Positions 1 through 44,667 of a stretch of 44,667 bases of DNA are shown here, piece after piece. The translations under genes and the position numbers were made by a program. The notes below the pieces were generated by a model. The model was not told the DNA's origin and did no database searches. It saw only the letters and a list, made by a program, of their open reading frames with translations. The stretch comes from Myxococcales bacterium (GTDB taxonomy: Bacteria > Myxococcota_A > Polyangia > Polyangiales > Polyangiaceae), in the NCBI GenBank assembly GCA_025351875.1, contig JANXVA010000407.1:1-44667 (forward strand), read 5' to 3'. Numbering within the stretch: position 1 is the first letter of the stretch; every line of letters begins with the position of its first letter.

Positions 1-228
1 GAGATGAAGGTCGACACGCTCGTGCTCACCGGATGCCTCACCGAGATCGGCATCATGGCAACGGCCACGGATGCGATGCAGCAGGGCTTCGTCGTCGAGG
101 TCCCCGCAGACTCGCAGGCAGGCTCGTGTGTCGAGCTCGAGATGGCCGCGCTCGGAACCATGAACGTGATGTCCCCGTTCGGTCCGTCGCGGAAGAAGCG
201 CCTCGACATGCTCTCGGCCGCGGCTTAG
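1..228 (+). CDS. Isochorismatase-family hydrolase, C-terminal part (partial)
   Basis: This is the 3' end of a gene that enters from the left edge; the reading frame is open from base 1. The visible 75 codons contain the end of an isochorismatase-like Rossmann-type domain, with the strand and helix TLVLTGCLTEIGIMATATDA. At the place where cysteine hydrolases of this superfamily carry the nucleophilic Cys (xCVxxTxxDA), this protein has Gly (EIGIMATATDA). Enzymes acting as true isochorismatases, such as EntB, also carry Gly here. That argues against a cysteine-hydrolase mechanism, but the substrate cannot be told from this fragment. It converges on the minus-strand lipoprotein gene with 17 bases between stop codons. 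The N-terminal catalytic Asp lies outside the window. Confidence 0.75.
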   Translation, partial: EMKVDTLVLTGCLTEIGIMATATDAMQQGFVVEVPADSQAGSCVELEMAALGTMNVMSPFGPSRKKRLDMLSAAA

Positions 229-245
229 CGCGGACGAGCCGAGCG

Positions 246-785
246 TCACTGCGGCGGCAAGAGGTGCAGTCCCTGGAGCGCCGGGATGGCCTGCAGCGAC
301 TTGAGGCCAGCTTGCTGGAGCTGTTCCGGCGTGATCACGCCCTGCAGCTTGAAGGGCACGTCGACGTTGAGGCTCGCACCGCCGACCGTCGCCGTACCGT
401 CGACCGCGTAGGGGATGGGCTTCTTCGATGACGCGATGGTGGCCAGGTTCACTGCGCCCTTCCACTTCATGTTGATCGGAACCTCGATGAGGGTCCGCGT
501 GTTCGCCGGCAGGCTGATCGGCTGCGACGCCGTGACGGTCCCGAGATCGTGCGTGCCGTCGATGACGACGTGGGCGGTGACGGCCTGGACTTCGAGTGCG
601 AACCCGTTCGGGTTGAACGCCTCCATCTTCACGCGCATGTCGAAGCCCGTCGGGTCGATCGCGGTGACCTTCGCCTCCTTCGGCGTGAGCTGAGGCGGCA
701 ACGGCTTCGAGCACGCGACAGCCGCGAGGAGCGCGAAGAACGCGAGGAGCAGGGAGAGAGCGCCACGCCGACCGATCGAGCTCAT
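246..785 (-). CDS. LEA type 2 / WHy-domain lipoprotein
   Basis: The 179-residue product starts with a lipoprotein signal peptide ending in LLAAVAC, with the lipidated Cys at residue 25. A single domain of about 110 residues follows. Its pattern (conserved NPNGF, alternating hydrophobic strands, IEVPINMKW) is that of LEA type 2 / WHy-fold proteins, which in proteobacteria are usually small periplasmic or outer-membrane lipoproteins of unknown function linked to stress. The last 25 residues form a Gln/Leu-rich tail. It is the last gene of a minus-strand run beginning at the benzoate-CoA-ligase gene, 21 bases after the preceding stop codon. The ATG at 785 is the only sensible start because the signal peptide begins there. 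The fold call is fairly secure; the role is unknown. Confidence 0.8.
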   Translation of the reverse strand: MSSIGRRGALSLLLAFFALLAAVACSKPLPPQLTPKEAKVTAIDPTGFDMRVKMEAFNPNGFALEVQAVTAHVVIDGTHDLGTVTASQPISLPANTRTLIEVPINMKWKGAVNLATIASSKKPIPYAVDGTATVGGASLNVDVPFKLQGVITPEQLQQAGLKSLQAIPALQGLHLLPPQ

Positions 786-806
786 GCCCGAGGATCTAGC
801 ACTGCC

Positions 807-1685
807 TCAGGAGGTCGTGCAGCGGTACTCGCAGCGGAGCAGGCTGGCGCGGGAGGTCGTCACCTTGCGCGGCATCCGCGCGCGGATCTGCTGGATGCAC
901 TCCAGCTGCTCGAAGCCGCCGACGTCCACGCGCATGTGCCGCAGCTGGCCGTCCGGCGAGAACCGGAGAAGCACGGCTGGAACGACGAGCTGCGCGCCGA
1001 CGCGGTCGAGGCACTCGCGAAGATCCTTCATCGTCGCATTCACTCCGGCGGCGACGCGATACTGCTCCTCGTGCGACGACGACGTGGCCTTCGGCACCGT
1101 GCACTGGGTCGAGCAGACCGCGCCGGGCCCCACCGGAGCACTGTCTGCAGGAGGCAGCGCCGCCGCAGGAGGCGCGTGACGCGCCTTGGCCATCGACGCA
1201 CGACGACGCTCCTGGAGCGTGGCGAGGATCCGCTCCGAGGCGGCCCGGAGGGCGAGCACGCGACGGGACTCGGTGGCGTCTCCGGCATCCGCGTTCGGGT
1301 CGAGCGTGGAGGCGGCCTCGAGCTCGCCGAGCGCAGCGTGCGTGCGCGTGTCGATGACGCTGAGGCGAACGGTGACGCGATCCTCGGTGTGCGAAGCCTC
1401 GAGACGCAGAGTGACCTCGGCCTCGTGTCCTTCGTCGCGAGCGAGCGGATCGAAGACGCCGCGCTCCCGCACTCTGCCCTCGAACCAAGGGACGAAGGTG
1501 AAGGCCTCGTTCGCGTCCTCACCGCGTGCGTCCGAGGAGTAGGCAACCGCGCATGTCCAGTACGCGGAGAGGTTGTCAGTGAGCGGCGACGTCTCGACCG
1601 CCACGTCCTTCTTCACGCAGCCACCAGCGCTGCCGACGAGAGCGAGAGCGCCGAGAACGAGGACGACGAACGAGGCGTGCTTCAC
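807..1685 (-). CDS. Hypothetical lipoprotein (292 aa)
   Basis: I do not recognise a family. Translation from the GTG at 1685 gives a clean lipoprotein signal peptide (hydrophobic residues 5-20, then SAGGC with Cys23). The open frame continues upstream, but the GTG fits better because it overlaps the preceding stop codon as GTGA, a typical sign of translational coupling. The mature protein has an N-terminal half resembling a secreted stress-type domain (about residues 30-150, many charged strands), a Pro/Ala linker near 190-210, and a C-terminal domain with four Cys (CSTQC, LECIQ, LRCEYRC). That last domain (about residues 225-290) resembles the AgmX/TonB-C-like end domains common in myxobacterial lipoproteins (DGQLRHMRVD). 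Function unknown. Confidence 0.7.
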   Translation of the reverse strand: MKHASFVVLVLGALALVGSAGGCVKKDVAVETSPLTDNLSAYWTCAVAYSSDARGEDANEAFTFVPWFEGRVRERGVFDPLARDEGHEAEVTLRLEASHTEDRVTVRLSVIDTRTHAALGELEAASTLDPNADAGDATESRRVLALRAASERILATLQERRRASMAKARHAPPAAALPPADSAPVGPGAVCSTQCTVPKATSSSHEEQYRVAAGVNATMKDLRECLDRVGAQLVVPAVLLRFSPDGQLRHMRVDVGGFEQLECIQQIRARMPRKVTTSRASLLRCEYRCTTS

Positions 1686-2509
1686 GTGGGGGTTCTGCGC
1701 CGAAGGATCGTGGAGAGGCAAAGAAGGGCCGACAGACCGAGAGCGGAGAGGGAGACCGAGCCGCCAGCGCCGCGCCCCGAGGCGGCGCCGATGGAGCATC
1801 CGGAGGCGCTGCCGTCGTCGGCGGGCGGACCCGCCGCGCCCGAGCTCGAGGCCGCCATTCCGGAGGTGCCGCTGATGCTCCCCCCGTCGGTGCCACCGCT
1901 CGTGCCGCCGCCGCTCGTGCCGCCCGTGCCGCTCGTGCCGCTGCTCGACCCGGCATCGCTCGCCATCCCGGCATCGAGCGCCGTGATGGTGATGGCGCGG
2001 GTGGTCGTCGCCACGGCATCGCCGCCGGTGCCACTTCCGTTCGCCGCCATTCCCGAGACGTACATGGTGATCGCGCCCGGGACGTTGGGCGCGATGAACG
2101 AGAACTTGTACGTCGCCGTCGCGCCGCTCGGCGGAGGGTCGACCGCGGCAAGCTCGGTGGGCTCCTGGGCAGGGAGCGGCGTGTCGGTGTTGGTTCCTTT
2201 GACCGTCTTCACGCCGTCGGTGAACGCGGCGTTCAACGACGTACGTACGCGGTTGCCGGCGACGACGATCGTGACCTGCGAGGTCGAGCCGGCCACGACG
2301 GACGTGGGAACCGTGATCGTGAGCGTGGGCGGGTTCGCACCCTTGGCGTGGCAGTTCGTCGTGCAGGTCTCGGAGGTGCCGTTGTACGGCTTGCCCGAGT
2401 AGCCGGTGATGCCCGGATGTGCGCCTGCACTCCGCGCGAGCGTCACCGCCGCGACCGCTACGAACAGGGCGCAGCGCGGAGCGAGGCGAAGGTCGGTGCG
2501 CTCGTGCAA
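1682..2509 (-). CDS. Secreted Reelin-like/choice-of-anchor protein with MYXO-CTERM-like tail
   Basis: The 275-residue product has a signal peptide (residues 1-30). Next comes the motif HPGITGYSGKP with a CX3CH sequence (Cys49, Cys53, His54), then a beta-sandwich domain to about residue 180. A long Ser/Gly/Thr linker (about 185-235) leads to a C-terminal signal: Cys238, a hydrophobic segment (about 250-269) and RRR. This layout matches MYXO-CTERM surface proteins, thought to be processed by a rhombosortase/myxosortase-type protease and anchored in the outer envelope. The N-terminal layout resembles the choice-of-anchor V / MXAN_6652 group, whose members usually have CXXCH. The start is probably TTG at 2509, four bases after the creatininase stop. 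Its stop overlaps the next gene's GTG. Heme binding through CX3CH is possible but unproven. Confidence 0.75.
   Translation of the reverse strand: MHERTDLRLAPRCALFVAVAAVTLARSAGAHPGITGYSGKPYNGTSETCTTNCHAKGANPPTLTITVPTSVVAGSTSQVTIVVAGNRVRTSLNAAFTDGVKTVKGTNTDTPLPAQEPTELAAVDPPPSGATATYKFSFIAPNVPGAITMYVSGMAANGSGTGGDAVATTTRAITITALDAGMASDAGSSSGTSGTGGTSGGGTSGGTDGGSISGTSGMAASSSGAAGPPADDGSASGCSIGAASGRGAGGSVSLSALGLSALLCLSTILRRRTPT
1888..1950 (-). repeat. Low-complexity Gly/Ser/Thr linker coding repeat
   Basis: Short imperfect repeats of gtgccg/ctcgtg units run through this stretch. They encode the SGTSGTGGTSGGG-type linker of the MYXO-CTERM protein. Such tracts can vary in length by slippage. They space the folded domain from the C-terminal anchor. 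Confidence 0.5.
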
Positions 2510-2513
2510 GGTC

Positions 2514-3260
2514 TCAGGAGCGTAGCACCACGAGCGCTTCGGAGACCTCGGTGACCACCATGGTGACGAGCTTCTCGTAGAGCGCCTCGCCCTCCTCGGC
2601 CGTCGCCTCGCGCGGCGCGCCCGTGTACGCGCGATCCATCCCGATCTCCGCGAAGGTCGCCTTCCCCGACCGTATGGCCTCCGAGAGGCTCAGCCCGAGC
2701 GACGGGAGCTCACCGAACGACCCGCGCACGCGCGCGCCCGCGGCGAGAGAGAGCGAAGTCTCGTAGCGGCCCGCGTGGCAGTCTCCGCGCTTGAACTCGT
2801 CGGACAGCGTGCGGCCCCAGCGACGCGTGAGCGGACACGCGACCGACCCTGCCCCCCTGGGGAGCCCCTCGATCGCAGCGCGAACGGCCGTGTCATGGGC
2901 CGGCTCGAGGTGATTGTTCACGAAGCAGACGTGACTGAAGCCCGTCGCGAGCAAGCTCTTCGCGATCGCGTGCAGCATCGCGGTGAGCGCCTCGGCAGGC
3001 ACGCCGATCGCGCCCGCGAAGCCGGCGGCGTAGTCGGTCACGCCGTAGGGAACCGACGGAGCGACGACCGCGCGTACATCGGCCTCGAGGCGGTCGGCGG
3101 CGCGCTTCGCGCAGACGAGGCTGATCGTCGTATCGGTATCGAGCGGGAGGTGCGGCCCGTGGGGCTCGACGCTGCCGACGGGAACCAGCACGACAGCGGG
3201 GCCGGCCGCGAGGATCTCCGCGACCTCCTCGTACGTGAGGTCGGCGAGCATACGCGCCAC
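2514..3260 (-). CDS. Creatininase-family amidohydrolase
   Basis: This creatininase-fold metal-dependent amidohydrolase has 248 residues, the usual length. Visible motifs are VGSVEPHGPHLPLDTD (metal-binding Glu, His and Asp), VNNHLEP at the place of the usual GNGHGGN loop, and CHAGRYET carrying the His and Glu of the second metal site. The family cleaves cyclic amides, formamides and similar C-N bonds; the substrate here is unknown. The start is chosen as GTG 3260, because an AAGGGG ribosome-binding site sits nine bases upstream. An ATG at 3251 would be too far from it. Only one base separates this start from the ligase stop, so the two are surely co-transcribed. The replacement of HGGN by HLEP may alter substrate specificity. 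Confidence 0.85.
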   Translation of the reverse strand: MARMLADLTYEEVAEILAAGPAVVLVPVGSVEPHGPHLPLDTDTTISLVCAKRAADRLEADVRAVVAPSVPYGVTDYAAGFAGAIGVPAEALTAMLHAIAKSLLATGFSHVCFVNNHLEPAHDTAVRAAIEGLPRGAGSVACPLTRRWGRTLSDEFKRGDCHAGRYETSLSLAAGARVRGSFGELPSLGLSLSEAIRSGKATFAEIGMDRAYTGAPREATAEEGEALYEKLVTMVVTEVSEALVVLRS

Positions 3261-3261
3261 G

Positions 3262-4893
3262 TCAGCTCGCCCCTTGCGCACGGGCTCGAAGCGCCTTCTT
3301 GTCGATCTTGCCGCGGTCGTTCTTGGGAAGATCGGCGACGAACTCGACGACGCGCGGATACTTGTATTTTGCAAGTTTCGCCCGCACGTGGTCCTGGAGC
3401 TCGACGGCGAGTGCCGTCGACTCGGCGTGCCCTGCGCGCAGGACGACGAAGGCCTTCGTCTTGACGAGCCCCTCTTCGTCGATGCCGATCACCGCGCACG
3501 CGGCCACCGACGTGTGTCCGAGCAGGCATTCCTCGACCTGCGTGGGCGCGACCCACTGACCTCCGACCTTGAGCAGGTCGTCCGCCCGGCCTGCGAAGTA
3601 CAGGTAACCCTCCTCATCCATGTGGAAGAGATCGCCGGTGCGGCACCAGTGCCCGTGGAAGGTCTTCCAGCTCTTGTCGCGATCGAGCCAGTAGCCCTGG
3701 CTCACGCTGTCCCCCTTGACCCAGAGCACGCCGATCTCGCCCGGCGCACACGGTGCCGCGCCAGAGCCCTCGGCGTCCTCGGGGAGGACCTTGAGCTCGT
3801 AGCCACCGACGGCCTTACCGAGCGAGCCGACCTTGATGTCGCCGGGGCGGTTCGATGCGTAGATGTGGAACATCTCCGCCGAGCCGATGCCGTCGTAGAC
3901 GTCACTCGCGAAGCGCTCGTTCCACCGGTCGAGGAGCGGGCCTGGGAGCGCCTCTCCGGCGGAGAGCGAGAAGCGCACGCTCGAGAGGTCGAGCCCGGGC
4001 TTGCCGGTCGCGGTGAGCTCGGCATCGTGCTCGAGGAGCTTGCCGAGCATCGTCGGCACGTTGGTCACGACGGTCGGGCGATACATCGCGAATGCGTTGG
4101 CGAGGCTCTCGGGGGTCGGACGCTCGCTGAAGAGCCCCGTGGTCGCTCCGACCGCAAACGGGAACATGAGGTTCGTCCCGGTCGCGTAGCCGAAGAAGAG
4201 GCGCGGCACGCTGACCGTGATGTCCTCTCTCCGGTAGCCGACGGTGTCCTTCGCGTAGACCTCGGTATTGAACGCGAAGTCGCGACCCGTATGAATGTTC
4301 GCCTTCGGCTCTCCCGTCGAACCGCTCGTGAAGAGCCAGATCGCTGGCTCGTCGCGGTGCACGCGCGTGACCTCAGCCTCGGGCGCAGCATCGAGCGCGG
4401 GCGCGAGCTCGAGCATCTTGGAGGTCGCGGCGAACGCGGAGATGCGCTGCTCGGCGTCCTCGCCGGTCGCGACGTCGGGGACGACGAGCACGACCTGCAC
4501 CTCGCTGCCCGGAGCCTCCACGATCGTGCGCAAGGATGCGGCGACCTCGGGGGTCGTGATCACGGCGGTCGCCCGCGTGTAGCTCACGAGGTACGCGATG
4601 CTCTCGACGGGACCGTGCGGGTTTCCCATCGCGACGACCGCGCCCCGCGTGAGCGCACCGAAGAAGGACCACACGAACGGAGGCGAATCGGGGAGGACGA
4701 TGAGGACGCGCTCACCGCGCCGCACGCCACGCGCCGCGAGCAGCCCCGCCATCTGGCGCGATTTCTTGGCGACGGCTTCGTACGTCCAGCTGCGATCGCC
4801 GAAGCGGAGCGCGACCTTCGAGCCGAGGCCTTCGCCCAGCCGATCGTAGAGGAAGTACCGGGCGAGACTCAGGTCTTCGGGGAGCGCGCTCAC
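3262..4893 (-). CDS. Benzoate-CoA ligase family protein
   Basis: This ANL-superfamily adenylating enzyme (543 residues from GTG 4893) activates a carboxylic acid with ATP and transfers it to coenzyme A. The P-loop-like motif LFTSGSTGEPKA lies near residue 190, the second motif (DGIGSAEMFHIY) near 335, and the GYLYFAGRADDLLKVGGQWV hinge near 435. The C-terminal catalytic Lys is in PKNDRGKIDKKAL. DGIGSAEMFHIY and the extended N-terminus are characteristic of the benzoate/2-aminobenzoate-CoA ligase branch. It leads a tight polycistron with the creatininase, and 5-10 kb upstream on the same strand lies a set of acyl-CoA enzymes. The likely substrate is an aromatic or cyclic carboxylic acid, but benzoate, 2-aminobenzoate and cyclohexane carboxylate cannot be told apart. 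Confidence 0.9.
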   Translation of the reverse strand: MSALPEDLSLARYFLYDRLGEGLGSKVALRFGDRSWTYEAVAKKSRQMAGLLAARGVRRGERVLIVLPDSPPFVWSFFGALTRGAVVAMGNPHGPVESIAYLVSYTRATAVITTPEVAASLRTIVEAPGSEVQVVLVVPDVATGEDAEQRISAFAATSKMLELAPALDAAPEAEVTRVHRDEPAIWLFTSGSTGEPKANIHTGRDFAFNTEVYAKDTVGYRREDITVSVPRLFFGYATGTNLMFPFAVGATTGLFSERPTPESLANAFAMYRPTVVTNVPTMLGKLLEHDAELTATGKPGLDLSSVRFSLSAGEALPGPLLDRWNERFASDVYDGIGSAEMFHIYASNRPGDIKVGSLGKAVGGYELKVLPEDAEGSGAAPCAPGEIGVLWVKGDSVSQGYWLDRDKSWKTFHGHWCRTGDLFHMDEEGYLYFAGRADDLLKVGGQWVAPTQVEECLLGHTSVAACAVIGIDEEGLVKTKAFVVLRAGHAESTALAVELQDHVRAKLAKYKYPRVVEFVADLPKNDRGKIDKKALRARAQGAS

Positions 4894-4927
4894 AGCGCGG
4901 TCTTACCTGGACGGCGCGGGGAAGAGA

Positions 4928-4941
4928 AGCCGCGCGCGGCT
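4928..4941. repeat. Perfect 14-bp palindrome between FGE-like lipoprotein and ligase genes
   Basis: AGCCGCGCGCGGCT is a perfect inverted repeat without a loop, lying in the 56-base gap between two minus-strand genes. It could be part of a weak terminator or a binding site. There is no T-tract, so chance in GC-rich DNA is quite possible. Confidence 0.35.
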
Positions 4942-4949
4942 AGGTGGTC

Positions 4950-6401
4950 TCAGTACGAGCAGCGGACGCCGATGCCGTAGTAGCCCTCGGGGGTCGCGGG
5001 GAACTGGCTTGCCCACGACGTGGTCTTCAGGTTCTTCTCGTGGTTTTCCCACGACTGCGTCCAGACGAACGACTTGGCGGCATCGCGGACGTAGGGCATG
5101 AGGTTGCCGGCGGCGTCCATCACGCCGTGCATGTTCGCGCCGGTCGGGCGACGTCCGGGGGGCGCGATGTAGAACGCGTGATCGAGCGGGTACTGACCGT
5201 TGACGGTCCGGAGACCCGCGGGCGGGTTCGGCGTCTCGTAGCTGTAGCGATGAATGAGGCGCATGTCCGCGCTCTGCGGGTTGTACGCGGACGTGTCGTT
5301 CCACTGCCACGGGTAGCCCGTCGCGCCGCCGGCACGACCGCGGTTCTCGTAAACCCAGCTCATCTCGGCGGTGCTCACGAGGTGACCGCCGTCGAACGCG
5401 CAGACGGCCGCGGCCATGTTCCACGGCACGCAGTTGAGCGCCTTCTCGTCGAGGGCGTCCTTCGAGAAGTCGGACTTCTCGGCGGCGACGCCGTCGACCG
5501 CGTCCTGCCAGAACGTGCGGCCACCCTGGTTGGCGACGTCGCATCCACGCTTGCCTTGCGGGCTGAGGAGGATGTTCACGTCGTCCATGTTCTCGGGCAG
5601 TCCGCCGGTGAGGGACGGGTCCCAGCCCTTGGGGTTGGTGGAGGCCCACTGCTTCAGGTTGCCCTGGAAGCGCTCGGCGAAGGCGCGCATGCGGCCCGCG
5701 GTGACGGCGTACTTGTCGATCGAGAACGCGCCGCCCTGGCCGGCCGGACGGTCCGCCACGTCGACGCGCGTGCAGCAGCTCTCGTGCTTGGCGTCCGCCG
5801 CACCCGTCTCGCCCGCGCCGCAGGTGTCGCCGCCGAAGTGTGCCGTGCATCCCATGAAGGCGACGCACTTCTTCTCGTACGAGCAGGCATCCGAGGCGCA
5901 GTCGCCGTTCGTCGCGCAGCTCATCGCGACCGCGCACTTCGGCGCCTTCGTGCCGCCGCAGTCGACGTCGGTCTCGTCGCCGTTCTTCGCGCCGTCCGTC
6001 GGAGACGGCGAGGCGCACTTCTTCGCCGTGCAGATCGCGTTGGTGCAGTCACCGCCGACCTCGCACGCCTGACCGTCGACGCACTTCGGCGCCTTCGTAC
6101 CGCCGCAGTCGACGTCGGTCTCGTCACCGTTCTTCGCGCCGTCGGTCGGAGACGCGTTCAAGCTCGCGGCCGTGGGCGCGCAGCGACCGTCCGTGCAGAG
6201 ACCCGAGCGACAGTCGAAGCCGACCTTGCAGTCCGAGCCCTCGGTCTTGCCGTTCGGGTTCGGGGTCGCATCGGCGGCCGGGTCGGCCTCGCTCGTGCTC
6301 GAGCAGGCCGCGAGGCCCGCAAGCATCAGCGCCCCGACGGCGATGACAGAGGAGAAGGAGGTAGCGCGGTCACGCGAGAGTGCGGAGAAATGCAGGCCCA
6401 T
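4950..6401 (-). CDS. Cys-rich lipoprotein with C-terminal FGE/SUMF1-like domain
   Basis: The 483-residue product has a lipoprotein signal (GLAAC, Cys33). A Cys-rich stalk (about 55-215) contains two copies of a 24-residue module (SPTDGAKNGDETDVDCGGTK...), typical of myxobacterial surface lipoproteins. The C-terminal domain (about 225-483) has the landmarks of the formylglycine-generating-enzyme fold: SIDKYAVTAGRMRAF, VPWNMAAAVCAFDGGHLVSTAEMSW, GVMDAAGNLMPYVRD and the ending YYGIGVRCSY. The paired catalytic Cys motif of true FGE is not evident, so a non-catalytic or ligand-binding role is likely. It sits between the Old Yellow Enzyme operon and the ligase operon, separated from the former by 272 bases, and may be its own transcription unit. 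Domain call confident; function unknown. Confidence 0.85.
   Translation of the reverse strand: MGLHFSALSRDRATSFSSVIAVGALMLAGLAACSSTSEADPAADATPNPNGKTEGSDCKVGFDCRSGLCTDGRCAPTAASLNASPTDGAKNGDETDVDCGGTKAPKCVDGQACEVGGDCTNAICTAKKCASPSPTDGAKNGDETDVDCGGTKAPKCAVAMSCATNGDCASDACSYEKKCVAFMGCTAHFGGDTCGAGETGAADAKHESCCTRVDVADRPAGQGGAFSIDKYAVTAGRMRAFAERFQGNLKQWASTNPKGWDPSLTGGLPENMDDVNILLSPQGKRGCDVANQGGRTFWQDAVDGVAAEKSDFSKDALDEKALNCVPWNMAAAVCAFDGGHLVSTAEMSWVYENRGRAGGATGYPWQWNDTSAYNPQSADMRLIHRYSYETPNPPAGLRTVNGQYPLDHAFYIAPPGRRPTGANMHGVMDAAGNLMPYVRDAAKSFVWTQSWENHEKNLKTTSWASQFPATPEGYYGIGVRCSY
5934..6152 (-). repeat. Two 72-bp direct repeats encoding a Cys-containing module
   Basis: Positions 6081-6152 and 5934-6005 encode the identical 24-residue peptide that begins SPTDGAKNGDETDVDC and ends KAPKC. 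The offset is 147 bases. The DNA copies differ at a few third-codon positions, so the duplication is not very recent or is maintained by protein-level selection. Confidence 0.9.
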
Positions 6402-6509
6402 CGAACGGGTGCGGACTGCACGAAGCTTGCCGGACGCAGGGGGCGAGGTGGATCACGTCGGGCCCACCCACGAGATTTCGCGAGAGCGAGCGAATCCCCG
6501 GCGCAGAGT

Positions 6510-6532
6510 CGTGTCCACGGCGAGTGGACGCG
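6510..6532. repeat. Strong inverted repeat (9-bp stem, 5-nt loop)
   Basis: CGTGTCCAC (6510-6518) and GTGGACGCG (6524-6532) pair over nine positions with one G-U wobble and a GGCGA loop. It lies in the 272-base gap between the Old Yellow Enzyme stop and the FGE-like lipoprotein start. It could end the upstream transcript, although there is no T-run on either side, or be a protein-binding site. I see no other gene in this gap. Confidence 0.5.
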
Positions 6533-6673
6533 AGCAATCACGGAGGAGCGAGACGTAACCGCGACGTGGAAAGGAGCAACCCCGGTGGATCGGAATCACC
6601 CCGCGAGCGGTGCGTGGACCGCGCATAAGATGCCGCAGGATGTAGGGAAACTGGGGAGACCGACGAGCGCGCG

Positions 6674-8113
6674 TCAGTCGGGGATCCGCACGTGCGCAGT
6701 GCCGCTCATCGGGCCGCGGTTGCCCGCGAGGTCGTAGGGCTTCACGGCGTAGCGGTAGGTCGCGCCAGGGACGACGCGCGTGTCCTCGTAGCGCGCCGAG
6801 AGCGCGCGGACGCTCGCGTGATGCGTGAGGAGCGGGACAGCTTCGCCGAGCGCCTCGCCGCGGAAGACCTGGTAGCCGTACATCGCGTCGGCATCGGTCG
6901 CTGCCTTCCAGCGGAGGACGACTCGCCCTTCCTTGTGCTCGGCGGTGAGCTCGGCGCCCGCGGCGGGCCAATCGGGGGGCGTCGTGTCGTCACTCTCCGG
7001 AGCCTGGCCGAGCTTCTTCGGCCAAAGCGTGCAATCTACACGCTTAAAGTTCTCGTCGAGGGTCTTGCAGACGTTGCCGTAGATGCAGCGAACGACCCGC
7101 TCTTCGTGGCCGTGCTGCCACTTCTTCGGGAGGTCGGGATCCGCGAGTAGAGCGCGTGCCATGCCGACGAGATCGCCCTGCCCGCGCGCGACGACCTTCT
7201 CGGCGAGCTCCTTCGTGCCGAGCTTGCCCACCGCGATGACCGGGGTATCGAGGTTGGCGGCGCGGAGAGCCGCGCGGACGGCCTCCGGGATCGCGAGGTT
7301 CGCGCCGTCCGGATACGCGGCGCCCGGCATGCAGCGATCACCGGAGTAGCCCGTGTACGGATAGAGCGGCTCGCCCGCGATGACGCGGGCGTCCTCGAAC
7401 TTTCCGCCGGCGGAGAGCGAGATGTAGTCGGCGCCGGCGCGCGCGAGCTCGATGGCGATCGGGCCGGCGTCGAGGACGGTGTAACCGTTGCGGATGCACT
7501 CCTCACCGAGGAAGCGCACGCCGATGGGGAAGTCGTCACCGACGGTGGCGCGTACGCTGCGCATCACCCGGAGCGGGAGACGCAGGCGATTGGCGAGTGA
7601 CCCGCCGTACTCGTCCTTGCGCGGGTTGAGGCGCGAGAGGAAGGAGGAGAGCGTGTACGCGTGCGCCATGTGGAGCTCGACGCCATCGAAGCCGCAGGCG
7701 CGCGCGCGGAGCGCAGCGTTACCGTAGGCGTCGACGATCGCGTCGAGGTCGTCCTTCGAGAGCATGTCGACCGTCTGGCGCCAGCCGGAGCGCGCGATCT
7801 TGAGAAAATGGATGATCTGCGGGACGACCTTGGAGGGGCCGGCGTCGTGGACACGGCGCGCGAGGTCCTCGAGGCCCGGGACGAACTCGCCTCCGGAGAT
7901 GCGGAGCAACGGGCCGCTCTTCGCGGAGTGGACCGCCATCGCCTCGACGACGATGAGACCTACGCCGCCGCGAGAGAATCGCGTGTATCGCGCACGTATA
8001 TCGTCGTTGACCACACCATCCTCGCCGGAGAGGCGCGTCACCATCGCGGGGAGGACGAGCCGGTTCGGCAGCGTCATCGTGCGAATCGGAAACGGCTCGA
8101 ACAGCACGCTCAT
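6674..8113 (-). CDS. NADH:flavin oxidoreductase (Old Yellow Enzyme) with C-terminal FN3-like domain
   Basis: Residues 1-345 of this 479-residue protein form an FMN-binding OYE barrel. It starts LFEPFPIRTMTLPNR, has the active-site helix HMAHAYTLSSFLSRLNPRKDEYGGS, and has the phosphate-binding end VGMARALLADPDL. A Cys cluster follows like that of trimethylamine dehydrogenase/2,4-dienoyl-CoA reductase: Cys343, Cys349, Cys361. The second expected Cys is Gly346, so a normal [4Fe-4S] cluster is doubtful. There is no C-terminal NAD(P)H-binding domain as in dienoyl-CoA reductase. Instead residues about 385-478 look like a fibronectin type III domain (VVLRWKAATDADAMYGYQVFRG, GATYRYAVKPYDLAGNRG). A GGAGG site lies eight bases before the ATG. 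It is the last gene of the RidA-crotonase-dehydrogenase operon and probably reduces a CoA-bound ring or enone. Confidence 0.85.
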   Translation of the reverse strand: MSVLFEPFPIRTMTLPNRLVLPAMVTRLSGEDGVVNDDIRARYTRFSRGGVGLIVVEAMAVHSAKSGPLLRISGGEFVPGLEDLARRVHDAGPSKVVPQIIHFLKIARSGWRQTVDMLSKDDLDAIVDAYGNAALRARACGFDGVELHMAHAYTLSSFLSRLNPRKDEYGGSLANRLRLPLRVMRSVRATVGDDFPIGVRFLGEECIRNGYTVLDAGPIAIELARAGADYISLSAGGKFEDARVIAGEPLYPYTGYSGDRCMPGAAYPDGANLAIPEAVRAALRAANLDTPVIAVGKLGTKELAEKVVARGQGDLVGMARALLADPDLPKKWQHGHEERVVRCIYGNVCKTLDENFKRVDCTLWPKKLGQAPESDDTTPPDWPAAGAELTAEHKEGRVVLRWKAATDADAMYGYQVFRGEALGEAVPLLTHHASVRALSARYEDTRVVPGATYRYAVKPYDLAGNRGPMSGTAHVRIPD

Positions 8114-8132
8114 GGCGCGAGCCTCCGTCGCT

Positions 8133-9338
8133 TCACTTCGTCGGAGGCGGTGCGACGAGGGCTCCGCCGATGATGAGCTTCTGGATCTCCGTGGTCCCCT
8201 CGTAGATGCGGAGCGGACGAATCTCGCGGTACAGGCGATCGACGACGCAGCGATCAGTCACGCCCAGGCCACCGAAGAGCTGCACGGCGCGGTCGATGAT
8301 GCGCTGCGCGGCCTCCGTCGCGTACATCTTCGCCATCGCCACGCTGGTCGCGGTCGCGCGGCGGGCAGCCGCCGCGTCGGCGCCGGGCTGGTCCTTCTCC
8401 CACGCGGCACGGAAGACGAGGAGGCGCGCGGCGTCGAGCTCGGTCGCCATGTCGGCGAGCGCGGCCTGCGTGAGCTGGAACTCGGCGAGCGGCTTGCCGA
8501 ACTGGATGCGTGTGGTCGTGCGGGCGATGGCCTCATCGAGCGCGCGGCGCGCCATTCCGACGGCTGCCGCCCCGACCGACGTGCGGAAGACGTCGAGCGT
8601 TCCGAGCGCGAGGCGAAGGCCGTGGCCGACCTCGCCGAGCAGCGCGCTCGCGGGGACCTTGCAGGCGTTGAGGCCGACGCGCCCGAGCGGGTGATCGACG
8701 CTCATCGCGATCGGCTCCGTGGTGAGCCCGTCAGCCTTGGCATCGACGAGAAAGGCGCTGATGCCCTTCTTGCCCTGGGCAGGGTCGGCGTTGGCAAACA
8801 CGATGTAGTGGTGCGCGATGCCGACGTTTGAGATGAAGACCTTCTCGCCGTCGAGGATCCAGGTGTCGCCTTCGCGGCGCGCCGTGGTGCGCATCGAGGC
8901 GACGTCGCTGCCGGCCTCGGGCTCGGTGAGGGCGAAGGCGCAGACGCGCTCGCCGGCGACGACCTCGGCGAGGACGGACGCGCGGCGGGCAGCTTCTCCC
9001 GCGAGGAGGATCGGGTGTGAGCCGAGGCCCTGGACCGCGAAGATCGAGTCGGCGAGGGGCGATACGTACGCGATGGCCTCGCGCGCGACGGAGAGCGCGC
9101 GCACATCGACGCTCGCGCCGCCGTTGCCCCAGGCGCCGCCGCCGTGGCTCTTGGGGACGAGGAGCTTCGTGAGGCCGAGCTCGGCGAGGCGTGGGACGAC
9201 GCGCGCCGGTTCGTGGAGCGCGACGTCCTCGTCAGAAAGAGCGGTGTCGCAGTCCTTGCCGAGCGCGCGGTGCGCGTCGTCGAAGAACATGGGGAGCGCC
9301 GACCACGAGGGGCGTGTTCGGTTCGGGGGAGCGGCCAT
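8133..9338 (-). CDS. Acyl-CoA dehydrogenase family protein
   Basis: This is a 401-residue flavoprotein of normal family length. It shows the FAD/substrate signature FALTEPEAGSDVASM, the strand TWILDGEKVFISN, the helix FGKPLAEFQLTQAALADMA and the C-terminal QLFGGLGVT. The catalytic base is Glu380 in YEGTTEIQKLIIG, the usual place in short- and medium-chain acyl-CoA dehydrogenases. The start at ATG 9338 lies eight bases after the crotonase stop. The open frame extends a further 159 codons upstream across the crotonase gene, but that extension has no domain and is not expected to be translated. The enzyme should oxidise an acyl-CoA and pass electrons to ETF; the cyclic-acid pathway is inferred from its neighbours. 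Confidence 0.92.
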   Translation of the reverse strand: MAAPPNRTRPSWSALPMFFDDAHRALGKDCDTALSDEDVALHEPARVVPRLAELGLTKLLVPKSHGGGAWGNGGASVDVRALSVAREAIAYVSPLADSIFAVQGLGSHPILLAGEAARRASVLAEVVAGERVCAFALTEPEAGSDVASMRTTARREGDTWILDGEKVFISNVGIAHHYIVFANADPAQGKKGISAFLVDAKADGLTTEPIAMSVDHPLGRVGLNACKVPASALLGEVGHGLRLALGTLDVFRTSVGAAAVGMARRALDEAIARTTTRIQFGKPLAEFQLTQAALADMATELDAARLLVFRAAWEKDQPGADAAAARRATATSVAMAKMYATEAAQRIIDRAVQLFGGLGVTDRCVVDRLYREIRPLRIYEGTTEIQKLIIGGALVAPPPTK

Positions 9339-9346
9339 CGTGGTGC

Positions 9347-10186
9347 TCAGGCCTTCCGCGGGGGCGAAGCGATGAAAGGCCCGCTCGCGCCCTCGAAGAC
9401 GCACGGCTCCTTCTTCACCCACGAGTCGTAGGCGGTGCGGAAGTCGGGGTGCTGCATGCAGATGGCCTGCGCCTGGGCTTCGGCCTCGATCGCTTGATCG
9501 AGGGTCATGGTGTGCTCGCTCTCGAGCATCTGCTTCGTCATCGCGTGGGCGAACGCCGGGCCGGAGGCGAGACGCTCGGCGAGGGCGAGCGCCTCGGGGA
9601 CACAGGCCTCGGGGGCGACCACCCTCGACACCAGGCCGATGCGAAGCGCCTCTTCGGCCGAGACGACGTCGCCGAGGAAGAGGAGCTCGTTCGCGCGCGC
9701 GAGACCGACCACCCGCGGGAGAAGATACGCGGCGCCCATGTCCGCACCGCACAGGCCGACCTTCGGGAAGATGAAGCCGAACTTGGCCGCCGAGCTCGCG
9801 ATGCGAAAATCGCACGCGAGCGCCATCACGGCGCCCGCGCCGACGGCAGTGCCGTTGACCGCGGCGACGACCGGCCGGCGAAGCGCGCGGATGTTGCGAA
9901 TGAGCGCGCCCGTCACGCGCGTGAAGGCGACGAGGCCCTTCATGTCGCGCGCGAAGAGCTCGCCGATGATCGAGTTCACGTCGCCGCCCGAGCAGAACGC
10001 GCGGCCTTCACCGGTGACGAGGACGGCGCGGACGGCGTCCACGTGGTCGAGCGCGGCGAACGTGTCGCGGAGCTCCTCGTAGACCTCGAAGGTTAGCGAG
10101 TTGAGCGTATCGGGGCGCGTGAGCGTGATCGACGCGACACCCGAGGGCGAAAGCTCGTAGCGGAACGTCTTCGGCTTGATGCTCAT
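9347..10186 (-). CDS. Enoyl-CoA hydratase/isomerase (crotonase) family protein
   Basis: This is a 279-residue crotonase-fold protein. The oxyanion-hole segments are GRAFCSGGDV (about 61-70) and AVNGTAVGAGAV (about 109-120). At the position of hydratase Glu144 it has Lys142 (FPKVGL). The second catalytic Glu is present (Glu167 in ANELLFLGD), and Asp149 in GADMG lies near the Asp used by dienoyl-CoA isomerases and dehalogenases. Classical hydration of a trans-2-enoyl-CoA is therefore unlikely; isomerisation, ring-opening or another CoA chemistry fits better. A GAGGAA ribosome-binding site precedes the ATG. It is the second gene of a four-gene operon, 40 bases after the RidA-like gene. Confidence 0.9.
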   Translation of the reverse strand: MSIKPKTFRYELSPSGVASITLTRPDTLNSLTFEVYEELRDTFAALDHVDAVRAVLVTGEGRAFCSGGDVNSIIGELFARDMKGLVAFTRVTGALIRNIRALRRPVVAAVNGTAVGAGAVMALACDFRIASSAAKFGFIFPKVGLCGADMGAAYLLPRVVGLARANELLFLGDVVSAEEALRIGLVSRVVAPEACVPEALALAERLASGPAFAHAMTKQMLESEHTMTLDQAIEAEAQAQAICMQHPDFRTAYDSWVKKEPCVFEGASGPFIASPPRKA

Positions 10187-10226
10187 GGGTTCCTCGTCCG
10201 TGTGGAGGTTCGGAGGCGAGCGAGCG

Positions 10227-10634
10227 TCAGGACGGGAGGATCGCGACGCCTTCGATCTCGACGAGCGCGCCCGGCTCGAGCAGGCCGGCGACCTTCACGA
10301 GGCTCATGGCCGGGTAGTACTTGCCGAGGCGGCCGCGCCAGCCTTCGCCGATCGCCGGCGCGCCAGCGCGATAGGCGTCGAGGTCGGTGACGAACACAAG
10401 GAGTTTGACGATGTGCTCGGTCGCGCCGCCGGCCTCGCGGACGATGTCGATCACGTTGTCGAGTGCCTGGAGGAACTGGACTGCGAAGTCCGGGCTGACG
10501 ATGTGAGCATCCTTGTCCCAGCCGATCTGGCCGGCGATATGGAGGACGCGACCGCCCGGCATGTCGGTGAGGATGCCGTTCGCATAACCGCGCGGCTTGG
10601 GGAAATGCGAAGGGTGGATGACCTTGTGACCCAT
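10227..10634 (-). CDS. RidA (YjgF/YER057c/UK114) family protein lacking the catalytic Arg
   Basis: This is a 135-residue RidA-fold protein of normal size (VLHIAGQIGWD near 30-40, VKLLVFVTDL near 77-85, the C-terminal strand ALVEIEGVAIL). E. coli RidA uses Arg105 in PARS to hydrolyse 2-aminoacrylate imines. Here the aligned residue is Met110 (YPAMS), so it belongs with Rid subfamilies that are not classical imine deaminases. Such Rid proteins often sit in catabolic operons. It is the first gene of the acyl-CoA operon, with a predicted promoter at 10660-10688. Its GGAGG ribosome-binding site lies in the 3' arm of a short hairpin (10644-10660). A role on an enamine or keto intermediate is inferred, not shown. 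Confidence 0.9.
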   Translation of the reverse strand: MGHKVIHPSHFPKPRGYANGILTDMPGGRVLHIAGQIGWDKDAHIVSPDFAVQFLQALDNVIDIVREAGGATEHIVKLLVFVTDLDAYRAGAPAIGEGWRGRLGKYYPAMSLVKVAGLLEPGALVEIEGVAILPS

Positions 10635-10643
10635 ATGCAGCCG

Positions 10644-10660
10644 CCTCCGGTGCGCGGAGG
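10644..10660 (-). promoter_or_regulatory. 5'-UTR hairpin masking the ribosome-binding site of the RidA-like gene
   Basis: On the minus strand, CCTCCG (10660-10655) pairs perfectly with CGGAGG (10649-10644) across a 5-base loop. The GGAGG in the 3' arm is the only good Shine-Dalgarno, nine bases before the ATG. A folded leader would hide it. Confidence 0.45.
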
Positions 10661-10688
10661 GTGTAGGCGCGAACGGCGCGAATGTAAA
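10660..10688 (-). promoter_or_regulatory. Predicted sigma-70-type promoter of the acyl-CoA operon
   Basis: On the minus strand TTTACA (10688-10683, five of six matches to TTGACA) is followed, after 17 bases, by TACACC (10665-10660, three of six matches to TATAAT). It lies 26 bases upstream of the RidA-like start and is the only promoter-like pair in this 87-base gap. Confidence 0.4.
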
Positions 10689-10721
10689 GCAAGGGTGGGC
10701 CGCCCCAGGCCCGAGGTGCGG

Positions 10722-11774
10722 TCAGGTCTCCGCAGCCCGGCGAAGGCGGTCCGCGACGGCCCACCATCCTGGGGCCCCAGGCACGCGTTCGATGACGAGG
10801 GCGTCGAGCCCCGCGGCATCGGCGTCGTGGAGGGCCGCGAAGATCGCCTGCGCGTAGGCGGGCGCCTCCGCGGGCAGCACAGTCAACGTGGTGAGGGAGA
10901 GACCGCCTCCGCTGACCGCAGCCTCAAGCTCGCTCGTCGCAGCCTCGCTCCACACGATGGCCCCGAGGCGGTGCGCTGGGCTGGCGGACGAGGACGTGCT
11001 CGCGAGGCCTCTCAGCTCGCTCAGGACCGCCGCCCCGGCGTCGACCAGGAGGACACGCGTGCGCGGCGCATAGTGCTTCGCCGCTAGACCGGGCGAGGCA
11101 CGTGCGGCATCCCCCGCGAGGGAGATCGCTTCGTAGACGATGCCGGGAACGACGGCGCGGAGCGCGTCGAGCCCGGCGGCTCCGGCACGGAGCACGCGGG
11201 GCGGTTCGTTCACGATGTCCACCACGGTGGACTCGATGCCGTGAGCGCAGGGTCCGGCGTCGAGGACGAGGTCGACGCGATCGCCCAGCGATCGCACGAC
11301 GTGCGCGGCCGTAGTGGGCGAGATGTGCGTGTGGGCGTTGGCGCTCGGCGCCGCGAGCGGCTCGCCGACCGCACGAATGAGCGCGAGCGCGACCGGATGC
11401 TGGGGTGCGCGGACCCCGACGGAATTGAGACCACCGGACACGACGTCCGGCACGTGCGGGGCACGGGCCACGACGAGCGTGAGCGGCCCTGGCCAGAACG
11501 CGAGCGCGAGGCGCGAGGCGCGCTCCGACCATGAGGTCGTGAGCGTGCGCGCCATCGCCTCGCCGTCCACGTGGAGAATGAGGGGGTGTCCCGTGGGCCG
11601 CTCCTTTGCGGCGAAGATGCGCCGAACGTCCGCCTCGTGGAGCCCGCGCGCCCCGAGCCCGTAGACGGTCTCGGTCGGGAACGCCACGAGGCCTCCCCGC
11701 GCGAGGACGAGCGCGGCCTCGGCGATCACCGCCGGCTCGGGGCTCGTGGCCGACACGCGGAGCACTCGGGGCAC
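10722..11774 (-). CDS. sua5: L-threonylcarbamoyladenylate synthase (Sua5/YrdC family)
   Basis: This two-domain Sua5-type enzyme (350 residues from GTG 11774) makes threonylcarbamoyl-AMP from threonine, bicarbonate and ATP for the universal t6A37 modification of ANN-decoding tRNAs. The YrdC domain (about 10-200) shows FPTETVYGLGA, AAKERPTGHPLILHV, APSANAHTHISPTTAAHV and ESTVVDI. The C-terminal Sua5 domain (about 230-345) follows ASPGLAAKHYAPRT, the linker motif that distinguishes Sua5 from the shorter TsaC. The open frame continues upstream with low-complexity residues, so one of three closely spaced GTG codons (11774, 11765, 11756) is the likely start. It is divergent from the lipoprotein gene at 11836. 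Confidence 0.92.
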   Translation of the reverse strand: MPRVLRVSATSPEPAVIAEAALVLARGGLVAFPTETVYGLGARGLHEADVRRIFAAKERPTGHPLILHVDGEAMARTLTTSWSERASRLALAFWPGPLTLVVARAPHVPDVVSGGLNSVGVRAPQHPVALALIRAVGEPLAAPSANAHTHISPTTAAHVVRSLGDRVDLVLDAGPCAHGIESTVVDIVNEPPRVLRAGAAGLDALRAVVPGIVYEAISLAGDAARASPGLAAKHYAPRTRVLLVDAGAAVLSELRGLASTSSSASPAHRLGAIVWSEAATSELEAAVSGGGLSLTTLTVLPAEAPAYAQAIFAALHDADAAGLDALVIERVPGAPGWWAVADRLRRAAET

Positions 11775-11835
11775 GGCGCGGAGCTTAGTAGAAGAGGGAG
11801 ACGAGCGCGCGGCCCGAAGGTAACGTCTCCCGTCG

Positions 11836-12495
11836 ATGGCAAGCCGGCGCGGGAACGAAGCAACGTTCGTGTTGGTCGCAGCGACGTCGCTCATCGCGAC
11901 TCTCGCCGCGGTGGCGTGCGGTGGTGGCAAGTTGCCAGCCGCCGCGCCCGGAAGCGCAGGCGCGAGCGCGCGCGCCGACGCTGGGGGCGCCAGCAACGGG
12001 TCGTTTGCCCTCACCCCTCCCCCGAGCGGCCTGCCGCCCGTCGCAATCATGCCGCCCGCGGGCGTCACCGGCTCGAAGAAGGCGAAGAAGAAGAGCGATC
12101 CGGCGCTGTTCTCCTGCGGCGGCGGCGCGAAGCCGATCGCGAAGGACCCCGCCGACCTGGTGAAACGCCTCGGCGAATCATGCGCGTCGGCCGCCAAGAT
12201 GAAACCCGTCGGCGCGATGATCCGCGCGCAGCAGGCCGATCGCGACGCCCACCAGGAGCACAAGCTGCGGGTCGAGGCGAACAAGTGCTACCGCGTCGTG
12301 TTCGCGACCGACGAGAACGTCCACGACGCGGTCGTCGTCATGCGCGACTCGGCGGGCGACGTCGTCGCCGAGTCGGCGGGGGCGGCATTGCCGGAGGACG
12401 GCGCGGTTTGCTTCACGGCCGCCGACGAGGTCACGCTGCTCATCGGTGTCGGCGCTGGCAAGGGCTCCTACGCCGCGCAGGTCTGGAGCGACTAG
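11836..12495 (+). CDS. Hypothetical lipoprotein (219 aa)
   Basis: I do not recognise the family. The product has a lipoprotein signal peptide (AAVAC, Cys28), an Ala/Gly/Pro-rich linker to about residue 75 and a lysine patch (KKAKKK). A small globular domain (about 90-219) has four Cys (FSCGGG, ESCASA, NKCYRV, AVCFTA). The beta-strand pattern of the C-terminal half (CYRVVFATDENVHDAVVVMRDSAGDVV) resembles pre-peptidase C-terminal or similar periplasmic beta-sandwich domains seen in many myxobacterial lipoproteins. It is a single gene between Sua5 (divergent) and the export operon (convergent, 35 bases between stops). Function unknown. Confidence 0.75.
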   Translation: MASRRGNEATFVLVAATSLIATLAAVACGGGKLPAAAPGSAGASARADAGGASNGSFALTPPPSGLPPVAIMPPAGVTGSKKAKKKSDPALFSCGGGAKPIAKDPADLVKRLGESCASAAKMKPVGAMIRAQQADRDAHQEHKLRVEANKCYRVVFATDENVHDAVVVMRDSAGDVVAESAGAALPEDGAVCFTAADEVTLLIGVGAGKGSYAAQVWSD

Positions 12496-12530
12496 AAGGC
12501 GTGCCTCTCCGGCGGGTAACGCGCCCGGTG

Positions 12531-13760
12531 CTATTCGTGACGTAGCGCGACGATCGGATCGAGCGCCGCCGCGCGGCGAGCCGGGAAGAAGCCGAACGCG
12601 ATGCCCGTCGCCGCGCTCGTCGCCACCGCAATCGCGAGCGCCACTGGGTCGAGCTTCATTGGCCATCCCAACGTCCCGCCGAGGACCGCGATCGCGCCGA
12701 TCCCCGTGAGCGCACCCGCGATGCCGCCGATCAGCGCCAGCACCACGGCCTCCACCAGGAACTGCAGCATGATGTCGTTCGCGCGCGCGCCAATCGCCAT
12801 ACGAATGCCGATCTCGCGCGTCCTCTCGGTCACGCTCACCAGCATGATGTTCATCACGCCGATGCCACCGACCACGAGGCTGACCGCCGCGATGCATACG
12901 AGCAGCACGGTCAGCAGCGAGTAGATCGCCCCCTGCATCGCCTGGAACTCCTGCTGCGTGCGGATCCAGAAATCCGGCTCGCGATCGTCGCCGATGCGAT
13001 GACGCTGCCGGAGGATGCTGTCGATCTGCTTCACCGCGCGCTGCGTCGTCTCCGCGCTCGTCGCCGAGACCAGCAAGACTCCCGCAAACCCAGGCGCCGT
13101 CCGCATGATGCGCCCGCGCATCGTACCGATCGGCATGAGGACCATGTTGTCCTGGTCACCGCCAAACGGCGCTTCGCCCTTCGACTCGAGCACGCCGACC
13201 ACCCGAAACGTGTAGCGCCCGGTGCGGACGCTGCGCCCGACCGGATCCTGATCGCCGAAGAGCTTCGTCGCGACCGTCGAGCCGAGGACGCAGACCTTCG
13301 CCTTCGTCGCCTCGTCGTGCTCGTCCCACTGTGCTCCAGTCTTCACCGCCCAGCTGCGCACCGAGAAGAAGGACCGATTCGAACCGATGACCTGCGCCGA
13401 CCAGTTGCGCTCGCCCGCCACGAACTGCGCGCGCGACCGCAACGCCGGCGCGACCGCCGAAACGCTCACGGCCTCGCGCACGATCGCCTTGCCGTCGTCC
13501 TCCGTGAGCCGCGCCCCCGCCCCGAGCGCACCACGTGCTCCCGACGCCGCCGCGCTCTGCGGGGCGATCATGATCACGTTCGAGCCCATGTTCTGGATCT
13601 GGTCGGAGACCTGATCGCGCGCGCCCGCACCGAGCGCCGTCACCGTGACGACCGCGGCGACACCGATGAGGATGCCTAGGATCGTCAGCGACGCGCGCAG
13701 CGTGCTTCGCACGATCGAGCGTATCGCGAGCCGAGCTCCAGTGAGGAAGGCGCCGAGCAT
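12531..13760 (-). CDS. ABC transporter permease, MacB-like (second copy)
   Basis: This 409-residue permease has the MacB layout. An N-terminal TM helix carries the signature TILGILIGVAAVVTVTALG. A periplasmic MacB_PCD domain (about 50-250) follows, then an FtsX domain with three TM helices (about 285-400), including [29 protein letters not shown]. It has no ATPase domain, unlike E. coli MacB. It is closely paralogous to the permease just upstream (same length and motif order) and starts only three bases after its stop codon. A heterodimeric export channel driven by the adjacent ATPase is the natural reading. The substrate is unknown; MacB-type mechanotransmission complexes export peptides, lipoproteins or drugs. 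Confidence 0.92.
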   Translation of the reverse strand: MLGAFLTGARLAIRSIVRSTLRASLTILGILIGVAAVVTVTALGAGARDQVSDQIQNMGSNVIMIAPQSAAASGARGALGAGARLTEDDGKAIVREAVSVSAVAPALRSRAQFVAGERNWSAQVIGSNRSFFSVRSWAVKTGAQWDEHDEATKAKVCVLGSTVATKLFGDQDPVGRSVRTGRYTFRVVGVLESKGEAPFGGDQDNMVLMPIGTMRGRIMRTAPGFAGVLLVSATSAETTQRAVKQIDSILRQRHRIGDDREPDFWIRTQQEFQAMQGAIYSLLTVLLVCIAAVSLVVGGIGVMNIMLVSVTERTREIGIRMAIGARANDIMLQFLVEAVVLALIGGIAGALTGIGAIAVLGGTLGWPMKLDPVALAIAVATSAATGIAFGFFPARRAAALDPIVALRHE

Positions 13761-13763
13761 TCG

Positions 13764-14993
13764 CTACTCCTGCCTCAGCGCTTCGATCGGATCGAGCTTG
13801 GCCGCGCGCCGCGCCGGGAGATACCCGAACACCACGCCGATGATCGCGCTCGTCGCGACCGCGACGACGACCGACTCGACGCTCGGCACCGCGTTCCATC
13901 CTAGCGCGCGACCGAGACCGATGGTGGCCCCGGCCCCGACCACGATGCCGAGCACCCCCCCGGCCATGCTCAGTACGATCGCCTCGATCAGGAACTGGAT
14001 CAGGATATCGCGCTCGCGCGCGCCGATGGAGAGGCGGATACCGATCTCCCGTGTCCGCTCCGCGACGCTGACGAGCATGATGTTCATCACGCCGATGCCG
14101 CCGACCACGAGGCTCACAGCGGCCACGGAGAGAAGGAGCGCCGAGAGCACGTCAGCGATCGCCTGTTGCGCCTGGCGAAACTCGGCCTGGGTGTTGACGA
14201 CGAAGTCGGCGTCCTTCCCGTCCGCGATTCGATGGCGCTGCCTCATGATCGACGTGATCTGTTCCTGCGCGCGGGCGGTCGTCTGATCCGACGTGGAGCT
14301 CGCCATGAACATGTCGACCCGCCCCGGAGCGGTGTGCATGACACGCGCACGAAAGCTGCCAATCGGCATGAGAATGCGATCGTCCTGGTCCTCACCGAAG
14401 GGCGAATTCCCCTTCGGCTCGAGCAAGCCGATGATGCGATACGGCGAGCGACCGATCCGGATCGTGCGCCCAATCGGATCGTCGGTCCCGAAGAGCTTGT
14501 CGGAGACGGTCGTGCCGATCACGCACACCTTCGTCTTCAACGTCTCGTCGCTCTCGGTCCAGAGATCGCCCTTCGAGATGCGAAAGCGGCGGATCGGAAA
14601 GTACGAGATCGTCGTGCCAGCGATCATCGTGGCAGCGTTCTTGTCGCCGTAGACCACCTGCGCGGCCGTGGAGAGGAACGGAGCGACGCGCTCGACGCTC
14701 ACGGCATCGCGCGCCACCGCCCGCGCGTCGTTCTCGGTGAGACGACCGGTGACCTTCCCGCGTGCGCCCGAGGACTGGACGTTCTCCGGGTTGATGAAGA
14801 GGAGGTTGGAGCCGAAGCTATCGATCTGGCTGCCCACGCTCTCCGACGCGCCACCGGCGAGCGCCGTCACGATCACCACCGCCGTGACGCCGATCAAGAT
14901 TCCGAGGACCGTGAGCGCCGCGCGCAGCTTGTTGCGCACGATCGCGGAGAGCGCGAGACGGATCGCACCGAGGACCAGCGCGAGCCCACTCAC
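13764..14993 (-). CDS. ABC transporter permease, MacB-like (first copy)
   Basis: This 409-residue paralogue of the next gene has the same MacB_PCD plus FtsX arrangement ([20 protein letters not shown] near residue 30; [29 protein letters not shown] near 315). It starts at GTG 14993, which overlaps the stop of the preceding ATPase reading frame as GTGA. Translation therefore depends on ribosomes reaching the end of the ATPase frame, which matters because that ATPase gene carries a frameshift. The two permeases differ enough that the duplication is old. Confidence 0.92.
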
Positions 14994-16257
14994 GTGTGCC
15001 CGCCCGCGCCGGCTCCTTCTTTTGGTTTCGACAGCGGCGAGACGAGCGGAGAGACGGCCGAGAGGACGAGGTAGCGCGCGAGCGCGACCGTCGCGAGGCC
15101 GAGCAGCGTGACGCCGAGCGCCGCGACCGCACCGCCCGACGAGAGCCCGTCAAGACGATCGAGGAGCTCCTTACTATTCGGCATCCATCCGAGCGCGAAC
15201 GCCGGCGCGATCACGCACGCGACGACGAGCGTGTAGGTGATCGCGATGCGGACGCGCTGGTCGCTCGTGAGCGGACGGCCGAGTCGCTTGCCGCCGAACC
15301 AGCTGGCGACGAGCGCCTCGAGGACGAAGCCGAACGCCAGCGGGATCACCGTCGAAGACGTATCGAGCACGAGCTTCGTGTAGAGCCCGCCGAGCACGAT
15401 GCCCACGATGCCCGCCGCGACCATCGCAACATAGAGGAGCGTGGGGACGGGGCCCCCGAGGCGGCGACGCGCGGCGAGAGCGGGATCGGCGTCTTCGTCC
15501 TTGGAGGAGGCGCCGCTGTGATCCTCGACCGGAAGCGCCGCCAGCTCGGCGGCGGCGTCGAGCGGCTTCTCGTGCGTGATGTCGGTCACGATCCGGCCGT
15601 CGCGGAAGGTCACCACGCGCGAGGCACAAGCCGCGATGTCGTGCTCGTGCGTGACGAGCACGATCGTGATGCCGCGGTCCTGGTTGAGGCGCTGGAGGAG
15701 CGCGAGCACCTCGAGGCTCGTCCGCGTGTCCAGGTTCCCGGTGGGCTCGTCGGCGAGGAGCATCGGCGGGCGCGTCACGAGGGCGCGCGCGATCGCGACG
15801 CGAGCTGCTGACCGCCAGACAGCTGGTTTGGTGTATGATGCACACGATCGCCGAGACCGACGGTGTCGAGCGCCTCGTTCGCCCACTTACGCCGCTCGCG
15901 TGCGCTGACGCCGCGATACACGAGCGGGAGCTCGACGTTCTCGAGCGCCGTCGTGCGCGGGAGCAGGTTGAAGCCCTGGAAGATGAACCCGATGAGGCGA
16001 TTGCGCAGGATCGCGCGCGCATCGCTGCCGCGCGTGCCCACGTCGAACCCGCCCAGCTCGTAGACGCCCCGGGTAGGCCGGTCGAGGCACCCGAGGATGT
16101 TCATGAGCGTGCTCTTACCGGAGCCGCTCGTTCCGACGATCGCGACGAACTCGCCCTGCTTGATCTCGAGGTCGACCTCGCGCAGCGCGCGCACCGTCCC
16201 CGCCCCGGAGTCGTAGTCCTTCTCGACGCGGCGAAGAGTGATGAACGCAGACTCCAT
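14990..16257 (-). pseudogene. MacB/LolD-type ABC ATPase with C-terminal membrane domain, interrupted by a one-base frameshift
   Basis: The frame from ATG 16257 encodes Walker A (GTSGSGKST, residues 42-50), the Q-loop ([10 protein letters not shown]) and the signature LSGGQQ, then runs out of frame and stops at 15775. The correct continuation ([26 protein letters not shown] with Walker B, then the H-loop THEHD) is in another frame, ending at 14990. The total length, 1268 bases, is one short of a multiple of three. Between the codons for GGQQ and VAIAR there are five bases (CTCGC) instead of six, at about 15799-15805. After the ATPase the protein has an unusual domain with about four hydrophobic segments ([19 protein letters not shown] to [14 protein letters not shown]). 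It may be a sequencing error, a real pseudogene or a recoded gene; the intact downstream domain favours one of the non-decay explanations. Confidence 0.8.
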
Positions 16258-16263
16258 GGGCGC

Positions 16264-17532
16264 TCAGAACATCTTTCCCTTCTTCTTCTTGTCGGCGTCG
16301 TCGATCTCGTCGGTGACGATCTTCGTACCCGCGGGAAGCCCGCCCTGGATCTCGGTGGTGAGGCCGTCGGTCACGCCGACCTGAACGATGCGCGGCTCGG
16401 ACTTCTCGTCGCCGAGCTTCTCGTTCGTTACGACGTAAACGCGCCCGTTGCCCTTCGCCAGCGGCGGCTCCGGCGGCTGCGCAATGGGCTTGCCGTTCGG
16501 CCCCATGGGCGGCGTGGGCTTGTAGCGGAGCGCCGCGTTCGGCACCCGGAGCGCGCCCTTCACCTCGCGGGTCTTGATGGTGACCGTCGCGGTCATGCCG
16601 GGTCGCAGCTTCTCCTCGGGGTTCTCGACCTCGACGACCGCGGAGTACGTGACGACACCCTGCACGTTGTTCGGGCTGTAGCGAACCTGCTCGACCTTGC
16701 CGTGGAACGACTCGCCCGGGAACGCGTCGACGACCGCGTCCGCCTCCATGCCTCCCTTCAGCTTACCGACGTCGGCCTCGTCGACGTCCGCCATCACGCG
16801 CATCTTCCGGAGGTCCTGAGCGATGACGAAGAGAACCGGCGCCTGGAAGCTCGCAACGACGGTGGCGCCGGGGTCGATCGTGCGCGACACGACGACGCCG
16901 TCGACCGGCGAGTAGATCTTGGTCCAGGTGACGTTGGTCTGCGACTGCGCGAGCTGCGCCTGGATGGCGCCGATCTGCGCCTCGGCGGAGGAGACCTGCG
17001 CCTTCGCTACCTCGAACTGACCCTGCACCGTGTCGAGCTCGCCCTTGCTCGCGAGATTCTGCTGGAAGAGGCGCTGCGTGCGCTCGAAGGCGACCTTCGC
17101 CGCAGCGGCGTTCGCCTTCGAGCTCTCGAGGTTCGCCTTCTGCGCGGCGACCTGCGCGGACGCCTGCGTCACCTGCGAGCCGTACTGAATGGGATCGATC
17201 TCGCAGAGGAGGTCGCCCTTCTTCACGACGGAGTTGAAGTCGACGAACACCTTGGCGACACGGCCGTTCACCTGCGAGCCGACGTTGACCTGGAGGACAG
17301 GCTGCACCGCGCCGGTCGCCTGGACCTTCTCCGCGACGTCACCCGTGCTCGGCGTGGTCGTGACATACCGTGCAGGAGGAGGAGGACGGTTCTTCGCCCG
17401 GAAGACGAGGCCGCCTCCGATGAGGAGGGCCACGACGCCGAGCGCCGTGAGCCGGCGAAGCCATCGACGGCCTCCTTCTTCGGCCGCGAGGGCGCGCCGG
17501 ACGTCGTCGTTGATGGCTGCCCGTTCGCTCAT
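16264..17532 (-). CDS. Periplasmic adaptor protein, MacA/HlyD family
   Basis: The 422-residue membrane-fusion protein starts at ATG 17532. It has a cytoplasmic leader, one TM anchor (about 26-46), and a lipoyl-like half-motif (VQATGAVQPVLQVNVGSQVNGRV). A long Ala/Gln-rich alpha-hairpin (about 110-200: QVAAQKANLESSKANAAAAK) follows, then the second lipoyl half (YSPVDGVVVSRTIDPGATV), the beta-barrel and the membrane-proximal domain. It ends with a basic tail (DDADKKKKGKMF). It heads the operon, six bases before the ATPase start. It should link the ABC permease to an outer-membrane channel; no TolC homologue is in this window. A frame extension upstream to 17595 overlaps the predicted promoter and operator and is rejected. 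Confidence 0.93.
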   Translation of the reverse strand: MSERAAINDDVRRALAAEEGGRRWLRRLTALGVVALLIGGGLVFRAKNRPPPPARYVTTTPSTGDVAEKVQATGAVQPVLQVNVGSQVNGRVAKVFVDFNSVVKKGDLLCEIDPIQYGSQVTQASAQVAAQKANLESSKANAAAAKVAFERTQRLFQQNLASKGELDTVQGQFEVAKAQVSSAEAQIGAIQAQLAQSQTNVTWTKIYSPVDGVVVSRTIDPGATVVASFQAPVLFVIAQDLRKMRVMADVDEADVGKLKGGMEADAVVDAFPGESFHGKVEQVRYSPNNVQGVVTYSAVVEVENPEEKLRPGMTATVTIKTREVKGALRVPNAALRYKPTPPMGPNGKPIAQPPEPPLAKGNGRVYVVTNEKLGDEKSEPRIVQVGVTDGLTTEIQGGLPAGTKIVTDEIDDADKKKKGKMF

Positions 17533-17559
17533 GTGACCAAGTGCTCCAAAGCCGCGAGG

Positions 17560-17587
17560 AGCATAGATATTCCTCGGGAAGGGGCAA
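17560..17587 (-). promoter_or_regulatory. Predicted promoter of the MacA-MacB-like operon
   Basis: On the minus strand TTGCCC (17587-17582) and TATGCT (17565-17560) are separated by 16 bases, each with four of six matches to the consensus. The pair lies 28 bases upstream of the adaptor ATG. The upstream edge overlaps the palindrome at 17586-17603. Confidence 0.5.
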
Positions 17588-17603
17588 ACGCCCATGGGCG
17601 TTT
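17586..17603. promoter_or_regulatory. 18-bp perfect palindrome, putative operator
   Basis: AAACGCCCATGGGCGTTT reads the same on both strands. After one mismatched pair the symmetry continues as GGGG/CCCT, giving a dyad from 17581 to 17608. It overlaps the predicted -35 of the adaptor promoter, a typical repressor position. No TetR, MarR or MerR gene is nearby. Confidence 0.6.
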
Positions 17604-17676
17604 TCCCTCAGGTTTCGATGCCGCGCGCCATCTAGAGGAGCCGAGGCGGTTCCAACCCAAGGACGCACAACGTCTT

Positions 17677-17705
17677 TTGTCCTAGTGACGTGGACACGGT
17701 ATCGT
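17677..17705 (+). promoter_or_regulatory. Predicted promoter of the ECF sigma-factor gene
   Basis: TTGTCC (17677-17682), a 17-base spacer and TATCGT (17700-17705) give four of six matches in each box. Transcription would start near 17712, leaving a leader of about 137 bases before the ATG at 17849. I found no clear ECF-type GGAAC box that would indicate autoregulation. Confidence 0.4.
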
Positions 17706-17848
17706 CGCTAGCCCTCATCGGGACCGCAGGTGCGGAAACGGAGTCCGAGGCCTTGTTCGGAGGCCCGCGGATCTCCCATGAAATCCACGATCCGCCGGCG
17801 TCGCATACACGCCCGGTGGGGAGCCTGAAGCGGACCCGCACGCCGACG

Positions 17849-18439
17849 ATGCCGAAAACGACCGACCGCGACCTCGTCGATCGTGCCCGCAATGGGGAAA
17901 AGGCCGCTTTTGGTGAGCTCGTGCGCCGCCATCAGCAGCGGATCCACCGTCTGGCCGTCCACATGCTGCGCGACCGTGCCGAAGCCGAGGACGTCACCCA
18001 GGAGACGTTCATCCGGGCATTCCAGGCTCTTTCGCGCTTCGACGGGCGGAGCGAGGCATACACGTGGTTCTACCGGATCACGATCAACCTCTCCTTGAAC
18101 CGCATCCGGTCGCGGAAGACCTCTCGCGCGACTCACGACACCGAGGATCCTCGCCTCGACGGGCTCCTGACCGACAAGAAGCCCGAGACTTCCGACCCCG
18201 CCGGCTCGGCTCAACGACGCGAGCTCTATCTCGTGCTGTGTCAGGGCATCGACCAGCTCAGCGAGACGCTCCGGACGACCCTCATCCTCGTCTGTATCGA
18301 CGGCCGTTCCCACGAGGACGTCTCGTCGATCCTGGGTGCACCGGAAGGCACGATCGCATGGCGCATCCACGAAGCGCGGCGCAAGCTGAAGGAGTTTCTG
18401 AATGCTCGGGGCTTCGACCCCGAGGGAGATGGGACGTGA
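17849..18439 (+). CDS. ECF-type RNA polymerase sigma factor
   Basis: This is a 196-residue group-4 sigma factor. Region 2 (about 15-90) shows FGELVRRHQQRIHRLAVHML, the DRAEAEDVTQETFIRAF core-binding and -10 recognition helices, and TWFYRITINLSLNRIRSRK. Region 4 (about 130-185) has LSETLRTTLILVCIDGRSHEDV and the recognition helix GAPEGTIAWRIHEARRKL. The ATG at 17849 gives the standard ECF length. Frames open further upstream to GTG 17690, but the predicted promoter at 17677-17705 would exclude that start. Its TGA overlaps the GTG of the next gene, a GTGA coupling typical of sigma/anti-sigma pairs. The inducing signal is unknown. Confidence 0.93.
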   Translation: MPKTTDRDLVDRARNGEKAAFGELVRRHQQRIHRLAVHMLRDRAEAEDVTQETFIRAFQALSRFDGRSEAYTWFYRITINLSLNRIRSRKTSRATHDTEDPRLDGLLTDKKPETSDPAGSAQRRELYLVLCQGIDQLSETLRTTLILVCIDGRSHEDVSSILGAPEGTIAWRIHEARRKLKEFLNARGFDPEGDGT

Positions 18440-19923
18440 GTGAGACACCGAAGAAGCTGAGCCTCGATGCCGCGCTGCGAGAGTGGCCCGAGCACGGGAA
18501 AGCCGCGTCCGAGTGGGAGGAAATGGCCCACCGGATCGACGAGCGCGTGGGGGCCGCGGACCCTGGTGCGAGCGTTGCTTTCGTCTCTGACGAAAATTTA
18601 TTCGCAGACCCCCTTGGACAAATCGAAGAGGACGGTCATAACCACGCCTCGCCACCGACCCGCGGTATTGCCGGGGAAACACGCGTCTCAAAGGATTCAA
18701 CGATGACGATGCCTGCCGACCGAGAGCGCGATCGCCGCAGCCTCCAGGACCTCGCGAAGATGGGAAGCATGGGCGGCCTCACGCCCCCTCCCGCCTCCGT
18801 GCGTTCGCCGAACTCATCCGCTCCGAGCGGCGTGCACCGCGCCGGCGAGGCCAAGGGTGACGACTCGGGTCTCATCGATTTCGCAGCCGTCTCGCAGCCC
18901 GCCCCGCCGGTGGCGCCTGCCCCCACGGCGCTCGCCAAGGCGGGCATCTTCGATGACGAGCCGGCGTCCGTCAGACCGGGTCCCGTCTCGTCCGCACCCA
19001 TCTCGCAGCAACTGCAGCAGCCCGCGCCGTCGATGCCTCCGTTTGCGCCCGCGCCGGCCAGCATGCCGCCCGCGTCGCTGCACGGTGCGGTCGCGCAGGC
19101 GCCTGGCTCGTTCGTTCCGGCCAGCACGGCGGCGGCGTCTTCGTCGCAGCAGGCGCTCGGCGCGATGGCCGCTCCCCAGAGGAAGGGGAACGGCAAGGTC
19201 ATCGCTCTCGTGCTTGGTGGCCTCGTGGCCGTCAGCTCGATGGCCGCCGGCGGCTTCGTCTTCATGAAGCACCGCGCCGCGACCGACGCGTCGAAAATGG
19301 CGATGAACACCGCGCCCACGGTCGCACCGGTGGTTGCGGCGGCTCCGCCGGAAGTGAAGCCCGCGGATCCGACGCCGGCGCCCGAGGCCACGGTCGATCC
19401 GAACGCGCTCCCCGCCGTCGTGGCGGTCGCGAAGCCTGTCGCCAAGGGCGGCGCGCCGGCTCCGGTCGCTGTTGCCGCGGCCGCCAAGCCGACGAAGGAG
19501 GAGAGCGCCAAGCTCTCCGCGAAGGATCTCCCGACGACCCCCACCGGTCCGGGCGGCGATCTCGGAAGCGCCATGGGCAAGGCCGTCGGTGCAGACGGCA
19601 AGGCCGTCGACGCCACCCCGGCGGCGGGCAGCACGGGACCGCAGTTCGCGGCCGGCACCGTCCCGCAGAAGCCCTCGCAGGGCGCCGTCACGGGCGCCAT
19701 CGGCGCGGTCCTCCCAGGCGCGCGTGCGTGCCTCGGGCCGGACGATCCCGTCTCTCGTGCGACGATCACCTTCGCGTCGGCCGGCAACGTCCAGAGTGTC
19801 AATGTCACCGGCGGCGCGGCGGGCAAGCCTGCGGAAGGGTGCATCAAGGCTGCGCTGAGCAAGGCGAAGGTCACGCCGTTCGCCGAGGCGACGTACATGG
19901 CGCCGATCACGATCCGTCACTGA
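18436..19923 (+). CDS. Single-pass membrane protein with AgmX-like C-terminus; candidate anti-sigma factor
   Basis: The 495-residue product starts at GTG 18436, overlapping the sigma-factor stop. An acidic, probably cytoplasmic N-terminal region (1-250, Pro/Ala/Ser-rich after about 100) holds WPEHGKAASEWEEMAHRIDERV, which looks like the helical start of anti-sigma domains. One TM helix spans about 255-277 (KVIALVLGGLVAVSSMAAGG). After a Pro/Ala/Lys-rich linker, the C-terminal domain (about 408-495) has PGARACLGPDDPVSRATITF and EGCIKAALSKAKVTPF, like the AgmX/PglI C-terminal domain of myxobacterial gliding-related proteins, with two Cys that may form a disulfide. An anti-sigma role is inferred from the coupling and topology; no HXXXCXXC zinc motif is present. 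The intrinsic terminator at 19960-19999 ends the unit. Confidence 0.82.
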   Translation: MSETPKKLSLDAALREWPEHGKAASEWEEMAHRIDERVGAADPGASVAFVSDENLFADPLGQIEEDGHNHASPPTRGIAGETRVSKDSTMTMPADRERDRRSLQDLAKMGSMGGLTPPPASVRSPNSSAPSGVHRAGEAKGDDSGLIDFAAVSQPAPPVAPAPTALAKAGIFDDEPASVRPGPVSSAPISQQLQQPAPSMPPFAPAPASMPPASLHGAVAQAPGSFVPASTAAASSSQQALGAMAAPQRKGNGKVIALVLGGLVAVSSMAAGGFVFMKHRAATDASKMAMNTAPTVAPVVAAAPPEVKPADPTPAPEATVDPNALPAVVAVAKPVAKGGAPAPVAVAAAAKPTKEESAKLSAKDLPTTPTGPGGDLGSAMGKAVGADGKAVDATPAAGSTGPQFAAGTVPQKPSQGAVTGAIGAVLPGARACLGPDDPVSRATITFASAGNVQSVNVTGGAAGKPAEGCIKAALSKAKVTPFAEATYMAPITIRH

Positions 19924-19959
19924 GCAGGAGCCAGCGCCCCCGAGGGGCACGGCTCGAAG

Positions 19960-19999
19960 CGTCTCCCGCGGCTAAGTCGCGGGGGACGTTTTCGTTTTT
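19960..19999 (+). terminator. Intrinsic terminator after the sigma/AgmX-like unit
   Basis: CGTCTCCCGCG (19960-19970) pairs over eleven positions, with one G-U wobble, with CGCGGGGGACG (19978-19988) across a 7-base loop. It is followed by TTTTCGTTTTT. This is the clearest rho-independent terminator in the window. Confidence 0.9.
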
Positions 20000-20033
20000 G
20001 CGCCTTCAGGGGTGGGCCGAGGAAGCGCGAGCC

Positions 20034-20062
20034 TTGACACCCCCGCGTTCTTTGGCCATGGT
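20034..20062 (+). promoter_or_regulatory. Promoter of the 53-aa basic protein gene
   Basis: A perfect TTGACA (20034-20039) is followed after 17 bases by CATGGT (20057-20062), which keeps the key second A and last T of the -10 box. A GAGGAA ribosome-binding site lies at 20075-20080, five bases upstream of the ATG at 20085. Confidence 0.6.
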
Positions 20063-20084
20063 GCGCCGCTCTTCGAGGAAAATC

Positions 20085-20246
20085 ATGGTCTCGTCTACTC
20101 AGCAGTTCAATCGGATTCGCAAGCGCAAGCAGACCACGGCCGGGAAGCGCAACAAGCGCGACCTTCGCCGCAACGGCACCCCCGTGTTTCCCATCCACCA
20201 GGATGGCTACAACGCGAAGGCCGCGGACGCGAAGAAGACCGTCTGA
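20085..20246 (+). CDS. Small basic protein of unknown function (53 aa)
   Basis: The 53-residue product begins MVSSTQQFNRIRKRKQTTAG and continues with KRNKRDLRRNGTPVFPIH, ending KAADAKKTV. It is strongly basic in its first 30 residues, like ribosome-associated or nucleic-acid-binding small proteins, and has no signal peptide or Cys. The start is fixed by a GAGGAA site five bases upstream and by the TTGACA promoter, which would place the 5' end near 20069. The upstream extension of the frame lies inside the promoter and terminator. The strong transcription and translation signals suggest a real and well-expressed protein. I do not recognise a characterised family. Confidence 0.75.
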   Translation: MVSSTQQFNRIRKRKQTTAGKRNKRDLRRNGTPVFPIHQDGYNAKAADAKKTV

Positions 20247-20256
20247 GCGCGGCGCG

Positions 20257-20826
20257 GTGAGCGGGCTCGCGAAGCCCCTGACCCCGGCACGCTCGGAATG
20301 TGCGCGGCGCACAGCGCGGCTGTTCGCAGGTGCCGTCGCGTGCGTGCTCTCCTGCGCGCCACATCCTGCGCCGTCGCGGCCCCCGCTGCGTGAGGTCTGC
20401 GCGGACATGCCCGCGTGTCCGTCGTGGGTCGACGCCTTCATGGCGAACCGCGCGACGCTGCACGTGTACGTGTTCGACGGCGTGTCGGGAACGCCCGCGT
20501 GCACACGCAGCAAGAGCGTTCACGTGACCGTCTATGTCGACGAACAGCCGGTCGGCGTCACGGACGTCCCGTGCCTGGACGCGGCACGGACGCCGGCGCC
20601 CTTCTATCCGGTGGACGGCGGAGCGGTCGTCCCTGGGATGCACGAGCTGCGTGTCGACGCGCAGACCGCCCAGGGCGTCGTGCACGGCTCGACCCTCGTG
20701 AGCCTGCCCGCGTTCGATATCCCGCCGGACGGGCAGCCGGTCGTCGGCGCGGAGATCCCGGTGGGCCTCGGACCGGACGACCTCGCGATCGGGCCGCCGC
20801 AGGTTTACCCGCCGAAGGCGCAGTAG
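20257..20826 (+). CDS. Hypothetical lipoprotein (189 aa)
   Basis: Translation from GTG 20257, ten bases after the small-protein stop codon, gives a signal peptide with two Arg-rich patches (ARSECARRTARLF) and a lipobox-like VLSC (Cys33). The mature part has a Cys-containing N-terminal segment (CADMPACPSW) and one beta-rich domain (about 65-165), including VHVTVYVDEQPVGVTDVPC and PGMHELRVDAQTA, similar to PEGA-like or Ig-like periplasmic domains. No family is recognised. It may be co-transcribed with the 53-aa gene. It converges on cstA with three bases between stop codons. Confidence 0.7.
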   Translation: MSGLAKPLTPARSECARRTARLFAGAVACVLSCAPHPAPSRPPLREVCADMPACPSWVDAFMANRATLHVYVFDGVSGTPACTRSKSVHVTVYVDEQPVGVTDVPCLDAARTPAPFYPVDGGAVVPGMHELRVDAQTAQGVVHGSTLVSLPAFDIPPDGQPVVGAEIPVGLGPDDLAIGPPQVYPPKAQ

Positions 20827-20829
20827 TGC

Positions 20830-22902
<2,073 letters not shown>

Positions 22903-23026
22903 GGTGCACTTCTAGCGCAACTACTGTGGCCTTTGCGCATACATCCCGCGCATCTGCCCTTGCAGTCGCCCTTCTGTCGGCCTGGGTTGCCGAAGGCATG
23001 ACGTGGCGACGCGTCGTTCTCGTATA

Positions 23027-24763
23027 ATGCATTCCACGGTGGCGGACGCCCATCACGAGCAAGACGAGCTGCATCCCGGCAGCACGGTGGGGCCGTTCGA
23101 CCTCATTGCCCCCATTGGCACCGGCGGAATGGCGCGTGTCTGGGCGGCTCGTGTGCGCGGCACGTCAGACGTCGTTGCGGTGAAGATGCTTCTTCCGGAG
23201 CTCGCCGAGAACGTCGAGTTCAGGAAGATGTTCTTCGACGAGGCGCGCATCGCGTCTCGCGTGCGCCATCCCAACGTTTGCAGCACGTTCGAGATGGGAG
23301 AGCAGGAGGGCACGCTCTACCTCTCCATGGAGTGGCTCGACGGCCCGTCTCTCATGCGGATCCTCCGGCCAGGCCGCGAGGACATCACCGAGTGCGAGCG
23401 CATCCCGATCCGCCCGCGCATCGCGGCGCGGATCGTGGCCGACGCGTGTGCCGGGCTGCACGCCGCCCACGAGCTGGTCGGTGAGGACGGGCACCCGCTC
23501 GCCGTGGTGCATCGCGACGTCTCGCCCCACAACCTCCTCATGACCTCGGGAGGTGAGGTGAAGATCACGGACTTCGGCGTCGCCAAGGCGCTCGGGAAGT
23601 CCCACATGACGATCGCTGGGCAGCTGAAGGGCAAGCTCGCATACATGGCGCCGGAGCAGCTCACTGGCGGCACGATCGACCGACGCTGTGACGTGTTTGC
23701 GCTGGGCTGCGTGCTGTACGAGATCACGACCGGGCAGCGCCCCTTCCAGGGCGAGCACGACCCGCAGGTGATGACGGCGATCATGATGGGGCGGTACGAG
23801 CCACCAGCCGCGATCGTTCAGGGGTATCCGCACCAGCTCTCGATCATCGTCATGCGCGCCCTCGCGAACGAGCCCGAGAATCGCTACGCGAGCGCGGACC
23901 ACATGCGCGAGGCGCTCGAGAGCTACCTTCGTGCGAGCGGTCCTCAGGTCGGTGCGACGCAGGTTGCAGCGCTCATCAGCGAGCGATGCGGCGCCGAGGT
24001 GGACGCACGACGCGCGGCCGTCAGCCGTGGAGCGGTGAACCCGGCGGGCGCGCACGCCCGACAGCCCGCAGCCGCAGCGTGGGCGCCGGTCACGCGGCCG
24101 AAGGGCGCTCATGAGTCCGGGAGCGGCGCGATGATGATCGACGGCCGCCCCGCCGCCTCGCGCGGCGCCGTATGGGTCGTCGTCGCCGCGCTGGTGGGCG
24201 CCTCGCTCGGGGTGGGCGTGCTGTCATATGTGCGCTCGGCAAAGAAGGCGCGGTCGGCAGCGGCAGCGGCGGCCGCGGCAAGCACCGACGCGCCCCAACG
24301 AATGCCGGCCGCCAGCTCTGTCGCATTCGGCCAGGGGTTGCCGATCACTCCCGTGGTCCCGGTGGCGCCGAGCGACCTCCCCAGCCCGGAGGCGAGCGCG
24401 GCGAACGGGGCCGTACCGGCCGCGAACGCTCGGCGGGTGCACCTGACCATCAAACCGGCAACCGCGATCGTGCTGGTGGACGGCATCGTGCTTCCTCGCG
24501 GAACGGACACGGTCGCGAGACCGCAGGACGGCACCACGATGAACGTGCTCGTGAGGGCCGACAAACACGAGGACACCATCGTGCTCGTGGACTCCGCGAC
24601 CCCCGACGAGGTCGAGGTCACGCTGACCCCCAACGTTCGTCCTGGCGGTCAGGCGACGCCAAACGCTGGTGGGATGACACAAGGCGGCGGCGGTGGCACG
24701 CGCCCCCGCGTGCGTGAGGCCGGGCCCCCGGTCATCGACGCGCCCCCGAATCCTTACGAATGA
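23027..24763 (+). CDS. Hanks-type serine/threonine protein kinase with TM segment and PEGA-like domain
   Basis: The 578-residue kinase begins at ATG 23027. The kinase domain (about 24-290) is complete: glycine loop IGTGGMARVW, Lys53 in VAVKML, catalytic loop VVHRDVSPHN, DFG in ITDFGVAKALG, and MAPEQLTGG. It is the SPHN variant common in Myxococcota. A linker (about 300-370) leads to one TM helix (VWVVVAALVGASLGVGVLSYV, about 372-392) and an extracytoplasmic end with a PEGA-like domain (about 455-530: RRVHLTIKPATAIVLVDGIVLP). A GTG at 23003 is an alternative start. The ATG overlaps a TATAAT sequence, so if that is a -10 box translation could begin at GTG 23039 instead. It is followed in the same direction by the S55-like gene. 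Confidence 0.93.
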   Translation: MHSTVADAHHEQDELHPGSTVGPFDLIAPIGTGGMARVWAARVRGTSDVVAVKMLLPELAENVEFRKMFFDEARIASRVRHPNVCSTFEMGEQEGTLYLSMEWLDGPSLMRILRPGREDITECERIPIRPRIAARIVADACAGLHAAHELVGEDGHPLAVVHRDVSPHNLLMTSGGEVKITDFGVAKALGKSHMTIAGQLKGKLAYMAPEQLTGGTIDRRCDVFALGCVLYEITTGQRPFQGEHDPQVMTAIMMGRYEPPAAIVQGYPHQLSIIVMRALANEPENRYASADHMREALESYLRASGPQVGATQVAALISERCGAEVDARRAAVSRGAVNPAGAHARQPAAAAWAPVTRPKGAHESGSGAMMIDGRPAASRGAVWVVVAALVGASLGVGVLSYVRSAKKARSAAAAAAAASTDAPQRMPAASSVAFGQGLPITPVVPVAPSDLPSPEASAANGAVPAANARRVHLTIKPATAIVLVDGIVLPRGTDTVARPQDGTTMNVLVRADKHEDTIVLVDSATPDEVEVTLTPNVRPGGQATPNAGGMTQGGGGGTRPRVREAGPPVIDAPPNPYE

Positions 24764-24884
24764 GGTCAAACCATGCGCTCCGCCACGCTCGCGCTCTCCC
24801 GAGGACGGGACGCCGGGTGGTGCGTGCTCGCCTCCGAGGGCGAGAAAGCTTTACGGGCTTGGACCGGTGCGTAACCATGACCGC

Positions 24885-26786
24885 GTGCGCAACGAATTTC
24901 TCCCGATGGGGGCGCTCGCCGTCGGGCTGCTCGCCGGCCTAGGTCTGACGATCCCGCTCGCCCACGGTGACGCGAAGCCTTCGACGATCTCCGTGGACGA
25001 GATCAAGGACGGGATGAAGGGCTACGGCCTCACCGTCTTCAAGGGCACGCAGCCGGAGCGGTTCGACGTCGAGGTCGTCGGCGTACTCAAGAACTTCCGG
25101 CCGTCGCAGGCGCTCATCCTGGTGAAGACGCCTCACCCGCGCCTCAACGTGACGAAGAACGTCCGCGGCATGAGCGGCAGTCCGATCTACCTGGATGGAC
25201 GACTCGCGGGCGCTTACGCCTATTCGTGGGCCGCGTTTCAGGTCGAGCCAGTCGCAGGCGTTACCCCCATCGCCGCGATGCTCACCGAGATGAGGAGGCC
25301 GATTCCCCCGGGGTTCTGGCCGCTCGAGGGCGGTGGGCCTCTTCCGACGACCCCGAAGCTCGACGGCCCCAAGCACGCGAGCGCTGTGCCGGCGATTGGG
25401 CCGGGGACCGGCGCGACGGCGTTCGAAGGCGCTCCGGGCTCGTACGACCTCGAGACGCATGCGCAGCAGGTCGCGGCGCGCCTCTCGATGGGCCTCGATC
25501 CGGGTCGCCCTGTCAGGCCCGCCGCAACTCCCCTCCTCCTCGCCGGCATGAGCGACCGATCCATGGCGCTCGTGCAGAAGCTCTTCGCACCTCTCGGCCT
25601 CGAGCCCGTCCAGGCGGGCGGCGGCGGCGACGGCAAGCAGGACCCGACGGCACCGATGCACTACGTCGACGGCGGAGCCCTCGGCGTCCAGATGGCCAGC
25701 GGTGACGTCTCATTCATGGGTCTCGGCACCGTGACGCACGTCGAGGGAACGAAGCTCTGCGGCTTCGGCCATCCGATGATGGAAGCAGGAGTCAGCGCGC
25801 TGCCGACAGCGATCGGGCGCGTCCACTGGATCTTCGCCAGTGATCAGCATTCCTCGAAAATCGGGGAGGCGGCGCGGCCCCTGGGGGCCCTCGTGCAGGA
25901 TCGTCAGAGCGCAGTCGTCGTCGACGAGACGAGGACGGCGCCGATGTTCCCGATGTCGATGGAGATCCGGGGCGCCGAAGGCATCCCGAAGAAGCAGTGG
26001 AACGTGCAGATCGCCGACGACCGCTTCATGAGCGGGTCGCTCGTGGCGTCCGTGCTCGGTTCGATCGTCGACGCCTCGGTGAACGAGCGTCGTGACGTCA
26101 CGTGGCACTTGAAGACCAAGCTCACGGTGCGCGGCCACGGGACGATCGATCTCGAGGACTTCGGCGTTGCCGTCGGGGGCATGCCCGACGCGGGAGACTT
26201 CGCGCACTCCAAAATCGGTCGAGCCGTCGGCGAAGTGCTGAACAACCCGTGGGAGAACACGCACGTCGAGAAGGTCGAGGGAATCATCACCGTCGACTAC
26301 AAGCGCGAGCTCTGGAAGCTTCGCGGCGTCGACGTCCTCGACCCCGTCGTCGACGTTGGCCAGCCCGCGCGGATGAGGGTTCACCTCGTTCCGTTCGCCG
26401 GGCCCGAGGTCACCAAGGTCCTCGAGGTCCGTTTCCCGGAGGAGCTCGCCGGCAAGGACGTCGACCTCGAGATTGCGCCCGGCTACACCGTGGTGCCTGA
26501 CCTTGCCGCGCCCCAGAACCTCACGGACCTTCTCGCCAACTCCACGAAGCAGAGCGCGCTCCCGAAGAGCCTCGTGGTGCAGTACCGCAGCCGCTCGCAG
26601 GGCGTTGCCTACCAGGGTCACGTCGCCGACCGCCTTCCGGCCTTTGCCCTCGACGCTCTACGGCCTTGGACCTCGGACGTCGCGCCCGACGCTTTCGCGT
26701 CTTACACGCGTATCGTCACGCCTCTCGACCGGTACGTCGAAGGCTCGGACCGCGTCCGTATTCGCGTGAAACCCGTCGTCCGCTAG
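24885..26786 (+). CDS. SpoIVB peptidase S55-like secreted protein
   Basis: The product (633 residues from GTG 24885; GTG 24867 or ATG 24906 also possible) has a signal peptide (MGALAVGLLAGLGLTIPLAHG). The domain that follows begins STISVDEIKDGMKGYGLTVFKGTQPERFDVEVVGVL and contains RGMSGSPIY at about residues 95-103, the serine-loop motif of S55 peptidases such as SpoIVB. A GFGHPMM motif with His near 296 lies later. Deltaproteobacterial proteins of this layout are usually annotated as S55-domain proteins, but in SpoIVB the catalytic His precedes the Ser, so peptidase activity is uncertain. The C-terminal third is beta-rich. It lies 121 bases after the kinase gene. The gap holds small hairpins and no obvious promoter. 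Confidence 0.8.
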   Translation: MRNEFLPMGALAVGLLAGLGLTIPLAHGDAKPSTISVDEIKDGMKGYGLTVFKGTQPERFDVEVVGVLKNFRPSQALILVKTPHPRLNVTKNVRGMSGSPIYLDGRLAGAYAYSWAAFQVEPVAGVTPIAAMLTEMRRPIPPGFWPLEGGGPLPTTPKLDGPKHASAVPAIGPGTGATAFEGAPGSYDLETHAQQVAARLSMGLDPGRPVRPAATPLLLAGMSDRSMALVQKLFAPLGLEPVQAGGGGDGKQDPTAPMHYVDGGALGVQMASGDVSFMGLGTVTHVEGTKLCGFGHPMMEAGVSALPTAIGRVHWIFASDQHSSKIGEAARPLGALVQDRQSAVVVDETRTAPMFPMSMEIRGAEGIPKKQWNVQIADDRFMSGSLVASVLGSIVDASVNERRDVTWHLKTKLTVRGHGTIDLEDFGVAVGGMPDAGDFAHSKIGRAVGEVLNNPWENTHVEKVEGIITVDYKRELWKLRGVDVLDPVVDVGQPARMRVHLVPFAGPEVTKVLEVRFPEELAGKDVDLEIAPGYTVVPDLAAPQNLTDLLANSTKQSALPKSLVVQYRSRSQGVAYQGHVADRLPAFALDALRPWTSDVAPDAFASYTRIVTPLDRYVEGSDRVRIRVKPVVR

Positions 26787-26896
26787 TCCGAAGAGCTCAT
26801 CAGTAATTCGCGGCGTGCACCGGTGCGTGACGTCGCCAAAGTCGGCCGGGAAGTCGCGTTTTTTCCGCGATGCCCCGGTAGGTGTAAGCTCGCTCA

Positions 26897-28945
26897 ATGC
26901 GTCTCTCGCTTGCGCGCGCGGCTACCGCGGTCGCGCTGGTCCTGTCGTCCCTCGCCTTGTCGACCGACGCCCGTGCAGTAGGCACGCGCACGTTCGTCCT
27001 GGATACTCTCGAAAGGCTCTCCGGCGGGGACCTCAAGGGCGTCGCGGTGAGCTCGGACGGTACTGTCCGAGCGGGCTTCACACTCGGCAACGCGCCGATC
27101 CCAGAGGCAAGCGCCTCGTTCTCGGCACTCACGCTGACCGATGGGACGACCCTCGTCGGCACGAGTCCACAGGGCAAGGTCTACAAGCTCGCTGGCGATG
27201 CGGTCTCGCTATTCGCCGATACCGGCGCGCTGGCGGTGACCTCGATCGTGCAGGCCAAGAACGGGTCGATCTTCGCGGCGACCATGCCTGACGGGAAGGT
27301 CTTCAAGCTCGCGCAAGGCAAGGCTGACCTCTTCGCCACGCTCGCCGACACGAGCCACGTTTGGGCCCTCGTCCTCGACCGCGCCGGCACCGGGCTATTC
27401 GCGGCGACGGGACCGGAGGGCAAGGTGTTCCGCATCGAGCCGACGGGCGCGAGCTCCGTCTACTACCGCAGCACCGAAGGGCATCTCGTCTCTCTGGCGA
27501 TGATGGAGAACGGCGATCTCCTGGCCGGCTCGAGCGGCAAGGGCAATCTCTATCGGATCACCGGTCCAGGTCGCGCGAGCGTCCTTGCGACGTTGCCGGG
27601 CGAAGAGGTCAAGGCGGTCGCCGTCGCGAAGGGTGTGATCTGGGCCGTCGGGAACGAGTACGGCGAAGCGCCGGAGCCCCCGAAGCGCTCGCCCGCTGCG
27701 GGACGGACCCCGGCAGGCCCAGCGTCATCAGCACGTCCGAAGGCCGGCAAGGGCGTGCTCTACCGCTTCGACGCCCAGGGTCGTCCCGAGCGGATGATGA
27801 AGCACGACGACACTCACTACATGTCGCTCGCTCTCGACGAGCAGGGAAAGCCGTATGTTGGCACTGGCGCCAACGGGCGCATCTACACGGTGGACGACGC
27901 GCATGTCGTTACACTCCTCGCCGACACGGACGAGCGCCAGGTCGGCGCGCTCTTCATCTCGGGCGGCAAGGGCTTCGTCGCCACGAGCGACCCGCCGATC
28001 GCCCATCGCATTCTGGGCCGCGGCGGGCCCGACGCCGTCTGGACGAGCAAGGTCCTCGACTCGACGCTGCGCGCCCGCTTCGGTACCCTCAGCTGGCGTG
28101 CCACGGGAGCTCTCGAACTATCGACGCGCTCGGGCAACACGACGACGCCGGACGCGACCTGGACAGCTTGGAGCACCCCGCTCGCTGCACCCGGCGCGAT
28201 CGCCTCGCCCCCCGCGCGCTTCGTCCAGGTACGGGCACGCTGGGCACGTGACCCGAACGCCGTTCTCACGGAGGTGACAATCCCGTTCGTGACCGACAAC
28301 GTGCGACCGGTCATCACCGAGATCAGTGCTGTCGCGAAGGGCGGGCCGACCAAGGAACCGACAGCCACCGTCCCGGCGAGCGGCGGCGACGTGGGTAAGC
28401 ACGAGAGCGTCGTGAAGGTCACCTGGAAGGTCGAAAACCCCGACGCTGACCCGCTCCGGTATCGCGTTTCCTTCAAGCGCGAAGGTCAGACGCAGTGGCG
28501 TGACGCATTGAAGGCCGACGACGTTCTCACCAAGACCGAGCTCGAGTGGGATACGGCCGCGTTGCCGGAGGGGAAGTACCGCGTCAGGGTGGAAGCGAGC
28601 GACGAGTCGTCCAATCCGCCCGACCAGGTCCAGAAACACTCGCTCGAGTCCGAGACCATAATGGTCGACAACACGCCTCCGCGCATCGACACCCTCGAGA
28701 TCGCCGGACGTCGCCTCCGCGCCCACATCGTGGATGGCACCTCGCCGGTCGCGCGCGTGGAGATGGCGGTCGATGGAAAGATGGAGTGGCGCCCGCTCGC
28801 CGCGGCGGACGGGATCTTCGACACCGCCGACGAGCGCGTCGACTCCGATGTGTCGACGCTCGTCCCGACCGGCTCGCATATCGTGGTCGTCCGCGCGTAC
28901 GACGTAGCCGGCAACGCCGTGACGCGCGACATCGAGACACGCTGA
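26897..28945 (+). CDS. Secreted beta-propeller-like protein with Ig/FN3-like C-terminus
   Basis: The 682-residue product has a Sec signal peptide (1-27, ending ARA). Residues about 35-390 hold repeated blade-like units: LVGTSPQGKVYKLAG, IFAATMPDGKVFKLAQG, LFAATGPEGKVFRIEP, LLAGSSGKGNLYRITG and PYVGTGANGRIYTVDD. These point to a seven-bladed-type propeller, interrupted by a Pro/Ser insertion (about 258-285). Two or three Ig/FN3-like sandwiches follow (about 400-682), with typical bacterial Ig-like ends (DNTPPRIDTLEI, RAYDVAGNAVTRD). No catalytic motif is visible, and a binding or scaffold role in the envelope is likely. It follows the S55-like gene by 110 bases and may be functionally linked. 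Confidence 0.82.
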   Translation: MRLSLARAATAVALVLSSLALSTDARAVGTRTFVLDTLERLSGGDLKGVAVSSDGTVRAGFTLGNAPIPEASASFSALTLTDGTTLVGTSPQGKVYKLAGDAVSLFADTGALAVTSIVQAKNGSIFAATMPDGKVFKLAQGKADLFATLADTSHVWALVLDRAGTGLFAATGPEGKVFRIEPTGASSVYYRSTEGHLVSLAMMENGDLLAGSSGKGNLYRITGPGRASVLATLPGEEVKAVAVAKGVIWAVGNEYGEAPEPPKRSPAAGRTPAGPASSARPKAGKGVLYRFDAQGRPERMMKHDDTHYMSLALDEQGKPYVGTGANGRIYTVDDAHVVTLLADTDERQVGALFISGGKGFVATSDPPIAHRILGRGGPDAVWTSKVLDSTLRARFGTLSWRATGALELSTRSGNTTTPDATWTAWSTPLAAPGAIASPPARFVQVRARWARDPNAVLTEVTIPFVTDNVRPVITEISAVAKGGPTKEPTATVPASGGDVGKHESVVKVTWKVENPDADPLRYRVSFKREGQTQWRDALKADDVLTKTELEWDTAALPEGKYRVRVEASDESSNPPDQVQKHSLESETIMVDNTPPRIDTLEIAGRRLRAHIVDGTSPVARVEMAVDGKMEWRPLAAADGIFDTADERVDSDVSTLVPTGSHIVVVRAYDVAGNAVTRDIETR

Positions 28946-29010
28946 GGATGACGCGCAACGATTGGTGGGCCACCGCGACATGGCAGTCATGGCCGACCGT
29001 TCGGTCGCGA

Positions 29011-29040
29011 TTGCCGCTTCGCTAGAATTCCCTGTAAACT
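29011..29040 (+). promoter_or_regulatory. Possible promoter upstream of the Cys-rich lipoprotein gene
   Basis: TTGCCG (29011-29016) is followed after 18 bases by TAAACT (29035-29040), four of six matches in each box. The flanking 29020-29080 stretch is unusually AT-rich for this window. The leader to the TTG start at 29164 would be about 115 bases. Confidence 0.35.
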
Positions 29041-29107
29041 CCAAGACTTTCGCGTCTCGAATTTCGTTGCGGCGTCCGGCACGCACCGTGAAGGTTCCTG
29101 ACCATTC

Positions 29108-29134
29108 GCTCCGTGGGGCTACGCTTCACGGAGC
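29108..29134. repeat. Perfect inverted repeat in the lipoprotein leader
   Basis: GCTCCGTG (29108-29115) and CACGGAGC (29127-29134) form an 8-bp stem with an 11-base loop, 30 bases before the TTG start. There is no T-run after it. It could be a leader hairpin or binding site. Confidence 0.5.
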
Positions 29135-29163
29135 CACTCTAGAGCTCACGTAGGCCGTCCCTC

Positions 29164-30087
29164 TTGTCGTCCCGCAGCACCCCTTTCACGCTGAAGCTGA
29201 TCTTCGCCGCCCACATCTTGGGGTTGGGCGTGGCAGTCGCGGCTGGCTGCTCTGCTCAGACGGCGGACGGCGCATCGAGCGAGTCGACGCCTCCGCCGCT
29301 CAATGATGACCGCAGCAACCCCGACTTCCCGACCCTCCCGACCGTCGACGCTTCGGCGACGCAGGCCTCGCCGTACCGCGGCAATCCGCTCTGTTACGTC
29401 GGTGCCAAAGACTGCATGCCCGATGACGACGCGTACCACCAGACGCCTGGAACGCCAGAGTGTGCAACGCCGCCCCCTGACGCCGGCGATGCCGGAGCTG
29501 CGGGAACCTTCCAGAGTCTCGGCTGCCGGATCGCGCGCAGAGCCGCGACCGGCGAAATCGCAACGACGTGCGAGAAGGTGAACAGCATCGCCGGCGGAGA
29601 TGGGACACTCTGCGAGACAGGTGCGGACTGTGCCGCGGGATTGGACTGCATCATCGGCGGCGAGAAGGGCGCCAAGGCCTGCCGCCACTACTGCTGCGGA
29701 GGGAGCTGCAAAGATCACGTGTCGCAGAGCGGTGGAGCGACGTTCTGCGACGTTCAGAGCCTCGTCGACGTCAATCAAAAGGCGCCCGTCTGCATGCCCC
29801 TCAAGCGCTGCCGGCTGCTCGGTACCGGCGAGTGCGCGCTCAACGAAACGTGCGCAATCGTGACCGAGAGCGGGGACACCGGTTGCGTGACCGTAGGCGA
29901 GCAGCAGGTCGGAGCGGCGTGTGACGCAGCCCACTGCGCGGTCGACCTCACGTGCCTCGGCAAGGCGGGCGCTCGCAAGTGCTTCAAGCTCTGCAGGGTG
30001 AACTCGAACGATTGTGGCGCGACGCAAATCTGCGCGACCAGCACCGTCTTCAAAGACCCGAATTTCGGGATCTGCCAGAAGCCGTGA
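29164..30087 (+). CDS. Cys-rich lipoprotein of the myxobacterial type (307 aa)
   Basis: Translation from TTG 29164 gives a lipoprotein signal (AHILGLGVAVAAGC, Cys29). After a Ser/Pro/Asp-rich linker come about twenty Cys arranged in small disulfide modules, such as GTLCETGADCAAGLDCIIGG, YCCGGSCKDH, GECALNETCAIV and ACDAAHCAVDLTC, ending NDCGATQICA. Such Cys-rich modules are frequent in Myxococcota outer-surface proteins and are often followed by hydrolase or FGE-like domains; here there is none. No ATG or GTG start would keep the signal peptide, so the rare TTG is preferred. A hairpin (30118-30137) follows the gene. Function unknown; surface exposure likely. Confidence 0.78.
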   Translation: MSSRSTPFTLKLIFAAHILGLGVAVAAGCSAQTADGASSESTPPPLNDDRSNPDFPTLPTVDASATQASPYRGNPLCYVGAKDCMPDDDAYHQTPGTPECATPPPDAGDAGAAGTFQSLGCRIARRAATGEIATTCEKVNSIAGGDGTLCETGADCAAGLDCIIGGEKGAKACRHYCCGGSCKDHVSQSGGATFCDVQSLVDVNQKAPVCMPLKRCRLLGTGECALNETCAIVTESGDTGCVTVGEQQVGAACDAAHCAVDLTCLGKAGARKCFKLCRVNSNDCGATQICATSTVFKDPNFGICQKP

Positions 30088-30094
30088 CCTCCGC

Positions 30095-30114
30095 GCGGTG
30101 TGTCGCGGTGTGTC
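30095..30114. repeat. Tandem 10-bp repeat
   Basis: GCGGTGTGTC occurs twice without a gap, just after the lipoprotein stop codon. It may be a chance tandem duplication. Confidence 0.7.
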
Positions 30115-30117
30115 CCT

Positions 30118-30137
30118 GGACAGGCCCTGAGCTGTCC
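30118..30137 (+). terminator. Hairpin after the Cys-rich lipoprotein gene, possible terminator
   Basis: GGACAG (30118-30123) and CTGTCC (30132-30137) form a 6-bp stem with an 8-base loop between the lipoprotein stop and radC. There is no T-tract, so it would be at best a weak or Rho-assisted terminator. Confidence 0.35.
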
Positions 30138-30215
30138 GCGCCACCCCCACGGACGCGCAACCCGACGTAACTGTTCGTATGCGATCTCGGCATTCCGCTT
30201 GCGGGAGCGGCCTGC

Positions 30216-30911
30216 ATGGCGAAGCTTCCGCTCGACGTCGAAGGTTGGCCCGGGCAGGCGCTCGTCGCGGCGGTGCTTGCGACGGGCTCCTACGAGGGTG
30301 CACGCGCTGAACGAGCGTCCGAGCTCGCCGCCGCACTCCTCTGTGATCACGGCGGCTTTGCGGGGTTGGCACGTGCCACCGTCGAGGAGCTCGAAACCTA
30401 TCTGGAGAAAGAGCCGCGTCTCGGACGGCCACCTCGCGCCTGCGCGCGACGAATCGCGGCATGCTTCGAGCTCGGGCGACGCGCCACCAACGAAAACGTC
30501 GCCCCACCGACGATTGCAAGCAGTGCTGACGTGGCAGCGTGGGCTTCGATACGACTCGCGCCCCTCGACCACGAGGAGCTCTGGCTTCTCGCACTCGATG
30601 GACGCAGCCGCGTGCGCGCGGTGCGTTGCGTTGCGAAGGGCGGTCTACACGGTATGGGTGTCCGCCCCGCCGATCCGCTGCGCCTCGCGCTTCGCGCAGC
30701 CGCGAGCGGCTTCGTCCTCGTCCACAATCACCCGAGCGGCGACCCGACTCCGAGCTTAGAGGACACGGTGTTCACACGACGCGTCGCGAGCGCCGCCGTG
30801 ATCGTCGGCATGCCCTTGCTCGATCACGTGGTCGTGGCCCGCGACGGCTTCTCGTCGGTTCCATTTTCAGCCGAGGGCGTTTCGTTCGCGGGAGGCGACG
30901 TCGAAGCATGA
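30216..30911 (+). CDS. radC: RadC family JAB/MPN-domain protein
   Basis: The 231-residue product matches RadC/UPF0758 in length. The N-terminal helical region (1-95) is poorly conserved. The C-terminal MPN/JAB domain (about 100-225) has the complete JAMM metal motif in HNHPSGDPTPSLED (HxHx7SxxD), followed by TRRVASAAVIVGMPLLDHVVVARDGF. RadC proteins were once linked to DNA repair, but their biochemical role remains unclear; many are near DNA-processing or mobile genes. A GGGAG site lies eight bases before the ATG. The last 88 bases overlap the 3' end of the AddA-like gene on the other strand. Confidence 0.93.
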   Translation: MAKLPLDVEGWPGQALVAAVLATGSYEGARAERASELAAALLCDHGGFAGLARATVEELETYLEKEPRLGRPPRACARRIAACFELGRRATNENVAPPTIASSADVAAWASIRLAPLDHEELWLLALDGRSRVRAVRCVAKGGLHGMGVRPADPLRLALRAAASGFVLVHNHPSGDPTPSLEDTVFTRRVASAAVIVGMPLLDHVVVARDGFSSVPFSAEGVSFAGGDVEA

Positions 30912-33900
30912 CAACGGCCGATGAATCCGCAGTAGATGGCCTCGCATCGCGCGAGGTCCACGCGGGGAAACGCTCCTCCCCAACGAGCTCGAACGAGTCG
31001 ATCTCCGAGCGCCCCGAGGCGAGACCGGAGGTTCGCTTCGTCGGGAAGCGTGCGCCAGGCGGGTTCGCCTGCGGAGGCGATGCCACCGAGGTAGACGAGC
31101 CCTGCGCGCAAGCGCGGCGCGGACGGGAACATGGCACGAGCGGCAAGCGCATATACGTCGAGCTGGAAAGCGTAGGCGTCCGGAGCACCGCCGCGAGCGC
31201 TCTTGTAATCAACGACGTCGACGGCGCCGTCCGGCCAGACGACGACGAGGTCCATGCTCCCGCGCAAGACGACCGACCGACCTTGCGCATCATCGATACC
31301 GAGAACGAAATCGACCTCGCGACGGAGCTCGGCTCCTCGCTCGGCGAGAGCCTGCGCATAGGACCCGCGGAGAAAGCGCTCGACCCTGGTAACGATGGCG
31401 CCGTGTTGCGGATGCTCGGCAGGGATGCCCTCTGCTGCGAGGGCGCGGCTCGCGGCCCCAGCCGCATCGACCCCGGCGAAGGCCGTTGTGGGTACCCGCT
31501 CCAAGACCGCATGGGCAAGGGTCCCCTGGAGGCGTGCATCGAGCCCTGTAGGCGCTGCCCGCGCCGCCTCCGCAGCTCTGGCGCCGCGGACGTGCTCGGG
31601 CAGTCCGAGCACGTGAACGAGCTCGAACCGGCGCGCGCAATGATCGAAGTCGGCGAGCGCCGTCGGCGCGATCGGAAGCGAACGCCACGCCGGGACGATC
31701 GGAGTCCTCGGCGCGACCTCGCCGAGGGGAACAGCGAGCGGGGCGTCGTGGCGACGGACGACCGGCGCGGGGACCTCAACGTCCTCGATGGCGAGCGCGG
31801 CAGCCTCGACCGCACGGGGGTCGCGGGCGATGTCCTCGAGAACTCCGAGCGTGGAGGCGGCGACGTCCGCACTGCCCTCTCGAGCGCGCCCACCAACCAG
31901 GAACAGGGCGTACGCGGCACGGGTAATCGCTACGTAGGCAAGTCGCTGCCGCTCCGCCCGATCGCGTCGACGAGTGGTCGCGTACGCGCGAACGAACGAC
32001 GGCGGCTCGAGGACCAGTCCGGTTTCGTCGGGCGCGCGGACGGCGATGACGTTCGGCTCGTCGCCGGCGCCGAGGGAAATGCGCGCGGCACCTTTTTCGC
32101 CGCGCGGCAACGCTGTCCCAATCTCGGGAACGAACACAATTGGGAAGTCCAACCCCTTGCTCGCGTGCACCGTGAGCAGCCGCACGGCATCGTCGTCCTC
32201 CGAAAAAGTCGCAGCCTCCGATTCGGCGAGCTCCTGCTCGGACGCATCGTCGAGCCACTTCCGAAAGGCTCGAGCATCGTTGTGGCGGTCGGCGACGGCG
32301 AGGAGCTTTCGCAGGTTCGCGACGCGTTGCTGGCCGCGCGGGAGGGCCGCGAGGACCTCGTCGAACGCGCGGGCGCGCACGGCCTCGCGAAGGATTGCGC
32401 CAGGCCCGAGGCGCCCGGCGCACCGCGTGAGCTCCGCCAGGAGGGACGCGGTTTCGGCCAGCGCGGCGCGGTCCTCGGCCCGGACGAGGGCGGGCTGCGG
32501 TGGGTCCGTCCACGCGTGCGCAGGGGCGATCCCGTCGCCGGGGCGCGTCAGGCCGAGGAGCGTCTCGTCGTGGACTCCGACCCACGGTCCGCGCAGCACC
32601 TCGAGCATGGCAAGACGATCGGTGGGGTCGACGACGAGACCGAGGAGCGCCGCGAGATCGCGCACCTCTCGCGTGCGGAAGAAGCTCTTTCCCGAGACCA
32701 CATAGGGGATCTCGGCCTGGGCAAGCGCGAAGGCGACCGCGTCGAGCATGCCGTTCGTGCTCGCAAGGACTGCAATGTCGCGCCAGCGAGCCGGCTGAAG
32801 GTCGCTGCCGAGTCGGAACGAGTCGTCAGCGGCGATTCTCTGGATGCGATTCGCAATGACGAGCGCCTCCTCGAGACGCGAGGAGGAGGCCCCCTTCGGC
32901 CTGATGCGAAGCCAGGTGGTGCGCGGGATGACCTGACTCGGCGGCGCCTGCACACGCTCGGGCGGGACGAGGAGGTCCTCGGTCGAAGGGACGTACTCGA
33001 TCTCGAAGAGCTCCGGCGGCGGGTCGCCAGGACTGAACCGACGCGCGCTGAAGGCGTTCGCGAACGAGAGAACCTCGGAGACGCTCCGGCGGTTGTGGCG
33101 GAGCGCGCAGAAGTCGGCGAGCGGCTCCCGCGGCTCCCACGTTACTCCGGGGAGAATCCCGAGTGCCTCACGTGCCGGCGCGCCCGCGAGTCCGACCGCG
33201 ACCTCGGCAAAGACCCCGACATCCGCCCCGCGAAAGCCGTAAATCGACTGCTTCCGGTCACCGACGATGAGAAGACCACCGCTACGAATGGCTGCGAGCG
33301 GCGGAATGCGTCCCGCCTCGCGCGTGTCTGGGCGTGCCCAGAGAAGCTGGAGCAGATCGCGTTGCACGCGCGACGTATCTTGGAACTCGTCGACGAGCAG
33401 GGCATCGATGGCGCCACCGACGTCGTCGGCGACGTCGGGTCGGTCGCGAAGAAGCTCGCGCGCCGCGCGAAGGACCTCACCGAAACCGATCGCCGCGCGG
33501 GCACGCCCGACACGCTCGATCTCGACCTCGGCCGTACCGAGGACATCGCGGACGATCTCGGCATAGTCCGCGAAGCGGTGCCGCATTCGGAAGGCTCGCG
33601 CGAGCCGCCGCCCCTTCTCCTCGTTCGTGGTGCCCGAGAGCGTCTTCCGAAAGACGGCAAAGGCCTCTAGCTCGGGAGTCTTCTTGCCCGTCGCGGCAAT
33701 GCCGCAAAGGGCGACGGACGAAGCCTCGATTGCAGGTTCGTCGGCACGATTCCACGCAGAGACGAGATCGCGTGCGGCAGCCTCGAACTTGGGCATCGCC
33801 TGGAGCGACCGCGCGTGGTCGACGAGCATACGCACCGAACCCTCGAGCGTTTCGACATCGCGCGCCGGCAATGCCAAAGCGCGGGCGGCGCGGCCATCTT

Positions 33901-34546
33901 CTTCGAGCTGATTCAGGATCCGGCGCAGCTGAACGACGAGCCGGTCGACTCCGCCTGAGGCTTCCGCAAGACCGCGAACGATGTCCGGAGACGACTCGAA
34001 CCGAGCCTCGAGGGCCCGTGCGATGGCGTCGTCAGACCGGGCTCGCGCGTCGGCTTCCGTCGCCAGTTCAAACCCCGGTCCGAGCCCGAGCTCGATTGCG
34101 TGTGCGCGGACGATGCCCGTGGCGAAGCTGTGCAACGTGCCAAAACGGGCAGACGGAAGTCGGGCGAGCGCTCGACGTGCCCGGACGCGAATCTCGTCGT
34201 CCGAGAGCGTGCGTGCGCTTGGCGTGGGCGACCGATTGTCCTCCCGGAGGCTGCCGACATACGTAGAGGTCGCGGGCGCGCTCGCGAGCTGCTCGAGCTC
34301 GCGTGTGACACGACTTCGGATCTCGGCGGCTGCCTTGCGACTGAACGTCGTCGCGACGACGCGCGACGGGTCGAGAGGCTCAGGCCGACCGCGGCCGCGC
34401 GGCGGACGGTCGCGAATCAAGAGGTTGACGACGACGCCGACGAGCGCGTGCGTCTTGCCGGTCCCGGCGCTCGCGGCGAGCACCAGATTGTTCGGCAGCG
34501 CGTAGAGGGTTCCCGGGTCGACGAGCACGAAGGGCGGATATAGCAC
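30824..34546 (-). CDS. addA: AddA-like UvrD/RecB-family helicase-nuclease
   Basis: The 1240-residue product starts at GTG 34546. It has a full SF1A helicase core: Walker A AASAGTGKT (24-32), the TTFSRKAAAEIRSRV motif, VDEFQDTSRVQRDLLQLLW (Walker B), VGDRKQSIYGFRGAD, LLTVHASKGLDFPIVFVPEIG and LAYVAITRAAYALFLVG. The C-terminal PD-(D/E)XK nuclease domain has GSMDLVVVWPDGAVDVVDYKSARGG, with the catalytic Asp and Lys. With the upstream AddB-like gene it should process double-strand break ends for RecA-dependent repair. The gene starts nine bases after the AddB-like stop. Its 3' 88 bases lie antisense to radC. Confidence 0.93.
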   Translation of the reverse strand: MLYPPFVLVDPGTLYALPNNLVLAASAGTGKTHALVGVVVNLLIRDRPPRGRGRPEPLDPSRVVATTFSRKAAAEIRSRVTRELEQLASAPATSTYVGSLREDNRSPTPSARTLSDDEIRVRARRALARLPSARFGTLHSFATGIVRAHAIELGLGPGFELATEADARARSDDAIARALEARFESSPDIVRGLAEASGGVDRLVVQLRRILNQLEEDGRAARALALPARDVETLEGSVRMLVDHARSLQAMPKFEAAARDLVSAWNRADEPAIEASSVALCGIAATGKKTPELEAFAVFRKTLSGTTNEEKGRRLARAFRMRHRFADYAEIVRDVLGTAEVEIERVGRARAAIGFGEVLRAARELLRDRPDVADDVGGAIDALLVDEFQDTSRVQRDLLQLLWARPDTREAGRIPPLAAIRSGGLLIVGDRKQSIYGFRGADVGVFAEVAVGLAGAPAREALGILPGVTWEPREPLADFCALRHNRRSVSEVLSFANAFSARRFSPGDPPPELFEIEYVPSTEDLLVPPERVQAPPSQVIPRTTWLRIRPKGASSSRLEEALVIANRIQRIAADDSFRLGSDLQPARWRDIAVLASTNGMLDAVAFALAQAEIPYVVSGKSFFRTREVRDLAALLGLVVDPTDRLAMLEVLRGPWVGVHDETLLGLTRPGDGIAPAHAWTDPPQPALVRAEDRAALAETASLLAELTRCAGRLGPGAILREAVRARAFDEVLAALPRGQQRVANLRKLLAVADRHNDARAFRKWLDDASEQELAESEAATFSEDDDAVRLLTVHASKGLDFPIVFVPEIGTALPRGEKGAARISLGAGDEPNVIAVRAPDETGLVLEPPSFVRAYATTRRRDRAERQRLAYVAITRAAYALFLVGGRAREGSADVAASTLGVLEDIARDPRAVEAAALAIEDVEVPAPVVRRHDAPLAVPLGEVAPRTPIVPAWRSLPIAPTALADFDHCARRFELVHVLGLPEHVRGARAAEAARAAPTGLDARLQGTLAHAVLERVPTTAFAGVDAAGAASRALAAEGIPAEHPQHGAIVTRVERFLRGSYAQALAERGAELRREVDFVLGIDDAQGRSVVLRGSMDLVVVWPDGAVDVVDYKSARGGAPDAYAFQLDVYALAARAMFPSAPRLRAGLVYLGGIASAGEPAWRTLPDEANLRSRLGALGDRLVRARWGGAFPRVDLARCEAIYCGFIGRCHASTSPPANETPSAENGTDEKPSRATTT

Positions 34547-34555
34547 CGCGAGGCG

Positions 34556-37500
34556 TCAGGGCGTGTCCCGCACTCCTGACGTGCCGTCTCGGTCCTCTTC
34601 AGCGTCGTCGGTCGGAGCCATGGCAAAGCGCGGTTTGCGGCAGCCGCCACTGACGGCGCAGTACCGGCACTCTGATTCGTGCGCCGGAAGCGGGGCCAGC
34701 GCGCCGGAGCGGACGGCCTTCGCGATGTTCAATGCTCTAGACTCGACCTCCGAGAGTGCGACCCCCGACGCGCGAGCGAGCAGCTCGTCCATGCGTTGGC
34801 CAGCACGTGCGTTCGGCTTGCTCCCGACGGCGATGTCGCGCGCCTGCGTAGGGACATAGACGCCCGTCGCCGGCAGGTCGAACTGGCGACTCGTCACGCA
34901 CGCGTAGAGGGGAACCTGCAGGGCAGTCTCCCCGAGCGAGCTCGCGGCGTCTCGGACCGTGCTCCTGCTTCGCTTGTAGTCGACCACGCGCATTGCATGG
35001 CCGTCATGGGCGCGGTCGACACGATCGATGGAACCACGAAGCGCCAGGCGTGTTCCGTCCTCGATATCGATGAGGTCGAGGGCACTCCACGTTTTCTCGG
35101 TGCGGGCTCCAAACGACTGCTCCGCGAGCGCAAAGTCCCATGTCTCGTCGGCGATGGCGACGGCGAGGACTGCGCGAACGGCGTCGCGGACGCGGAGCCG
35201 AACGATCGCACGTAAGGGCGCATGACCTTGCCACTTGCCGAGAACACGGTCGGCCTCTGCGACCCCACGAAGGAGGATGGCTTCTGCGGGGCGCGGGCGC
35301 TGTGGCCAGAGCTCGCGCGTAGCGATGAACGCCGCGGCAAGGACCTCGTGCACGAGCGTTCCCTCCTCTCGCGCATCCGGGAGCTCGTCCTTGACCTCGG
35401 ATTCACGCGCCGCCAGCACCACGTGCGCGAAGCCCATGAAGGCGCACCGAGCGAAGCGCTCGAGCCCGGTCACCGCGAGAGAGCGCTCGGCCCCGCCCGT
35501 CTCGCCTAGTAAAAGTCGCGCTGCAGCGGCGCCAGGGACGACGTCGCCGACGACATCGGAGAGCGGACGGAGGGGATCCAGGAAGAAACCTTCCCGTTCG
35601 CGCTCTCGCGCCACGCGCAGCTGGACGTCGAGACCCGAACGCCGCATCGGCACCACCTCGGCCGCACGCACGGGCGCCCCCGCACGTTCGAGCGCGTCGA
35701 CGACGGGAGAGGCGGCAAGCGGTCCGCCAGACGCGTCCTCGCGGGAGAACGCGAGCACGACCCGTTTCGAGTCTGCAGCAGCGACCGCGAGCGCGCTCAG
35801 CTCCCTGGCGCGCAGGCTACCTTGGGCCGGGACGACGAAGTTGCCGCGACTCGCGCGGCCAATGGCCTCGGCGAGCGCTTCGGACACGAGCGAGTCGTGC
35901 GTGTCGTCCCGAGGCAGGATGCCTTCGTTGGCATCGACGACGACGAGCAAGTCGAGAGCATCCCCGGCCACGTCCGACAGACGCGCGATTCGTACCGCTG
36001 CGGCGAGGCCACCGCCCGGTTGCGATGTGGTCGCGTCGAGCAGCTCGACGAGCTCGAGCCGGAACATGTCGGCGTCCAGTGCCTGTTCGAGTGCGCCGAC
36101 GCGATGCGCCATCGCCTCGTGCAGATCGAGCGCGGCAACCAGCGCATCCCAGGCGCGCGCATCCCGCGCGATCGCCAGCCTTTCAGCGCGCGCGACGCCA
36201 GCAGGGGCCGCGTCACTCGTGAATGCGGCCAGTCCGCCGCGTCCCGCCCTCGCCCCGATGCCGAGCTCGGCCCAGAGAGCGCGCGCCCTATGCACGTGCT
36301 CGACACGCGTGTTCCCGGCGCGCGACCGTGAGAGGAGCGCCGCGAGCTTCGTCGCCACCTCGACGTCGCGCTCCCGTTCGTGCTCGCCGTCTGCGTCCCC
36401 GGGCCGCGACGGCCGCACCCTTGTAGACAAGGTCGTTGCCGTCCGGACGAGCCGCTCGAGTGCGTCCACGCCGGCGGCAGTCGCCGACGTCTCGAGGGCA
36501 CGCGCAAGGCGCGCGAGGCGCCGTTCGGCCGGACGGCGCTCATCGCCCGTCAGCCGCGCGGCATCTATCCACCCCGACCGTAACAAGCGCGCGACCTCGC
36601 GCCTCTCGAGCGAGGTAGCCGCATCGATGGCGAGCAGCGCGGCCGCCACGACTGGCGCAGCCGACGCTGGCGCGCCGCGACCCTCGTGAAACACGATTCC
36701 CGCCTCGTCGAGTGCGCGCCGGAGTGGGGCGAGGGTCCGCTCGTCCATCACGGGAAACGCGATGGCGATACGCTCGACGGCCGCGCCGCTCTCGAGTGCC
36801 TCCGACACCAGCGAGGCTACCGTCCGCGCCTGCGCGACCGCATCGCTCGCTCCGACCAAGTGTACCCGGCTCAGATCGAGCGCGGGCCCATCGCCGGTCG
36901 AAGGCGCGCCGGTCAGATCGCCGAGCACAGCCGTGATCGTCTCGCTCTCGGTCGGCGCGTCGAGCGCGCCCGCCACCTCCTCCGCGAGCGCGTCGAGCGG
37001 GTCTCGTTCTCGTGACCCGGCCAGTGGTCGGTCGAACGTCGGGAGGACGACCCGCGCCCCACCGCCATGGGGCGAGAGCTTGTCATCGAGCGCGCGCCAC
37101 CACGCCACATCGGATGGCTCCCACGCGAGTAGCCAACGAGCGCGGAGGTGGCGCGCCCCCAGGATCGCCTCCAGCTGGTCAGCGGGCGTCGCCGCGATTG
37201 CCTCCGCTACCATGGCGCCAACCAGACGGCCGTCGTGCGCCTTCGCGCGTGCCAGCCTCGTATCGAGCGCGCGGGTCGCCGCTGCGAGGGTCTTCGCGCG
37301 CGTCGCGAGGAACCCCTTCGTTCGGGCGACTCGGTCCAGGTCTTCTGCCGTCGCGCGACGGGCGCGGAGCAGCGAGATCGCGCCGTCCAGCGCAGCCACG
37401 AGGCGGGCCCAGGAGGCCCCGCCGCGCGCAAACGCCGCCGAAAGGAGCGCGTCCCCCGCTGCGCCAACCGGCGCAACGCGTGTGCCGAGCTCGGGGACCG

Positions 37501-37732
37501 CGCCACCGAAGAGATCGAGCTGTCTGGCGACCGCACCCACGCCTTCGAGGTCTGCGAGCGCCATCGCGAGCACGAGCCTGCACTCCCGAGGGTCGACGAA
37601 CGCCGTGTCCGGCAGGAGCGCGGCAGCGAGGCGCGACCGAAGTGACGTGCGCGTCTCCGCGCGTTCGCCGGCGCGCACGAGTCTTTCCACATGGCGTTCG
37701 CCTGGGACGACGAAGAGGTCGCGTGAAGCCAC
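34556..37732 (-). CDS. addB: AddB-like PD-(D/E)XK nuclease with iron-sulfur cysteines
   Basis: The 1058-residue product begins at GTG 37732. The N-terminal two thirds resemble an inactivated UvrD-like fold (FVVPGERHVERL at the Walker A place, with no GxGKT). The C-terminal domain has the four Cys of an AddB-type [4Fe-4S] staple: one in FARCAFMGFAHV and three in CRYCAVSGGC (1022, 1025, 1031). Between them is the nuclease core (GTLVHEVLAAAF, LRGSIDRVDRAHDGHAMRVVDYKRSRS). It is 11 bases after the lytic-transglycosylase gene and directly before the AddA-like gene, so the two subunits are co-expressed. The missing Walker motif means that only AddA should power translocation. Confidence 0.9.
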   Translation of the reverse strand: MASRDLFVVPGERHVERLVRAGERAETRTSLRSRLAAALLPDTAFVDPRECRLVLAMALADLEGVGAVARQLDLFGGAVPELGTRVAPVGAAGDALLSAAFARGGASWARLVAALDGAISLLRARRATAEDLDRVARTKGFLATRAKTLAAATRALDTRLARAKAHDGRLVGAMVAEAIAATPADQLEAILGARHLRARWLLAWEPSDVAWWRALDDKLSPHGGGARVVLPTFDRPLAGSRERDPLDALAEEVAGALDAPTESETITAVLGDLTGAPSTGDGPALDLSRVHLVGASDAVAQARTVASLVSEALESGAAVERIAIAFPVMDERTLAPLRRALDEAGIVFHEGRGAPASAAPVVAAALLAIDAATSLERREVARLLRSGWIDAARLTGDERRPAERRLARLARALETSATAAGVDALERLVRTATTLSTRVRPSRPGDADGEHERERDVEVATKLAALLSRSRAGNTRVEHVHRARALWAELGIGARAGRGGLAAFTSDAAPAGVARAERLAIARDARAWDALVAALDLHEAMAHRVGALEQALDADMFRLELVELLDATTSQPGGGLAAAVRIARLSDVAGDALDLLVVVDANEGILPRDDTHDSLVSEALAEAIGRASRGNFVVPAQGSLRARELSALAVAAADSKRVVLAFSREDASGGPLAASPVVDALERAGAPVRAAEVVPMRRSGLDVQLRVAREREREGFFLDPLRPLSDVVGDVVPGAAAARLLLGETGGAERSLAVTGLERFARCAFMGFAHVVLAARESEVKDELPDAREEGTLVHEVLAAAFIATRELWPQRPRPAEAILLRGVAEADRVLGKWQGHAPLRAIVRLRVRDAVRAVLAVAIADETWDFALAEQSFGARTEKTWSALDLIDIEDGTRLALRGSIDRVDRAHDGHAMRVVDYKRSRSTVRDAASSLGETALQVPLYACVTSRQFDLPATGVYVPTQARDIAVGSKPNARAGQRMDELLARASGVALSEVESRALNIAKAVRSGALAPLPAHESECRYCAVSGGCRKPRFAMAPTDDAEEDRDGTSGVRDTP

Positions 37733-37743
37733 CCGGCGACTCG

Positions 37744-40113
37744 TCAGCGCCCGAGGCGGAGGGGGAGCCCCAGAGGCTCCTTCAGCGCGGTGGGGTCGTA
37801 GAGATACGCGTACGCAGCCTGGCTCGCGAGCACCCGCTTGATGTAATTGCGCGTCTCGTCGTAAGGGACCGCCTCGACGAAGAGATCCAGCTCGTCGGAG
37901 GTTCGCGCCGTCACCCAGCGCTCGACGGCGCCACCGCCACCGTTGTACGCGCCGATTGCGAGCGCGGGATGCCCGTGCGTTGCCCGGAGCTTCGACAGCA
38001 AGCGCGTTCCGAGCTCGACCGAGACCTCCGGTCGCTTCAGCGAGGCCTCATCCCAGGGAAGCCCGGTCCCGGCCGCGACCCATTTGGCCGTCGGGACGAT
38101 CAGCTGCATCAACCCGAAGGCGTTCGCGTGACTCTTCACATCGGCGACGAAGCTCGACTCCTCACGCATGATTGCCCAGGCGAGGGGCGTCGGGAGCGAG
38201 GCCTGCGAGCAGGCCTTCACGACGATCCCCTCGAACGCTCGCGGATATGCGACCTGCCACGCTGAACGCCACTTGCCCTCCGGGTAGTGAGAGAGAAAAT
38301 CGGTGACTTTTCCTCGCGAGAACGCGTGACCGAGCTCCGGCAGACCGGCCTGGTTGTAGAGCGCTCCGACTGCCCAGACGACCTCGCTGTCCACGCCCTC
38401 CGCGAGCGCGCCCGAGGCCAAGACCTCGCGACGCGCGGCATCGACATCACCAACCTCGAGGAGGCGCGCCGCCCGTAGCAATGCCGCCGACTCGAGGATC
38501 GGATGGATCTTCGAGGGGAACACTCCGTCAGAATCACGCTGCGCTGCGTTCTTCAGGGTACGCGCCGCAAGGGCGGGGTCGTCTGCCGCGAGCCGTGCCT
38601 GCGCGAGCAGCATGTAGAACGCGAGTGGGTAACGCTCGACGACGCGCACCAGTCGCGTGCGCGAGCCCTCGACGTCCCCCGTTGCGGCAGCCGCACGTGC
38701 GCGAAAGTACTCGGCTCGCCCCGCTGTCGCCCAGTGGCGATCGTCGGGAAGCAGCTCGACGATCCTGTCGAGCAGCGACTTCGACGCCTGCCAGTCGCCG
38801 TGCTGCATCTTGCCGAGCGCAACGTGAAACAGGGCCTCCGTTCGCATGTCGCCGGACGGATAGCTTTCCGGGAGCGAGCGCAACATCTGCTCCGCACGCT
38901 CCTCGTGCCCCTCGTCCGTGCTCTGCGCGACCAGGAGCGCGCCACGATAACGTGCATCGTCCGCCAGGCGGTGGGCCGGGAAGAGCTGTTCGACCTTCCC
39001 GAACCAGTCGATCGCGAGCTTCGGGTCTTTGCTTGCGTGGGCCTTCGCCCCCGAATACAGCGCCGTGACGAGCTGTTCGTCCTTCTCGCAGGCTATGACC
39101 GCGTCGCCCCAGCCGTTCAGCTTAATCCCGCGCGCCTTCACCGCCGCATTTGCACGGGTGAGCGCCGCTCGGCACGCCGCGGGGCCGCTCTTGGTGGCGC
39201 CAAGTACGGCGGACGAGAGATCGAATGCCTTGTTCGGCTCGCCGCCGTCGAGCCACCCTTGTGCCTGCTTGGCGCGTTCGAGGTCGGAGAGGCTCTCGGT
39301 GACCGAGGCGTCACGCGGCTTGAACGCGGCGACCGCGCGCGAACGAGCGACGGTGGCGCCGCTCACATCCGCGAGCTTGGGGGCTTCGACCACCACCTTC
39401 GTCGCCGCGTCGTACGCCTCACGAGCATGGCCTTCGGCGGGCCCGTCGACGCCGTCGAGAAGCGCCGTCGCGATCCGTACGGACGTATCGACCCATCGAT
39501 TTCCGTGTGGATTCGCGGCGAGCCATGCACGCCACAGCGGCAACGCCGCCGCGCGGTCGTTCTTTGCCGAGAGGGACTCCGCAATGACCAGCTTCGCCTC
39601 GTCGCGTGCCGCAAGGTCGTCGGGTACCACACCGGCGCGGGCGATGGCGTCATCGGCGCGGCCTGCACGCGCGAGCGTCTGGGCGGACCTCAGCGTGGCG
39701 TACCCCGCGAGCGGACATGCTGGCGCCTGCGCCAGCTCGAAGGCGAGTTGCGCGTCTGCCACGGAGTTGGCCGCGAGCGCGAGCCGACCCTCGAGGTAGT
39801 CCCATGAGCAGCGCTCGGCTGCCGCGAGCTCGACAGGCCGTGCCTCGTGCACCGCACGGAACGCGCCCGGCAGATCCTTCGCACGCTCGAGGTCGCGAGC
39901 GCGTGCAAGCCGCGGATCATCCATGAGCACGTGAACGACGGGCAAGACCATCGCTGGATTCGGCGGCGGGCCGGGTTTCGCTTCGGCGTTGGGCGTGTTG
40001 GTGACGAGAGGAGGTGTCGCGTTCGACCCGCCACGACACCCGAGCGCGAGCGCGCCCGCCGCGAGCGTCAGCCCAGCGCGGCACCCTCCGCTCAGCCGTC
40101 CCACGCCCGTCAA
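37744..40113 (-). CDS. Slt70-like soluble lytic murein transglycosylase (lipoprotein)
   Basis: The 789-residue product has a lipoprotein signal (LALGC, Cys26). A long all-helical TPR-like superhelix (about 65-620) follows, similar to the U- and L-domains of Slt70. The catalytic GH23 domain (about 640-780) shows AIMREESSF with catalytic Glu652, HANAFGLMQL, and IGAYNGGGGAVERW. It should cleave peptidoglycan to 1,6-anhydromuropeptides from the outer-membrane side. The likely start is TTG 40113, which overlaps the upstream TGA as TTGA; GTG 40104 is an alternative. Grouping with addAB looks accidental rather than functional. Confidence 0.92.
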   Translation of the reverse strand: MTGVGRLSGGCRAGLTLAAGALALGCRGGSNATPPLVTNTPNAEAKPGPPPNPAMVLPVVHVLMDDPRLARARDLERAKDLPGAFRAVHEARPVELAAAERCSWDYLEGRLALAANSVADAQLAFELAQAPACPLAGYATLRSAQTLARAGRADDAIARAGVVPDDLAARDEAKLVIAESLSAKNDRAAALPLWRAWLAANPHGNRWVDTSVRIATALLDGVDGPAEGHAREAYDAATKVVVEAPKLADVSGATVARSRAVAAFKPRDASVTESLSDLERAKQAQGWLDGGEPNKAFDLSSAVLGATKSGPAACRAALTRANAAVKARGIKLNGWGDAVIACEKDEQLVTALYSGAKAHASKDPKLAIDWFGKVEQLFPAHRLADDARYRGALLVAQSTDEGHEERAEQMLRSLPESYPSGDMRTEALFHVALGKMQHGDWQASKSLLDRIVELLPDDRHWATAGRAEYFRARAAAATGDVEGSRTRLVRVVERYPLAFYMLLAQARLAADDPALAARTLKNAAQRDSDGVFPSKIHPILESAALLRAARLLEVGDVDAARREVLASGALAEGVDSEVVWAVGALYNQAGLPELGHAFSRGKVTDFLSHYPEGKWRSAWQVAYPRAFEGIVVKACSQASLPTPLAWAIMREESSFVADVKSHANAFGLMQLIVPTAKWVAAGTGLPWDEASLKRPEVSVELGTRLLSKLRATHGHPALAIGAYNGGGGAVERWVTARTSDELDLFVEAVPYDETRNYIKRVLASQAAYAYLYDPTALKEPLGLPLRLGR

Positions 40114-40598
40114 CCCTGCCTCCGGCGCGCTGCAAACACCTCGTCAGCCGCTTCTTCTTCGCTCGCGTCGCGGGCGCGGCGAGCGTCGGCGTCGAACCGC
40201 GCCTCGTCCTTCGCCACCACGTCCAGGTCGGCCTTCTTCTGGGCGAGCTCCCTCCTCGCGCCGGCTTCTTGCTGCTGCGCGGAGTCGAGCTCCTCGGCGG
40301 CCTGCGAGACCGTGCGATCGCGATCGCCGAGCTCGACGCTCACGGCGTGTTCCCACGCCTGAGCACGTGCGAGATCAGCCACACGGAGCTCCCCGTTCGC
40401 CAAGCGACCGGTTTCGTCGTCGCGCACCGTTGCCGCATGGGCGAGGGTCTGAGCACGATCTTGCTCGGCGCGGCGTTTCGCTTCGTCTGCGGCTTCGCGC
40501 GCACGGACGGCCTCACCGAGCTCCGCCGTAGCGTGCTCGACCTTTCGGTCCCGATGCTCACGCAAGGGCTCGAGTGGGTACTTCGGATTCCGGGGCAT
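40110..40598 (-). CDS. FliJ/YscO-like coiled-coil protein
   Basis: The 162-residue product is almost entirely a charged coiled coil. It starts PKYPLEPLREHRDRKVEHAT and is rich in Glu, Ala, Arg and Gln throughout, ending FAARRRQG. The N-terminal pattern (YPL, two residues, L, then a basic and acidic helix) and the length resemble FliJ/YscO, the stalk proteins of flagellar and type III secretion ATPases. No other export gene is in the window, so the family call is tentative. It heads the SLT-addB-addA unit, and its stop codon overlaps the next start. Confidence 0.55.
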   Translation of the reverse strand: MPRNPKYPLEPLREHRDRKVEHATAELGEAVRAREAADEAKRRAEQDRAQTLAHAATVRDDETGRLANGELRVADLARAQAWEHAVSVELGDRDRTVSQAAEELDSAQQQEAGARRELAQKKADLDVVAKDEARFDADARRARDASEEEAADEVFAARRRQG

Positions 40599-40658
40599 TA
40601 TAGGAGATCGGAGAGGTGGTCGGAGGCGCCGGTAGCGGACTCAGTCTAGCCGATTCCA

Positions 40659-40673
40659 GGCCAACCATTGGCC
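40659..40673. repeat. Interrupted palindrome in the divergent intergenic region
   Basis: GGCCAA, three bases and TTGGCC form an inverted repeat between the divergent coiled-coil and membrane-protein genes. It could be an operator but is short. Confidence 0.4.
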
Positions 40674-40760
40674 ACCGCGCAGACGTCCGAACGCCGAGCC
40701 CCGGGCGGCCCATTCCGCGCGCTTCTCCGGGCACGCGCGACTCGGGCCGAAACGATGGCG

Positions 40761-40788
40761 TTGCCACGGCCCCCACGTCCCTTATCGT
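40761..40788 (+). promoter_or_regulatory. Predicted promoter of the membrane-protein gene, possibly leaderless
   Basis: TTGCCA (40761-40766, five of six matches), a 16-base spacer and TATCGT (40783-40788, four of six) lie directly before the ATG at 40797. Transcription would start within a few bases of the ATG, so the mRNA may have almost no leader. Confidence 0.5.
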
Positions 40789-40796
40789 AGAAGGCG

Positions 40797-42092
40797 ATGA
40801 GGGTTGCGTTCTCCGACCCCCAGGGCTCGCGCGGGTGGCGCATGCTGCCGTATGCGGGCCCAGTCGCGCTGTTCGCCCTCGCGCTGCTCGGTGGGTCCGT
40901 CGGCCCGCTATCCGGCGTGACCGCTGCCTTCACCGCCACCCTCGCGGTGACGCTGTTCCATCTCGTCGGAATTCTACCGTTTCGGCAGGGGCGCATGCGC
41001 ACGGGGGACCTCGAGACGGGCCCCGGCTACGTCGAGCTCAAGAAGGTCGGCGCGCGTTCGCAGCGCATCGACGCTCGCTCGATCGTCGGCGGCACGACGG
41101 CGCGCACCAGCAAGGGCGTCCTCTTCACGCTAGCGCACGCCAAGCGCGACCAGCCGATCACGATTCAGGTCGACTCCGACGCCGACGCCGAGAAGGTCAG
41201 GCTCGCGCTCGGAATCGGGCACGGCGGGTTCGGCTCCGTCGGCTGGCGGACCGTTCCATCCGCGTCGGCAAAGACTGGCTTCTGGGGCCGTCTGCTCACG
41301 TTCCTGATGGGCACCATCATCTGCGCGCTGGGCTTCTTCGTGAGCCACGAGGCCGGGGGGATCGCGGCGCTCGCGCTCGGGCAGTTCGCGTTCCTCACCA
41401 TGATCCTGAGTCTCGTCGGCTACCTCGGGCGCGTTGGCGTCCCGAGCGTGGTCATGGCGGCCGAAGGTCTCCGCATCCAGGGCAAGCAGGGCTGGTTCAC
41501 CGTGCCGTACGACCACGTCCTCGGAATCGAGGCGGTCGGTGGCGTCCTGCGCTTCCGCGTTCCGCCCCCGTATCACTCCGTCGATGTCGAGACCGCAGGC
41601 AACCTGATCGGCTCAGGCCTCGGCCCCGACGACCAGGACGCGCTCATCAGGCAGATCATGTCGGCCTCCGCGCGGGCCCGGGGGCTCGGGGCCTCGAAGA
41701 ACGACGTCACCGGCCGCGTGGACGTGCTCCGGCGCAACGGCGAGACCCCTCGCGACTGGCTCGCGCGCCTCGACATGGCGGGGCGCATGCTCGAGGCCTC
41801 GACGGCCGGCTACCGCGGACACACCCTCGATACCGACGACCTGTGGGCGATCCTCGAGGATCCCGAGGCCGAGGCCGACCTTCGCGCCGCCGCTGCGCGC
41901 GTGCTCCGTCACTCGCCCAAACCAGAGACCCGAACGCGCATCGACGCCGCCGTGGCCGCGGTCCGGGACGAGTCGACCAACCAGCGCCTCCGCATCGCGA
42001 TCCGTGACGACGTCGATAACGCGAGCCAGGAGCTCGCCATGCTGGACGCGCAGGAGGCTCCGCCTCAGCAACGCACGATGCAGTACCGCTGA
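40797..42092 (+). CDS. Unknown membrane protein with PH-like domains (431 aa)
   Basis: I do not recognise a named family. Two TM helices (about 17-35 and 40-60) are followed by a soluble PH-like domain (about 72-140: YVELKKVGARSQRIDARSIVGG, GVLFTLAHAKRDQPITIQV). Two further TM helices (about 163-185 and 188-210) follow, then a second PH-like domain (about 220-270: GLRIQGKQGWFTVPYDHVLGIE). The helical C-terminal part (about 280-431) is rich in Arg and Asp and contains a HEAT-like stretch (DPEAEADLRAAAARVLRHSP). The duplicated TM/PH-like arrangement recalls bacterial PH (DUF304-type) membrane proteins, but the match is loose. It is convergent with carB (12 bases between stops). Confidence 0.75.
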   Translation: MRVAFSDPQGSRGWRMLPYAGPVALFALALLGGSVGPLSGVTAAFTATLAVTLFHLVGILPFRQGRMRTGDLETGPGYVELKKVGARSQRIDARSIVGGTTARTSKGVLFTLAHAKRDQPITIQVDSDADAEKVRLALGIGHGGFGSVGWRTVPSASAKTGFWGRLLTFLMGTIICALGFFVSHEAGGIAALALGQFAFLTMILSLVGYLGRVGVPSVVMAAEGLRIQGKQGWFTVPYDHVLGIEAVGGVLRFRVPPPYHSVDVETAGNLIGSGLGPDDQDALIRQIMSASARARGLGASKNDVTGRVDVLRRNGETPRDWLARLDMAGRMLEASTAGYRGHTLDTDDLWAILEDPEAEADLRAAAARVLRHSPKPETRTRIDAAVAAVRDESTNQRLRIAIRDDVDNASQELAMLDAQEAPPQQRTMQYR

Positions 42093-42104
42093 TCGCGGCG
42101 GCGC

Positions 42105-44667
<2,563 letters not shown>

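Follow-up and report, generated by a model that had tools for sequence, protein, structure and literature searches.

A stand-alone OYE-family reductase within a gene run that most likely serves aerobic 2-aminobenzoyl-CoA catabolism in a Myxococcales bacterium

The window, a stretch of 44,667 nucleotides from contig JANXVA010000407.1 of a Myxococcales bacterium, carries on its minus strand a run of genes for CoA-thioester metabolism, listed in Table 1. An earlier note, made from the letters alone, had named six enzyme families on one strand, and all six are open reading frames there, each above its own Pfam cut-off; the range it gave, 3260–10634, takes in the other named genes and leaves the creatininase gene outside. 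The PRK08258 crotonase, the acyl-CoA dehydrogenase and RidA are all present together, and in alignments to PDB chains D149 of the crotonase falls on the Asp of PaaG-type relatives. The ligase has PDB relatives that include a benzoate-CoA ligase (2v7b, 337 bits) and an anthranilate-CoA ligase (4wv3, 314 bits), and with TIGR02262 over its cut-off it is assigned, at family level only, to the benzoate/anthranilate-CoA ligases. The creatininase was considered as mycofactocin MftE and rejected, scoring 105.5 bits against TIGR03964 (cut-off 172). A lipoprotein-like gene, preceded by a gap of about 270 bp that leaves room for more than one transcript, lies between the reductase and the ligase; among the relatives' loci compared it has a counterpart at the same place in G100 only, and it is probably not a pathway member. 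A consensus scan of 2300–11000 found no promoters or terminators, where shuffles expect 0.3 and 3.1, and such a scan is unable to place operon ends in a genome of this kind.

Table 1 Genes of the minus-strand run, with the profile match for each product
Product	Position	Strand	Profile match and remarks
RidA-family protein	10227..10634	-	PF01042, 69.2 bits (cut-off 27.3); proposed enamine hydrolysis
Crotonase, enoyl-CoA hydratase family PRK08258	9347..10186	-	NF006107, 387.2 bits (cut-off 330)
Acyl-CoA dehydrogenase	8133..9338	-	PF00441, 152.1 bits (cut-off 22.4)
Stand-alone OYE-family reductase (OYE2, type B)	6674..8113	-	PF00724, 166.3 bits
Lipoprotein-like gene within the run	4950..6401	-	0 Pfam families over cut-off
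Benzoate-CoA-ligase-family enzyme (proposed 2-aminobenzoate-CoA ligase)	3262..4893	-	TIGR02262, 418.5 bits (cut-off 375.25)
Creatininase-family amidohydrolase	2514..3251	-	PF02633, 153.9 bits (cut-off 31.3)

The OYE-family reductase, hereafter OYE2, is a separate protein with its own reading frame, as first noted. Its 479 residues form a TIM barrel with the motif H148-x2-H151-x-Y153, followed by a cysteine region and a beta domain. Alignment and motif counts give a three-cysteine motif, C343-x5-C349-x11-C361, in which the second of four cluster positions is a glycine. The C-terminal beta-sandwich, which had escaped mention before, spans about 389–476 in the predicted model (pLDDT 91.6); the name FN3-like reflects a partial NCBIfam match (E 1.4e-6) together with the strand pattern in the model. 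OYE2 matches no Pfam family beyond PF00724 and has no C-terminal FAD-binding domain. Compared over model residues 1–380, that is, without the beta domain, its nearest fold is 2-naphthoyl-CoA reductase (6qkg; Z 46.2, rmsd 2.2, 355 aligned), the best Z for both OYE2 types, and 2,4-dienoyl-CoA reductase 1ps9 is also among the close folds (Z 43.7). 2-Naphthoyl-CoA reductase and the type III aryl-CoA reductases are OYE-family enzymes acting on aryl-CoA esters (PMC6502838, PMC12093976). In the predicted model OYE2 shares their OYE-type TIM barrel, but it lacks the FAD domain, has three rather than four cluster cysteines and occurs in organisms that use O2 in the 2-aminobenzoyl-CoA pathway.

By sequence, the nearest curated models for the OYE domain are FadH, BaiCD and mycofactocin OYE 2, but OYE2 lacks their C-terminal part and reaches only 194.6 bits against BaiCD (cut-off 825) and 194.2 bits against mycofactocin OYE 2 (cut-off 793.15). 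The reductase half of the fused monooxygenase/reductase of the 2-aminobenzoyl-CoA pathway (ABMR; NF006101/PRK08255) is likewise an OYE-family barrel, but OYE2 scores lower still against that model, at 147.8 bits.

The monooxygenase had been described as absent, which holds for the window but not for the genome. The suggested genome search for a FAD monooxygenase of the salicylyl-CoA 5-hydroxylase type finds an intact fused ABMR on another contig (G000:C225:1129-3396, minus strand; 1142.5 bits, cut-off 1078), and the monooxygenase is therefore missing only locally. The ABMR model itself bears the name 'salicylyl-CoA 5-hydroxylase', and the genome holds a third OYE, on contig C576. In the relatives G015, G005 and G007, ABMR sits with the rest of the cluster; in G015 and G005, the genes for RidA, crotonase, acyl-CoA dehydrogenase, OYE, ligase and creatininase follow in the same order as here and then run into ABMR. 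Because this order recurs, the grouping is more than chance. The relatives' clusters also include an SDR and a MarR gene; tblastn with these proteins against the window alone found neither.

Given the conserved order into ABMR in relatives and the intact ABMR in the genome, the run most likely makes up the bulk of a gene set for aerobic anthranilate breakdown through 2-aminobenzoyl-CoA, whose ABMR lies on another contig, and the likeness to this pathway proposed in the earlier note stands. We are confident that the run belongs to the pathway, and consider it probable that OYE2 is a dedicated component of it. The aerobic 2-aminobenzoyl-CoA pathway of Azoarcus evansii was reportedly treated by Schuhle et al. 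in 2001. Going by PMC4539516 and PMC3534580, the two systems share the ligase, ABMR (elsewhere here), the PRK08258-type crotonase, the acyl-CoA dehydrogenase and RidA. The run differs in having ABMR on another contig, in carrying OYE2 and the creatininase, and in that no thioesterase, SDR or MarR was recognised in it. Annotated plasmid clusters of Azospirillum and Sinorhizobium hold the same enzyme kinds as the pathway. The pathway is a known one, and the unusual element is the stand-alone OYE2 in the gene run.

Across 115 Polyangiales genomes, OYE2 and ABMR occur together in 50, OYE2 alone in 7, ABMR alone in 3 and neither in 55; for OYE2 and the crotonase the corresponding counts are 55, 2, 3 and 55. 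The two genes are seldom neighbours, lying at most 12 kb apart in only 2 of the 50 Polyangiales genomes that carry both. Of 42 genomes from many phyla that carry OYE2, 39 hold an ABM domain; outside Myxococcota this survey covers OYE2-bearing genomes only. At 26 of 58 loci OYE2 has two or more of RidA, crotonase, SDR, MarR and ABM beside it, as opposed to 0 of 22 FadH-like outgroup loci. OYE2 most likely moves with the 2-aminobenzoyl-CoA pathway in many kinds of bacteria; one copy lies in Sorangium cellulosum (L215:9920-11404). It is not needed everywhere, since ABMR is found on 95 plasmid records and OYE2 on one.

A pairing of a lone monooxygenase with an OYE is real, but in other genomes: OYE2 occurs together with a stand-alone ABM in G080, G104, L203, L216, L229, G119, G138 and G141. 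In a tree, the five stand-alone ABMs included group together, separate from 24 fused ABMs (support 100/99), and hence did not arise by recent splitting of fused genes in their own genomes. No ABMR-reductase-like OYE was found at 1e-60 in G119, G141, G154, G155 or G156, all with a stand-alone ABM, so that another protein must reduce the ring there. In G076 and G082 no ABM was found despite the operon (G102 has just a 27-bit match), and a PaaA/PaaC-family gene follows the creatininase. The idea that this gene simply takes the place of ABM is weakened by the presence of ABMR in 5 of the 7 genomes with close homologues.

In the proposed route, the ligase would convert 2-aminobenzoate to 2-aminobenzoyl-CoA, which ABMR would hydroxylate at C5 and reduce in the ring. 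OYE2 would deliver a hydride to a hydroxylated or oxo ring still bound to CoA, either doing what the reductase half of ABMR does or acting one step later; RidA would hydrolyse an enamine, and the crotonase and acyl-CoA dehydrogenase, with an SDR encoded elsewhere, would carry out ring opening and beta-oxidation. In Arthrobacter grown on anthranilate, the CoA esters are consistent with hydroxylation and a hydrolytic deamination (PMC3534580). Kynureninase was considered as a source of anthranilate and set aside, being present at 1e-30 in 7 of 115 genomes, the window's own not among them. The genes, their conserved order, the ABMR in the genome and the co-occurrence are read directly; every substrate and reaction, OYE2's above all, we infer from sequence.

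In our judgement the odds are even that OYE2 acts on the ring and not on the chain left by its opening. It may instead belong to the pathway but work downstream of ring cleavage, as an auxiliary beta-oxidation enzyme of the 2,4-dienoyl-CoA-reductase type acting on a chain intermediate, a role we regard as possible but rather unlikely. The FadH-like curated models nearest to it, the closeness of 1ps9 and the ring reductase half already present in the fused ABMR all speak for such a role, whereas the best Z of both OYE2 types to 2-naphthoyl-CoA reductase and the five genomes that need another ring reductase argue against it. It is unlikely that some other aromatic or alicyclic acid is what the operon handles, with the ABMR elsewhere in the genome unrelated. 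The breadth of the ligase family, the genome's lack of kynureninase, the name of the ABMR model and the PaaA/PaaC-family gene in the ABM-less G076 and G082 would suit a different acid, but the relatives' gene order continues into ABMR, and OYE2, ABMR and the crotonase are found in nearly the same genomes; 'another cyclic or N-containing acid', as earlier suggested, is accordingly the less likely reading. That OYE2 is the detached reductase half of ABMR is very improbable: the two have the OYE family and the pathway in common, and ABM does occur as a gene of its own, but FadH-like models outscore PRK08255, the genome also holds an intact ABMR, and the stand-alone ABMs form their own clade. Points counted against the anthranilate assignment with OYE2 as a dedicated component are the 95 plasmid records with ABMR as opposed to one with OYE2, the ABM-less G076 and G082, the absence of SDR and MarR from the window, the lack of kynureninase, the third OYE and the rarity of OYE2–ABMR closeness.

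As its sequence reads, OYE2 is a separate OYE subfamily, and probably a second, apparently undescribed, flavin reductase of the 2-aminobenzoyl-CoA pathway; searches of an open-licence library, which lacks most subscription papers, brought up no account of another OYE there. We tentatively suggest that OYE2 could be a family of aerobic aryl-CoA reductases for this pathway across many phyla, reducing the hydroxylated CoA-ester ring and using a three-cysteine cluster (site-differentiated 4Fe-4S or 3Fe-4S), which in some lineages would form, with the stand-alone monooxygenase clade, a two-protein version of the fused enzyme; the flavin monooxygenase may, within a single genus, be replaced by a di-iron protein of the PaaA/PaaC kind. 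The conserved RidA, crotonase, acyl-CoA dehydrogenase, SDR and dedicated OYE are named candidates for steps of the pathway, the lineages with a stand-alone monooxygenase offer a natural test of the role of OYE2, and its three-cysteine motif is open to direct test.

The gene set of the window is most likely part of a known pathway, the aerobic breakdown of anthranilate through 2-aminobenzoyl-CoA, and the gap that the earlier note saw in it, a missing monooxygenase, is a displaced gene. The absence holds for the window but not for the genome (8.93 Mb in 805 contigs, the window being the complete contig C446): a profile search finds an intact fused 2-aminobenzoyl-CoA monooxygenase/reductase (ABMR) on contig C225, with 1142.5 bits, well over the 1078 needed for NF006101, a model named 'bifunctional salicylyl-CoA 5-hydroxylase/oxidoreductase'. 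The earlier note had proposed a genome search for this type of enzyme, and with this match the reading that the genome has none fails. Among nine query proteins, only ABMR matches C225 (locus L127). Two relatives, G015 and G005, carry RidA, crotonase, acyl-CoA dehydrogenase, OYE, ligase, creatininase and then ABMR on one strand; a third, G007, has the same run through ABMR with its OYE on a separate contig. Some relatives add an SDR gene before RidA and a MarR gene following it, and tblastn with the relatives' proteins finds neither in the window. The creatininase gene, placed within 3260–10634 by the earlier note, lies outside that span. A Pfam search with the lipoprotein-like gene gives no family over cut-off; among the relatives' loci compared, only the congener G100 has a counterpart (47% identical) in the same place.

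Genes of the run, with other gene sets observed in the window
Feature	Coordinates	Strand	Remarks
RidA	10634-10227	minus	over Pfam cut-off
Crotonase	10186-9347	minus	over Pfam cut-off; passes NF006107/PRK08258
Acyl-CoA dehydrogenase (ACAD)	9338-8133	minus	over Pfam cut-off
OYE (OYE2)	8113-6674	minus	over Pfam cut-off
Lipoprotein-like gene	6401-4950	minus	between OYE2 and ligase
Benzoate-CoA-ligase-family enzyme	4893-3262	minus	over Pfam cut-off; passes TIGR02262
Creatininase-family protein	3251-2514	minus	over Pfam cut-off
MacB/FtsX-type permease, ABC ATPase and HlyD-type genes	12531-17595	minus	efflux-type set
CstA carbon-starvation protein	20830-22902	minus	667.6 bits
UvrD-helicase/PD-(D/E)XK protein adjoining a second PD-(D/E)XK protein	30824-37732	minus	AddAB-like pair by layout

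Across 115 genomes of the Polyangiales, the stand-alone reductase and its relatives (OYE2) are counted in 57 (59 matched; G023 and G065 were left out as weak), ABMR in 53 and crotonase in 58. OYE2 and ABMR occur together in 50 genomes, OYE2 only in 7, ABMR only in 3 and neither in 55; for OYE2 and crotonase the figures are 55, 2, 3 and 55 (Fisher p = 3.8e-21 and 1.6e-26, values that take no account of relatedness). Crotonase lies within 12 kb of OYE2 in 19 of the 55 genomes with both, ABMR in 2 of 50.

OYE2 forms a distinct subfamily. A profile search of genome contigs with the OYE alignment matched at least 555 relatives, of which the 80 best-scoring were kept and divided at our threshold of >240 bits into 58 OYE2 loci and 22 FadH-like outgroup loci. 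Within these 80 of ≥555 relatives, genes near OYE2 against those near the outgroup number 24 and 0 for RidA, 22 and 0 for crotonase, 24 and 4 for SDR, 14 and 0 for MarR, 23 and 3 for ligase, 13 and 0 for the ABMR monooxygenase domain (ABM), and 6 and 0 for creatininase; at least two of RidA, crotonase, SDR, MarR and ABM are nearby at 26/58 OYE2 loci and 0/22 outgroup loci, and none of the five at another 26 OYE2 loci. The 13 loci with ABM nearby, again within the 80 best-scoring of ≥555, are from Acidobacteriota, Pseudomonadota and Gemmatimonadota. Whole-genome searches behind OYE2 loci of this sample find ABM in 39 of 42 genomes, at least two of which (G139 and G152, with identical coordinates) seemingly also belong to the 115; the exceptions have the OYE half only (G121), a reductase-half fragment at a contig edge (G115) or nothing (G153). 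Among 14 controls, a match at 1e-60 occurs in five and one over cut-off in none. The 16 OYE2 loci outside this search include 10 with a fused ABMR within the locus.

Plasmid records carry ABMR 95 times (1e-120) and OYE2 once (1e-60), which speaks against an obligate role of OYE2; OYE2 is thus a good predictor of ABM, while the reverse need not hold. Annotated 20-kb stretches around ABMR on four plasmids, of Arthrobacter (pAL1), Roseivivax, Azospirillum and Sinorhizobium, have neither an OYE nor a creatininase annotated next to it; a fifth record is without annotation. The sole plasmid OYE2 (Limnohabitans NZ_AP027057.1, 59592–74809; L251, L256) lies ~11 kb from kynB, kynU and kynA, and no ABMR is annotated on that plasmid between positions 46.6 and 98.0 kb. 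A 3-oxoadipyl-CoA thiolase gene is also near this OYE2.

Also counting against the pathway reading, the gene set is present in G076 and, spread over three contigs, in G082, and neither genome shows an ABM at 1e-5; G102 gives a 27-bit ABM match only. In G076, a PaaA/PaaC-family gene (L134:4116-4871, minus; PF05138 at 53.4 bits, over its cut-off of 28.5) shares 4 nt with the end of the creatininase gene. This gene and its close homologues (≥59% identity; L159–L164) lie beside creatininase in 7/7 genomes, a count that leaves out eight weaker matches; five of the seven genomes have ABMR, G076 and G082 being the others. The pattern E, ExxH, E, ExxH, which is di-iron-like, is kept in all seven.

The monooxygenase also exists as a stand-alone protein, of 373 and 372 residues in G080 and G104, which have the window-type OYE, and of 380, 379 and 392 residues adjoining OYE2 at L203, L216 and L229. 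These five form a single clade (100/99) apart from 24 fused proteins in a 31-row tree; frames of 376, 388 and 397 residues in G119, G138 and G141 were found later in the whole-genome search. At 1e-60, that search finds no ABMR-reductase-like OYE in G119, G141, G154, G155 or G156, and finds one in G138.

OYE2 proteins come in two builds. Type A, the majority, has ~70 inserted residues, split into two neighbouring pieces, and lacks a C-terminal domain; type B (the window, seven Polyangiales relatives and L170–L175) has no insert and a C-terminal beta domain, predicted in the window protein as seven strands at 389–476. Type B is not a single clade in the tree, where long branches leave its base uncertain. 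The motif C-x2-X-x2-C-x11-C is found in 85 of 88 OYE2 rows, which are not all independent and include the window, with X being T (53), S (13), G (10), C (3), A (2), K (2), W (1) or I (1); the three rows without it are L218 and L219, both truncated at contig ends, and L243, whose ORF is overlong. Four cysteines are kept in L175, L176 and L193, and 17 of the 22 outgroup loci among the 80 best-scoring of ≥555 have a four-cysteine motif at the match by our count with a slightly looser pattern. C343, C349, C361, H148, H151 and Y153 are invariant in 36/36 alignment rows.

For the predicted structures (pLDDT 91.6 for type B, 94.1 for type A), the top Z-score is to 2-naphthoyl-CoA reductase, at 46.2 (rmsd 2.2, 355 aligned) and 43.5 (rmsd 2.2, 351 aligned), respectively, a fold likeness that shows no function; next comes trimethylamine dehydrogenase (44.7 and 42.5, the latter at the edge of a tie), and Foldseek E-values instead rank ordinary OYEs first. 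We do not class OYE2 among the type III aryl-CoA reductases, to which 2-naphthoyl-CoA reductase belongs, because it is missing their FAD domain and one of their cluster cysteines. In two Planctomycetota, a small gene (L172:9483-9851, L173:4667-5053) with weak ferredoxin-like Pfam matches below cut-off immediately precedes the type B OYE; it may encode an electron donor.

In the proposed route, the ligase would act first, followed by ABMR, OYE2, RidA and then crotonase, ACAD and SDR. PaaG-type relatives have an Asp aligned with crotonase D149, and it is catalytic in them. Arthrobacter grown on anthranilate contains CoA esters that fit hydroxyanthraniloyl-CoA and cyclohexanedione-carboxyl-CoA (PMC3534580). 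An ester like the latter would fit hydrolytic deamination, a RidA-like job. Three features are new beside the known pathway: a dedicated OYE2, a clade of stand-alone monooxygenases and a motif of three cysteines. Together they make this pathway variant worth study at the bench.
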